NCBI GenBank assembly: GCA_003024785.1
Contig: PUQB01000330.1
Span: 130,001 to 194,000, forward strand
DNA from: Selaginella tamariscina
Taxonomy: Eukaryota; Streptophyta; Lycopodiopsida; Selaginellales; Selaginellaceae
Reading direction: 5' to 3'
Length of the DNA stretch: 64,000 nucleotides
Below are positions 1 through 64,000 of this stretch, in pieces. The notes below the pieces were generated by a model that was not told the origin of the DNA, searched no databases, and saw only the letters and a list, made by a program, of their open reading frames with translations. Each line of letters opens with the position of its first letter. Position 1 is the stretch's first letter. A program made the translations under genes and the position numbers.

Positions 1-21
1 TTTCAGGAGGCATTGAAGGGT

Positions 22-39
22 GGCGAGATTAATCCCGCC
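22..39. repeat. Near-perfect 18-bp palindrome GGCGAGATTAATCCCGCC
   Basis: The arms pair with one mismatch. A close relative, GGCGGGATTTATCTCGCC, lies in an intron of the same element at 1787 and again in the right copy at 63745. Recurrence inside one element family suggests a functional site or RNA hairpin; the role is unknown. Confidence 0.5.
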
Positions 40-152
40 GCACCTTCCATGTGAATATATATGTGTATTAGTATATATAAGTTGCATATTCATTTTATTT
101 ACTTTTATCATCTTATCATAATATTTCGAGTAAAAGCTAGGAATCTATGTAA

Positions 153-238
153 AACTGTCCAGAGCTCACATTTGTGGTGGTTCTAAAACGAAATGTTATC
201 TTTTTTTGCACTAGCACAAAGGTGAGCTTTGGACAGTT
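153..238. repeat. Long inverted repeat / hairpin
   Basis: A left arm at 153-176 and a right arm at 215-238 are 24 bases each and complementary at all but two or three positions. They are separated by a T-rich loop of about 38 bases. It lies upstream of the first recognisable exon of element A. It could be a tiny foldback element, a transcript hairpin or a protein site. The right copy is cut off before this point, so conservation cannot be tested here. Confidence 0.6.
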
Positions 239-379
239 AATTCCGTCCACTTCTCTCTGTGTATTATTTTTGTATATTCGGGTTTATACAAGTGTGTTGC
301 GTTTTTATATGATTTGTATTCATAGTGTATTATTTTGCAGAAGGACGATTTAATTAAACAAGGAGATCGAGTCATTAGT

Positions 380-3300
380 ATGGAGTCGTCGTCAAATTCT
401 GGTAAGAATTAAAATAAAATCTGTTATACTCGGATATGTGCTTGAACTAATCATTTTTGTATTCAGATGTGGAATTGAGGTGACATTAAAGACGAGAGCA
501 GGAGAAGAGATGGGCAGGGGGATTCTGGAATCAACTTGGCCATATTTCAAACTAAACGGGAAGCGCATTGGAACAACCATGGTTGCTGTCAAACTAACCT
601 CTGTCACATCGCATGGACAAGCAAAACAATGGAAAGTAGTGTGCTAGTCAAGCATCCGAAAGCATGCTGTGAACCCAGATTGAACGATGCTCGACACATA
701 TGCCTTGTTCCATCCAATGTCACGTTCTCGGATCCAGAGGTCGCCAGTTACAACATTAATTTCGGGTGGTTTTGTCGACTTGTGGATAATGACGTTCACG
801 TGTTCACTAATGATGTTGACCGTGGAGTTCTTCTTCAACTCAACGAAAGCCCATCTATGGAGGGGATCCAACTGGATGTCTACTTCGAAGATCTTCAGAC
901 TCATCGAGTAGGTATATTCTCAGGAGATATTGCTTCACAATACAGAAAATCCACAAGTGGAGCAATTGTCCCTCTTCACATTGAAGAAGAACACAGCGAC
1001 ATCATAAAGGAGATTGAGAGGGTGGCTTGGTCTCAGGTTCTTTACAGATCACGTTCAATTTGCTTAGAAAATTTGGGAGCTGGAAGAGTGTGCCGAGAAC
1101 ATTAGAACAGCATCAATCGGGGATCACACATGTTGATTCGGATCGTAGAAGAAAATTCGATCGTTTTGTCAGCTGCACCTGTGGCATCCCATGCTGCAAT
1201 AAGCCACAAGGAAATGATGTTGGATGATAGGATTTACAGTGTAGGGTTAAGTATTGCAGCGTCAACCCAAACTTCAATTACAGGCCATTCAACCAGGAAC
1301 GTGTAGCTGAGCTCATGGAGAAGATGAAGGACGACAATTCTTACACCGTTCCACATAATGCTGTTTTGTGCGCATACTACGAGAGAAACAAAGGCGCTGA
1401 CAAAGTGTGGATCACAACACCGGAACAAATGAGGAAGGTTCAGACGGAGAATAGAAAATCAATTAAGTACTACATCATTAGTGGCCAGCACACAATAACG
1501 GCAGCCCAACGACTTCTCGACGAACACAACAAAGGAACGATGGCAACAAAACTTTCCGAGCATACCCGTGAGAAGCTAAAAAGATCGGCGTTTTTAGCGA
1601 AGCGAATCTCACAATCAGTACCATAAGTTATCGGCGGAATGGGACGCTGCAGACACCAACCACTACAACAGCAAAATATGGGAGAAGTTCAAACACACGC
1701 GAGCCGTGTGGGAATCTCTTCAGCGACCACAAAGAGCTACCGCAGGAATACACAATCTGCGGACTACCGGGTAAGCAAATTGTTTGGGCGGGATTTATCT
1801 CGCCGGTATATTAATCTGTCTTTTTTTCAGAGAGTTGAAGAAATTGTAGCAGTTGATTTTGCCCAGGTGGGGGAAGGAAACATCCTTTTTGATGATGTTG
1901 ATTTCTTGTCCCGAGGATAGGATCTTTGCCAAATGGTTGGGGATTATGGAATCCTTTGCAAAAGGAACACTGAAGAAGAAGCAACAAGTGAAGGAGCCCT
2001 CAGAGAAGTCTGCAAAGAAACCCAGTAAGACGCCGAAGCTAAGTCTGTTCAATCTATAAAGGATGTAGACAACGATTTCAAGCTCACATGGTTGAAGCCT
2101 TTAAATGGAACAACGATGGAGGAGATGGAAGTCTTGGCTGATTTGGTGATTGATGGCAAATTACATATTAACAACAGCACCCCACCTCTCCTTTTCATCT
2201 CAAGGCAATGGAGTTGAAGACGGTCAGGCACTTCAAGGAGTGGTTGGGAATACACTGCCACAAACTGGGTTGGACCTCGGCTTCAACATACGAAGAGGTC
2301 AGAAATATTTGCATGTGACAAATGATGATATGCTTGTCGAATGGGTGAATCAATCGGAAGATCTGGGCAAGAATCTATTGCACCAACGCCAAGAAGGAGA
2401 ACATTGCGATGACGCCTTCTCTTATGGCAGTCCTTCAGCAGCGGAGAACCGAGTTGAACCTTATAAAGGAGGATGCTACGAATCACGACAAGCCCTACAG
2501 ATGTTTGTTGTTGGATTCGGAGACTTTATGGGGTACCATCACTGCTTGTAGGAAACCGTTTCAATTGTTCGTGATGGATCGGCGGGTGTCAAAAAATCCT
2601 TCGACAGACAGGACACTAGAGGATTTGGTGGAGAAACTTAGCCGTGCAAGCATGTACAAAGAAGGTATTTATTATTGAATTCATACTTGCACTCTTGACT
2701 GATATCTACGTTTTCAGGTATTTATTTCTTGATTCTTGCTCATGTCACCGATACCTTTGCCTTCGCCTTTGCCAAGAAATAAACATCGTTGGACAGGATT
2801 TTATATGAATGATGCTGATCCGAAGTGCATTGATTCGGTTGTTCACTTGGTTGTTAGGAATGCGCCAAACAATTTCAAACTTCCAAATGACTGGCCAGGC
2901 ATCTGTTTGCACTCCAACGGCCCTGAACCTCCATCCGATACACCGATAGCTGAGAGTGACGTATTCGGCAATGTACGTTATCCAAACATACAAGTCAAGC
3001 GGCACGGAGCATCGTCAACTTGATCAGGGGTCCTCACAGTGATGCGTGGGTTTTTGACTACTGCACTAGGGGGTCCGTCTTGAAGGAGTGTTACCTTCGG
3101 GATACATGTGTGTTTGCCGTTGAAAAGGATAAGACCATGGTTGAGGACCTGAACAAGTGGATAGATAGGTTCTCAACTGACTACCCAACAAATCATAAGG
3201 AGTATTTGAGAAAGTTCCTCCCAATAAGTGCGATATTCTGAAGACGAATCTGGTTCAATGTCGGAGTCTGAGGACGAACTTCAATCAGATATTAGACCGG

Positions 3301-3456
3301 AAGTTATCTCGAGGAGTACAGAACATTCACACACTCCATTACCCATGGAAACATCAACAGAAGATAGAAGATCATGAACCATCTCACAAGCGGCTTAGAC
3401 CTTCTTCGCCTCACTCAGAAGGTAATAGCGAAGAAGAATTGTTAATGAGTTCTTAG
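380..3456 (+). pseudogene. ParB-like plus DNA methyltransferase-like gene of element A, left copy
   Basis: A possible first exon starts at ATG 380 and ends at a GT at 402. Coding then runs through several frames. An unrecognised N-terminal domain (about 467-1105) is followed by a ParB/sulfiredoxin-like segment (about 1230-1560) with NYRPFNQERVAELM and then IISGQHTITAAQRL, matching the family's R-x-F...L and G-x-H-x...A-x-x-L pattern. After a 60-base intron comes a middle region. A beta-class methyltransferase-like region then has FQLFVMDRR at the motif IV (DPPY) position and, near 3047-3120, FDYCTRGSVLKEC...VEKD at the motif I position. The tail is acidic with a basic HKRLRP patch, possibly a nuclear signal. 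Several indels break the frame. Both catalytic motifs depart from consensus, so an active enzyme is doubtful. The fold assignment is inferred from motif order. Confidence 0.6.
1787..1804. repeat. Intronic palindrome GGCGGGATTTATCTCGCC
   Basis: This near-palindrome sits inside a short intron (donor GTAAGCAAAT at 1771, acceptor TTTTTTTCAG before AGAGTTGAAG) of the ParB/MTase-like gene. It is preserved exactly in the right copy (63745-63762, opposite strand), although the flanking exons have accumulated indels. Confidence 0.6.
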
Positions 3457-3724
3457 AGTGACGAATAGTTGTAAATGAGTGTAACATAAGGCATTTTTGT
3501 ATATTTCGTTTATATTTGTACAGAAAATAAATTCTCAAGGATTAATGAAGCTTTTAGTTCAAACATGGGTCACACATTAACAAGGTAAATAATATACCTT
3601 GATAATTATAAAGTCAGCTGAGAACATGGATTTTTTAGCATTGCCATGAGGTAAGAGAGGGTTTGGCGACAATTTCTTGTGCCACATGTCAGAATGACAG
3701 AGTTCATGCAGGAAATGGATAATA

Positions 3725-4870
3725 ATGCAGCTCAAAACATCGTTACCATGGGGCCACTTCAGTTTTTTCATCATCATTTTATTGGCTTCAGTTCCGAAAT
3801 CAATTTCTTCAGCGCATGCAATATCTGAATCTTGTAAGGATGATGTACAATTAAATGATGAAGGGATAGGCAACGAGATAGTGTCAACAGATAAATGTGA
3901 AAGGGAGCAAACAAGTGATTTGCAAAGTATTCAAGAGGCAACGCTATCCATGTTACTCATGGCCATATTTGTGTTGGATGTCAATGGTGTTCTGCTTCAT
4001 CGACAAAGGCCCGAGGATAGGAAAAAAGAAATCAAACAAGGAGATTTCATTCCTTGTCATGGTAAATTTCGATATGATATTATTTTTCGTCCAGGGTTGG
4101 ATCGTCTCTTTCAAAAGCTTAAGGAGATGGGTGCGCTTGTGGGGATTTGGTCATGCATGCAGATTCACAACTTAACACCGCTGTTGAATTTGCTTAAGAA
4201 ACATTGTAGTGTTGCAGAAGAGGTGATTCGTAAAGATTGGATTTTTGACCAGCGAATTGTTATAAACCTCTCGAATTTCACAATATAAGAAAGGAAAGCA
4301 AGCCATACTTCTTCAAGAATGAAAGAATAATTGGGACTCATGGGGAGATCAGTCGCTTAAGGATAATGAAGAATGCACATATCTTAGTGGTAAGACGACT
4401 CTCCTCAGAAGGCTATGCTCAACCAAAACATTGCTTGTATTCATCCAATCACTTTCGATCCATATTCTGATACCGATATCATGGATGAGCTAGTGAACTA
4501 CTTGGATACGTGCCTCAGAAAGAAGAATCTCGAAAATTTTTGTGAGCAGTATCCACCGTATCAACATTTCCTGAAGCTTTTCTTTCTCGTGATTTTGAAT
4601 TTTATAAAATGAAGGATAGCAACCGGGCGCTTTATAATATTATTCTTAAGGAACGTCTTTTTAGATGAGCCTTTATGCAGACCTGGTCTTATTACATCTT
4701 ATGTATTAACAAGGATGGCAACTCCCAATTGCATTCGTGAGAGTGTTAGGTGGTGGCAACAACATCAAGATATTGACCAAAATGATTTGATTAATCCGGA
4801 GAGTGATGATTTAGACAAAATGAGGAGATTTCTCTGTATGGTTAGGAAGAAAGTATTTATAAAAAATTAA
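3725..4870 (+). pseudogene. FCP1/SCP-like HAD phosphatase captured by element A, left copy
   Basis: The product resembles the plant NLI-interacting-factor (FCP1/SCP) branch of HAD phosphatases, which act on phosphoproteins such as the RNA polymerase II tail. Visible features are motif I VLDVNGVLLH (first Asp kept, second Asp replaced by Asn), a middle GIWSCM segment at the motif II (W-T/S-S) position, and an FDPYSDTDIMDEL...LD tail. The motif III region, read as VVDDSPQKA in the right copy, is frameshifted here near 4388. Another frameshift at about 4255 ends the first open stretch, and a third lies near 4655. The gene follows the MTase-like gene by about 270 bases on the same strand. It is probably a captured host gene, since no transposon function is known for this family. 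The N terminus before residue 60 is not recognisable. Confidence 0.7.
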
Positions 4871-4879
4871 CATGTTGAT

Positions 4880-5148
4880 AAGAAATGATTTCATTTGTAA
4901 TTATGTTTGATAGTATTTCTTCATTATTGTAAACTATTTTTAGAATAATATGAATATTCTAAGATATTTTAGGAATATTCCTTACTAAGTAAGGTTATTG
5001 AAGGATTAATTAATTAATTAATTAATATTTAAGGCTTAATTACATATTAATTAAATGATTAATTAATAATTAAAACTTAAGTATTAATTAGTAATTTATT
5101 TTATATTCCCATTTTCACGTATCATGCCCACTTTAGTTACAACGTGCA
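4880..5148 (+). repeat. Element A terminus, left copy
   Basis: An AT-rich end of about 270 bases contains GGAATATTCC, a long TTAATTAA tract and the terminal CATGCCCACTTTAGTTACAA. It matches the reverse complement of 60352-60620 nearly base for base, fixing the outer end of the element. The terminal TAACTAAARTGGGCATG motif also ends elements at 6453 and 10646. Confidence 0.75.
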
Positions 5149-5184
5149 ATTATGCAGTACAAGTTATGACCATCAAAGCATGAG

Positions 5185-5945
5185 TGGTTACCGAAAGAGG
5201 AGTTAATACTCTTCAAAAGTGGAGAGAATGGAAAGCCACTTCTCCCAGAAGGACAACCAGACCCTATTCCATTGAGTGCCCAACTCAAGGAACAAGAGGT
5301 TATTATTGGTGGCATCAAAAATATGTGGCATGGGTTCAAAAATCGATACCAAAGAATTCTGATAAGGCAACTGGTTACTCAGAACTATATAAGCATTGGT
5401 CGACTATTGAAAACTGTTGTTCAAGAGTTGGAAGGGCCTACTATCACAAGTACAGAATTATAACACCCTTTTTGGCCTAAAACAAGGTGGCGAGAGGAGA
5501 TTGAAATGACATCACTAAGCACAGATGACATAGAAACTAGTAGTGATGTGGAAGTGCAAACCCCACACTTTGTTGGACAAAGGAACCAAAAACCTAAAAC
5601 ATATTTTGATTGCTGTAAGGATCTTTAAAAACTAATGATGGTTCTCATTACTCCAGATGTGTCATATAATCAGCCTATTTGGATGGGTCATATTATCGAC
5701 ACACTTGAAGTAATCACAAAAAATAGTATAGTTAAGGTTACATGGTTCAAACCATAAGAAGGTGACACGAGAAGGAGAGCGAAAGATATAATAGATGCCT
5801 AAAGAAAACATGGTCTTCCAATCAAAAAGACCCAGCATGTTTTATAAATGTTAAATCCATTCGATATGGGTGGATGTCAAGAAGCACTAATAAAGTCACG
5901 ATTAATAAAACTGCAAGGGAATGTATGTTTTCTGAAGCTTAAAGC
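5185..5945 (+). pseudogene. Decayed ORF of a related element (element C)
   Basis: One reading frame (the frame holding the open stretch 5272-5463) stays protein-like for about 250 codons but is cut by six in-frame stops, all TAA. It includes LKEQEVIIGGIKNMWHGFKN and, later, IVKVTWFKP followed by a charged DTRRRAKDIID stretch. The second resembles FKLTWLKP...GTT...LVID in element A's gene, hinting at a diverged relative. The 5' part is cut off by the insertion of element A at 5148. The function is not recognised. It leads into the AT-rich terminus at 6244-6453, as expected for the last gene of an element. Confidence 0.45.
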
Positions 5946-6243
5946 AATTACAAAATTATAAAATATCATATATTTAATATTCATAATTATTATAAACTCT
6001 TTAAAATAGTACCAAATTGTTTGCTTAACTATATAAATTTAAAAAACAATATGGGAGATTGACTATATTATTATAGGATTTTGTATATTATTATATATTA
6101 TTACTACTACAAATTTTAATTAATAATTTATATTTAAATATTAATATTTTAATAACAACATCAATATTTATATAATGTACCTCTTATGCTCTTCCTTAAT
6201 TGTTATATTAGGTAATATATTAGGCAATATATTATATAATTTA
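5946..6243. other. AT-rich sequence, no gene seen
   Basis: AT-rich DNA with short TTATATTA-type runs between the decayed ORF and the element terminus. I see no coding signal or structured repeat. Confidence 0.6.
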
Positions 6244-6453
6244 ATACCTTTTATTTTTATAATGTTATTAATTTTTGTTTAATGAATGCTATAATTTATT
6301 AAAGGGTAGAATACAAATAGAATATTCTAAAGAATATTCTGTTTTCAAATATATATTCTAAAAAATATTCTTTTAATATTAGAAAATGTTAATTAGCTAA
6401 AATTGCTAATTATTAGGAAATGGGACTATAGCCATGCCTATTTTAGTTACAAC
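6244..6453 (+). repeat. Element C terminus, copy 1
   Basis: About 210 bases containing AGAATATTCTAAAGAATATT and ending in CATGCCTATTTTAGTTACAA, the terminal motif of element A. It is an inverted match of 10646-10820, including the TTTTATTTTTATAATGTTAT segment. By comparison with element A, the interior of this element lies to the left, so the two termini probably close two different elements. Confidence 0.6.
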
Positions 6454-8360
6454 ATGCGTATTATCATATTTTTTTTTTTCCTATATAAACATATAAAAGA
6501 GGTTGCAAAAAGATGAGCAATAAAAAAAAACAGGTTATTTCTATACTGTGCACCTTCCATAGAATCTGCTGCAGCAAAATTCAACTGTACTAATAATAAA
6601 AACCTAAAGATAGTAATAGTATATTAAAAACATCCATGTGAGTGCACTACGCAAGTTTTTAAGTGAAGTTCCCAGAAATAAATATCAATAAACAACATGA
6701 TGTTTATATTGATTGAAAAAGTCAGTTTGAATCATTACAAGGAGTTACAATCGTGCCTGGTACGAGAAGACAATTTTTTAATTATTATTGTTCATTAATA
6801 TCATTTAAAATCCTAATGTCGTGATTTTATGTTACTAGACTAATTGTTTATTTAGGATATTAATATCATATAAGCTTTGTATCGCATGTTCAGCGTGTGT
6901 GTGTGTGTAAATAAATATATGTGTACAGTAGAAATGTAAACCACTAAACTAATCAATATTGAATGTTTATCTACCTTTATCAAAAAATGCAGTGCATCTC
7001 TCTCTCACCACGCATACGTGACTATGAGTTTATTTAATATTGCTCATTAAATATATTTTGTGCATACAAATGCTTACATATATATTGCACATACTTATTA
7101 TATATAATATCATACAGTTGAAGTTATTAAGCGTAGAAGATCATAAAAAGCTCTTTTAATTAAATTTATCATGCATCAAATTTTGTTTCTTGCGTTATAG
7201 ATTAGTAAAGTGCTAATTAATTTTAATTTCATTATTTAGAAATAAATTAATTTCATAAGTTCGTAGTGGATTCTTATTCAACCATTATCTTTCTCATTTA
7301 TTCCATAAAATTTTATCTTAAACCATTGTCCTCGTCACCTCTCTCTCTCTATATACACACGTATACATACTGTTTGTGTGTGTGTGCGACGAAGACACAC
7401 TCAAGTAGTGAGAGACGGGCTTCATACTTTGGTGGCATCAATAGTTAAATTTATTTATTAGTATTTAATCTTGAAATATTATAATTACTTATTCACAACT
7501 ATTAAATATTTTAGATCTAACACCATTTTAAATCAGATTTTGAATTTTTAATATAAGTTTACCCAACGTTTTAAATCTGATTTCATTTAATTTTGATTAA
7601 ATATCTTTTATTATAAAAATATTAATCTTTTTCTTAATAAATATATACCGTTCGGATAAATAAATTCTTTAATGTACTAGGCATATATAACTGTTTAATT
7701 GCAGAATACTCTTATTTGCTAGAGGTGTCGCTAAGTGCTTAAAGCTTAATATTATACCATTTTTTTTATTAATAAGAGTCAAAGATTCTGTTAATGTATA
7801 TGTATGTATACATATAAATGCATGAACGTTCTACCAGTTATTGACCAGTTTTTAGTATATTTTACTAAGACTCTCTCTCTCTCTCTCAAACACACGCACA
7901 CTGGCACGCACCCACCTACACCCACATGTGCATATGTGTGTGTGTTTGCTGTGTATATATATGCCAGTTGCCACATTGTTCTCTTAAAAATGCCTAGATT
8001 CATGCACACGCGGAACATGTAATAACATATGAAACATATAAAACAATATGCATACACAAATATATATATGTGTGTGTATACAAATCTTGAAGAGAGATTA
8101 AAATAATAGACTGTCCAATGATTTGATACAATCTAGGGTTGCACTAGATATAGTCATGCTAGTTAAATTTATTTATTTTAGTTATTCATATTAATAGTCC
8201 CTTGCATAAAATCTAATATTTCAAAACAGTAGACCCGAAACCATATTTTTATATTTTTACTGAACTTTACATTTTAAATGTCATTAACCTCCTTTTAAAT
8301 AGTAATATTGATATATTAAGAATATAATTATAAGCCACCCAAATTGGCATCACCTTCACT
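6454..8360. other. AT-rich intergenic repeats and microsatellites
   Basis: No gene is visible. There are T and A homopolymers, GT/TG and CT runs (6895-6910, 7340-7390, 7870-7950) and most of a dispersed repeat shared with 24.2-25.2 kb. Short ORFs here are low-complexity translations of dinucleotide repeats. Confidence 0.7.
7021..8000 (+). repeat. Dispersed non-coding repeat, copy 1
   Basis: Aligns by eye, in the same orientation, with 24248-25190. Shared landmarks in order are GAGTTTATTTAATATTGCTC, GTTGAAGTTATTAAG, TTAATTTCATAAGTT, TTATTCCATAAAA, TATTAATAAGAGT and the TATGCCAGT segment. Divergence is considerable and the dinucleotide runs differ. It has no coding capacity and its class is unknown. 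Confidence 0.6.
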
Positions 8361-8454
8361 TACAAGCAAAGAGTAGCACACCACTTAACAAAAAAAAAAA
8401 GTCATTCACTTAAACAAGAGGGAGTTCAAAATACATTTGTTTTCTGTTAAACAA

Positions 8455-9129
8455 ATGGATCTTTCAAATAAGCAGAGGATCTTATTGACTCTCCTCATCC
8501 TCTTAATGTCCATCAAAATCTTTTACCGAGTCGTTCTCTTCTTCTACCGTTGATCATCTCCACGCTGCTGTGTGCCCTCGCGTTCCTCAGCCTCGGCAGG
8601 CTGCTCGAGGAGTTCCACCCGAGTTCCGTACCCCAAGGGAAGCCCATGTACTGGCGTCCTGCTCACCTCCACGAATCTCCGAGAGAGGTAATATAATGAA
8701 AAACACACACCAGTATGTAATGGTAGCATCAGTGAGGTAGTTATACAAGAGCTCCCTGTAAATCCCCCAATGATCATCGAGATCAATGACCGTGATAAAC
8801 AAGACGATCTTAGCTCCGATAGTTCATCGGTAACTTCTGAGAGCGAGAGCCAAGCAAGCAATGCCAAGGAATCTCTGGACGAGACTTCAAATTTGAAAAT
8901 GGGATATTCTAAATGGGAATAATTTACAAGCGGTGAGGATGAGTCCTCTGGGGATGAGAAATCAACGGACTACGAGAGTCCAAGGTTAAGCAGGTTTAGC
9001 GAAGATCACGAGTTTTAACAAGTACATGAGGTTGTTTATAGAGGAACCTCAAGAGGTAGAGTATACAAGGACGTATACGGTTCCGGGCTACGTACAGAGG
9101 ACTGTACGGAGGAGGCATTTCCTAAGTGA
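8455..9129 (+). pseudogene. Decayed gene for a small single-pass membrane protein with acidic tail
   Basis: Not a family I recognise. From ATG 8455 (MDLSNK) a one-base shift leads into a frame with a hydrophobic helix (LLLPLIISTLLCALAFL) and then LEEFHPSSVPQGKPMYWRP. A 49-base GT-AG intron (8688-8736) is followed in phase by VVIQELPVNPP and a Ser/Asp/Glu-rich tail. In-frame TAA stops at 8920 and 9016 do not end the coding character, which continues as VVYRGTSRGRVYKDVYGS to TGA 9127. The GC-richer, codon-like composition stands out from AT-rich surroundings. It could be a host gene remnant or element cargo. The alternative frame-1 product is a 32-residue hydrophobic peptide. Confidence 0.45.
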
Positions 9130-9269
9130 CCTGCTTTTCTCTTTGCTTGCTTCCGGCATCGAAGGTCTTAGATAATAGAAAAAGAATATTCACTCTAGTT
9201 AAAACCATATTCATAAATTGTTTATAATTCTACTAAAATATTAAGATGTTCTTCCTTTAAAACACATTT

Positions 9270-9316
<47 letters not shown>

Positions 9317-10645
9317 TTAAAAAATAAAGTTAATACTCAAGATTAATATTTAAGTGCTTAAGAATTTACTTAGAGAGAGAGGCTGTGTATATAAAGATTA
9401 CTTCTCTAAGCTCCATTGTGATTTCATTTCATGCAAGTAAAGCGTGATAAGCTCAACACAACCTTTTAATACTTCTGGTGGAAGCCCCTTAAAGCATTAT
9501 TCTTCCAAGTTTAAGACCTGAAATGATAATTAGATGAAATATAAATGATTTGAATTAAAACATTTACCTTAAGTTGTTGCAAATTGCAAAATGATAATGG
9601 AATGGACGTCAAAAAATGTACACCTGGTATTAAACATTAATATATGATACACACGCATGTAAATACACACAAAAAACACACATTTGTACATAGACTACAC
9701 ACAAACTTATATATACATGTATACGATTCCTACCTCCAGAAGAAAAGTAGCAAACCCAATAGATAACAGTATTTTATGTGGCCTTTCAGAAGAAATATAT
9801 AAATTAATAACAATTTAAAATAAGATCAATATTAACAATATAAATATATATATATAATATTACATAAGTATAAAGTACATAAAGACACATAAAAAAGATA
9901 ACACATTGGGCGGGTGAATGTAAGTGTGCAACTTAAAAAGCTATATATATGTGTTTGTGTGTGTGTGCGCGCCCCGTACAACTCGTATTGCTAATAATAT
10001 AGGGGGATATGAATGTACACTTAATTTGTTATATACATATTTTCCTTAAACATCATAAATTCTCTCTCTCATAGTGTGTGTACTTGTTATTGATGGCATC
10101 TAATCTCTCCAATTTAAAAAGTTTGCACATCTGTTTTAATGATGAAGTTAACTTGTTATTAAGTACCTCAAATCCATAAATTGTCCAATCTTCATAAACA
10201 AGTATGTTAAACTAAGTAACAAATAAATAACAGTAAATTAGCAAACATTTACGAATTAAGTGCATGTGATTGAGCTGATATAACACAATCTCGAGTTGTG
10301 GGAAAGTACTTTGCATATTGCCACAACATATTGCTTCAACTACACAAACATGAAAAAGAGATCAGTAAGCCAAAAGCAACGAGTCAACCTCCTAAAAATA
10401 AAAAATTCAAGGATGATAATCATTCAATCATTTTAAAATTTTGTCTCATAAATATAACAATGGAATTTACCTTTTCCTGAAAGTTTTTTAAAGTTTGTTA
10501 TTGAACAAGTAATTTCACAAGTGTTTCAACTTAAATTCAACATATGAAAGTATTTAAGTTTGGTATGTCAGTTGATAAATTGCGTTCCTTGCCATGATTT
10601 TTGACAAATTAATTTTAATTATTATTATGATAAAGAAAAATGAAA
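9130..10645. other. AT-rich repeats, no gene seen
   Basis: Contains an AT dinucleotide run (about 9276-9316), ACACAC and GTGTGT tracts and A/T-rich filler. The 60-codon ORF at 10298 has no recognisable content. Confidence 0.65.
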
Positions 10646-10820
10646 GTTGTAACTAAAATGGGCATGTCTATAGTCCATTTCTTAATAATTATTAATTTTA
10701 AATATTAAAAAAATATTCTTTAAAATAATATATGTTTAAAGAAAAAATATTCTTTAAAACATTATTTTATAATTACATTGATAAACAAAAAATTAATAAC
10801 ATTATAAAAATAAAAGGTAT
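10646..10820 (-). repeat. Element C terminus, copy 2
   Basis: Begins GTTGTAACTAAAATGGGCAT and includes AATATTCTTTAAA blocks. It is the inverted counterpart of 6244-6453. By analogy with element A the element body would lie to the right, but no coding remnant is visible there, so this may be a terminus of a non-autonomous copy. Confidence 0.55.
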
Positions 10821-13800
10821 ATAAATTCTAACCCTAAATTATTAAGTTTATTCTTCTTAAATTTAAAATAACTATTTAATTAAATTTAGAAACCATGGAT
10901 GAAATTTAGGATAAACGTTTGATATGATTTAAGATGGTCATGCATGACTCATGCCTAATTTAATAACTATAATGAGACCACATGGGCTTAAGATTTAAGA
11001 TGGATGTCGATAAGACATTGATGACAAACACACACACATACAACTATAAACTAAATAAATATTATATATATATATTTAATCCATTTATCTTAATATATAT
11101 AAAATATTAACCATGGTTATTTATTTGCTTTAAACTTACATTCTTGTGTGTAATGTGTAGATTCAAAGCATCCAAGTACAAAGGATTTGTTACTATGTAG
11201 AAGGTGGTACAATACTTATGCATGCATTATAAGAAACTTGATACCTCACTACCGACTACTTCATAATCTATAATCTAAGAGCACAACACATCTGACATAA
11301 GTAATGTAATCCCTTGTTACGATGCATATCTAGCATTATGTAGAAGATGTTATAACTGATGTCTCAATATTTAATTAATACACTTAGTAAAGTAAGGAAA
11401 AAAAGAACATGGCCACTATGATGAGATTGCACTTGTAATGGTAAAGACTTTAAAATACATTAATAATGCAAATAAGTGAAATAATTATAATGTTATTTTC
11501 ACTAAATTTTTTTTAATATTGCTTGTTCTTTTTTTAATTTCATGAACTTGTTTCTTTTTTTACTTTATAAAATATGTGGAGTTTTACTTCATAAGCTTGG
11601 AGTTTCTTTTCATGGGTCGGACTCTCACTTTTTTGGTTTATAGTGTCACTTTGTGAGTTTGAAATCTCAATTTGTACGACATGACTCTCTTTGTGGACTT
11701 AGAGTTTCACTCATGGTCCCTCACCCTCACTTTGTGAGACATGACTCTCACTTTTTAAGGCATGAATCTCACTATGTAGACATTGACTCTCATTTCGTGG
11801 AGTCTCACATGTAAGGTTGGAGTCTCACTTCATGGAATATAACTCACATTTTGTAAGCTTAGAAACTTACTTCATATGGAAAGAGTTTCATTTTGTAGGA
11901 CTAAATAGAGTCTCAATTTATATAAATAGCTATTGCCAATTTTTTTATCTAATGGATGATAATGAGAGTAATTAAATTTATCTTTTCACATTTAGTAATG
12001 TAAAGGTCTTTAAAGAGAATGAAAAACAAATTTTTAAGTATTATCTACATTGTTGACTCAAATGCCATTATGGGTCACAAAGTAAAACAAATGAGCTCTT
12101 TGAATATTTCCAACTGACTTAATCTTCACGTAATAACGTAAATTTTCAATGTGCTAATTATTCATTCGCAAAATGTTTTCAGATAAGATTTTAAAAACTT
12201 TTTCATTTATAAGGAAAAACATGTTCTTATATATTTAATTACACTAAGTGATCGAGAACTTTGAATCTAACAATTTGCATCATTCACACCAATTAAATTG
12301 AACGATTTAACATAGCAATTGAACAATTCATTAATAAGATATGGATTATTTAATTATTTAAAATGTAATGATCAAAAACTTTTCAGATGCATATAATATT
12401 GCCATGTGATGACCATGTCATGGCCATGTATGTATCGTGGTGCACCATCATCACTCTTTTTTAAAAATTCAAGTTTTATTTATGTGAGTATAAGTGCATA
12501 AGATTTTCTATTAGAATATAAGAGTTTATTTTATTCCAACATGAGTCTCTTCTATAGTTTTATAATCATTTTGTTTTTGTTTTGGATTAATTGATGACTT
12601 TTATAGTTTTATAACCTAGTCACTTTAATTCTAACCAATCTCACTTCTGTAATTTTATAAATTAGTCACTTTATAATCTTATAAATATTTTGTTTTTGTT
12701 CTTTCATTTTAACTAGTCTTTCAACCTTTTAGTTGATTTAGTTATTTTAATATTCAAATTTTTTATTTAACCTTATTTTATTTGTTTTGTTATTAAGTTT
12801 TAATTAGTCACTTATATAGTTTTATAATTTTTTTTGTTTATTTTATTTTAAAATTTAATACTTTAAATATCTTGGTTGTGTTATAACCATTCCTTTATAA
12901 GTAACTTCTGATGTACAATATAAATATTAAGTAAACTCGATTACATAGGAGACTCTACTAACATTTCTTTTGACATCACCATGCTATGTGGAATACCACC
13001 CTTATTGCCATTTATTACTTTCATCATACCACACTTAATTAATGTATATTGTAAAATATTTCAGTCATATCCAAATGTTCAATCTAATTAACTTTATCAC
13101 CCTATATAGTCTTCTAATTGCCAAATTAACATTTTTAGTTGACTATTTGGTTGTGTTAATATTTAAATTTCTATGTTGAGTTTGAATCAATTGGTAGTTC
13201 TAATATTTTAAATTTTAATTTGTTTAGCACCTAATGGTACTTTATTTGATTATTTTGATATTTTAAGTTTAGTTTTCATATTTTAAATTTTAAATTTTGA
13301 TTTTGTTTATCTAATGGTAATATAATATTTTTCTTTTTATTGATTTAATTTTAAGTTTAAATTCCTTTTTTATAAGATTTTTTTTTCATAATAAATTTAA
13401 TATGTAGGGAATATTTTATTCAAAGTATAGTATTTATAATAGTTTGAAATGAAATTATATATGAGTTGGTTACCATGTCAATTCATTTGGGTTATATTTT
13501 TAAATTAATACAAGGATAAAAAAACTCACATATTTATAAACACTTTGTGTTTAAGATTATTTACATAAATGGTATTAATCTTGATCAAACTTACTCATTT
13601 AAATTTGTAATTCTTATATCCTAATACTTATTATGACTAACTCATACATTGTGTGAAAGATTTTAATTAACATGGTAAGTGGCATTGGAACGAAATAGAG
13701 TCTTATATCTGAACACTTGTTAATACAATTTTTCTATAGTACTATATGCATACATGCAATGTGAAGATGTTAATTAATGTTAGTACTTAATAATATTCAC

Positions 13801-14069
13801 CTAATACAATCTTATGTATTTACAACTATTTAACTTACAACTTATAAAACATATCCTCAACATGTATTCATAATAAAACACATTAATATAACCATACAAC
13901 CATAGTAAATGGTAATTAATAGCTAATATTTATGACTTCATGTGCTACATTCACATATGATAGACCATGTGTGCTCCCTATTATATGCATACTCGTGCAT
14001 AAAATATTCTTTATAATTAGTATTAATTATTCATGTTTATATTAAATATAGCATGTTAAAATATATGTG

Positions 14070-14112
<43 letters not shown>

Positions 14113-15124
14113 CAAGTATAATTTACGAAAGGAATGGTGTAAAATAGTTTTTTTTGTAATTGCACCATTAAAAGAACTGATAATAGTAACAATTTTTCAA
14201 ATTCATCCATATTTAAAGAGCCAACAAAAATAAAGAAACTTATATGCATATAGGGTTTTGTATATGGATTAGTAATTATTATCTTTAAATTGAGAACTCT
14301 TGAAAAATATTAAATACTTTAGTTCATATGAAAAATAATTTTTAAATAGGCAATATTATAAATAAATGATATAATGTACAATGATAAAATAATTTAATTA
14401 AACATGTTGTTGTAGTAATCACAAGTATATACAAGTCCTTTTTATTATTATTATTATCATTTTAATATGTAACATTTTTTTTAAAAAAAATCATAAGTAA
14501 GGATTTTTATAAGTGATTAAATTTGGTAGTATTTATCTTTGTTTTGAATTTAAATACTTTTAAAAATATTTATGTGTGATAATATTATCTAATATCTATG
14601 AAGGTATGTGAAAATTCTTTTCACAGTGTGCAAATAATTAATTAATATATAGTCTATAATATAAGCTGAGTCCCAGATAAGTCAAATGACTAATAATCAC
14701 AAATAAATAATAATAATCATAGAGATCTTATATAATAAATTTATTCAGTGTGATTGTCTGTATTCAACGGCCATTCTAAATCCACCATTCTAAACCCTAA
14801 ACGTGTGTCATTAAAACTCATTAACGACGGCCATCCTAAATTATATCAAAACCACGTGGTTTCATCCAAATATACAAAAGCAAACCTTAACTCTTGCCTT
14901 CATCCATGATTATAAATGCCTAGGTTGTGTCCATGTCTTAGTGCATATCAATTTTTCCTACTCATATGAAAGAAATTCTTGTTTATATCAAGATTGGAAA
15001 GTGAACTTTATATACATAATCCATGTGAATGTATTGTAACTATGTAAAAGTTCAAAGAAAATAAATGTATATGAATCATTGTCATATCTAAAAAGTAGCG
15101 AGCATAAGAGAGGATTGGCAAAAA
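10821..15124. other. AT-rich non-coding stretch
   Basis: No supportable gene. It holds a degenerate ACTCTCACTTTGTG-type tandem array (11570-11910), TTTTATAGTTTTATAA-type degenerate repeats (12500-13400), a TA microsatellite (about 14075-14110) and a telobox-like AAACCCTAAAC near 14790. ORFs here are short and low-complexity. Confidence 0.65.
11570..11910 (+). repeat. Degenerate tandem repeat (GACTCTCACTTTGTG-like)
   Basis: About a dozen loose copies of a roughly 24-base unit built on GA[CG]TCTCACTT[CT][AG]TG, for example near 11625, 11680, 11735, 11795 and 11820. Probably an old minisatellite or satellite remnant. Confidence 0.55.
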
Positions 15125-15166
15125 CCGAGCTTCGTACAACGGGCTTTTGCATATTCCCGAATATCC

Positions 15167-15209
15167 AGAATATTCTGTCAAATAAACAGGAATATTCTAG
15201 AATATTCTG
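15167..15209. promoter_or_regulatory. Heat-shock-element-like array at element B left end
   Basis: AGAATATTCT at 15167 and, at 15189, gGAAtaTTCtaGAAtaTTCt, a perfect four-unit inverted nGAAn array as bound by heat-shock factors. It may instead be a transposase-binding site. The palindromic core recurs at the right end. Confidence 0.5.
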
Positions 15210-15280
15210 CCAAGTAGATTATCTTTAACTTTCAATATAAAATGCCGACCAACAAGTGAAAAACGCTAATTATTTGCCGA

Positions 15281-18200
15281 CTAGACTTTACTATACCGAC
15301 TGGACTTAAAAGGTCGCAGGTTCGACATTGCGCTTGCAATCAACCAATAACCGATGCACTTCTGCTGGAGTAAGGGTCCGCCTCTGTAAGAAGTAAGTAA
15401 TCGTTGGGTCCAATCCAAGAACATGAGTGTACACAAAATACATGTGTTGGCAGGGGCTCCAGTTCTTGGCTTTCTGAAAAGTTGCACAAGTGCATGACGG
15501 AACATAGAAATTGTTACCTTAGCAGATTGCATGCCTGCAGAGACAATGAAGGCCTCAGTCTTCCCTCTTTGAACCACCTCCACGTTGTTGATCCGACCTT
15601 GAAGAATCTTTGCCTGGTTGTAATGTTTCTCATGTTCCTTGGACATTCTTGTTGGTGTTCGCACACTCCGTCCATGGTATGTTGGTACTCTATGTGCTCC
15701 CTCTCCTCTTGGTGGTGATGGTGTTCGATCCATTCGGCTACTACTGTCGTCTACCATTTCTTCAAATCCCTCCAACTTGAATCCTGCTTTCAGAAGAGCT
15801 TCAACCTCATTTGCATTCAAGTTTGTTCCTTTTTGAACTGGCCAAACCTCTGGAACTTCTGGAATACTCTCAGGAGGAATCCCTGCATATGGTCGTCTGA
15901 AGCAACAAGAAATCGTGGGCAGAACCATAACATCTGATGAGTGAACTCAATGTTCCCAAATGCATTTGTATATTGCCGTCTACCGTGAAATCCTGGTGCC
16001 GGTACACGATGTGGATATCCTATGGGTCTGCCACACTTGCTGTTACCGTCCTGAGTGAGACCTAGACATTTCACCTGACTTGCCTCCCCAATGCGTCTGA
16101 TGGCCCACTGAGTCATCAACGTCTCTCTTTCAGTGACATTGACATCTTGAAACTTGAGTTTTTTCCTGCGTGCATTTGGGATGACTTGTTCTGCATATTG
16201 TGTGTCATGTCTATGTGTACGAAGCGCATCAATCCCATGGTCCCCAGTTGACGGTTGACGAACGGTTCGAACACGAACATTTGTTGTAGAGGCAAACTCT
16301 GGACTTGCAAGATGCTCTTCATCACTAACAAGATTTGCAAAAGTTGTTGGAGACACTGATTTTCCCGCTGAAAGTTTCTGCTGTGCACGTTTCAGAAGAG
16401 TTTCCATGGAAGGACCTGTGCCTGAATATCTCCCTTCAAATGATGCCTTGACCTTTGCACTTTGGAAAACAGCATCTGTTAAATCTAACATTGTTGCCTC
16501 CAACAAAGGAACACGCTTCGTCAGCCTTGCTCTTCGTGCTCTTGCATGAACAACTTCGGAGTTGTTAGTTTCGCAACACCATCTTCTGTCAAGTCAATTA
16601 TCTCTGTCATGGAAATATGATCTTCATGTCTTGCCCACCATGACAGCCATGTTTGCAAAGCGCTAACGTTACTGGACCTGCCTTCCCAAAATGACTCCAA
16701 CATTACTCGTCGTTCCAACTTATCTTGGTTGGTTAGTGCTGCAGGCCATGAGCGTGCAAGGTTCATGTGCTCCTCCCTGTGTTCCTCAAGTATCCACTTC
16801 TTTGTAACTTGACGCACTGACTGCATGTAATGGAACAAACAACTCCTTTCTCTTCCTTTCATCTTTGACCCATTGTTGAAAACTTGACGCAATGCTAACC
16901 AAATTGCACCTGACTCATCTGACATGAACCCCGCAAAGTTCACATTATGAAGTCCTTGCTTGCTGCACACTTGAAGCATAGTGTTCAAAAATTTGATCAC
17001 CGCCACACTATCCTCCCTGATCATGTCACCATAAGCAAGTGTCACCATCGACCTTAAACTACACAAACATAAGTGCATTATATTAGTAAGTATTTTAAAA
17101 CATAGATATGTTAATACTTACAATGGATCATAGAGATGTATTCCCAGTGTACACCAATCATCAATACGATATGTGTGGTCTAGCACCACCCACTGCTGTT
17201 CGAGATCACCTCCAGATTGACACCTTCTAATGTAGTCTATTCCGGATCCTGGGCCGGCAACCGTCATTTTGAAGATTAAAGGCTGCTCTTCAGCTCCGTT
17301 GAGGTCCATTCCGGGTATGTGGATAACATGTATGAATGGGATTGATAGCTTCTTCTTTAACTGCAGAAGTCCTTCGTAACCTTCTTTGAAACGAGTGTCT
17401 CTTGTTCTAGCCTGAGATATCCATTCTCTTGTTCTACAGTGGAAAGGTTAAGCATCTCCAAAAGGAAATAATAATTTTTTTGCTTACCGGCGGTGATTTG
17501 TGAGTGGTAGTAGATCTGACAGAACCTTGTCGTATGATACATCTCCAGAATCTGTTACCAGTTTTTCCAAAATTATATTGCGTGCTGCTTGAAACTCTAT
17601 GACACGTTGATTAGTTCTTGGGGTTGCAGCGACTGCTTTGTTGATTGTCTCCTTAGCTCTGTCTTTAGAGACCATGGATTCGGGTGGTCTACGTGGTGTT
17701 GATGTTCTCCAAGATGGATGAAAAGCCTCGTGCATGTGATATCATCTGGAATTATGTAATATGCAACAACGGAGCATGTCTGCACTAGAAGGGGCTCATT
17801 GTTGCAATGCACACACTTCATTCCAAGCACTCTACCATCTGAAGATAACTGGACTTTATCAATGGTGCCCTTAAATTGGCAGTCATTTGCTTTCTTACTG
17901 AAGCTGATGAACGGACATGTTTCCTTTACGCATTTCATGTGGCCAATACATGAACTGCGACTAACACGAGCTGGAACATTCCAATGTGTTGTGCAGCGTT
18001 GAGTCCAGTAATCACACCCATCCTTCCTATTCATCCCTTTGTACTTGTCCTTCATTGTTTCGTGTGCTGGCAACTCGTAAATCACATTTCCGTTGCAATC
18101 TTCTGGGACCTCAGCAACTTGCTGAATCGATGACGAGACCACCAGTTGCTTCCCAATCCTACATCTCTGACTATTGCGAAGTATTGTTACCATAGAATTG

Positions 18201-18466
18201 TCCCGATCTGTTGTCTCCAACCGGAATAGTGGTCCTTTGGAAGGAAGAAGTGTGTAATACACAAAACTGCTAGCTCTTGCCCCTTCTGGTTCTACCTCAA
18301 CATTCGCAGCATCTCCACCAACAACAGACATCAAATGCAGCACTTTAAAAGATTGCCAAGGTGGAATGTCAAATGCAGACCTGAGATCTGTTTCAAAGAC
18401 AAATGCAATACCATCTTCATCTGCAGGGAAGTCCTTGTCAACACCATTGTAGCTGATTCTTGCCAT
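15281..18466 (-). pseudogene. Mutator-like (MULE) DDE transposase of element B
   Basis: Start chosen at MARISYNGVDKDF, the first Met after an open leader. The first exon holds a zinc-binding segment of the WRKY-GCM1/FLYWCH type found in MULEs (CIGHMKC...CPF...MKCVHC...IHLGEHQH). A frameshift near 17690 and an intron at about 17430-17480 follow. The catalytic core begins with QQWVVLDHTYRI (first Asp), passes an intron at about 17050-17118, and continues with GFMSDESGAIW (second Asp) and SCLFHYMQSVRQ, the C-x-x-H typical of MULEs. The C-terminal part has a possible C-x8-C segment. Frameshifts near 16520 and 15830 break the rest. The protein would cut and rejoin the element's ends in the nucleus. 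It is transcribed divergently from the ParB/MTase-like gene. Confidence 0.75.
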
Positions 18467-18933
18467 GTAGCAAAAATGGAACAAACAAAAGTTAAAATTC
18501 AAAGACAATGAACATATTACACACGATGGTTAATGTGTTTGTTAGTCGTGAGGCAATCATTTCATTGACAAATATTAAAAATAATATTAATTGCGTGCGT
18601 CTGGGTAGGTTTTTACTGTGGGTAAATTAAAAAGTTTTACTATGTACAAGTGGCGATCATGCATGCAATATGTTTACAGAAATTAGGTTGGTTTTTAATT
18701 GATTTAGGGCGGCTAGGGTTTTGCAATTAGGGCGGCTAGGGCAGCTAGGGCGGCTAGGTTTTCGTGGAGCAGGGCTCATTTGGGGGCATAGCGTGGAGCA
18801 AGTGTGGCTCCAGGGATTAATCACAATAGGCTTCCATTGAGGGGGTGAGTATTTTCTGATTTCTTCATGATCTGCTCATGATCTTTCATGATCTGTTCAT
18901 CTTTTTACATCTCTTCACAGTTGCAAGAAATCC

Positions 18934-19362
18934 GAGTCGGCCTGCCGACTCGGACTGACTTCGTTGTCCGTCCCAGTCGGCAGGCCGACTGGGGTGGACT
19001 GTTCCAGATCCAGTCAACATTTTGACCGGGGTTGACTGTTCCAGCCCCAGTCAGCATTTTGACTAGGGTTGACTGTTCTAGTCCCACCTAGCATTTTGAC
19101 TGGGCCTCGCTTCGTTCCCAGTCCCAGATTGGGCCTCCCTTTGTTGCCAGCCCAGTCGGCATGCCGACTGGGACTCCCTTTGATGCCAGTCCAGTGGCAT
19201 GCCGACTGGGCCTCCCTTTGTTGCCAGCCCAGTCGGCATGCCGACTGGGACTCCCTTTGATGCCATCCCAGTCGGCATGCCGACTGGGCCTCCCTTTTTG
19301 CCAGGCCCAGTCGGCATGCCGACTGGGACTTACAGCAACTGCTCTCTCAGTCGGCACGCCGA
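18934..19362. repeat. Array of CCAGTCGGCATGCCGACTGG palindromes at 39-bp period
   Basis: Perfect palindromes start at 19151, 19228, 19267 and 19306, each extending to 22 bp, with a one-base-deleted copy at about 19190. Spacing is 38-39 bp and the spacers are CCTCCCTTTGTTGCCAG or ACTCCCTTTGATGCCA. Weaker versions lie at 18934 (centre CCTG), 18972 (centre CAGG) and 19350 (centre CACG), with half-sites GTTGACTGTTC between. The array is GC-rich and sits in the divergent spacer of element B, next to the ParB-like gene. Roles to consider are a shared promoter/operator, a transposase or ParB-like binding array, or an RNA hairpin series. Confidence 0.85.
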
Positions 19363-19450
19363 CTGTGAGGGCTAGTATGTTTTTTTATTTTTTATTAAAC
19401 ATCTTTGAACATTTATTACAGTTTTTTGTTAAACCTTATTGCTTTTGTAG

Positions 19451-22400
19451 ATGCGCTCTTCACAACATTTACAAGAAAAGAAGATGAAGAGCCTACTGAG
19501 AGAGAAGCAAAGCTAGAGCTGCAATTCAGAGAGGGCGTCGGGGTCGTGGGAGAGGAAGTAGGAAGCTAGCTGTGGTTCAGGAACAAGGACCTTCAAGTGA
19601 TGCTCCAGTTGAACAGGCAAGCCAGCAGGACTGGTCAGGAGAGCAAGAGGATGTAGTTCAACCCCAACAAGAACAATCAGACTTTGTTGAAGAAGTTGAG
19701 GATGATGTCTTACCACAGGAGACACAGGAGCAGACAGAAGGCACACAAGCCTCATGATTCAGAGGCTGCTAAGAAGAAGAAGAAGGGTAAAGTAGAAGTG
19801 CCAGATAATGAGGAAGTTTACAACATTGCAGCCAGCATGCATTCGAAGAGTGCAGTGCGTCTTCTCGTAAAGATCACAATCCGAGAATATGGAGAGGCAC
19901 CGGATGTCCCTATTTGCCGAATTCTGGGAAATGAACAGGTGAGGAGAGTCAATCCAGCGGATCTGGAATCTTTGACTAGGAGTTTCAAGAAGGTAGTTGG
20001 TTATTTGCGCAACACCACTCAGTTCATCCTTCAAGTTGGGGACCCCATGACAGATGCAGATCTAGCAGCATTGAGAAGCGATGAAGCGATGTATGCTCAG
20101 CATTTGGCTTTTGAGGAGGAGCTTCAGTCTGACATGTTCCAGCAATGGGCACCAATGCTTTCAATGAAGAAGTTCATCTGTTGGGATGGTAATCACAGGT
20201 TAAAGGTGCTTCAGAAGCTTTACATAGAAGACACGGAAGATAAGAATCAGTGGGCAGTGAGAGTGTGTTCAGGCTTCATCCGTGCTGGGGTCATGGATAA
20301 TCTTCAGCTTGTGACAATGTTTCAGCAAATTAATAGGTAAACATAGTGACCTCTAGATCATAGGATTAACTAACTTCGAGATTTTCAAATATGCAGTTCC
20401 TCTGCAATGGCAGTGCAAACCACACTGCCACATCTTCTGCTATCTGTGAAGACATGTTGCACCAGTGAGGAGGGCACAGCAAAGATCTTGGCCAGGCTCA
20501 GTGACAAGGAACGAGATGACATAAGAAAGTGAAAGGAAAGTGCAACTGGACAACAAGCTTGGCATCCACTTCTGAATTTGATCTGTGCAAAGATTTTTTT
20601 TGAGGTACCACGTCTCACACTTATATTACTTAGTTGATTACGTCTGTGAATTACAGAGTGAGATTGAGGATGATCTTGAGAAGGCTGCAAGGGCATCTAA
20701 AGGCAACAAATACCAGGAGCAACAACAGGTCTACATTAAGCATGACAAGCGCATGATGAAGATCTTAGCCATCATCGATCCTGCATTGGGTGAAGAGTGG
20801 TTTGACAAGGTGACCCAAATCACATGGAAACAATGCAGATGGATGGAGTTGAAAAAGCTATACGTGCTTTCAAGGGCGAGAATTCCAAACGAGACGAGAA
20901 TCATGTACTTCAATAAACTGGTACGTCTCGAACTGAAGAGAGAGTAAGAGACACTTGGATTGCTGGGTGTTCAGGATAAGGAGTGGATAAGGTGGTTTAT
21001 TATCGATTTGTATTGGCAAGCAATCAGAGAGGGAGGCAGTCCAGATTCTCACGGGACTCATCGAGGATGGCGAGTGGACCAGGCCGGTTACAGATTTCAT
21101 GACTTGGTACGATGAAGTGCGGGTAAAATGCAAGAACATGATGTTCCAGCCATTCCATGAGTGTGTGAAGTTCACTTACTCGATAGAGCTGAAAGAGTTC
21201 CTCGAACACGAAGAGACAGCAAGAAGGATGATTTGGAGGTAAGGATGATCTTCTTGACAATGTTACATTCTGACACTACTATATGTTCATTACAAGTATG
21301 TCGCAGCGCCTCACACACAGACTATGGTATTCTGGTTAGATTACATGGAAGCACCACACATGTGGTCGAAGACAAGATCTGGCCTGACAGAGTTCGAACG
21401 TGTAAACGTACTGTTCTGGCTTGATTATCCACTTGGGCAACCACCAACATGGGAGCAGGATCTCTACAATGAACACTCAAAAGATCTCCCATGCATCTCA
21501 TGGGATCCGGCAGAGGTCGACTTCATTAAGAAGACAAAGGCCAAGGCAAAGCGGCGTCAGCCTGTGCAGCAGTCAAAGAAGAACTCAGATACAATAGCTG
21601 GCACCTCCACTACTCGCGACCCAGCTACCTTATTCAATTTATCTAAAGTGCTACCATCGCAGGGAACCATGGACATCAAGGATGACTTGGTCACATTCGT
21701 CCCTTCACTTGCTACAACTCGAGGTGATAATTTCTTGGCGATTGATGACATCGAGGAGATGCAACAGGCCGTGCTCACGGATGAGAAGGAAGAGGAGGTT
21801 CCTGCCGCTAGACTGGTTCCTTATAGAAAAGTTCAGACACAGGTGGCCAGGTACCATACAGCTGACAGCCAGACTCGCTACCAGCATATTGCGGGAGAAT
21901 ATGGTTTCAACTTGGTGATCTTCGACCTTCCAAATGGGACCTTGCCAAGAAATACAACGAGTGATACGCCATACCTCTACCTTGATCCAGTGAAGTTCGA
22001 TGAAGCACTCCAGTTTGCAGGTATGCATATGGCTGCAAATGGTTGGTTGATTGTGTTTGCTGCAGCAACACCTGGGATCAAGTTGTCCGAGCTGCAAGTG
22101 TGGTGGACCTTCAACTTGCTGCAACGTACTACATCTACAGAGGGCGTGGTTGGGGCTACTGCAACAAGATGAAGGTACTTTTTTCTTTATTCATGAAGTT
22201 CATTAATGATTTTTAATGTTTTAACAGGAGAGCATCCTGCTCCTTCTTGTCTTCCAAGATGCATCTAGAGGATTGCGCGATAATTTGCTGCGTTTGTCAT
22301 CAACAATTTTTGTTGATAATCCTGAGCGGTTCCAAGAACCATGATAGGCATTTCATTTCAACAATTTAAGTATTTATCATTTTTTCACATGTAGGATGGA

Positions 22401-22689
22401 CTACCAACCGAAGAGCACTCGATTGATGCAGCTCGTGATAGAACGACTCACCCGGCCAGGTGATCTTATCTGGGATATAGGCAGTGGTACGGGGTCCTCA
22501 ATGCTTGCAGCTATCGAGCTGGGGAGAAAACATTGTTGGGACTGAGAAGAACCCTGAGCTCGGAGAATTGCTATGAACAGGATTAAAGAGAATATCCAGC
22601 CAGAGGAAATCCCAACCCAAGCAATAGCGACGTCAAGTAGGACTGGTGTTTCACGAATTGTAGCATTGCTCAATCGTAAGAAGAAGTGA
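19451..22689 (+). pseudogene. ParB-like plus N6/N4 DNA methyltransferase-like gene of element B
   Basis: The N-terminal part (from ATG 19451, two early frameshifts) has an AT-hook-like RGRRGRGRG and a Gln/Glu-rich stretch. The ParB/sulfiredoxin-like domain spans about 19850-20290: PICRILGNEQVRRVNPADLE...LTRSFKK...FICWDGNHRLKVLQKL, with the G-x-H-R signature. Intron-like gaps follow (after 20338 and near 20600). The methyltransferase region has FNLVIFDLPNGTLP (about 21905) at motif IV, a GWLIVFAAATP strand, and at 22400-22560 LMQLVIERLTRPGDLIWDIG...GSGTG...AAIELGR plus, one frame over, NIVGTEKNPELGELL. This is the motif X-I-II series in the beta-class order of N6-adenine/N4-cytosine enzymes. 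Motif I looks intact; motif IV is DLPN rather than DPPY. Several indels break the frame. Confidence 0.65.
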
Positions 22690-22818
22690 CAAGTGTTGAA
22701 TTGTACTCTTTGATGTTGAAATAAAACTTTAATAATACAGTATAAACATGACTATGATTTAAATATTTTTTGTTGTTAATTGCCGACTGAGCCAAAATCC
22801 TAAATTCTAAGAATATTT

Positions 22819-22862
22819 AGGAATATTCTAAGAATATTCTGGTAGATTCTTTAGAATATTCT
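22819..22862. promoter_or_regulatory. Heat-shock-element-like motifs at element B right end
   Basis: GGAATATTCTAAGAATATTC at 22820 and AGAATATTCT at 22853, the inverted counterpart of the left-end cluster. The two GAAtaTTC units at 22820 are offset by one extra base from an ideal continuous array. Confidence 0.45.
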
Positions 22863-22946
22863 GGGTCCAAGCCCGGAAGCCCGGAAGCCCGGAAGCCCTC
22901 TTTTCGTCGGGACTCAGCATAAGACTAGAAACTGGTGTGTTTCATA

Positions 22947-22964
22947 TTTAGGGTTTAGGGTTTA
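22947..22964 (+). promoter_or_regulatory. Telobox (TTTAGGG repeat) upstream of LSM3
   Basis: TTTAGGGTTTAGGGTTTA, two and a half units of the plant-type telomere repeat. Teloboxes are common near the start of plant genes for translation and RNA processing, which fits the LSM3 exons about 180 bases downstream. Confidence 0.6.
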
Positions 22965-23142
22965 TTGTTTAATTTCAGATACAGTGTGTACCGGCATTTA
23001 CATATATTGTTGAGTTTAATATGGGAGAATGACATCTATCTTTGTTTTGTATGTCCGATAAATACGTGTAAGTGTAGCTGTGAATGTATGTATGTATACA
23101 GTACTTGTGTGTGTGTGGAAGCTAATATAGTATATTATACAG

Positions 23143-23374
23143 GCATATGACCAGCACTTAAACATGATACTTGGCGAAGTGGAGGAGGTTGTCACCACCG
23201 TGGAGATTGACGACGAGATTGTAAGGGTAAGTTGTATACATGTGTGTGTGTACATCTGTATATATGAAACACTTAGTATACACTTATTCGTAGACCACGA
23301 AGAAACAGGTTCCGTTCTTGTTTGTGAGAGGGGATGGAGTTATTCTAGTGTCACCTCCACTACGAAGTGCTTAA
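23143..23374 (+). CDS. LSM3: LSm3, U6 snRNA-associated Sm-like protein (last two exons)
   Basis: LSm3 is a subunit of the LSm1-7 (mRNA decay) and LSm2-8 (U6 snRNP) rings. Exon 23143-23226 encodes [20 protein letters not shown] plus EIDDEIVR. After a 67-base GT-AG intron, exon 23294-23374 encodes [20 protein letters not shown] then PPLRSA and TAA. Both exons are in phase and hold the Sm1 end and the Sm2 motif. The loop between strands lacks four residues relative to the usual EIDDETYEEIVR. The N-terminal exon is not clear: 22990-23075 gives HLHILLSLIWENDIYL, faintly like the expected LDLIRLSLDERIYV, which would make it decayed. Either this is a pseudogene or the first exons lie elsewhere, possibly displaced by element B. 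Confidence 0.8.
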
Positions 23375-24247
23375 GTTTAATATCTGTGAGTTTGTATTAA
23401 GAAATCTTTTTGTGATTGTCTTATGATCAAGAGACAAAGATTATGTTAAATTTTGGCATATATAGTGTATACAAAACGTATATGTGTGCGTGTAAGTGTC
23501 TGTCATTAAGAACCAGCACACACGCGCACATGCACACGCACGCATACACAGACGATTTTTGAGTTATGAATTCTTCTATATGTCTTTATAAGTATATATA
23601 TCATGGAGACAGATGCAGCTGATATACTAAATCCTTGGAATAATGTTTTGATTAAATATAATAGACTGTCTAATGATTGTTAACAAACTCATTTCATTTA
23701 TATGCAATCTTATTAAAATTGATAATTCAAATTCTTGAGGTCTTATATCTGTTTTTAATGAAGACTCAAATTGTAATAACATCGTTTAAAACTTTTGATG
23801 ACTGTACACATTCTTTCTTACTGTCCTATAATAATAAAGAACACAACTTTGTACAGAGACTTATATATCTGTCATTCATATCTCAATCCAGCGTGCATGC
23901 GTGTGTGCAATGCACCTACGGAGCATATACATGTGCATATTGCAGTATACAAAGTATTTCCCGTCTAACCCTCTCTCTTTGTGTTTGTATACACACGCAC
24001 ACACATATATAGATAGATAGAGATATAGTATCTGATATAGATATAGATATCATCTGCCAGGAATTTCACTATTTTAATCAATGCCATACGCATATACAAA
24101 TTTGCATATATACACAAAGCTTAGATATAGATATAATTAATGCATTAAATTAAATTATTATGCTGTATTATTGATAATTCAAATGTTTTAAATTTTATAT
24201 TTATCTCAAGGAAGTTGAGTTATATTTGAAATTTTGATGTTCTTTTA
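23375..24247. other. AT-rich 3' flank of LSM3
   Basis: No gene seen. It contains CACACGCACA-type tracts near 23515 and GATATAGA repeats near 24010-24050. Confidence 0.6.
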
Positions 24248-25190
24248 ACTCTGAGTTTATTTAATATTGCTCATTAGTTATATTTTCATTTAAATATTTA
24301 CATATATATTACTCACAGATATATGTCTATATACATATATGTACTTATATAATATTATATATATATATATATTAAATATTATTATAGTTGAAGTTATTAA
24401 GTGTAGAAGATTCTTATTAATAGCTTTCAAATAAAAAGTTCTTTTAGTTAATGCATCGAATTTAGTTTCTTGCTTATGTAGATTATTAAAGTGCTAATTA
24501 ATTTTTATTTCATCATTAATTTCTTAACTAGTTTCATAAGTTTGCATTCTTAATCAAACATCATTATTTCTCATGTTATTCCATAAAAGTTTATCTTAAA
24601 CTTTCCCTCTCTATGTATATAGACACACACATATATACACTGCGGAGTAAAGGAGCACAGGAAGAATGTGAATTTGGTGGCACATAATGTCATGTGAAAT
24701 TAACATGACACTATTGGATTAATATTGTTAATAGTTTACATTTTATTTATTACCATTTAATATATAATTACTTTAATCACAACCTATTTCAAAACAAGCG
24801 TGGAATCGTTGCCACTAGATATTTGAATAAATATTTTTGCCTTTGATATAAATTCACAAAACGTTTTAAATCTGATTTCATTTAATGTAAAAATTCTTAA
24901 TAAATATAATAAATATACTTATAGTAGTGAGAGACTCTGGTTCTGAATATCATTTTGTGATTATTATCATGTTTATTTTATTAATAAGAGTTAAGGATTC
25001 TGTTAATGTCTTGGAATCTTACACGCACATGTACTAATGTATATGTATGTATCTGTATATGCATGAACACAAGGATAAACTCTTATTAATCAATTTTTAG
25101 TATATTTAAAAACTCTCACGCACACGCACCTACCTAAACGCACATGCACATATGTCTGTCGTGTATAAATATGCCAGTCGCCCCCCGAAA
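24248..25190 (+). repeat. Dispersed non-coding repeat, copy 2
   Basis: Same-strand counterpart of 7021-8000, with shared landmarks in the same order and an AT run at about 24355-24372. It has no coding capacity. Confidence 0.6.
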
Positions 25191-25243
25191 TGACAGGTAA
25201 TCAAGAATGCATTCACAACACACACGTATAACATTGTAAGGAT

Positions 25244-25250
<7 letters not shown>

Positions 25251-25282
<32 letters not shown>
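25251..25282. repeat. GT dinucleotide microsatellite
   Basis: Sixteen uninterrupted GT units followed by AGGTTACTG. Confidence 0.9.
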
Positions 25283-25284
<2 letters not shown>

Positions 25285-25890
25285 GTTACTGAGATTTCAA
25301 CGGTGTGCAAATGAATATGCAGGTGTGTGTGCGCATGTGTACATGTGTGAAAGAGAGTAGGATATTAGAGTTTATCGTTGTTTCTTGCGTTTATTATAAC
25401 GACCGACTTGCTGTCATAAGAATGATTCCTTGTATGTTAAGTTGGAATATAGGAATATTGTGTATGTACATGGATATAGTATTTACTAAAATAAAAGGTA
25501 ATTTATGAATTAGGTAACCAACGGAGAAAACTTAAGACTTAAAAATTGAGTTTGAACTGAAGTTTATAAATAAATATTCGCATATTTTTAAATACTCTTT
25601 ATTTGTGTCTTAATGGTTTATATATATAATATCATTATAGAAAGATTAAGCAATAATAAAAGTAAAAAAAGGATTAAGGCAAAAGCAACTATAGTACAGA
25701 AGGAAATTATGTTAAAAGTATGTAATAATTGAAACATAAATAAGATTATTGTTAATTTTAGATTTAAAATATAAAATTGTTTTAATATTTTATTTTAATG
25801 TTTAAGTTAACAGTCGTATTTAATTTAAAATTAAAAATCCTTAATTAGATGATTCTAAATTATAAATTTAATTTTAAAATTGACAATGTG

Positions 25891-25925
<35 letters not shown>

Positions 25926-26504
25926 TACATACATACATATAGATATAAATACATATACACGTACATACGTACATCTGCACTTGTCCTCCAACAGGTAGGG
26001 TGTGCGTGTGTGTGTTTGTTTTTCACAATATATATGTTTTTTATGCTATGTTTTTTTTTCAATGCGTACGTAAATAACAAGAATAAATGTGCACATCTGT
26101 CTCACCCGTTCTCCTCTATCTCTTTCACTGTGGATGTCTATATGTAAGTTAAACTTATAATACTAGTGTATTTTAAATATAAGAAGCATGATAGGTTTCT
26201 TTGAATCTCTAAACACATGCATACACACTTATACACTTACATACAACGTACATATCTGCATGATCCATCATTTCGATATACAGACATGCATACATTCATA
26301 TATATATATATTAGGTGTTTTAGCCACTGGAGATTAACACCGCAATTGAAGGGAAAAAAAAAAGAATTTTATAAGAAAATAACTTATGCAAAATGAACAT
26401 TTAGAATCAATACAAGCTTGGAAATGGGTAAAGGTCTGTCAAGATGGATTCTTGAAGACATCTCTTAGACTCAGTCACCTGTGTGTGTGTGCGTCTGCGG
26501 ATGT

Positions 26505-26640
26505 GAGAACTTAGAACAGGATGTATTGAACTCCTATGTATTCAGTGTTAAAAGAGAACTTAGAACAGGATGTATTGAACTCCTATGTATTCAGTGTTAA
26601 AAGAGAACTTAGAACAGGATGTATTGAACTCCTATGTATT
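26505..26640 (+). repeat. 49-bp tandem repeat, 2.8 copies
   Basis: The unit begins GAGAACTTAGAACAGGATGT. Copies start at 26505, 26554 and 26603 and are identical until the third breaks off at 26640. The identity indicates a recent duplication. Confidence 0.95.
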
Positions 26641-28194
26641 TACAATGCTAGATTTTAGATAGAGAAAGTGAATTTGTTCAAAACTTAGAAGAGCATATAT
26701 GATGTACATACGTAAATTACAATTGTACATATTTGAGAATGTGTGTGGCAGCTTATTAGTAGATATTGTTATGTCACCCTAAATCTGTACAGTTCATTCC
26801 CTACCTCTATTTGTATGTATTTTATGATGTATTTAACTTATCATAACAGAAATATGAAATTTTCAATGAATATTTTCAACTGATACTTATGACAATATTT
26901 ATTTAGATGTTTTTGTTATAAATATTAATACCTTAAATTCATAAAGGTTCGTTAATGGTCAAAGGTCGATGAACCAAAATGTGTTTGAAGGATGAACCTT
27001 ATAAAATGGCACCATGAAAATATTGAACCGTTTTGTACGGTTCCGTACAATTCAACATGGAAATATTGAAGTTTAAATACTTGAAATAATTTAATACAGT
27101 TCAAATAGTTTAAATTGATAGTTCCATATAATTTCGTATAATTCCACATGACAATTCTGTCGGGACGGTTAATTTTATGTTAATACACACATAGACCCAA
27201 ACATGTATAAACAATGACATTGAATCGTAACTATTGGAATGGTTCTTTTATATAAAAGGAAGCAATATATTTTTAATTTTTAATTGTCATGTAAAGTAAC
27301 ATCACATCATGTTAACTTAGTACTCAGAGAGTGTTTAAGTCATGAATTTTCCACATTAATTATTAAGACTTTACACACGACGTATCACATGTGTTTTGGT
27401 AAGGTGTATCCGTACCTTAAAAACATGCAATTACATTTAAAATATTGTGATATGATGATTATACATTTTTTATTTAACCATCGTCTTAATATGAAAAACC
27501 AAACAAATACTTAAAAAGTGAAATAATAACATATTCTTTAAAAGTGGACCTCAACGATGTATTATGATAATGAATTTTTGTGTTCATTTTGACATATTGG
27601 GTGACTCCCGATCTAATGTCTTTCTAAGTATTTTTTGTAATAAAAGATACAAAGATGGATATTGCATTTGAAAATTTAAAATCATTTACAAAAGTTAATG
27701 CATTAAATTAAATTAAATAATATAAATTAAATTTAAATTTGATAAGTGTGACAATCTCTTTCTTATTATATTTACGTAGACAACAATTAGAAATGGATCC
27801 CCAACGTTTATAGGGACTCTAAATAAGTTAAGAACATTTATTTTGACTTGAGATTTGTTCAAATCAATTAATAAGAATGTAAGATATTTCTCATACAAAA
27901 GAATATTTCAATAATGAAATCATGTTTATGATAAACTTATAAAACACACACTATAATATTATAATATTTTACATTGATATATATGTTTATATAGTTTAGA
28001 TTTATTTTCACTTTAAATTTTATATTTGTTTACAAGATGATAATTTCACAAAAATTAGTAATAGGCAATTTTTCTATGTTAAATATTAAGGCACATACTT
28101 TATTTTATTTTATATTCTAAATTAAAAATTATTATATACTAAATATTCGTTAAAATCTGTGTATGTGGATGAATATGTTTTATAATTTGTAATT

Positions 28195-28520
28195 GAAATG
28201 ATACGATGGTGATTCTGCCGTTTACGTTGTCCTCCTCCCTTGGGGGCCCGCCCACGACTCTGCACGCGTAGCTCGAGCTGGATGGAGACTCGATTCCCAA
28301 TTTGGCGCACCCCGTGTCTTTGAGCAGATCATGCTTGCTTGCTATATGGCCCTCTGGCATCAACGATGCCTGGGTTTCCCCGAGCATGCAGCAGCCTAAG
28401 CGAGGATGCTCTAGTGGTGTATGGGGTTGTTAGGGCCTGTGGTACTGCATGCATACCATTGGGGCAAGGCTGCTTTACTCTATGCCCCTCTTTTACAGTG
28501 TTTGCTTCTTTTCTTGATTG
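28195..28520. other. Isolated GC-rich island of unknown nature
   Basis: About 325 bases, clearly richer in GC than the surrounding DNA, with abrupt edges. Both strands have open frames of 60-80 codons, but none resembles a family I know. It could be an exon, a retro-inserted fragment, an organelle-derived insertion or a short interspersed element. Confidence 0.4.
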
Positions 28521-29780
28521 GGGGCTACAAGATTATTATGATATAACTTAATAAAATATTATTATTTTCTCTTTCACGTGTTCATCTAATGTGGAGTAAA
28601 ATCAAGGAAAACATAAAAAAAAAAGAGAGAAAAATAAATTTCCTTTTAAAAATAAAGAAATCTTACACGACTGTATAGATTAATATGAATTAGAACATTT
28701 TTTTCACTATTGTGTAAATAAAACATTTTCTTTATAATAAAGATATATTTTAACTGATTTATTTAGATTTTATTTCAACTTTAGATTTTGTTGAATAAAT
28801 AATAACTTGAGAAAAACTAAAACTATTTTAATAATAATTTATGTAGAGTATACATTAGTTCCATAGCTACATTTTATTTAGTTTGAATTTTATTTTTAAA
28901 ATGGTGTAGAATTTGCATTCATGTGAAACAATTTTACCACATAATTTAAATGTATTATTTATTTTTATTCTTATTATGTGTATGATATTTTTAAATAAAA
29001 TATAACATTAAAAAATATGCATTTTCTTACTATTTCCCTTGTCGTCCGTTGCCGAGTAATTTTGATTGGCTAATGTCACGAGTCAGATTCCGTTTGCGGA
29101 TGGGCCTCAACGTCTCTACGTTAGTTAAATAAATGTTAAAATTGCTTATATAAGAAAAAATTAAGTTTTATTGCATTTCTTATTGTCCTATCAATGCTAT
29201 TTAATGACATTGCTAAAGTTATATTTTCTTATATATAACTATGTTTACTTTTGTTATATATAAATTTAAGCAGATTTTGTAATATGTATAGTAAATATCT
29301 TAAACTTATATTTTCTTCGACCACAATCACCTATACATATATAAAACATATAAGAATTTTTTAAAATTTTGAAAATGTTCAAGTAATGTTAATTTTGTTT
29401 TAAGAAAAATTCTTTTTATTCAAAACATTATTATATGTATAGATGTATTAATATATGTATTGTAAATTTAATTTAAAATTTTATAATTTAAATATAAAAT
29501 ATACATTTTAAGAATAAAACATCTATGGGTCGTCTCCAGATTAATATTATTACTGTATAATGTATAATAATAAACCACTTTAGATACAGCATGATTATAG
29601 ACTACTTTGCGTGTGTTCGTACAATGTTCATGCTATGTACAGATCTATTATGTACATATCATATTGTAATTAGAAATAAATATTTTGATTATGCCCACAC
29701 GTATTTTAACGTGTGAATAATATTAGAAACATTTATAATCAAAATCTACATTGTAAATATAATAATAATAATGAAATTTT

Positions 29781-32682
29781 TTATAAAAAATATTGTTCTC
29801 TACGTTCAGTTAGCCACTGCTGAAGCCACCCTGTTAACGTATTAGTAATCTCACTGGCAGATGGACCTTTCTTCTTGGCATGCAGGGCTTGAACCTGTTC
29901 ACAGAGGTCATCGAATTCTTTACGTTCCTCAGGAGGAATTATGTTACCCCGTTTGAGAATGCCATCCAAAAATTCACTTTCCATCTTCTTCCAGATCATC
30001 TTATGTCCATTCTCGTACATATTCCAGTTGATTTTGTACTTGATCTCCATGAAGTATTTGGTCGTTCTTGTGAAGGGTTGGATGCGTCCTTCATCATCGA
30101 AGAAGATGACATCCCTTCCAACTGTCAGCTTGTAAGGATGGAGAGTTTCTTCATGGTGGTTTAAAAGATTGTAGTCAGCTTCACAATGCAGGGACACTTC
30201 ATCAGCTTCTGATACATACTTATCAAGCATGTTTTTGTCTAGTTGGGTGACTTCCAATTTTGGGTTGTGAGCCATGAATCCAAACTGTTCCACGGCACGG
30301 TCATTTAAACTCTTGATAGTGAACTGTGAGTCTTCTAAATGCAAGACATCACGTGAAATTTGCTCTTCAGTAGAGCTCCCTGTCAATGTATTACGCTTGT
30401 ATCCACCCTTCCCTTTTGCATCTAGTATGTGCAAATTTTTTCCTACCTTACCTCCAACGTTGAATTCATTTCCTATCTCACATCTGTTTGAAAACTTCTC
30501 CATCTTGTTGATATTCTGTACATTCATCAGTTTTGGCTTACCACTTATGCATGAGCTGCCATCGTTGTCTTTTGGTTTGAACTTGACAAAAAACTTGTCA
30601 TGGATAGGGCCTGTTTTCTTTCCGCTTGCTATTTGATAACTCACATGCACCTGCACATTTAGAGTCGGACAGTCGGTCTTGTAATGTTTGAACGTGAGTA
30701 ACATGCGTGGGAAGACTGCTTGCGTTGGCTTGCCTTTGATCAAACGTCCTTTGTTGTCTGTTCCCTCAAGGTGCACTTCCACGGTGAACTCCTTCAAGCT
30801 CTGTTTTGTTCGTTCCTCTGCAATGTGTTTCCTCTTATTTCTGTTGTTTTTGTCGTCCTCGTCCTCGTCCTCGTCCTCGTCATCCTCGCCGTCACTCTGT
30901 TCTGTGTCTTTCCCCTTGTTATTTTGCTTCTCTTGTTCCTGATTTTGTTGAGCATCTTGTCCATCTCCACAGCCATTCTGGTCAGAAGTTGTCTTACCTG
31001 AGTCTCCACTGGTGCCTCCTTGACAACAAATTGCCATGAGCTTATCAAATTCTATTTCATAATCCATTGCTGAAAATTCCTTGCTCCACTCTTCATCACT
31101 GAGAACTTGAATCTCTGCATAAAAGATGATTAGTTAATCACGCACACATACAACTAAGTTTTAATACCTGTTCTACCATCTGGAAACATGTGAATGCGTG
31201 CCCTTTGACATCCAACATTAAAAATTTCACATTGTTGCAGTGTGTTAGAGAACATTAAAGCTAGCTTTTCACGTTTAAACTTGTACTTGATGAGGCTCTT
31301 TTGGACGGCAATGTTGCGTTGTTGTAGGCCCAACCACTTTGTCTTGAGTTCATTTGAAGCCCAAGGCATATCCAGCTCCAAAATCTTGTAGTTTGTAATT
31401 AACTTGTTGAGGATTGTCTCTTGAAAGCTGGAATCAAGATTTCCTCTCAAACCAAAACCCTTAAGCTTGCAGTCCGGATTAGTTAGAAACTCTTCAATCC
31501 GAGTTATAATTCCACAAGGAAAATATACACCCTGTAAGACAAAGTGGGTCAGGCAAGGTGCAGTCTGCACAGCCTTTAGTATGACTTCAATATCCTCGTT
31601 GGTAGGAAAGATGTTATCGATGTCATCGACCAGATCGAACAGCTCTAGAGAAAGGAAAGACAGTTTAGATCTGGCAATAGCACTGGCTATCTCCTGCAAA
31701 TCATGTTTTGTGTTGTCGATCCTCATTTCAAGTCCGTCAAGGGTACATTTGGGGTTGGTCAAGAACTCAATTGGCGTGCTATAATACACACGAAGTCCCA
31801 GCTTGCGTAGGCTTCTACCCTTGTCAACCACATCACTGATCCACTCTGCATTTATAGTTTCTATAGAGAGATCCCGAATCCTGCAAGTTGGACCAGATAG
31901 TAATTGATCAATCCCGTGAAAACTAATACCACGAATCATAAGGCGTTCAATGTGTTTTGTGATGATGGCCAACTTAGATAGATCCAAATCAGATTTGGTC
32001 CTTAGTACGAGGGTCTTCAGCTTGATTGATTTGTTGTTCTTTATGGCAATGTCAACGGCCTCGTTCAAAGCGGTAACTCCTCCTTTACTTGAAAGGCGTA
32101 ATCCTAGACTACTCACGCTAGTGATAACCATTTCAAGCAAGTCTTCCTGATCTGGAGATGAAATCTTGCTAAGGTCAATGTGCTCAATCACATTATCCTC
32201 GGCCCTGAGCAAGTGTTGCAGTCCAGCAAAATCTTTGAAACCACGATTCAAAATTGCCACTCTAGCGGGGCATATTTTGATCAGATTTTTCTCCAAATCG
32301 TCTAGACTGCGTACCTCTAGAGTTAGCAAGTCTGAAGGATTTAGAGACATTGTAGACAACTCTCGAGAGACACGATACCTTTTCATTATCTGCCACAGCT
32401 TCTTGTTGTGGTCTGAGGTTCCTTCTTGCCTGAATTTCTTCTTCAATGCTAGGAAGGCGGTTTTCTGAGATCCTTTCATGTGACTTATGAGTTGCTTCTT
32501 TTGCCTGTGGGATTTTAGACCTGGTAAGGACTCTGAAGGCTTCATAATATGTGAATTTTTCAAGATCTTTGTGAGCTTGGATTTGGTGGAGCCACCTTGC
32601 TTCTCTTGCTAAATCTTCCCACTCACTTTCTCTACTTGTCTTTTTGTCTGAAGACGTGCTTGACACAGTTTGAGTTTCAAAT
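29781..32682 (-). CDS. RNI-like leucine-rich-repeat protein with acidic linker and unknown C-terminal domain (copy 1)
   Basis: Two main exons, 32682-31168 and 31114-29781, joined by a 53-base GT-AG intron (phase 1, GRT/EIQVLSDEEW). An upstream acceptor at 32683 implies an earlier exon. The first exon encodes a charged helical N terminus, then leucine-rich repeats with the ribonuclease-inhibitor/NLR pattern (LTNPKCTLDGLEMRI, LTNPDCKLKGFGLRG, LSGPTCRIRDLSIE). The second exon encodes a Gln/Lys-rich and Asp/Glu-rich linker, then about 300 residues I cannot assign (VEVHLEGTDNKG..., FFDDEGRIQPFTRTTKYFM). Comparison with copy 2 shows a frameshift near 32390, yet an ATG at 32563 keeps a frame open through the intron for about 909 residues. 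The role is unknown. Confidence 0.6.
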
Positions 32683-32924
32683 CTGCAACAAGCAAAACTT
32701 GAGCAAAACCAATAAAGAGAGATAGTATGCCTTCACAAACCAGAGAAGGTTATTCAGCTGCAAGATTCATGGATGCAGTATCTGCTTTTTAATCGTGCAC
32801 TCTTCTTATTCCTGGATGAGGATGAATCATGGGGCAATTGATAAAGTTCTCTTAATTTGACCTGGTTTAAAAGTTAATTTAATGATTTTATTACAGTATA
32901 AATGTATAATAATACTTACTGAAC

Positions 32925-33190
32925 GCGTTGGGGTTACCCAAACGTTTTCTTAAACCCGTTTGCAAATGCGTTTAAGAAAATTTCTAAATTTTTTATAATA
33001 AATTAAAAAAGATTTTAAAAATATAAATTAGAAACTGGAGTTTGTGTGGTATTTAGTTTTTGTTGTTTTTGAATTTTTAAAAATTAATTTATTACAAAAG
33101 TATGCAAACGCGTTTGGGGTCACCCAAACTTTTTTAAAACACGTTTGATTTCAAACGTTTATGTTTTAATAATATTAATAACGGTAGCTG
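32925..33190. repeat. Foldback (MITE-like) repeat upstream of the LRR gene
   Basis: Inverted arms GCGTTGGGGTTACCCAAACG (left) and AAACGCGTTTGGGGTCACCC (right) flank an AT-rich core containing TTCTAAATTTTTTATAATAA. The left arm and core recur upstream of the duplicated gene at 55530-55600, so the repeat was there before the duplication. Confidence 0.6.
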
Positions 33191-33891
33191 CAAACGTAAA
33201 TTACTAATTAATATATTCATTAATTGACTATCAAGCTTGTCATTATCAATTATCTGTTTAACCTTAGCATAGCTTGTTTTTAAGCAAGAAAAATATACTT
33301 CATGCGACTGAATGAGATATAATTATATATGTTTCTAGCCTAGTGGCGTTTAAATTTGGGTCATCTGTTGATAAATAGATAAAATCAAAGAACTGTAGTG
33401 CACATCGTCATACAGCCTCATTATGCATACATATTGTTTAAAAACAAAAAAACATTTTAAAACATGTTTCTTATATTTAAAAATGTTGTTTAGTTTAAAA
33501 TGATAATTAAATAAATAAAACCTATCAAATTAAAACATTTTAATATAATATAAGTATACATCATATTTAAGAATATGTTATAATAATAGACAATAATTGG
33601 TTTTTAAGAACACATTCACATACATTATACCTACATATATACAGACTATTGATCTGTATTATTGATTATGTTAGTATATACAACGCACACGCGCACACGC
33701 ACATGCAGACAAAATGATAATACAAGAGGTCAAACATAGTTGAGAGCGTGGAAAGTACCAATAATCACGTACTAATACACAAGAGAAGTGAACTCACAAC
33801 ACGATGGGAATCGATCATATGAGCATCTTAATGGTTCTGCTGAGTGGATAAGATGGTAGAACAGTGCACTCCTATACTTTTAAAGATATTT

Positions 33892-33926
<35 letters not shown>

Positions 33927-35187
33927 CTTATTTTAAAAAGCCGCTTAATCAACCTTGGAAGTTGATATCATATTGAGTTGCTTGCTCCCTTGACAAGCTG
34001 CCCTTGTACCCAGTCGTTTCATTCTTATTTAACATTTTGTAGCGCTATAATCTGTCAAAGAAAATTATAGGAACTAAGTTTTAGTGAAGAGTGTCCATCC
34101 CAAGGAATTGATTAACCGTCTTGTTTAATCAAGTTAAAAATGGCCAATGCAGATCTTGAACCTGCGACCTAGCAGGACGACTGGGCTAATAGGCCTCAAC
34201 AAAACAGACCTCCTCAATAAATCGATCTAAATTATTATATGAAATCAGTATAAAAAAGCTTTATATATTTAAATGTAGAAGTACGTTATAAATGGATGAT
34301 AATGACTACCAAAGCAGCACAGCAAGGGGTAAACTTCATTGGTGTCGCTGTCCACGTCTATACATATATTTATTATTTATTTCTAATATACTACCTAAAT
34401 ATTTGAATAAAAAGACTTAATACATTTTTATTTCATATAATTTATTATTAATAAACTTTTTTAAATATACGTTTTCACTTACATTTTAATGTTTTATTAA
34501 TTAATTAACTAACGTTAATTAAATTAATACAAAGGAGTGTATAAATAGCAAAAGAGTGGGTGACCGGTAGATATCCAGTTAGATTGTACAAATACATAGC
34601 ACGTTCTATACAATAATACAATTTCAAATTTATGAATTTTACAATACGAATAGATTAAGAAAATAAATAAAATTTCTGACAACAACAACATTATCAATGT
34701 AGTATAATGAATATCAGTAAGGTAACAGAACAAGAACATTACGAAAAATATATAACAAATATATAAGCTTAATTAATTAAAATGTAAACTCTAATTTTTT
34801 ATATAGTCTTATTGCCTTTATAGATATTAATCTCCTTCATCTCGTTGACTTTTGGACCTTTTATATATATATATATATTCATTTTTATAAACCGTAACTA
34901 TTTTAATAAAAGTGAAATATGTCTAAAATACGTATTAGAATGTAATGTCCACAAGGAGAGGGCTATTTTGGGCGCTCGGCCGTATCAAGGAGGATAGATA
35001 TAGGAGGCTTGTAAACTGAGGCATCAGATTTCTGGACTTAAACTTGCTGAACTAAGATATAATAAAGTGAAATGGTAAAGACCTATAGTCATGTATTCTT
35101 GCCAATTTAAGTGAATGTTGCTATTCACTTTTGCTAATGAGAAAAACATGTTTAGTGCAATCCAGTTAATGAGACCAAGTATGTCAG
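33191..35187. other. AT-rich non-coding stretch
   Basis: Contains an AC microsatellite (about 33894-33925), a tRNA-like fragment (34090-34205) and a GC-richer patch (34950-35010). No gene is visible. Confidence 0.6.
34090..34205 (-). repeat. tRNA-derived SINE-like fragment
   Basis: On the minus strand, TTAGCCCAGTCG (A-box-like) precedes AGGTCGCAGGTTCAAGATC (variable loop, T-stem and B-box-like) by about 20 bases, too close for an intact tRNA. The flanks do not fold as an acceptor stem. Probably a tRNA-derived short interspersed element or a tRNA relic. Confidence 0.35.
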
Positions 35188-36744
35188 CCCACTCCCACCG
35201 ACAGTTAACATAGTTAAGTTAAGTTATTATAACTTAACTAGATTGATCACACTCCCACCAAAGCTTAGTTAAGTTATATTTTAATTTAACTAAATTAATG
35301 TGATTTTGATGAAGTTAAGTTAAATTAAATAAGTTGTTTTAACAAAATCACACTCTCACCATTAGTTACATAAATATTAATTAATTTTTAATAAATTAAT
35401 ATTATTATATTATATTTGAACCATAGACCTTCAATATAAAAACATAGATTTTTACAAAGCAAACTAAAAATTTACCATTTGCAAAGTGTATTTACAAAGC
35501 AGGTGGTTTTTTTTTTTTTACACTCCATGCCTCTATCTCTAGTGGAACGGCAGCCACTCCTTCAAAGGCTCCCTCTTTGCCAGCCCCTCCACATCCTCCG
35601 CTTCCTCTTCCTCCTCCGCTTTCGGCCCTGCCCCTCCTCCTTGCCCCACGCGTGCGTCGTTGCTCGCTCCAGCTCTAGCTCTCGCACCTCTTCCTCCGTG
35701 TTTGCCTTGTTTAGGTCTCAATAATTAACAGGTCACAATGCTGTCTATTGCATTCCGAACCTCTAGATTGATCTTGTCGTGCAAAATTCTAAACTTCATT
35801 TTCAGCACGTCGAATGCCTGCTCCACAACCACACGCGCCTTGGAGACTTCATAGTTGAACATCGACTCTGCAGGTGTCCAATACCTTGGGTTTCCCATGT
35901 ACGGTGCCGTCACCCACAGCCTACAACGATATGCCTTGTTTGCGACTAGGTAAGGTGATATCTCCCTCCCATCCCCCAGCACCATACGTGGTTGTTGTAG
36001 CACGCTGCCCTGACGCATTGCTCTTGAAAACCACATCGCCTCCATATTCTACCATCATGCACATAGCCAGGATATCTTGTATGCAAATCCAAAAACCTTC
36101 TCCTGCTGCTACTATAGCCTGTGCTACAATCATATACCTACTCTTTCAATTTTTCAAAGGCTCTCCACCTGAAGTCGGAAGAGCCTCAGCTATTGGTGTT
36201 GTTTCAGCAAGTGCAAGGGGTGGGAGTAACAATTGGTGTAGAATTAAATGTCGGTTGCAGAGGATTGGTGAAGGAGTAGCTACTGAAGGTGTGGAGTACT
36301 TATTAATGGTGTGGCAGAATGCACAGGGAATACTCCTCATGTACAAAATTTACATTCTACTGCTTAAATGTTGTCCAATCTATTGCAAAAATATATGAAT
36401 ATTATTATCTGGCTGCACTAGAACCTCCTCGTGCCATGTTTAAATTATTACTGGATTCACAAATGACCAGAGCTCCATCCACAAATGTACAATACCCTAA
36501 CCTTTATCCTAATTCAATAAACGTTAACTAAATTTTGTTAAAATTACTAACCGGGGGAGCACCCCCTAAATTTTACATTCAATTTACTAAAATAGTTAAC
36601 TTAACTAATTTGGTGTGAGTAAAAACATTTAATAAACCCCTATTAATTTTCACCTTAACAAGTTTTAGTAAATCTAAACTAAATTAATTTGGTGTGAGTG
36701 TGATTTAGTTTAGTTAAATCCATTTTAACTATTGGTGTGAGTGC
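35188..36744 (-). mobile_element. PIF/Harbinger-type element, deleted copy
   Basis: The terminal repeats match in inverted orientation: left CACTCCCACCGACAGTTAA, right (complement) CACTCACACCAATAGTTAA. Subterminal copies of ACTCCCACC/ACTCTCACC lie near 35250 and 35350, and GGTGTGAGT near 36610, 36690 and 36735. It contains a transposase remnant. The GC-rich segment at 35520-35715 on the left is of unknown origin. I could not fix a 3-bp target duplication. Confidence 0.65.
35725..36045 (-). pseudogene. Harbinger (DDE_Tnp_4) transposase C-terminal fragment
   Basis: About 107 codons covering the end of the nuclease: GDGREISPYLVANKAYRC, GNPRYW, MFNYEVSKARVVVEQAFDVL and KMKFRILHDKI. This follows the family pattern of a strand ending at the third catalytic region, then FN...S..R..VE..F..LK.RFRIL. 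The Asp expected in LVxD is Asn here. The N-terminal half and the Myb-like partner protein are not visible, so the copy is non-autonomous. Confidence 0.75.
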
Positions 36745-36884
36745 ACTGAATTGTCTAGGTGTCAATAACTAAAGGTGCATTATTTTTTTGACATCCAACT
36801 AGTAAGTGATAAACCTCAATGTCACTAAGAACATACTACTGGAGAAAGTACATGACATTTGAATTCAGTTCATGAACATGACTA

Positions 36885-37281
36885 TATCAAGCCACAATTT
36901 AAAAGCAAGAAGGCTTAACTCAAGAGTAGAACAAGAACTAGGAATAAGACGAGAACAAGATGCAAGGAGTAAGATAAGAACAAGACAAGAATGATCGTAG
37001 AAAGAATGGTGTTGATAGTAATTGATTGTACAATAATTAGGTCGAAGCTTTTATGTTTATAACTCCAAGAGCTAATTTAGGCATGAGCTAAAAATATACT
37101 CCAAGAGCTAATCTAGTCATGACCTAAAAATGATGTCCCTTATCCTGTAGGTATATCCTATAAGCATATCCTGTAGGTATATCCTGTAGGCATATCCTGT
37201 AGGTATATCTTATAGTTATATCTTGTAGGCATATCCTATATCCTGTATCCTGTATTATGTATCCTATATCGGGTCGTGACA
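36885..37281 (-). repeat. Gypsy LTR (3' LTR of the minus-strand element)
   Basis: Read on the minus strand it begins TGTCACGACCCGATATAGG and ends near GTGGCTTGATA (expected TGACA). A purine-rich GGAGGAGGTG lies immediately before it, as expected of the second-strand primer. It contains degenerate TATCCTGTAGGCATATCC repeats. Confidence 0.7.
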
Positions 37282-37304
37282 ACACCTCCTCCCTAAGGAC
37301 GAGT

Positions 37305-39592
37305 TTAACGAGTCCTATGACCTAGTTTAGCAGGATAACGTTGATGGAAGGCAGCAACCTTGAAAGAAGCATGGAGTAAATTGGATGCATGTTCCCAAGT
37401 GCGATCTGTAGGCAAATAACCTTTCCAATCCACCAAGTATTGAAGTTGGCAGTGATGAAGACGAGATTCAAGGATGGCTACAACTTTATATTCAGATTCA
37501 TCATCAATGACTACAGGAGGGGGAGGAAGCACGATCAGGAAGAGAAGAAGGATGACGGTTTCAACAAAGAGGTGTGAAACACAGGATGAAGTTTCATAGT
37601 AGATGGTAGTTCTAGTCTGAAAGCTATAGGATTGACCTCAATCGCAATTTTGTAGGGGCCCAATCATTGAAAATCCAACTTAAAAGAAGGCCTGTTGGTG
37701 CAAATATGCCGACGAAGAAGCCACACGAGATCACCAATCTTGTATGCGGGTGCTGGCTGATGATGAGCATCAGCATGACACTTATACCGTTCTTGTGCAT
37801 GCTAAAGATGAACCCAGAGATCATCCTGTACTTAACGAAGATGCTGGAGACGATCCTGTACTGCAGGAGTGGAAGAAAGAAAAGTAGGAGGAGCAAAGTC
37901 AAAACGTAGATGGTAGCCTGTAAGAGCGAAGAAAAGTGTCTGGCCTGTAGATGCGTGGACAGAGTTATTGTAGGCAAACTCCGCCATAGGAAGAAGGTTC
38001 AACTAGTTCCTGTTGGTAAGTGATGAAGCAGTGAAGATATTGCTTCAAGGTCTGAATCATGCGTTCGGATTGGCCATCAGTTTGCAGATGATATTTTGAA
38101 GAAAGATTCGCTTTAACTTGTAGACTCTAGGGAAGCTCTCGCCAAAATCTGGACATGAATTGTGGGCCTCAATCAGAAACAATGTTCTCAGGAAGACCAT
38201 GATGTCGAAACACTTAACGGATCATCAACTCAGCAATTATTTGGCCTGTAACTGTCTTGTTACATAGTAAGAAATGAGTCTGTTTGGTGAAACGGTCAAC
38301 CACCACAAGAACTGCATCAAATCCACGAGAAGGAGAAAGATCTGTGAGGAAATCCATTAAAATGGATCTTCAAGGAGCAGAGGGAACAGGAAGAGGACGA
38401 AGAAGACTAAAGGGCACGTGACGAGGCATTTTCAACCTGTTGCAGGTGTCATAACTCTGTACAAACTTTTCCACAAAACCTCGCAACCCAAGCCACCAAT
38501 AGTTGCGAGTCACCAACTCAATTGTCTTGGCCACACCAAAATATCCTGTAGCCGGGGTATCATGAAAATCCTGTACCACACGAGTCTTGTAAACACCAGC
38601 AGGAATGTATAAGAGACCTTCCCGGTACATGAGTCCGTCCTATATGGCAAACAACTTGTAGTCTATACGGGAACTGGAGGAAGAGGAGCTTGCGATGTTA
38701 GGACTAATGTGTGAGAACACATTCTTTGTCAAGTCGTTTGTAATCAATTGCAAACGGATGTCTTGTAGAAGTGTTGAATTTGCTAAAGCCTGATGAGCCT
38801 GTTGTGCCGCAAGCCGAAATTGATCAGGACCCAACAACACTTGCTTTTGACAGTCATATGTAAGATCTCTCGGGGTCAGTGCAAGGTAAGAACACCTAAA
38901 CAATGCATCCACTTTGCCATTCCGAAAACCAAGCCTATAAACAATGACAAAATCAAAACGTGATAGGAATTCTGCCCACCTAGCCTGTCACCAACTGAGA
39001 ACTCGAGCCGTTTGAAAAAACTCTAGGTTCTTGTGATCCATAAGAATTTGTAGAGAATGCGCAGCACCTTTCAGGAAGTGCCACCACTCCTCGAATAAAT
39101 TCAAAATGACCTTGAGTTCATTATCATGAATCTTGTAATTGATCTCTACTGAAAGGAACTTACGAGAGTGAAAGGCTACAGGATGGAGTAACTTGTCTTT
39201 TCCAACTTGTGATAGGATAGAACCTACTGCAAAGTCTGAAGCATCTGCTTTAACAAAGAAGGGACGAGAAGGATCAAGATGTGTTAAAATTGGAGCTGTC
39301 GTGAAGGTGTCCTTGAGTGCTATGAATGCATGTTCTGCCTTATCGAACCAAGAGAACCGTGAGTGGAAATACACACTTGGAGAGGTCCTGTATGAATCGC
39401 TTGTAGAAGTTTGCAAAGCCAAGAAAACATTGTACGTCTCGTATAGACTTAGGCCTAGTCTTCACCTTGTGCATGTCTATGGAAATGCCAGCAGGAGAGA
39501 CGATGTAGCCCAAGAACTCCACAGTATCCCTGTCAAAAAAACACTTCTTCAACTTTGCATACATGCCATGCTCGCGAAGCTTTTGTAAAACT
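37305..39592 (-). pseudogene. Gypsy pol: RT end, RNase H, integrase, chromodomain
   Basis: In minus-strand order: KLREHGMYAKLKKCFF and LGFANFYKRFIQDLSK (end of reverse transcriptase), KAEHAFIALKD...FFVKADASDFAVGSIL and FHSRKFLSVEINYKIHDNEL (RNase H), DFHDTPATGYFGVAKT...YDTCNRLK (integrase zinc-binding end), a decayed integrase core between about 38370 and 37980, and a chromodomain (VVAILESRLHHCQLQYLVDW, then KGYLPTDRTWE). The chromodomain places it with the chromoviruses, which target heterochromatin. Multiple stops and frameshifts are present. Confidence 0.8.
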
Positions 39593-39605
39593 AGTTGTAC
39601 ATGCT

Positions 39606-40843
39606 TATCATGTCAAAGATCAGCATGCCAGAGAAGTTCAGTGGTAATTGCGTTGATTTTCAAGATCTCTTGAATCAGATCAAGCTTTTGATCCGCATGC
39701 AATCACACCGTTACTCGACTGATGCACAAAAGGTTGGCCTTTTGGCATCCTTACTAGTTGGATCCCCACGGGCTTGGGTTGCCCCTTTGCTGGAGCATGA
39801 CGACCCATTGATGGAAGACTTTGAAAGATTTGTGGCTGCCTTTAAAGCCTGCTTTGGAGATCCCGATAAGTACCGTTTTGCATGCACAAAATTAAGGAAG
39901 CTCACACAAGGATTCCAACCAGCTTCCATCTATGCATCCGAATTTCAGCAACTTTGCACAAACATTTCATGGGACGAGACTGCATTGATCAAACACTTCC
40001 GTTTTAGGTTGAGGGATGACGTGAAGGACCTTCTCCTTATGTTATTGGATGCCCAAACCTTAGCAAAGATCATACAACAGGCCATTCGCTGCAACAACCG
40101 TTTACTCGGGTGTCATTAGGAAAATCCCGTCAGCAGTTTTTACAAGCCAATCCTATAGCTGTAGCACATGTTCGTACGACACCTTCTAAAGTAGTTCCTA
40201 TGGAGGTTGACAAATATAAGCGTGGCCCACTTTCAGCTGTTAAGAAGTAATGTCGTCACAGTGAGAACTTATGCTTGTATTGTGGTGAAGCAGGACACAA
40301 GATGGTAAAATGTCCTATTAAAGCCAGGAAGTTCAAGACGCGTGAAGTTGAAGCTGAAGTTCAGTCGAAAAACTTCAAATGTCCACTTCGTCTAGGAGCT
40401 GCAAAGTTGGACATAGGTGCAAGCTCCATTGGTGCTGCTCACACCATTCCATCACTCAAGTTTCCTGTACACATTCGCCTTAATAATCGAGAGCTCAAGG
40501 AGTTTGCCCTGTTAGACACTAGTGCAAATGCATGCTTCATGGATGACACTTTTGCAACTCAGCATGGCATTTCGGTGGTGAAATTGAAGCGTGCAGTTCC
40601 TGTAAAGGTTATAGATGGTCGTTTAATTGCTTTTGGGGTAGTTATCCATGCTACCACACTTCTCTTTTGCACTCATGGCGCATTCAATTGTTCGATTTCC
40701 TTCAACTTGATCAAAACTTGGACAACTCCCATTGTTTTGGGTATGCCATGGTTTGTGGTTGCAAATCCTCAAATCGATTGGAGGTCCAGGATGCTCACGT
40801 TTTCTCTCCGGCAGCCAGGATTAATTTTGTACCTTCTCGAGTG
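39606..40843 (+). pseudogene. Gypsy gag (central), zinc knuckle and protease
   Basis: Starts abruptly at SKISMPEKFSGNCVDF, the retrotransposon gag domain, followed by AWVAPLLEH...FKACFGDPDK...LTQG. A frameshift near 40110 leads to a basic linker and CLYCGEAGHKMVKC (CCHC knuckle). The aspartic-protease-like region has FALLDTSANACFMD (catalytic DTG changed to DTS) and IVLGMPWFVVANPQIDW. One TAA before the knuckle stands where Gln is usual. A solo LTR interrupts the frame at 40844. Confidence 0.8.
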
Positions 40844-41442
40844 TGTCAAGCCACGATCCAGGAAACAGAAAGTGAGCAGGATTCCAAGAGTAGGAAGGCT
40901 TGACTCAGGAGCAGGATAAGAAATAAGACAGAAACTAGGAACTTAGGAGCAAGACAAGACGCAGGACAGGATCCAGGAGTAGGACAGGAACAGGACTGGA
41001 TCTAGGAGCGAGATAGGAACAGGACAGGATCCGGGAGCGGGATAGGAACAGGATAGGATCCAGGAGCGAGACAAGAGCAGGAGGCAAAGGAGCAAGACAA
41101 GACAAGAACAAGACAAGAACAAGAATGATCGTAGAAAGACTGGTGTTGATAGTAACTGATTGTACAATAATTAGGTCGGAGCTTTTATGCTCACAACTCC
41201 AAGCTAATCTAGTCATGAGTCTAATCTAGTCATGAGCTAAGAATAGTGTCCCTTATCCTCTAGGCATATCCTGTAGCATATCCTATAGGCATATCCTATA
41301 GGAATATCCTATAGGTATATCCTGTAGGAATATCCTGCAGGCATATCCTGTAACCCGTATCCTATATCCGAAATCCTCCATCATGTATCCTGTATCTGGA
41401 ATCATGTATCCTGCATCCTGTATCCTGTATCGGGTTGTGACA
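40844..41442 (-). repeat. Solo LTR with 5-bp target duplication GAGTG
   Basis: Minus-strand LTR from TGTCACAACCCGATACAGGA to GATCGTGGCTTGACA, flanked directly by GAGTG on both sides (40839-40843 and 41443-41447). Removing it restores the reading frame from FVPSR into VQDMTLMFEAA. It arose by insertion of a relative of the same family followed by LTR-LTR recombination. The internal AGGACAGGATCCAGGAGCG-like and TATCCTGTAGG-like repeats explain its 599-base length. Confidence 0.85.
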
Positions 41443-42344
41443 GAGTGCAGGATATGACCTTAATGTTTGAGGCAGCACAAGCTACTCTTGTAAGTTCACG
41501 GATTCCTGTACAAGGTTCTTCCAATCCTGTATCAGTGTCAAAGGTTCCTCCTCAACAGGATTCACCTCCTATCAATTTGTCAACACACTCGCAGGCTCTC
41601 CTCACTCCTGTACATTCACAAACTTCTGTACAGGATTCTTCCAATTCTAACATTCGTCAACATCCGCACAGGTTTTCCCTAATCCTGCCTCTTTTCATTA
41701 CTCCGCTTTTGTTCCATCCCCCAAGATCCTTCCTCTTTTTCATTCACAACTCCCTCCTTCTCCTCTCTGAGTTCTTAGCACTACTATGCATAAACTTGCC
41801 ACTGATCCTGCTCCTTTTCATCTCTTTGCTTTTCAAGTAACACCTACGTCCTCTTTTACCTCTCATGTATCTGACTCTCCTGTTTTTTCAATCCCCTTTT
41901 CCTGCTTCTACTTATTTCTTATCATCCAAGTATCGCTCCTTCCATGACGTTCTTGATAAGCATAAGGCTGCAGTTTTTCTATTCACAAGTCCTACAACTG
42001 TCCTATCGATGTTACGGAGGGGAAGACTCCACCATTTGGACTAATTTACACCCTTTCACCTACAGAATTAGAGGTTCTTTGCCAGTACATCGAGGACAAT
42101 TTGGCATCCAACTTCATTCGTCACTCAAAGTCTCTTACATGAGCACTTATCTTTTTTGTCAAGAAGAAAGATGGGTTTGCATTTGGTTGTGGACTATAGG
42201 GATTTGAATCAAGTCACCATCCGGAAACGGTACCTATTGCCATTGATTTTGGAACTTCTCGATCGACTACAAGGAGCAAAGGTGTTCACGAAGATTGACT
42301 TACGAGGGGCCTACAATTTACGAAATGAATTACTACCAATCTAA
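41443..42344 (+). pseudogene. Gypsy pol linker and start of reverse transcriptase
   Basis: A Ser/Pro-rich linker after protease, then a decayed reverse transcriptase start. FHDVLDKHKAAVFL is followed, after frameshifts, by GLHLVVDYRDLNQVTIRKRY and KVFTKIDLRGAYN (motifs 1-2, including the first catalytic Asp region). It stops before the catalytic YLDD box, which lies on the opposite strand at 43466. 42345-42832 holds an AT microsatellite (42470-42493) and unassigned DNA. Confidence 0.7.
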
Positions 42345-42463
42345 CATTTTTCCGGGTTCAAGCATCCTTTTGCATCATCCATCCTCTAGAATGCTAGTTG
42401 TACCTTCTCCAAGTAAATGAATTTGCCAAATCAAGGGAATATATTGTCCTCGAATAAAGTACA

Positions 42464-42498
<35 letters not shown>

Positions 42499-42832
42499 CC
42501 CCTTTGCATTACGCAAAACCAAGTACTTCAGAACCGTCGTTCACTGAGTCGTAAACCCAGCTGCTGGAGGCACCACCTGCAACATGAAGTCACTTGGAAA
42601 TCTTTTGCACGTTTGCAAAGTCTGTCACCGCCCCTAGGGTTGCTTGAGTGCCAAGTTACAATGGAAGTTCTATTAGAATGCCTAATAAGATGTCAAAAGA
42701 GTAAGAGAAGAACTACAACTCTCCTCCTTTGATCACACGATGAAGGTAACCATTTCCAAGTTTCCATCTTACACTTGCACAACCTTTCAGAAAGCCCTTG
42801 TTTGCATAACATTATGTACTTTGTTTATAATA

Positions 42833-43168
42833 TGTCAAACTCGATATAGGATACAGGATACAAGATATATGATACGGGATACAGATATGCCTATAAGATA
42901 TGCTTATAGGATAAAGGACATTATTTTTAACTCATGACTAGATTAGCTCTTGGAGTATATTTTTAGCTCATGCCTAAATTAGCTCTTAGAGTTGTGAGCA
43001 TAATAGCTCCAACCTAATTGTTGTATAATCAGTTACTATCAACACCAGTCTTTTTACGATTATTCTTGTCTTGTTCTTGTTTTCTCCTTACCTCCTGTTT
43101 TCGTTTTGTTCCTAGTTCTTGTCCTGCTCTTGAGTCAAGCCTTCTTGCTCTTGGATCGTGGCTTAACA
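42833..43168 (+). repeat. Gypsy LTR (5' LTR, plus orientation)
   Basis: Reads TGTCAAACTCGATATAGGAT to TCGTGGCTTAACA. This is the same LTR family as at 36885 and 40844 but in opposite orientation, and it is followed by a leader and the gag start, so it is a 5' LTR. Confidence 0.75.
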
Positions 43169-43264
43169 GTTTGATAATAATTACTTTCACAGCTCCCCAA
43201 TTTGCAGTTATTTTTTTTCCCTTAGCTTTTCTCCCTTATTTCCTCTTTCTTTCTTTTACGAATC

Positions 43265-43458
43265 ATGGCAGATTTTAAGCAATTTTAACACGAGCACCAA
43301 ATGTTGCTTCATGAGCTGGCCACTTTGCGCCAAGTGGTCACAAATCTGTAAGGTTCCACCAATGCGGCGCATGCAGCTGTTGATGCATCTTCCAAGGCTG
43401 CTGCACATGCTCTCTCTCAAGCATCCATGGTTTCCTCTCCATCGAACTCTTCTTCATA
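43265..43458 (+). pseudogene. Gypsy gag N terminus
   Basis: ATG at 43265 opens MADFKQF, then HEHQMLLHELATLRQVVTNL and a Ser/Ala-rich stretch ending SSPSNSSS. Two TAA codons fall where Gln would read naturally (KQF-Q-HEHQ, TNL-Q-GST), suggesting C-to-T decay. The sequence jumps directly into minus-strand reverse transcriptase, and its continuation is at 39606. Confidence 0.65.
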
Positions 43459-43465
43459 GTGCTGC

Positions 43466-43655
43466 TTAATCCTTGGAGAAAATCAAAATGTCATCGAGGT
43501 AGATCACCACAAATGGGTCTAAGAAGTCGCGAAAGATGTTGTTCACTATGTGTTGGAACACGGCTGGGGCATTTGTAAGTCCGAAAGGCATCACCGTGTA
43601 CTTGAAATGTCCATACCTTATACGAAAGGCAGTCTTCCACTCATCGCCTAAACAA
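43466..43655 (-). pseudogene. Gypsy reverse transcriptase catalytic fragment
   Basis: [32 protein letters not shown] and [13 protein letters not shown], the YLDD catalytic box. It continues in sense with HVQLVLQKLREHG at about 39590 on the same strand, with the inverted block between. Confidence 0.85.
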
Positions 43656-46600
43656 ATTGGGTCTTCTCCTTGAGTGTGGTAGCTTGACACACATTTGGTC
43701 CTCTTGGTGGCAACGGAGTTTTCTTCATGAGTGTGGAAGATGGTCATATTACTATTTGTTCAACTCCCTCTAGCTTAAATTTTGCTTCCTATAAAATTGT
43801 AACCTCCTCGACATGTCACACATCAAGCGCATGGACAACCTTTGTTTGAATGATCTTTACATAGGGATGTTTGTAACATGTAAAAGGATGGGGGCAAAAC
43901 CACATTATTTGGCACACATGTTCAACATTTTTTAAGGCAGTTGTAAACGTCTTGTGCCAAAAAATCCTAGTGATAGAACATGTTGTAAATTTCCAATCAA
44001 GCACCTGTATTGCCCAAACATTTCACATGGCTCAACTTTCTGATTCTCTATATAACCCAATTTGTTAGGTGTACCTCTCTTTTGTGTATGTCCTGAAATT
44101 TAAGCTTCTTTCTTCTAGAGTTTGGAATCACCTATTTGCATAGTGGTGTGTGTGGAGTTCATGAGTGTCGTTCGATTCAGTTGAAGTCTTGCAGACCGTG
44201 CAAACATAAACATTAATTGATGAAACAAACTCAATACTAGCTAAGTGTTTCTCCTTGTCGATGAGGTTGATAATGGTAGTAGGTGACACAAACTTTCTCA
44301 TTGATAACTTTTGTCAAACTTTATCAATGAGCATGTTCTTATAAGGTCTAGATCTTGTATAACTTCCTTCTAATGTTGCCTTCACCTTGGCATTTTGCAA
44401 GACAACGTCTATAAAATCTAGCATTTGGTCTCCAGTAAGAGGAAATGTTTCGTTAGTTGCGACCTTCTCGCTCTTGCATGAACCACCTTCGAGTTGTTTG
44501 TGGTTGGGATGTTGAACATATCTTACTTTGTTAGGTCATATATCTCACCATGGATATGTATTTCTTATGCTTGATCCACCAAGCCAACCATGTCTTTAAA
44601 GTAGGAATGTTTGATACTCATCCATCTTAAAAAGATTCAAGCATTGCAAGCCTCTCTACTTTCTCTTCATTAGTTAATACCTCAGTCCAAGAATTTGCCA
44701 AGTTCATGTGCAAAGCCCTATGTTTCTCTAAGATCCACTTATTAGTAAGCTGCCTGATGGATTGCATTTAGTGAAACAGACAGCTTCTCTACCTTTCATT
44801 TATTACCATTATTAAATACTTGATAAAGGACTCTCCAAATGGCACATGCTTTATCGAACATCAAAATTGATGTTATAAAGTCCTTGCTTCTAACCAACAT
44901 TGAGCATAGTGTTCAAAAAATTAGTCATTGCAATGTTATCCTCCAGACACATGTCACCATACACTATCATGACCATTAAACGCATGTGACAGGCTCACTA
45001 CTTACAATAAATCATAAGATGAATACCAAGTGTAGACCACAATGTGTGTAATCCAAAACCACCCATTGTTGCTTGAAATCACCACCAGATTGACTCATGC
45101 AAATGTAATCTACTCTTGATCTAGGCCCATCAATTTTTGTTTTGAATATTAGAGGTTGTTCTTCTACACTATCGAGTTCCATCCCAAGAACATGAACAAC
45201 ATGGATGAATGGTATGGGCAACTTTCTTTTCATTTCTAAAGGTTGTTATAACCTTCTTTAAACCTTGTATTGTTGGTTCTTGTTTGTTTGATCCATTCAT
45301 GAGTCCTGCTACAATGAAAAGTTAAAGAGATCATAAATGTTTTGTTGCCTACCTTTTGTGATTGGTGAGTGGTTCTAGACTCTTTAAAAGTTTGTAATAG
45401 GCTATTACATCTGGTGTTTTAAAGAGCTCTCCCATGATCATCTCACGGGCTACTTGGAACCCTATCACCATAGTTACGAACATGAACACGAACACGGAAC
45501 ACGAACACGAGCCTCAGATTTTAGAAACTCAACCACAGAATATGATCACGACTCACGATGGCTCACGAATATTCTAGTGAATATTCTAGGAATATGCTAT
45601 TTTTAAATTATATTATTTTAGGAATATACTATTTTTATTATATTATTCTTAGTATTTTTATTTGCACATAAACTACTTCACACCTATAAACTACTTAAAT
45701 ATCATGCATCTCATCATCATCTTCAACCTCACAATCTTCGACATCATCTCCATCCTCTCCTGACTCAAGCTCGTCTTTAGGATGAGGAACTGTCTCCAGG
45801 ACTTTGTAGCTTACAAATTGGCCATGCCCCTTGCTCTCAAGAACACTTACCTCATAATTTGTGGCCATGCCCCCTGCTCTCAAGAACACCCACCATCACA
45901 AAGAAGGATGCTTTCGCAGTATGCTGGATTGATGCGCCATGCTTGTTGTGCCTTGGATTGTTGCTATCGTGCCTTGGATTGCTGCGTGCACCCTGAATTG
46001 CTATGTGACGCCGTGCGCCCTAGAAAGAATATTTCGCAAGTATATTCAACCGAGAATATTTGAACAGTGTTTCATGTTATGAACACGGGCCATGATCCCG
46101 GCCGTGGTCGCTAGGATCACGGCCCGTGTTCGTAACATGAAACACTGTTCATGAACACGGCCGTGGGAACATGATCCATGGCCGTGTTCATGAAACACGG
46201 TGAACACGAACGGGATCCTGACTGTGTTGGTAACTATGCCTATTACTCTTTGGTTGCTCCTCAGACTGTTTGCAATAGTTTTGCTTTATAAATTGCTTAG
46301 CTCTAGCTTTTGATTGTAGATGACAAGGAAATGCTAGTGGGATATTGATGTTGACCACGATGAAGAGTCTAGTCTTCATCACATAGTCAGGTATGATGTA
46401 GTAAGACGTGAACTTATGTCCCTTCAGAAGATTTAATTTATCTCCATAGTGCATGCATGTCATGCCTTCAACTGTCCCAAAGAATGTTTTCTTCACCTTC
46501 AGCATGAAGCCTTTGAAATGATATTTGTTTGAGGTCAAGAAAAGGATAAGAATGGTTCATGCACTTCAAATGCACGACACATTTACTCCAATTGACCGGT

Positions 46601-46880
46601 GAGTGCTATTAACTTGAAAATGACAAGCACTTCAGAAATGTGTCTAATTACGAAAGAAGTCTTAATAAAATTCTTCCTTATCCTACACTTGTCTGTCTTT
46701 GAAGAATCATTCTGTCAATTGAAACATAGTCAATTAATGCTTATGAAAATTGTTCCAAACCCTGAGCATGCATTAAATGTACATGGGCTAATACCTTGGA
46801 ATATTGTCATAGTTTTTACTATGACTCGACCCTTTACTTTGGACGTTGACTGTTATTACCTACTGTACTATGTTGACGGA
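43656..46880 (-). pseudogene. Second, heavily decayed copy of the element B MULE transposase
   Basis: Segments align in order with the copy at 15.3-18.5 kb: FKGFMLKV...TCMHYG...SYYIIPDYVMKTRLFI (zinc region), MELDSVEEQPLIFKTKIDGP, GGDFKQQWVVLDYT (first catalytic Asp), and lower-quality matches to the second half. Frameshifts and stops are frequent. A foldback element interrupts it at 45470-46238. I found no ParB- or methyltransferase-like sequence on its 5' side (46885 onward), so this copy either lost the cargo or descends from an element without it. Confidence 0.65.
45470..46238. mobile_element. Foldback/MULE-like non-autonomous element
   Basis: The ends are ATAGTTACGAACA... and ...TTGGTAACTAT, flanked by an imperfect 9-bp direct repeat (CCTATCACC / CCTATTACT), the usual MULE target size. 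Near both ends are GAACACG repeats, and the right half has a large hairpin around ATGAACACGGCC at about 46062-46205. A minus-strand acidic ORF (64 codons, 45889-45695) has no assignable family. GAATATTCTAG motifs occur at about 45568-45590. Confidence 0.6.
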
Positions 46881-48327
46881 CCCTAAATGTAGTGAGAAAC
46901 AGCCCCGCTTAGTGCACTTAAGTGTTTAAGGGTAGTCTGGCCGGCTATCTTTAAATGTTGCAAGAAACTCTAAGCGAAGGTAGCACTTACCTTCTAGAAA
47001 ACCCACCCCCAATTTTGACGTCCCAATAGGCTGATTGGTCTTTGCAGATGAGTTCGGTGTTAAGTAGGGTTAGGAACACCCCTAGGGTTGACCTAACCCT
47101 AGGTTGCCCTAACCCACGCCCTAAAACCCCCACCCCCTTGGGTAGGGTTTAGGGGTAGGAGTAAGGGTGAGTTATAGGCTCATATTGCTAATTTGTCTAA
47201 GGGGCTAAATTCAGTGCCAGCCCACTAACACATACAGGAAAAGAGGGGGGGGGCTCCGTCACATAAATAAGGTAGAGTATACGTAGGAGAGCTCCTGGGT
47301 TCATGAATGAGTTCGTTGCTCTTCTGCCGGTGCAAGCTTCAGCTTGTGTCGTTAAGGTACAACCCTCTGTTGTGCCGCCCTAACTTCCAGATGCCAGGGG
47401 TACGTCCCACCTTCGGGGTAGCTTACCCTTAACGTTGGCGAATCCATGCCTGGGAGGTCTTGTCGGAATGCACGTTCCAAGAGGCAGAGGTTGAGGCTTG
47501 TCTCCAGCCTCCTCCTCCACGTCAAGCTAGGTGTAGCACTCACGGCCAAGCAAGGCACATCCGTGTCCTTGTCCAACTGTGGGCGTGGGATCTTGTTTGA
47601 CAGGTTCACGTTACCTGGTTCCTGAGGGTTCATTGAGGGGTTCTAGAGTTGGCATTTAGGAACCACGTTTGTGGTACTTGGTGCAACTCTTGAATCTAAG
47701 GGCTATGGCATGATAGCCACATCATGGAAGGCAGTGTCACATAGATGTGACACTGGGCTAAACGTCACATGGTACAACGCCCGAGGCACCCTTTGGGGTT
47801 ATGTCATGGGCTTGTCGCTAAGGGGTTGGATACTCTAGCAAACAGGCATGCTTGTGCTTGCACTAGGGTGCTAAGCCTTGGGCATCCGCTCAAGGGAGGT
47901 TAGGTCTCGTAACTAGGTGTGCTTTGGCACACTTGGCTAGGGGAGTGTTCTCCTTGGAATCCAGGGGTTGAACAACCTAAGCTCATTAGCAAAGCCCTTT
48001 CGTAAGGCACTCGCAAGGTCATGTGCTTAGGGTTATCCCAAACCTAGCCTTAGGGAGTTTGCTTAGCAGAACACTCGTGTCCGCCTACGGCACACTCGTG
48101 TCCTCACTAAGTACTAGCCCTAGGTCTAGGGTATACTTGGCCACTCAAACCCTTAGGGGTTAGTCGTGGTTCAGGGTACCCCTTCGCCCTAAAGGGTTGT
48201 ACTCCCATGAGGGTGATTCCTCAAGGGGTAAGTGACGATGCCTTAGCTCTGTCCAGGGGTATGTGTGGAACACACGTCTCCTTGATGGGGGTTAGGGCAT
48301 GAGCCTGTCTAGGTCTTCTAGGGCAAG

Positions 48328-48470
48328 ACCCTAAGTCAAACTAGGGTTATCCCTCAAGGGTTTTGGGGTAGACACTCTAGGGAGACTTAGGCTAAACCCT
48401 AAGTCAACTAGGGTTATCCCTCAAGGGTTCTGGGGCAGACATTCTAGGGAGACTTAGGCTAAACCCTAAG
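48328..48470 (+). repeat. 68-bp tandem duplication
   Basis: The unit begins ACCCTAAGTCAACTAGGGTT and includes TCCCTCAAGGG and CTCTAGGGAGACTTAGGC. Copies start at 48328 and 48396, and a third start at 48463 breaks off. The copies differ at only a few positions. Confidence 0.85.
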
Positions 48471-49059
48471 TATCTTGTCCACTTGCGCATTAGAGTCTAA
48501 CCCTAGGGGTCGTTGGGTTGTTCTGGGAACTTAGCGTTGCTCACACAGGGTGATGACGCCGAATGGCCATCTGGCAGCCACGTGTTGCCACGTGTTGGCC
48601 CTTTGGGTTAAAACTCTGACAAATATGGTCAATTTTAATTTCAAATCCTAATCATTCATTTGTATATCTAAACACAGTTAGATTCAAATCACGTCCATGA
48701 ATAAAGAACCCTATATATAATTCTAGGCCACATTTTAGCAATTATAAAATAAACCTTAGCCATCTTCCACCATTCTTTAAAGATTGCCTAGTTTTACTTT
48801 CTTCTGTTTTGTTCGCTTTTCCTCTTATATTCTTTTATGCCATATCCATCTACATAGAATTTCAAATGTACATCCCCTTCCTATCTCTTCTCAATTTCCT
48901 TGCTAAAACACTGAGTAGTACCGACAAGCTCTTCCCTATTCAATATAATGTATCCCCTTTGGTTCCCCATGCCATCAGCACCTAGCAAGAGTTTTTGATC
49001 TCTTTACTAGTGTTGACTTGTAGCACTAGCATACATCCCCGTCAATTGGGGAGTTCAAC

Positions 49060-49370
49060 ATATACCCCTGAGTTAGCAGAGTCATTTTCCCTTTTCTACC
49101 TTAGCCAGTGCTAATTGGGGAGTTTGGCATATACATCTACCTTAGCCAGTGCTAATTGGGGAGTTTGGCATATACACACCTATATCCCTTTTCTGCCTTA
49201 GTCAGTGCCGATTAGGGAGTTTAGCATAACCCCCCTAGTGGTAGCACCATTTGCTCCCTATATGTATTGGTTAACACCGATTGGGGAGTTCAACATAAAC
49301 CCCCAGTCAATATTGTCATTTGCTCCCTATATTGTATTGGTCGGTGTCGATTGTTGGGCATACACTCTCC
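49060..49370 (+). repeat. Degenerate tandem repeat with TTGGGGAGTT core
   Basis: Cores at about 49038, 49106, 49156, 49211, 49281 and 49347, spaced 50-70 bases and interleaved with CTTAGCCAGTGC and TGCTCCCTATA blocks. Origin unknown. Confidence 0.55.
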
Positions 49371-50289
49371 CACTTGACATTATGTTCCCACATTAGCTTT
49401 TATCTTCATGTGTGCCAACTGGGTTGTGCAACATAAACTCCAGCAATCTACATACATAATCATACTCATGCTCATTGTTTTCATATTTTGCAGATAATGT
49501 AGGTTGCAAGAGAAAAAAAGATTACAAACCATCCAAGTGTGAAGCAGAGGGAAGAGTGGCTTTTATGAGCATAATGCCAAGAAGAGGAGGGGCAAAGTTG
49601 GTGCTGCCATAGCATAATCTGATACAATCTCTGAAACAAGGTTGTCATGTTTGAATGTTGACATAGCTTTAGGGGATGCAGCTTTAGTTGAAAAGGCAAA
49701 GACAATTGCGACACCAATTTCATTGACAAAGCAACTAGTCAACGACACCTTGGAAGTACTAGCACTATCATTTTTATTCTTATTGTGTTGACAAATCTAG
49801 AAGTCCACTTGTCAATGTGGTATTAAAAAAACTAATGATGAATGACCATCAAATAAGACCATGTGGGTTTAAAATTTAATATAGTAATTAAATAGGATTT
49901 AAAATGATTATTTATGACACATGTTTAGGATTTAATACGATAGTTTGATAGGGTTTAAGAGGGTGGTGATGGAATGATTTAAATGGTTATTAAATAAGAT
50001 TTATGATGGTAGTTGATGGGCGTTCCAGACCCACATAAACACATTATATAAGATTATCATGTAAAAGTCAACCTTTGAGTACACATACATATTCCATAAG
50101 TGAACTCCCGGGGTAATCCTCTTGCATCTCAACAAACACAATCTTCAGGACTTAATGTAGCAACGAGGCTTAACCTTCAAGGCTGTACAAAACCATCACA
50201 CGATCGAGGAAAATGGACTTTCTTTTGACCAAAGCTCAAGGGGATCAAGCCTCAAAGCATACTGGTCGTGAGATAACTACTTGCGGCCA

Positions 50290-52035
50290 TGCACAAGCTA
50301 ACTCAAGAGCTTCATGAGGCTCTTAACTCCAAAGAGGCATGAGAATGTAGGCAAGCTATGGAACCTGAGAATAACTCATTGACATGGAATAAGGTGGTCA
50401 CCAGTATGTTTTCCACAACATGGATGAGTAATTAGTACCAAGTGATTGTTAAAAGGAAGTTTAAATTTAATGCAAGTGGACGAGTTCACTGGTACAGTTT
50501 CAAGAGGATTTTCTCAAATTCTAGGATTAGATTTCACGAAGACCTTTTCATTAGTGGTGAAATGACCTCATTTCATTTAATTTTAGCACTTGCAACTAAG
50601 TTCCACAGCCAGAGGTTTTGAAGTTCTAAGACAATAAAGATCTCCACCGTGCTCGTTATGGTTTACGGCAGTCTCCATGTGCTGGTACAACCACATAGAC
50701 AAATTTTTAACCTCTTTGGGTTTTACTAAAATAGGTTTAGATGGCAATGTTTCAGTCTGGATCTAAATCTTTGCCAACGTGGACGATAATATCATGGATA
50801 CAAGTCAGCTTGCTCTAGTTGAGCACTTTGAGAAACAATTTCAATCCTAGTTTGAGATATCTGTTATGGGAGACATCTCCTACTGTATTAGCATATAGGT
50901 GATCCGTGACCAAGCAGCAAGAATCATTCAACTCTCTCAAGCCCATTATATTACTAAGGTACTTTCCAAATTCAAATGGGAGCTTGCAAACATGTATCAA
51001 TCCCAATGCAACTGGGAGTTTCTCTTAGTTGAGCAGAGTTCTTCAATGGATGAGGAGATGCCAGCAATGGTAAACATTTCATATCAACAAGTTGTGGGAT
51101 GTTTGATATACCTTGATGTGTGCACCAGGGTTGTTGCAAATGGTTCTTTGCAAAAGCATTCTCGTTTTGAGAACGTGTTCTCCAACATCTCAAAATGTAC
51201 GAACACGTTTTCATGTTTTAATTTAATTTTGAATTAAAAGAAATTTTTTTAAATAATTTTATTTTTTAATTAATTTTATTTCATAAATCACAATTCACCA
51301 GTGTGTTACCGTAAAGTCAATGTGCGAGCTCCTCCTCAAATGCCATAAGGGTGCACAGGATTTTTTTTTATTTTTGTAAAAAACCTTAAGTCTAACAAAA
51401 CGCTTGTAAAACACGTTCACAAACGTTGGCAAATTCATGTGAACACATTCGCTGGTAACTATTTGTGCACAAGGCCTCATTTATCCTCTACATCAATGTG
51501 TATTTTCTAGTGCAAAATTGTTTTTAAAAGATTAATAAAAATTAATTATTATGATTATGTAATGGCAACTAACTAGTTAGAAAATGACTTAAACCTTAAT
51601 TAATATTAAATATATAGTAACTACACTTAAGTTACCAAAAATGATTATTAAAAAAAGCACTACTCTACAGTGGGAGTCAACATGGCAAGCTCATTGATGG
51701 CTATGAAAAGGATCTTGAGGTATTTAAAGGTAGATTTCATCACACGTTGGTGTATTATGGCAGCAATAGTATCAGCATACATGCATGAGAGATGAAGCTT
51801 TTAGGGTAGTACTTTGATGCAGATTGCTATTTATAAGGATTATGACTTCACGATACTTATTCTTCTTCAACGAGTGTCGGATTTTCATGGTGCTAAATTA
51901 AAAAAGCAATCAATTGTAACATTGAGTAGTACCAAGGCTCAATATGTAACTGCTATTGTTGTAGTACATAAATTTCTTGGGCTGCAAGATTTACTAAAGA
52001 TTCCTGTAGAGAAACCCACAGACACTTTACTGTAA
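50290..52035 (+). pseudogene. Copia pol: reverse transcriptase and RNase H remnants
   Basis: In order: EALNSKEA...CRQAMEPENNSL, EMTSFHLILALATKF, YGLRQSPC, the segment FEISVMGDISYCISI-(stop)-VIRDQA where Gln (LGIQV) is usual at the stop, the QLSQAHYITKVLSKF block, PAMVNISYQQVVGCLIYLDV-CTR, and, after a foldback insertion, PHLSS. RNase H follows: MASSLMAMKRILRYLK and KKQSIVTLSSTKAQYVTA. Stops and shifts are present throughout. Confidence 0.7.
51127..51463. mobile_element. Small hAT-like foldback element in copia
   Basis: Flanked by an 8-bp direct repeat TGTGCACC/TGTGCACA. The ends are imperfect inverted repeats (GGTTGTTGCAAATGG and the complement AATAGTTACCAGCGAATG), with GAACACG-like words inside. 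Removing it restores copia coding (LDV-CTR-PHLSS), which confirms the insertion point. An 8-bp target duplication fits hAT. Confidence 0.7.
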
Positions 52036-52419
52036 TAACTAAGGTGCAATCTCTCTATCTAGAACCTCAATTGTATACAAGGACAACACATTTTGGTTTG
52101 AAGACAAACTTTGTTCACAATCAGGTGGAAAAGAAAGATTCTGCTAATACATATCTTCACTGAAGAAACTAGAAAGACATTCTCAGGAAGGCAGTAACAA
52201 GGGACAAGTTTCTTATACATATGTCTTACGTGAACCTGCAGGCACCTGGATGAGCTGGAGCAAGTGGGAGTGTTGGAATATGCTCAGCCATCCACGCAAC
52301 GATCAGGGCGCTATGAGGTCCTGTAGTTTGTTTTTGTATTGTTTATTATTCACTCTAATGCTTAGCTTTTATATAAAATTTTACAAATTTACAAATATTA
52401 CAAACATTTTTAAATATTG

Positions 52420-55300
52420 TTGAATTATGACCACCACTGAAGCCACGCTGTTGACCTCTCAGGTATCTCACTGGCAGATGGCTGGTCCCTGTTGGTGATG
52501 AACTGCACAAGCTGACCCTGATTGCTATTTGATGGACCTTTCTTCTTGGCATGAGGTCTTGAACCTTCACAGGTCATGGAATTCTTTCTTCCTTAGGAGG
52601 AACTATGTAACCCCATTTCATATATTCACTTTCCATCTTTTCCCAAATCATCTTATGTCCATTCTTACTTCCAGTTGATTTTGTGCTTAATCTCCAGAAG
52701 TATGGTGGTCCTTGTGAAGGGCTGGAGGCGTCCTTCATCATCAAAGAAGATGACATCCCTTCCAACTGTCAGCTTGTAAGGATGGAGAGTTCTTCATGGT
52801 GGTTTAAAAGATTGTAGTCAGCTTCACATTGCAGGGACACTTCATCAGCTTCTGATACATACTTATCAAGTGTTTTTGTCAGTTGTGACTTTCAATTTTG
52901 GGTTGTGAGCCATGAATCCAAACTGTTCCACGGCAGGTCATTTAAACTCTTGATAGTGAGCTGTGAGTCTCTAGATGCAAGACATCACGTGAGATTTGTT
53001 CTTCAGTAGAGCTCCCTGTCAATGTATTACGCTTGTATCCACCTTGCCCTTTTGCATCTAGTATGTGCAATTTTTTCCTACCTTACCTCCAATGTTGAAT
53101 TCATTTCCCATCTCAAATCTCTTTGAAAACTTCTCCATCTTGTTGATATTCTGTACATTCTTCAGTTTTGGCTTACCAGTTATGGATGTGCTGCCTGTTG
53201 TCTTTTGGTTTGAACTTGACAAAAAACTTGTCATGGATAGGGCCTGCTTCCATTTCGCTTGCTATTTGATAAGTCACATGCACCTGCACATTTAGAGTCG
53301 GACAGTCTGTCTTGTAATGTTTGAACGTGAGTAACATGCGTGGGAAGACTGCTTGCGTTGGTTTGCCTTTGATCAAACGTCCTTGTTGTCTGTTCCTCAA
53401 AGTGCACTTCCACGGTGAACTCCTTCACTCTTCTTTGTACGTCCTTGCAATGTGTTTCCTGTTATTTCTGTCGTTTTTGTCATCCTCGTCGTCCTCATCA
53501 TCCTCGCTCATCTCTGTTCTATGCCTTTCCCCTTGTTGTTTTGCTTCTCCTGTTCCTGATTTTGTTTGGCATCTTGTCCATCTCCACTGCCACTCTGGTC
53601 AGAAGTTGTTTTACCTGAGTCTCCACTAGTGCCTCCTTGACAACAAATTGCCATGAGCTTGTCAAATTGTATTTCATAATCCATTGCTGAAAATTCCTTG
53701 CTCCACTCTTCATCACTGAGAACGTGAATCTCTGCATAAAAGGTGATTAGTTAATCACGCACACATACAACTAAGTTTTAATACCTGTTCTACCATCTGG
53801 AAACATGTGAATGCGTGCCCTTTGACATCCAACATTAAAAATTTCACACTGTTGCAGTGTGTTGGAGAACATTAAAGCCAGCTTTCCACGTTTAAACTTG
53901 TACTTGATGGGGCTCTTTTGGACGGCAAGCGTTGTTGTAGGCCCAACCACTTTGTCTTGAGTTCATTTGAATCCCAAGGCAAATCCAGCTCCAAAATCTT
54001 GTAGTTTGTAGTTAACTTGTTGAGGATTGTCTCTTGAAAGTTGCTAGGAACATATCCTCTCAAACCAAAACCCTTAAGCTTGCACTCCGGATTAGTTAGA
54101 AACTCTTCAATCCGAGTTATAACGTCACCATCAAAATATTCAGCTTGTAAGATCAAGGGGTTAGGCTGCACAGCCTTTAGTATGACTTCAATATCCTCGT
54201 TGGTAGGAAACATGTAATCGACCAGATCGAACAGCTCTAGAGAAAGGAAAGACAGTTTAGATCTGGCAATAGCACTGGCTATCTCCTGCAAATCATGATT
54301 GGTTGTCATCCTCATTTCAAGTCCGTCAAGGGTACATTTGGGGTTGGTCAAGAACTCAATTGGCGTGCTATAATACACACGAAGTCCCAGCTTGCGTAGG
54401 CTTCTACCCTTGTCAACCACATCACTGATCCACTCTGCATTAGTTTCTATATAGAGATCCCAATCCTGCAAGTTGGATCAGATAGTAATTGATCAATCCC
54501 GTGAAAACTATACCACGAATCATAAGGCGTTCAATGTGTTTTGTGATGATGGCCAACTTAGATAGATCCACATCAGGTTTGGTCCTCAGTACGAGGGTCT
54601 TCAACTTGATTGGTTTGTTGTTCTTTATGGCAATGTCAAAGGCCTCGTTCAAAGCGGTAACTCCTCCTGTACTTGAAAGGCGTAATCCTAGACTACTCAC
54701 GCTAGTGATAACCATTTCAAGCAAGCCTTCCTGATCTGGAGATGAAATCTTGCTAAGGTCAATGTGCTCAATGACATTATCCTCGGCCCTGAGCAAGTGT
54801 TGCAGTCCAGCAAAATCTTTGAAACCACGATTCAAAATTGCCACTCTAACGGGGCATATTTTGATCAGGTTTTTCTCCAAATCGTCTAGACTACGTACCT
54901 TTAGGGGTAGGAAGTCTAGACGATCTGGAGATACATCCATTTCAGCCTCTCCTGAAGATACGACGATACATTTCCTTTCATTTTCATTATCTGCCACAGC
55001 TCCTTGTTGTCGACTGAGGTTCCTTCTTCCGTGAATTTCAATGCTGCTGGGGAGGTGGGGCTTTCTGAGATCCTTTCATGTGACTTATGAGTTGCTCCTT
55101 GCCTGCGGGATCTTAGACCTGGTAGGACTCTGAAGGCTTCATAATATGTGAATTTTTCAAGATCTTTGTGAGCTTGGATTTGGAGCCGCCTTGCTTCTCT
55201 TGCTTATCTAGATCTTCCCACTCACTTTCTCCATTGTATTTTCCGTCTTCATCAGATGAAGACGTGCTCGACACAGTTTGAGTTTCAAATCTGCAACAAG
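52420..55300 (-). pseudogene. LRR gene duplicate (copy 2), decayed
   Basis: Same exon order, intron and flanks as the gene at 29.8-32.7 kb, in the same orientation. Many deletions of one to several bases have accumulated, especially in the C-terminal domain and the acidic linker. The LRR part is best kept (LTNPKCTLDGLEMR, LTNPECKLKGFGLRG). It keeps a version of the N-terminal joint (ADNENERKCIVVSSGEAEMD into LKVRSLDDLEKN) that is in frame, which shows that copy 1 has a frameshift there. Its upstream flank is truncated at 55603 by a gypsy LTR. Confidence 0.75.
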
Positions 55301-55603
55301 CAAAACTTGAGCAAAGCCAATATGAGAGAGATAGTATGCCTTCACAAACCAGAGAAGCGCAAGATTCATGGATGCAGTATCGCTTTTTAATTGTGCACTC
55401 TCCTTATTCCTGGATGAGGATGAATCATGGGGCAATTGATAAAGTTCTCTTAATTTGACCTGGTTTAAAAGTTAATTTAACGATTTTATTACAGTATAAA
55501 ATGTATCAAATGCTTACTGTAGCTGCAAAACGCGTTTGGGGTTAGGAAAATTTCTAAATTTTTTATAATAAATTAAAAAAGATTTTTAAAATTAAATTAG
55601 AAA

Positions 55604-55765
55604 TGTGAGATCTCGGAATATAGAAATGTGTATATCCATTAGTTCAGAAACCCTAACTTATATACAAGAGCGAGTGGTCCAGATTGAATCTAATCTGACG
55701 GCTATCAAATTCACTATGTTAATAATAGTATGTGCACATGCAGCCTACACGTGGATATTACGTCA
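55604..55765 (-). repeat. Gypsy 3' LTR (162 bp)
   Basis: On the minus strand it starts TGACGTAATATCCACGTG just after the purine tract GAGAGGAGGGA and ends GAGATCTCACA. It contains TATATAAG as a likely TATA box. The TG...CA ends and the match at 60297 fix the boundaries. Confidence 0.85.
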
Positions 55766-55833
55766 TCCCTCCTCTCGGAAGGGTGTAAGTTGGTTAGGGT
55801 TCTCTTGTAGACGGGCCCGGATCTGGAGGAACA

Positions 55834-58800
55834 TCAGGAGGAGGCACTGGTGGATCTGTAGGGCACAACTTGTTCCCGTTGCACAAAATGCTTCAACCGT
55901 TGTACATGTACAATCTCCGGAGGATCGGGTTGAATGTCGTGCCGAACCTCATAAACCTGTGGCCCTACTTGCCGTAGCACTCGATACGGTCCTTTCCATT
56001 GAGGAAGGAGACTCTTAGCTAAACCACGTACCGTAAGCTTGGGAAAACGAACCAACACCAGTTCATCAACCTTGTACTGCAGGAGGACGATGATGCGAGT
56101 TGTACGTTGTTGTTGTCCTACTTGTACGCGGCCCAAGTGTTCTGCTGACTCCGCACGAACCAATGGAAGAATTCGTCAGATACCGATCCCATGACCTAGC
56201 ATCAGCAGCTCGCGGTAACCGAGAAGGCAAACCCAACTCCGTTGGCAACACCGGGTCATGACCATACAAAGCTTATATGGGGAAGTACCAATGGAACTTT
56301 GAACTCCAGTGACATAAGCATATCGGAGAGACGGCAGATAACCATCCCAATCTGAATGTTGAAAGTTCACATACTTCGCGATCATCCCCTTGAAGGTTCT
56401 GACGAGCCGTTCCACTAAACCATCTGTCTGAGGATGATAAGCACTTGTGAAAGTGTGGCGTATCCCTATCGAGATGTCAAAACATGAAATGCCTCAGCCA
56501 TAAATGGGACCATTATCCGAGAGAATTCGCTCCGGACAAGAATGCTGAAACACGACCCGATTCAGGAGAAACTGACCAACAGCAGAAGCAGTCGCACTAG
56601 CAAGAGCACCAACTTCTACCCAACGAGTTAGGTAATCAGAAGCAATAATAACGTACTCGTTACCAGCAGTTGACCGCGGAAAAGGTCCCATCAAATCAAA
56701 TGCCACCAATTCAAACGGACGAGAAACTGCAATTGACTCCAACCGTCCTTCCGAAGCACATGGGGGAGTATTGCGAGCTTGGCACCACACAAGCTACGCA
56801 CATACCGAATCACATCTCCTCGCAACTCCGGCCAATAGAAAGATCTGCGCAGCTTCTCCATCACCCGACGATGTCCCATGTGCCCGCCAAGAATAGGAGA
56901 GTCATGGTAAGCATGGAGGAAGCGTGGAATGAAGATTGAAGGCACCACCAACCGCAAAGGATCATCTGGATCAGTCCCCACAAAATAAAGAAGGTCATCC
57001 TGAAGGCGATACTGCGAATGTAAATGCCTGAAAGGCAAGTCATCAGCAAGTGATGCAGGATTCTCAAACCCATCACGAAGCCTTCGAATCCACGGCTCAA
57101 CCTTTTGAGCTTCCCGAACCTCATCCAAAGACGGCAAATCTAACTCTGCATTCTGCGGACACTGAATGTCAAGCACAGCAACTGCTGATGGTACGGAATC
57201 TTCGTCCAAAAAGTCCACTGAAGCTGGAACAACTGGTTCCTCTGGGGCAACAGAAGAGAGAGAAGGTGGAAGAGGAGCCCGAGAAAGAGCATCAGCATCA
57301 GCCATGGAACTTCCTGGCGATGAACAACTTCAAAGTCGTAAATTTGAAGTTTCAAGGCCCACCGAGCAGTACGCCCAATCAAATTCTTCGCTTCAACAAC
57401 GAAGTGACTGCTGCATGATCGCCTTCCAACAACGTCCGCGAACCATGCAAGTAGGCATGGAGCTTCTCAAAACCCCAAACTGCTGCTAGACACTCCTTTT
57501 CTGTTGTGGAGTAATTCACCTCTGCTGGCTGCAATGTACGGCTGATGTACGCAATGGGATGTCGTTGGCCAGGAACACTCGTACTCTCCTGCATCAATAC
57601 CCCCCGAGGCCGATGTCAGAAGCATCTACACGCAAGATGAAAGGACGGGTGTAATCCGGGTACGCCAAAACTGGAGGAGTCGTCAACAACTCTTTGAGAT
57701 CTGCAAATGCCTGCTTGCAATCCTTAGACCAAACAAAAGAAGTCATTGACGATTTCAACAACGCGCGCAACGGTGCAGTACGATCTGAAAGATGATCCAC
57801 AAAACGACCCAGATATTGTACCTTGCCAAGAAAGCGTTGCACATCATTCACACACTTTGGCGTAGGGAACTTCAAAACTGCAACTAGTTTGTCAGGATCG
57901 ACTTGCAAACCTTCACGTGAAATGCGATAACCCAGATAAGTGGTGTCCTTTGATCCAAACACACTTAGATGGCTTCAACTTCAAACCAACTTCCCGCATC
58001 GATCCAAAACCTTACGTACATCACCGACATGCTCCTCCCACGTTCCATCCGAATGGATCAAAACATCATCGATGAAATCGGCAGTCACCTCCGGCATGTC
58101 GCAAAGAACCTCGTCCATCATACGCTGGAAAGTTGCTGGAGCATTGCTCAAACCGAAAGGCATCACCAAGAACTCGTACAGGCCAAATGGTGTCGAAAAG
58201 CAGTCTTGGGAATGTCCATGTCAGCCATCGGAACTTGCCAATATCCAGATGCGAGATCTAACTTGGTGAACCAACGGCTCCGCCCCAGTCGATCCAAAAG
58301 GTCTGCAGTATGAGGAAGTGGGTACACATCTGAGACGGTTACCTCATTTAATGGGCGATAGTCAATGCAGAATCGAACGCTCCCATCAGGCTTCGTCACA
58401 AGGTGAGGTTCGCACGCCCAAGGACTTCGAGACTTCCGGATAACACCCTTCTCCAACATCTCTTTGACATTCGCTCGTAAGATCTTGAGCTCCTTTGGTG
58501 ACCGACGCCGAACAGGTACCTTGATTGGCCTAGCTTCTCCAGTTGGAATAGGGTGGCGTGTCGTTGGCCCCAGATGACAAGTCGAAGTTGAAAAGATCAG
58601 CATACTCCTTCTTGAGTTGATCAACAACTACAGCACGACGATCATCTGATGGATCCAGAAGAAAAAGGAAGAGCATGAAGGGAAAATGGTTGGAAAAGGG
58701 TGAGACAAAAGTGATGGAAGCAGAGGTGGAAGCAGATGGACGAAGTGGAATAGAAGTAAGAGGAATGGAAGAAAGACGAGGGAGAGTCAAACAAGGGGGA

Positions 58801-59193
58801 GACTTTTCAAAGTCACACTTGGCATGATTGCGAGTTAACCAATCCATACCAAGAATAAGGTGAAAAGCTTGACTCGGCACCACCCGCAAAGATTGAAGCT
58901 CGAGCTCACAATCATCCACACGAACAACAATGTCCACTTCATCCCGCGAACAAGCATGAGTATGTCCGTTGCCGTACAGAATGAAGACTGGTTCTACCGC
59001 ACGACGCAAATGAAGGCTGCAACGTGTAGCAACAGATTGAGAAACAGAGGACAAACTTGAACCTGTATCCACCAACACTGAAAGGAAAACAGGACGTGGC
59101 TGTGATTAAACGAGCTTGAAAAGTGAAAACCGGATGATTTGGTGCCGAGTGAACCCCTTGATGATACTCCCGAAAGAAAGATGGAGGGGTCAC
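55834..59193 (-). pseudogene. Gypsy pol: protease, RT, RNase H, integrase
   Basis: Protease: LVDTGSSLSSVS and HLILGMDWL. Reverse transcriptase: FCIDYRPLNEVTV, WFTKLDLASGYWQVPM, VMPFGLSNAPATFQRMM and FIDDVLIHS (YIDD-type box). RNase H: PFILRVDASDIGLGGY and AEVNYSTTEKECLAAVW. Integrase: LHAYHDSPILGGHMGHRR (zinc end), AFDLMGPFPRS, RILSDNGPIYG and MERLVRTFKG (D, D, E), then LPQWKGPYRVLRQVGPQVYE (GPY/F-like end). Several frameshifts and stops separate these blocks, so it is inactive although all domains can be traced. Confidence 0.85.
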
Positions 59194-59197
59194 TAAT

Positions 59198-60152
59198 TTA
59201 TTCGCACGAGGACCCTCCTCTACTCGTGCGATTCGTCGTTTCCCGGAAGATCCACCGCATCACAACCTTCCACTGCAGCAGCACCAACCGGACGTTGTTG
59301 ACGCCATGGCCTCCATCCTGGAAATGGGGACGCCAATCGGGAAACCGTTGACAGCGCCGATACGTGTGTCCAACCTCATCACATGCCCAACAACGAACTG
59401 CACGTCCACGTCCTCGTCCACGGGCCCCACCTTGTGCTGGTACACGAGCGGCAACAGCCTCAACCTCCATCGGAGCAGGTCCATCCCCAACATGGAGTGG
59501 AAAGAGCACGTGAAGGCGCAAGTGGGAGAGGTGACGACTCATATCGTTGTGCCAGCCTCAAAGCATCGTCAAGAGTCACTGGAGCTAGTGCATGCACAAG
59601 CCCCACAAGGTCTTGACGAAGTGCTGGCCACAACATACCTAACTTGATGCGTTCCGACATGTTAGGTTCTGCACGCAGCAAAAGGCTTCGAAAGCGAACA
59701 CCAAACTGCATCACCGACTCAGATGGCTCCTGACGAATACGATGCAACTGCTGAAAAGCATCATCACAGTCGTCCGCATGCCCAAATGCACGTTTGAAGA
59801 TCTCTGGAAGAATATTCCAATCTCCACGAGTTGCAACGTCCAGACCATTGTACCACTGCAACGCCGTCCCTTGAAGACAAGTAGGAAACTCGCGCAAACA
59901 CTGAGCACCGTCCCACGAATGATATGTGGCAACCACAATGAAGTGGTCAAACCAATGGTACACATCATCTCCAGGATTTCCGCGAAAGAAATCCGGCCGG
60001 ACACGGGGGTTTGCAACATGAGTAGGAGGAGTACCCTGGCCTGTGAATGCTGCCATCAACTGAGAATGATTGTTCAGTTGCACACGCATGGCATCCAACA
60101 ACTGCATGAGTAACTGCTCCACAGACAAGGGATTTGCCTGTTGTGGATTCAT
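59198..60152 (-). pseudogene. Gypsy gag with CCHC zinc knuckle
   Basis: Start chosen at MNPQQANPLSVEQLLMQLLD. The retrotransposon-gag domain has FRGNPGDDVYHWFDHF, LQGTALQWYNGL and FQQLHRIRQEPSESVMQFGV. After a frameshift near 59480 come an Arg/Gly-rich stretch and CWACDEVGHTYRRC (CCHC knuckle) for RNA binding. It forms the particle shell in the cytoplasm. Confidence 0.85.
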
Positions 60153-60296
60153 GGACAAAGAAAAGAACAAATCCACAAGAAAGGAATAGATCTAGACAAT
60201 GGAAAAGCTAGACCTAAGAAGACAAAAAAATTGATAAAAAGACACAAATCCGAGCACTCCGTAGGGACAATTAGAGGTGCCCCTCACCTCCACCAA

Positions 60297-60351
60297 TGTG
60301 AGAGCTCGGAATATAGAAATGTAAACCCTAACTTATATACAAGAGCTAGTA
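60297..60351 (-). repeat. Truncated gypsy 5' LTR
   Basis: Matches the first part of the 162-base LTR (TGTGAGAGCTCGGAATATAG onward), with an internal deletion of about 18 bases, and then stops at the boundary with element A. The truncation dates the element A insertion after the gypsy insertion. Confidence 0.8.
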
Positions 60352-60620
60352 TGCACGTTGTAACTAAAGTGGGCATGATACGTGAAAATGGGAATATAAA
60401 ATAAATTACTAATTAATACTTAAGTTTTAATTATTAATTAATCATTTAATTAATATGTAATTAAGCCTTAAATATTAATTAATTAATTAATTAATCCTTC
60501 AATAACCTTACTTAGTAAGGAATATTCCTAAAATATCTTAAAATATTCATATATATTCTAAAAATAGTTTACAATAATGAAGAAATACTATCAAACATAA
60601 TTACAAATGAAATCATTTTC
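60352..60620 (-). repeat. Element A terminus, right copy
   Basis: Inverted match of 4880-5148, including the TTAATTAA tract and GGAATATTCC. It abuts the truncated gypsy LTR directly. Confidence 0.75.
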
Positions 60621-60640
60621 TTATCAACATGTTAATTTTT

Positions 60641-61820
60641 TTATAAATACTTTCTTTCTATCATACAAAGAAATCTTTTCATTTTGTCTAAATCATCACT
60701 CTCCGGATTAATCAAATCATTTTGGTCAATATCTTGATGTTGTTGCCACCACTTAACACTCTCACGAATGCAATTGGGAGTTGCCATCCTTGTTAATACA
60801 TAAGATGTGATAAAGAAGGTCTGCATAAAGGCTCATCTAAAAACTGACGTTCCTTAAGAATAATATTATAAAGCGCCCGGTTGCTATCCTTCATTTTATA
60901 AAATTCAATATCACGAGAAAGAAAAGCTTCAGGAAATGTATGATACGGTGGATACTGCTCACAAAAATTTTCGAGATTCTTCTTTCTGAGGCACGTATCC
61001 AAGTAGTTCACTAGCTCATCCATGATATCGGTATCAGAATATGGATCAAAAGTGATTGGATGAATACAAGCAATGTTTTGGTTGAGCATAGCCTTTTGAG
61101 GAGAGTCATCTACTACTAAGATATGTGCATTCTTCGTTATCCTTAAGCGACTGATCTCCCCATGAGTCCCAATTATTCTTTCATTCTTGAAGAAGTATGG
61201 CTTGCTTTCCTTTCTTATATTGTGAAATTCGAGAGGTTTATGACACATTCGCTGGTCAAAAATCCAATCTTTACGAATCACCTCTTCTGCAACACTACAA
61301 TGTTTCTTAAGTAAATTCAACAGCGGTGTTAAGTTATGAATCTGCATGCATGACCAAATCCCCACAAGCGCACCCATCTCCTTAAGCTTTTAAAGAAACG
61401 ATCCAACCCTAGACGAAAAATAATATCATATCGAAATTTACCATGACAAGGAATGAAATCTCCTTGTTTGATTTCTTTTTTCCTATCCTGGGGCCTTTGT
61501 CGATGAAGCAGAACACCATTGACATCCAACAATACAATATGGCCATGAGTAACATGAGATAGCGTTGCCTCTTGAATACTTTGCAAATCACTTGTTTGCT
61601 CCCTTTCACATTTATCCGTTGCCACTATCTCGTTGCCTATCCCTTCATCATTTAATTGTACATCATCCTTACAAGATTCAGATATTGCATGCGCTGAAGA
61701 AATTGATTTCGGAATTGAAGCCAATAAAAATGATGATGAAGTGGCCCCCATGGTAACGATGTTTTGAGCTGCATTATTATCCATTTCCTGCATGAACTCT
61801 GTCATTCTGACATGTGGCAC
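60641..61820 (-). pseudogene. FCP1/SCP-like phosphatase of element A, right copy
   Basis: Motifs in order: IVLLDVNGVLLHR (motif I), KFRYDIIFR, GALVGIWSCMQIHN (motif II), EVIRKDWIFDQRMCHKPL, HGEISRLRITKNAHILVVDD then SPQKAMLNQN (motif III), and a C-terminal helix region with HPITFDPYSDTDIMDEL. Frameshifts lie at about 61385 (one base lost in a short T/A run) and 60830. The left copy is intact at these points but broken elsewhere, so the family ancestor encoded a whole protein of roughly 390 residues. Start chosen at MPHVRMTEF; a downstream Met is possible. Confidence 0.75.
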
Positions 61821-62074
61821 AAGAAATTGTCGCCAAACCCCTCTCTTACCTCATGCCAATGCTGAAAATCCATGTTCTCAATTATTTCATTACATCTGCA
61901 AAATGATAATTAGCTGACCTTAAAATTATCAAGGTATATTATTTACCTTGTTAATGTGTGACCCATGTTTGAACTAAAAGCTTCATTAATCCTTGAGAAT
62001 TTATTTTCTGTACAAATATAAAAGAAATATACAAAAATGCCTTATGTTACACTCATTTACAACTATTCATCACT

Positions 62075-64000
62075 TTAACAATTCATTATCAATTCTTCTT
62101 CGCTATTACCTTCTGAGTGAGGCGAAGAAGGTCTAAGTCGCTTGTGAGATGGTTCAAGATCTTCTGCATCTTCTATTGATATTTCCATGGTCCTGGAGTG
62201 TGCGAATGTTCTGTACTCCTCGAGATAACTTCCGGTCTAATATCTGATTGAAGTTCGTTCTCAGACTCCGAGATTGAACCAGATTCACCTTCAGAGCTAT
62301 CGCACTTATCTGGAGGGAACTTTCTCAAATACGCCTTTATGGATTCGTTGGGGTACTCAGTTGAGACCCAATCTATCCACTTGTTCAGGTCCTCAACCAT
62401 GGTCTTATCCTTTTCAACGGCAAACACACATGTATGCCGAAGGTAACACTCCTTCAAGACGGACCCCCTAGTGCAGTAGTCAAAAACCCACGCATCACTG
62501 TCAGGACCCCTAATCAAGTTGACGATGCTCCGTGCCGCTTGACTTGTAATGTTTGGATAACGTACATTGCCGAATACGTCACTCACCTATCGGTGTATCG
62601 GATGGAGGTTCAGGGCCGTTGGAGTGCAAACAGATGCCTGGCCAGTCATTTGGAAGCTTGAAATTGTTTGGCGCATTCCTAACAACCAAGTGAACAACGG
62701 TATCAATGCACTTGGGATTAGCATCGTTCATATAAAATCCTGTCCAACGATGTCTATTCTTCTTGGCGAAGGCGAAGGCAAAAGTATCGGTGACATGAGC
62801 AAGAATCAAGAAATAAATACCTGAAAAAGTAGGTATCAGTGAAGAGCGCAAGCATGAATTCAATAATAAATACCTTCTATGTATATGCTTGCACGGCTAA
62901 GTTTCTCCACCAGATCCTCTAGTGCCCTATCTGTCGAAAGATTTTTTGACACCCGCCGATCCATCACGAACAATTGAAACGGTTTCCTACAAGCAGTGAT
63001 GTTACCCCATAAAGTCTCCGAATCTAACAACAAACATCTGTAGGGCTTGTCGTGATTCGTAGCATCCTCCTTTATAAGGTTCAATTCGGTTCTCCGCTGC
63101 TGAAGGACTGCCATAAGAGAAGGCGTCATCCCAATGTTCTCCTTTTTGGCGTTGGCGTGCAATAGATTCTTGCCTAGATCTTCCGATTGGTTCACCCATT
63201 CGACAAGCATATCATCGTTCGTCACATGCAAATATTTGCTGACCTCTTCATATGTTGAAGTCGAGGTCCAACCCAGTTTGTGGCAGTGTATTCCCAACCA
63301 CTCCTTGAAATGCCTGACCGTCTTCAACTCCATTGCCTTGAGATGAAAAGGAGAGGTTGGGCTGCTGTTATTAATTTGTAGTTTGCCATCGATCACCAAA
63401 TCAGCCAAGACTTCCATCTCCTCCATCGTTGTTCCATTTAAAGGCTTCAACCATGTGAGCTTGAAATCGTTGTCTACATCCTTTGTAGATTGAACAGACT
63501 TAGCCTTCGGCGTCTTACTGGGTTTCTTTGCAGACTTTTCTGAGGGCTCCCCTTCACTTGTCTGCTTCTTCTTCAGTGTTCCTTTTGAAAAGGATTCCAT
63601 AATCCCCAACCATTTGGCAAAGATCCTATCTTCGGGGCAAGAAATCAACATCATCAGAAAGGATGTTTCCTTCCCGCCCACCTGGGCAAAATCAACTGCT
63701 GCAATTTCTTCAACTCTCTGAGGAAAAAGACAGATTAATATACCGGCGAGATAAATCCCGCCCAAACAATTTGCTTACCCGGTATTCCGCAGATTGTGTA
63801 TTCCCTGCGGTAGCTCTTTGTGGTCGCTGAAGAGATTCCCACACGGCTCGCGTGTGTTTAAACTTCTCCCATATTTTGCTGTTGTAGTGGTTGGTGTCGG
63901 CAGCGTCCCATTCCGCCGATAACTTATGGTACTGCTCGATTGTGAGATTCGGCTTAGCTAAAAACGCCGATCTTTTTGTCAGCTTCTCACGGGTATGCTC
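62075..64000 (-). pseudogene. ParB-like plus DNA methyltransferase-like gene of element A, right copy
   Basis: Enters the window after the ParB-like signature. 64000-63781 encodes EHTREKLTKRSAFLAKP...LSAEWDAADTNHYNSKIWE, then a short intron holding the conserved palindrome. A 301-codon open stretch has a Lys-rich linker (GTLKKKQTSEGEPSEKSAKK), FKLTWLKPLNGTTMEEMEVL, and FQLFVMDRRVSKN at the motif IV position. After a second intron (about 62820-62875) come GIYFLILAHVTD, WTGFYMNDANPKCIDTVVHL, an EPPSDTPIG segment and AWVFDYCTRGSVLKECYL...VFAVEKD (motif I/II position). The acidic tail has PSHKRLRPSSPHSEG. Short frameshifts at about 62583 and 62190 mark decay. Motif order fits the beta class of N6/N4 methyltransferases, but catalytic residues are not canonical. 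Confidence 0.6.
63745..63762. repeat. Intronic palindrome, right copy
   Basis: GGCGAGATAAATCCCGCC, the exact complement of the site at 1787-1804, again inside the short intron of the ParB/MTase-like gene. Confidence 0.6.

Follow-up and report, generated by a model that had tools for sequence, protein, structure and literature searches.

Within the 64-kb stretch of DNA analysed here, which we call the window, lies an element of 7806 bp whose bounds were set by an exact 9-bp target-site duplication, AGCATAAGA, and inside which two divergent genes, both frame-broken, stand on either side of an array of palindromes (Table 1). A single unit of about 7.8 kb had been predicted at almost the same place, and the GC content per kb agreed with these bounds, being 0.41-0.50 in the element and 0.22-0.35 in the 2 kb on each side. 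Target-site duplications of MULEs measure 8-11 bp, a range into which the one found here fits. The terminal inverted repeats were weak, matching at 15 of 24 positions; among the 1207 nine-bp repeat pairs lying 7-9 kb apart in the window, the AGCATAAGA pair with these matches tied for the best with one AT-rich pair. A wider element starting from about 14671 (GCTGAGTCCC) was dropped, as inspection by eye revealed no target-site duplication there, and an Rfam scan of 14500-23500 returned nothing at the gathering score. The target-site duplication and the palindrome array are additions to the first reading of this sequence.

Table 1. Coordinates of the element, its genes and related features in the window
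Feature	Position	Strand	Basis or remark
Left target-site duplication AGCATAAGA	15101..15109	.	exact 9-bp direct repeat with 22916-22924
Whole element	15110..22915	.	span between target-site duplications; terminal inverted repeats; GC step at both edges
Left terminal inverted repeat and AGAATATTCT-rich subterminal part	15110..15215	+	
GCCGACT near left end	15276..15282	+	second CCGACTGG at 15296
Gene A, Mutator-like transposase, frame-broken	15299..18466	-	motifs; codon-position test against second copy
Palindrome array, 11 units with consensus CCCAGTCGGCATGCCGACTGGG, lying between genes A and B	18932..19367	.	
Gene B, multi-exon, frame-broken accessory gene	19500..22690	+	
ParB/sulfiredoxin-like stretch with WDGNHRLKVL	19753..20336	+	motif only
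Catalytic motif IV position, FDLPNG	21921..21938	+	aligned to vDlvlaDlPYGt of phage enzymes; alone not significant
SAM-binding half of methyltransferase	22396..22600	+	PGDLIWDIGSGTG at 22456-22494, then GTEKNP
GCCGACT near right end	22782..22788	+	
Right terminal inverted repeat, AGAATATTCT-rich part and AAGCCCGG x3.8	22804..22915	-	
Right target-site duplication AGCATAAGA	22916..22924	.	partner of 15101-15109
Decayed gene A relative lying beyond the element	43880..46600	-	DNA identity; tblastn

Gene A starts with an ATG at 18466, has introns at about 17436-17487 and 17060-17121, and carries the motifs LDHTYRI, SDES, and CLFH. Pfam gave no family matching a transposase for its pieces at E values up to 1, the best match being Fer4_2 (E = 0.43), and no family at all, MULE included, for the 1025-aa read-through at E values up to 10. 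Since the resemblance lies in motifs and not in a profile, we term the gene Mutator-like and do not file it as a member of MULE. The decayed relative of gene A elsewhere in the window shared 64.6% DNA identity with it over 941 columns, and a codon-position test between the two shows, at the level of sequence, that the gene A lineage evolved as protein. Hence the Mutator-like transposase of the original prediction is upheld in part, by its motifs, the 9-bp target-site duplication, and codon-wise conservation against the second copy, though not by a Pfam family, while the WRKY-GCM1-type zinc segment that had been read in it gained no Pfam profile support, either in pieces or in the read-through. 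In viral contigs, the first 599 residues of the read-through gave a few pattern matches, none of which proved to be a relative when compared by tblastn.

Gene B contains frame-keeping GT-AG introns at 20337-20396, 20605-20656, and 22175-22227, and a likely intron at 21239-21296 that does not keep the frame. With a stop at about 20530 and several frame breaks, this copy of the element is broken and is thus not itself a working module. The Pfam profile N6_N4_Mtase (PF01555) matched the gene B read-through with an E value of 4.1e-7 and 30.6 bits, above the gathering cut-off of 26.7, and the piece at 22399-22530 with an E value of 5.8e-6. The PADLOC Type II MTase profile matched the read-through at 1.7e-9, and among PDB sequences CcrM matched the SAM-binding half at 3.7e-4, and the chains 8s9m and 8s9n, named DNA cytosine-N4 methyltransferase, matched gene B only at 0.3-1.5. 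Custom profiles of phage methyltransferases scored 30.4 and 38.3 bits on gene B, and the best of 998 shuffles (upstream half only) reached 2.9 in each. The catalytic motif lies upstream of the SAM motif, which is the beta-class order. These matches bear out the methyltransferase motif series that had been predicted in gene B, with a non-canonical catalytic motif, and, judged by its sequence, the domain is a homologue of beta-class DNA amino-methyltransferases (6mA or 4mC type).

Motif IV reads DLPNG, which is neither [DSN]PP[YFW] nor D[LI]PY, the canonical forms, and some phage relatives carry DLPYG at this position. The motif was DPPY in 29 of 34 viral enzymes, SPPY in 2, DLPY in 2, and DIPY in 1, a tally that is no census because 30 of the 34 had been preselected for the canonical motif. 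When 1000 sequences were given to each profile, the catalytic half alone ranked 403 among the 846 listed with a DPPY-rich profile and 24 among the 764 listed with a 4-sequence profile, and in neither case was it set apart from the shuffles. The SAM-binding half resembles phage beta-class enzymes; direct tblastn comparison with phages gave a best E value of about 0.01. As motif IV reads DLPN, we name the domain a homologue and do not claim enzymatic activity; methyltransferase activity of this particular copy is doubtful, given a motif IV that lacks the aromatic residue seen in DPPY and DLPYG.

In the first part of gene B, a ParB/sulfiredoxin-like domain had been proposed. Box II with its conserved arginine is present (DGNHRL, with D at 20185), and the 127996 residues obtained by translating the window in all six frames contain the pattern DG.HR nowhere else. 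No ParB family was found in Pfam, PHROGs, or NCBIfam for single pieces of gene B, or in Pfam or PADLOC for the read-through; the best chance matches in the stretch were DUF3037 (E = 0.085, Pfam) and TIGR00057 (E = 0.055, NCBIfam). A custom profile of 80 viral ParB domains aligned to it in two collinear stretches, both non-significant, with the real sequence ranking 222 among itself and 999 shuffles, and AlphaFold2 with single-sequence input gave a mean pLDDT of 37.5. What is left of the proposed identity is the DGNHR motif, with no match in these four databases or to the custom profile.

GCCGACT, the core of the palindromic units, occurs 17 times in the 64 kb, 15 times in the array and once near each element end, and is absent from the window outside the element; 1.9 occurrences were expected in all, and 0.018 in the 400 terminal bp that hold the two copies outside the array, both expectations being for a motif chosen post hoc, after looking. 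The end copies share one orientation and are not inverted. The array units include perfect 22-bp dyads, and palindrome cells altered on both arms numbered 5, compared to 1.8 in shuffles (5 of 500 shuffles reached this count). Further palindrome pair types showed no excess (7 vs 6.5; 236 of 500 shuffles). The array had strong single-strand folding (z -17.25), a value not used as evidence because perfect palindromes fold strongly anyway.

With a probability of roughly 0.4, we read the locus as a no longer functional copy of a Mutator-like DNA transposon with two genes, whose accessory methyltransferase was aimed at the element's own sites, for anti-silencing or self-marking. The methyltransferase domain together with palindrome motifs recurring at the ends suggests an element that formerly placed marks on itself. 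While copies still worked, the transposase from gene A would have cut at the terminal repeats, and the product of gene B, in which a ParB/sulfiredoxin-like module may have been joined to the methyltransferase, would have homed in on GCCGACT both in the central array and at the ends and methylated the element's own DNA. Such a methyl mark might maintain activity of the promoter that both genes share, or guide the transposase to the element's termini, a mode of action that would be like the VANC anti-silencing of VANDAL MULEs or like retrotransposon-borne DNMTs. Of the transposon-borne DNA-marking module originally predicted, the transposon and a methyltransferase homologue above the Pfam cut-off stand together in one element framed by target-site duplications; the ParB part was not confirmed.

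The gene B protein is a putative binder of the array, and host factors or the transposase may bind it instead. If host factors do, the array would be a bidirectional promoter made of their sites, namely GCCGAC, which we take to be the DRE/CRT core, and TTGAC(C/T), presumably the WRKY W-box, with gene B unlinked to the array and either captured or an accessory gene of other use. This explanation accounts for an array that sits between divergent genes and holds 15 GCCGACT cores and 6 W-boxes; however, W-boxes are common across the window (73 in all), perfect 22-bp dyads whose arms change together are more than transcription factor sites require, and the GCCGACT near each terminus is left unexplained. 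We regard this explanation as unlikely, although it is the best of the alternatives. Next in probability, and rather doubtful, is that the array and end motifs served the gene A transposase, whose N-terminal cysteine-rich segment would bind them for end recognition and self-repression, the methyltransferase being incidental. A core motif common to the array and both ends, where a transposase must bind, speaks for this, but the single orientation of the end copies does not, nor does a DNA-binding zinc segment without profile support.

A more far-reaching form of the self-marking reading is that a eukaryotic DNA transposon acquired a phage-like ParB-methyltransferase and evolved its own parS-like palindrome array as a loading site, from which the protein would spread over the element and write 6mA or 4mC on it, so that a plant transposon would carry a partition-like module for marking itself. 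We consider this improbable. Searches for close relatives, of gene B among viral contigs and of its first part among GTDB genomes, turned up a few pattern matches, but tblastn upheld none of them as a relative; the palindrome had 0 exact matches in viral contigs. The prokaryotic or viral source that had been suggested, and the partition-like role proposed with it, are conjectural.

Joint mobility of genes A and B is argued from one copy. At the second transposase copy, tblastn at E values up to 1 detected no gene B, and this copy is too heavily decayed to decide whether the two genes always travel together. Chance capture of the Pack-MULE kind, by which gene B would be a host or foreign gene that came to lie between the ends without belonging to a family, would fit both the single copy and the second transposase copy at which tblastn showed none, but its own introns and the tidy divergent layout around the array speak, suggestively only, against this, the least probable of the alternatives. 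The region at 49.4-49.8 kb looked by eye like the start of gene B, but the idea was dropped; tblastx at an E value of 0.01 was empty there. The same tblastx joined an 18-residue stretch of the gene B region (22106-22159) to 47749-47802 in a transposase group, which was not counted as evidence.

Transposon-borne DNA methyltransferases are known, in the available text of PMC5890265, as cytosine DNMTs in retrotransposons; 6mA in plants is disputed (PMC12695648), and 4mC is known from few eukaryotes, including rotifers (PMC8885841) and Marchantia sperm (PMC8566409), as far as the accessible parts of these papers go. If the self-marking reading is true, a DNA transposon bearing a bacterial-type amino-methyltransferase and a site array of its own would take transposon-borne methyltransferases beyond retrotransposons and add 6mA or 4mC to their marks, and could reveal a route of amino-methyltransferases into plant genomes. 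ParB, Mutator-like, and transposable element were not found together in the part of the literature covered, which does not establish their absence from print.

Phage fusions of ParB with N6_N4_Mtase, such as those of Streptococcus phage vb_Spy_7 and L004 (survey PMC12704722, available portion), share with gene B the beta-class N6_N4_Mtase and possibly an N-terminal ParB-like part. In L004, Pfam finds ParB_N with an E value of 9.8e-9, whereas gene B has no such match, its two ParB-like boxes lie much wider apart than in the phage fusions, and it differs from them in having introns. The eukaryotic amino-methyltransferases rotifer N4CMT (PF01555; PMC8885841) and Marchantia MpDN4MT1a/b (PMC8566409) are described in the consulted sections as host genes, whereas the homologue here is transposon cargo. 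A transposon-encoded DNA methyltransferase, here a homologue, is shared with the retrotransposons that captured DNMTs in dinoflagellates (Symbiodinium) and charophytes (Klebsormidium); those enzymes, in the portion of PMC5890265 at hand, are C5-cytosine DNMTs, whereas the present element, a DNA transposon, carries an amino-methyltransferase homologue of bacterial type. The VANDAL/VANC MULEs of Arabidopsis likewise combine a MULE with an accessory gene and a short motif arrayed in tandem in noncoding DNA (PMC5735166 and PMC10398659, both in part). In VANDAL21 the arrayed motifs to which VANC21 binds lie in noncoding DNA and stand in one orientation, in contrast to the palindromes of this element (PMC5735166, same portion). 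In VANC-type anti-silencing, an element protein binds the arrayed motif and removes host methylation; here the array was found, its binding is putative, and the accessory protein, unlike VANC, has a methyltransferase-like domain.

An exact 9-bp direct repeat, AGCATAAGA (15101-15109 and 22916-22924), framed the stretch 15110-22915 (7806 bp). Read inward, the two ends of this element shared GAG...G.C.AAAA..G.GCTTC, being identical at 15 of 24 positions, and CGGGCTT and CCAGAATATTCT were common to both further inward. A score of 15 was reached by 0.035% of 20,000 draws of random end pairs. The terminal score by itself is no proof of the bounds, because the window holds 1207 exact 9-bp repeat pairs spaced 7-9 kb, one other of which, AT-rich, also scored 15. 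Among the 35 exact 9-bp pairs with starts at 14501-15400 and ends at 22700-23399, only the AGCATAAGA pair had this score; when 8-bp repeats were allowed, a pair within the AGAATATTC repeats likewise scored 15. The GC content stepped at each edge, from 0.22 in the left flank to 0.41-0.50 within the element, and to 0.35 and then 0.23 in the right flank. There was also a short TTTAGGG run in the element's flank, which together with the introns points to a plant as the source of the DNA. The original prediction that a single unit holds both genes is thus borne out, in one copy, by the target site duplication together with the GC steps.

Gene A, the predicted Mutator-like transposase, is broken near 17731, 16551 and 15900. 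It contains LDHTYRI, SDES and CLFH, which we take to be Mutator-type motifs, and on this level the assignment stood; no Pfam family supported it, either above the cut-off for the pieces (only Fer4_2, E 0.43) or at E up to 10 for the 1025-aa read-through. The second transposase copy had 64.6% DNA identity to gene A across 941 columns. In four non-overlapping stretches picked by us (322 aligned codons), the two differed at 115, 75 and 194 first, second and third codon positions, respectively, indicating that the gene A lineage was held as a protein. At the second copy, a tblastn search with E values of up to 1 gave no match to gene B.

Gene B is interrupted by several frame breaks and, at about 20530, by a stop; we infer that all its exons are part of one gene. 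The predicted methyltransferase homologue was confirmed, as the read-through exceeded the Pfam cut-off for N6_N4_Mtase (30.6 against 26.7 bits, E 4.1e-7) and matched the Type II MTase of PADLOC (E 1.7e-9). The piece at 22399-22530 alone was just over the Pfam cut-off (E 5.8e-6) and matched PHROG 67 (E 3.5e-7). Among PDB sequences, the read-through matched CcrM (E 3.7e-4), and also PrmA and PRMT7 (E 8e-4 to 2e-3) because the SAM motif is widely shared. The NCBIfam matches were confined to corrin and other methyltransferases, and each of them fell far short of its cut-off. A direct tblastn comparison of the methyltransferase with phages yielded 185 records within an E of 10, the best of the 20 listed having an E of about 0.01. 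With profiles of 30 and 4 viral enzymes, gene B scored 30.4 and 38.3 bits, respectively, against 2.9 for the best shuffle in each case, a control that is lenient for the SAM half because only the upstream half was shuffled. The putative catalytic motif FDLPNG lies upstream of the SAM half, which is the beta-class order, and aligned with vDlvlaDlPYGt of DLPYG-type phage enzymes, an alignment non-significant alone. The aromatic residue is absent from DLPNG, which in this broken copy may reflect decay or a family trait. The phage beta-class methyltransferases L007, L089 and L090, the last two near-identical, have DIPYG or DLPYG instead of DPPY.

The ParB-like domain predicted in the same gene was reduced to a motif-level lead, since the real sequence ranked 222 among itself and 999 shuffles with a profile built from 80 viral ParB domains, and hhalign gave a probability of 0.3%. 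WDGNHRLKVL (within 19753-20336) is the sole DG.HR among 127,996 six-frame residues, and VRRVNPADLESLTRSFKK upstream of it is similar to the first ParB box; both stretches were collinear with the profile and in the correct order, at a non-significant score. Nucleotide binding by the ParB-CTPase fold requires a conserved Box II arginine (PMC12704722), and the Box II-like DGNHR of gene B retains an arginine. The same source reports phage fusions of this fold with N6_N4_Mtase and names sulfiredoxin as its commonest eukaryotic form; no word in its main text starts with "plant" or "transpos". Pfam detected ParB_N in L004, a phage fusion (E 9.8e-9), but missed it in the sequence L005, though the start of the latter is ParB-like by eye.

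Between the two genes lies a palindrome array, in which perfect CCCAGTCGGCATGCCGACTGGG occurs in 4 of 11 units; allowing up to three mismatches gave 7 matches, against 0 in 100 shuffles. Nine of the ten start-to-start steps were 37-40 bp and the remaining one 68 bp, and 8 of the 11 units had distinct sequences. Palindromes in which 9 of the 11 positions pair are in themselves common enough (149 across the window, 7 of them inside the array). In shuffle comparisons, limited by few events and the tandem kinship of the units, paired arm cells amounted to 83.0% against 78.9 (12/500), cells changed on both sides to 5 against 1.8 (5/500), pairs changed on both sides to 3 against 1.5 (37/500) and covariation to 0.286 against 0.200 (7/500), while further pair types showed no excess (7 against 6.5; 236/500). 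In three units, TTGAC half-sites replaced CCGAC. The core GCCGACT/AGTCGGC, a motif chosen post hoc after inspection, occurred 17 times in 64 kb: 15 times in the array and, in identical orientation, at 15276 and 22782, 166 and 127 bp from the element ends. None lay outside the element within the window, against 1.5 expected. Of 31 occurrences of the looser RCCGAC across the window, the array accounts for 15, so the exclusiveness is limited to the 7-mer.

Coordinates of genes, repeats and neighbouring features in the window
Feature	Position	Strand or orientation	Remark
Gene A	ATG at 18466	minus	long open stretches, frame-broken
Array of 22-bp palindrome, 11 units	18932-19367		between genes A and B; units hand-placed
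Gene B introns	20337-20396, 20605-20656, 22175-22227	plus	GT-AG, keeping frame
Gene B likely intron	21239-21296	plus	does not keep frame
Second, decayed gene A relative	43.9-46.6 kb	same as gene A	DNA identity, tblastn
Part of its C-terminal end	42.65-42.8 kb	inverted	
Insertion within it	45480-46235		about 750 bp; mirrored ends (by eye)
Repeat internal to the insertion	46061-46151	inverted	91 bp
Duplicate with NIF-type phosphatase gene	1558-5148, 60352-64000	inverted	94.6% identity
Pfam NIF match	3698-4285		E 1.4e-7
Duplicate	29860-33034, 52531-55603	direct	89% identity; two ORFs in first copy, no Pfam match above cut-off
GC-rich stretch	47000-49370		per-kb GC of 0.52 followed by 0.45
83-bp repeated blocks	near 48.3-48.5 kb		within the GC-rich stretch
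Loose repeat	49.05-49.37 kb		by eye
Ty3-type retrotransposon pieces	39595-40116, 56700-60191		Retrotrans_gag at 39595-40116, RVT_1 at 58166-58627

One unit combines two genes, an amino-methyltransferase-like domain and a site array shared with the element ends. The gene B protein may recognise the array and methylate the element, and such methylation could counter silencing or steer transposition. Likeness to the VANC system, to the MULE family and to active methyltransferases is meant here as resemblance and not as membership. The rotifer N6_N4_Mtase was stated in 2022 to be without eukaryotic homologues (PMC8885841), so that this domain on a plant transposon would be unexpected; the Marchantia enzymes are a known exception (PMC8566409). 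For the proposed self-methylation, the analogue is provided by retrotransposon DNMTs (PMC5890265). Among working systems, the closest parallel is VANC, whose binding sites are motifs arrayed in the noncoding regions of VANDAL elements (PMC5735166).
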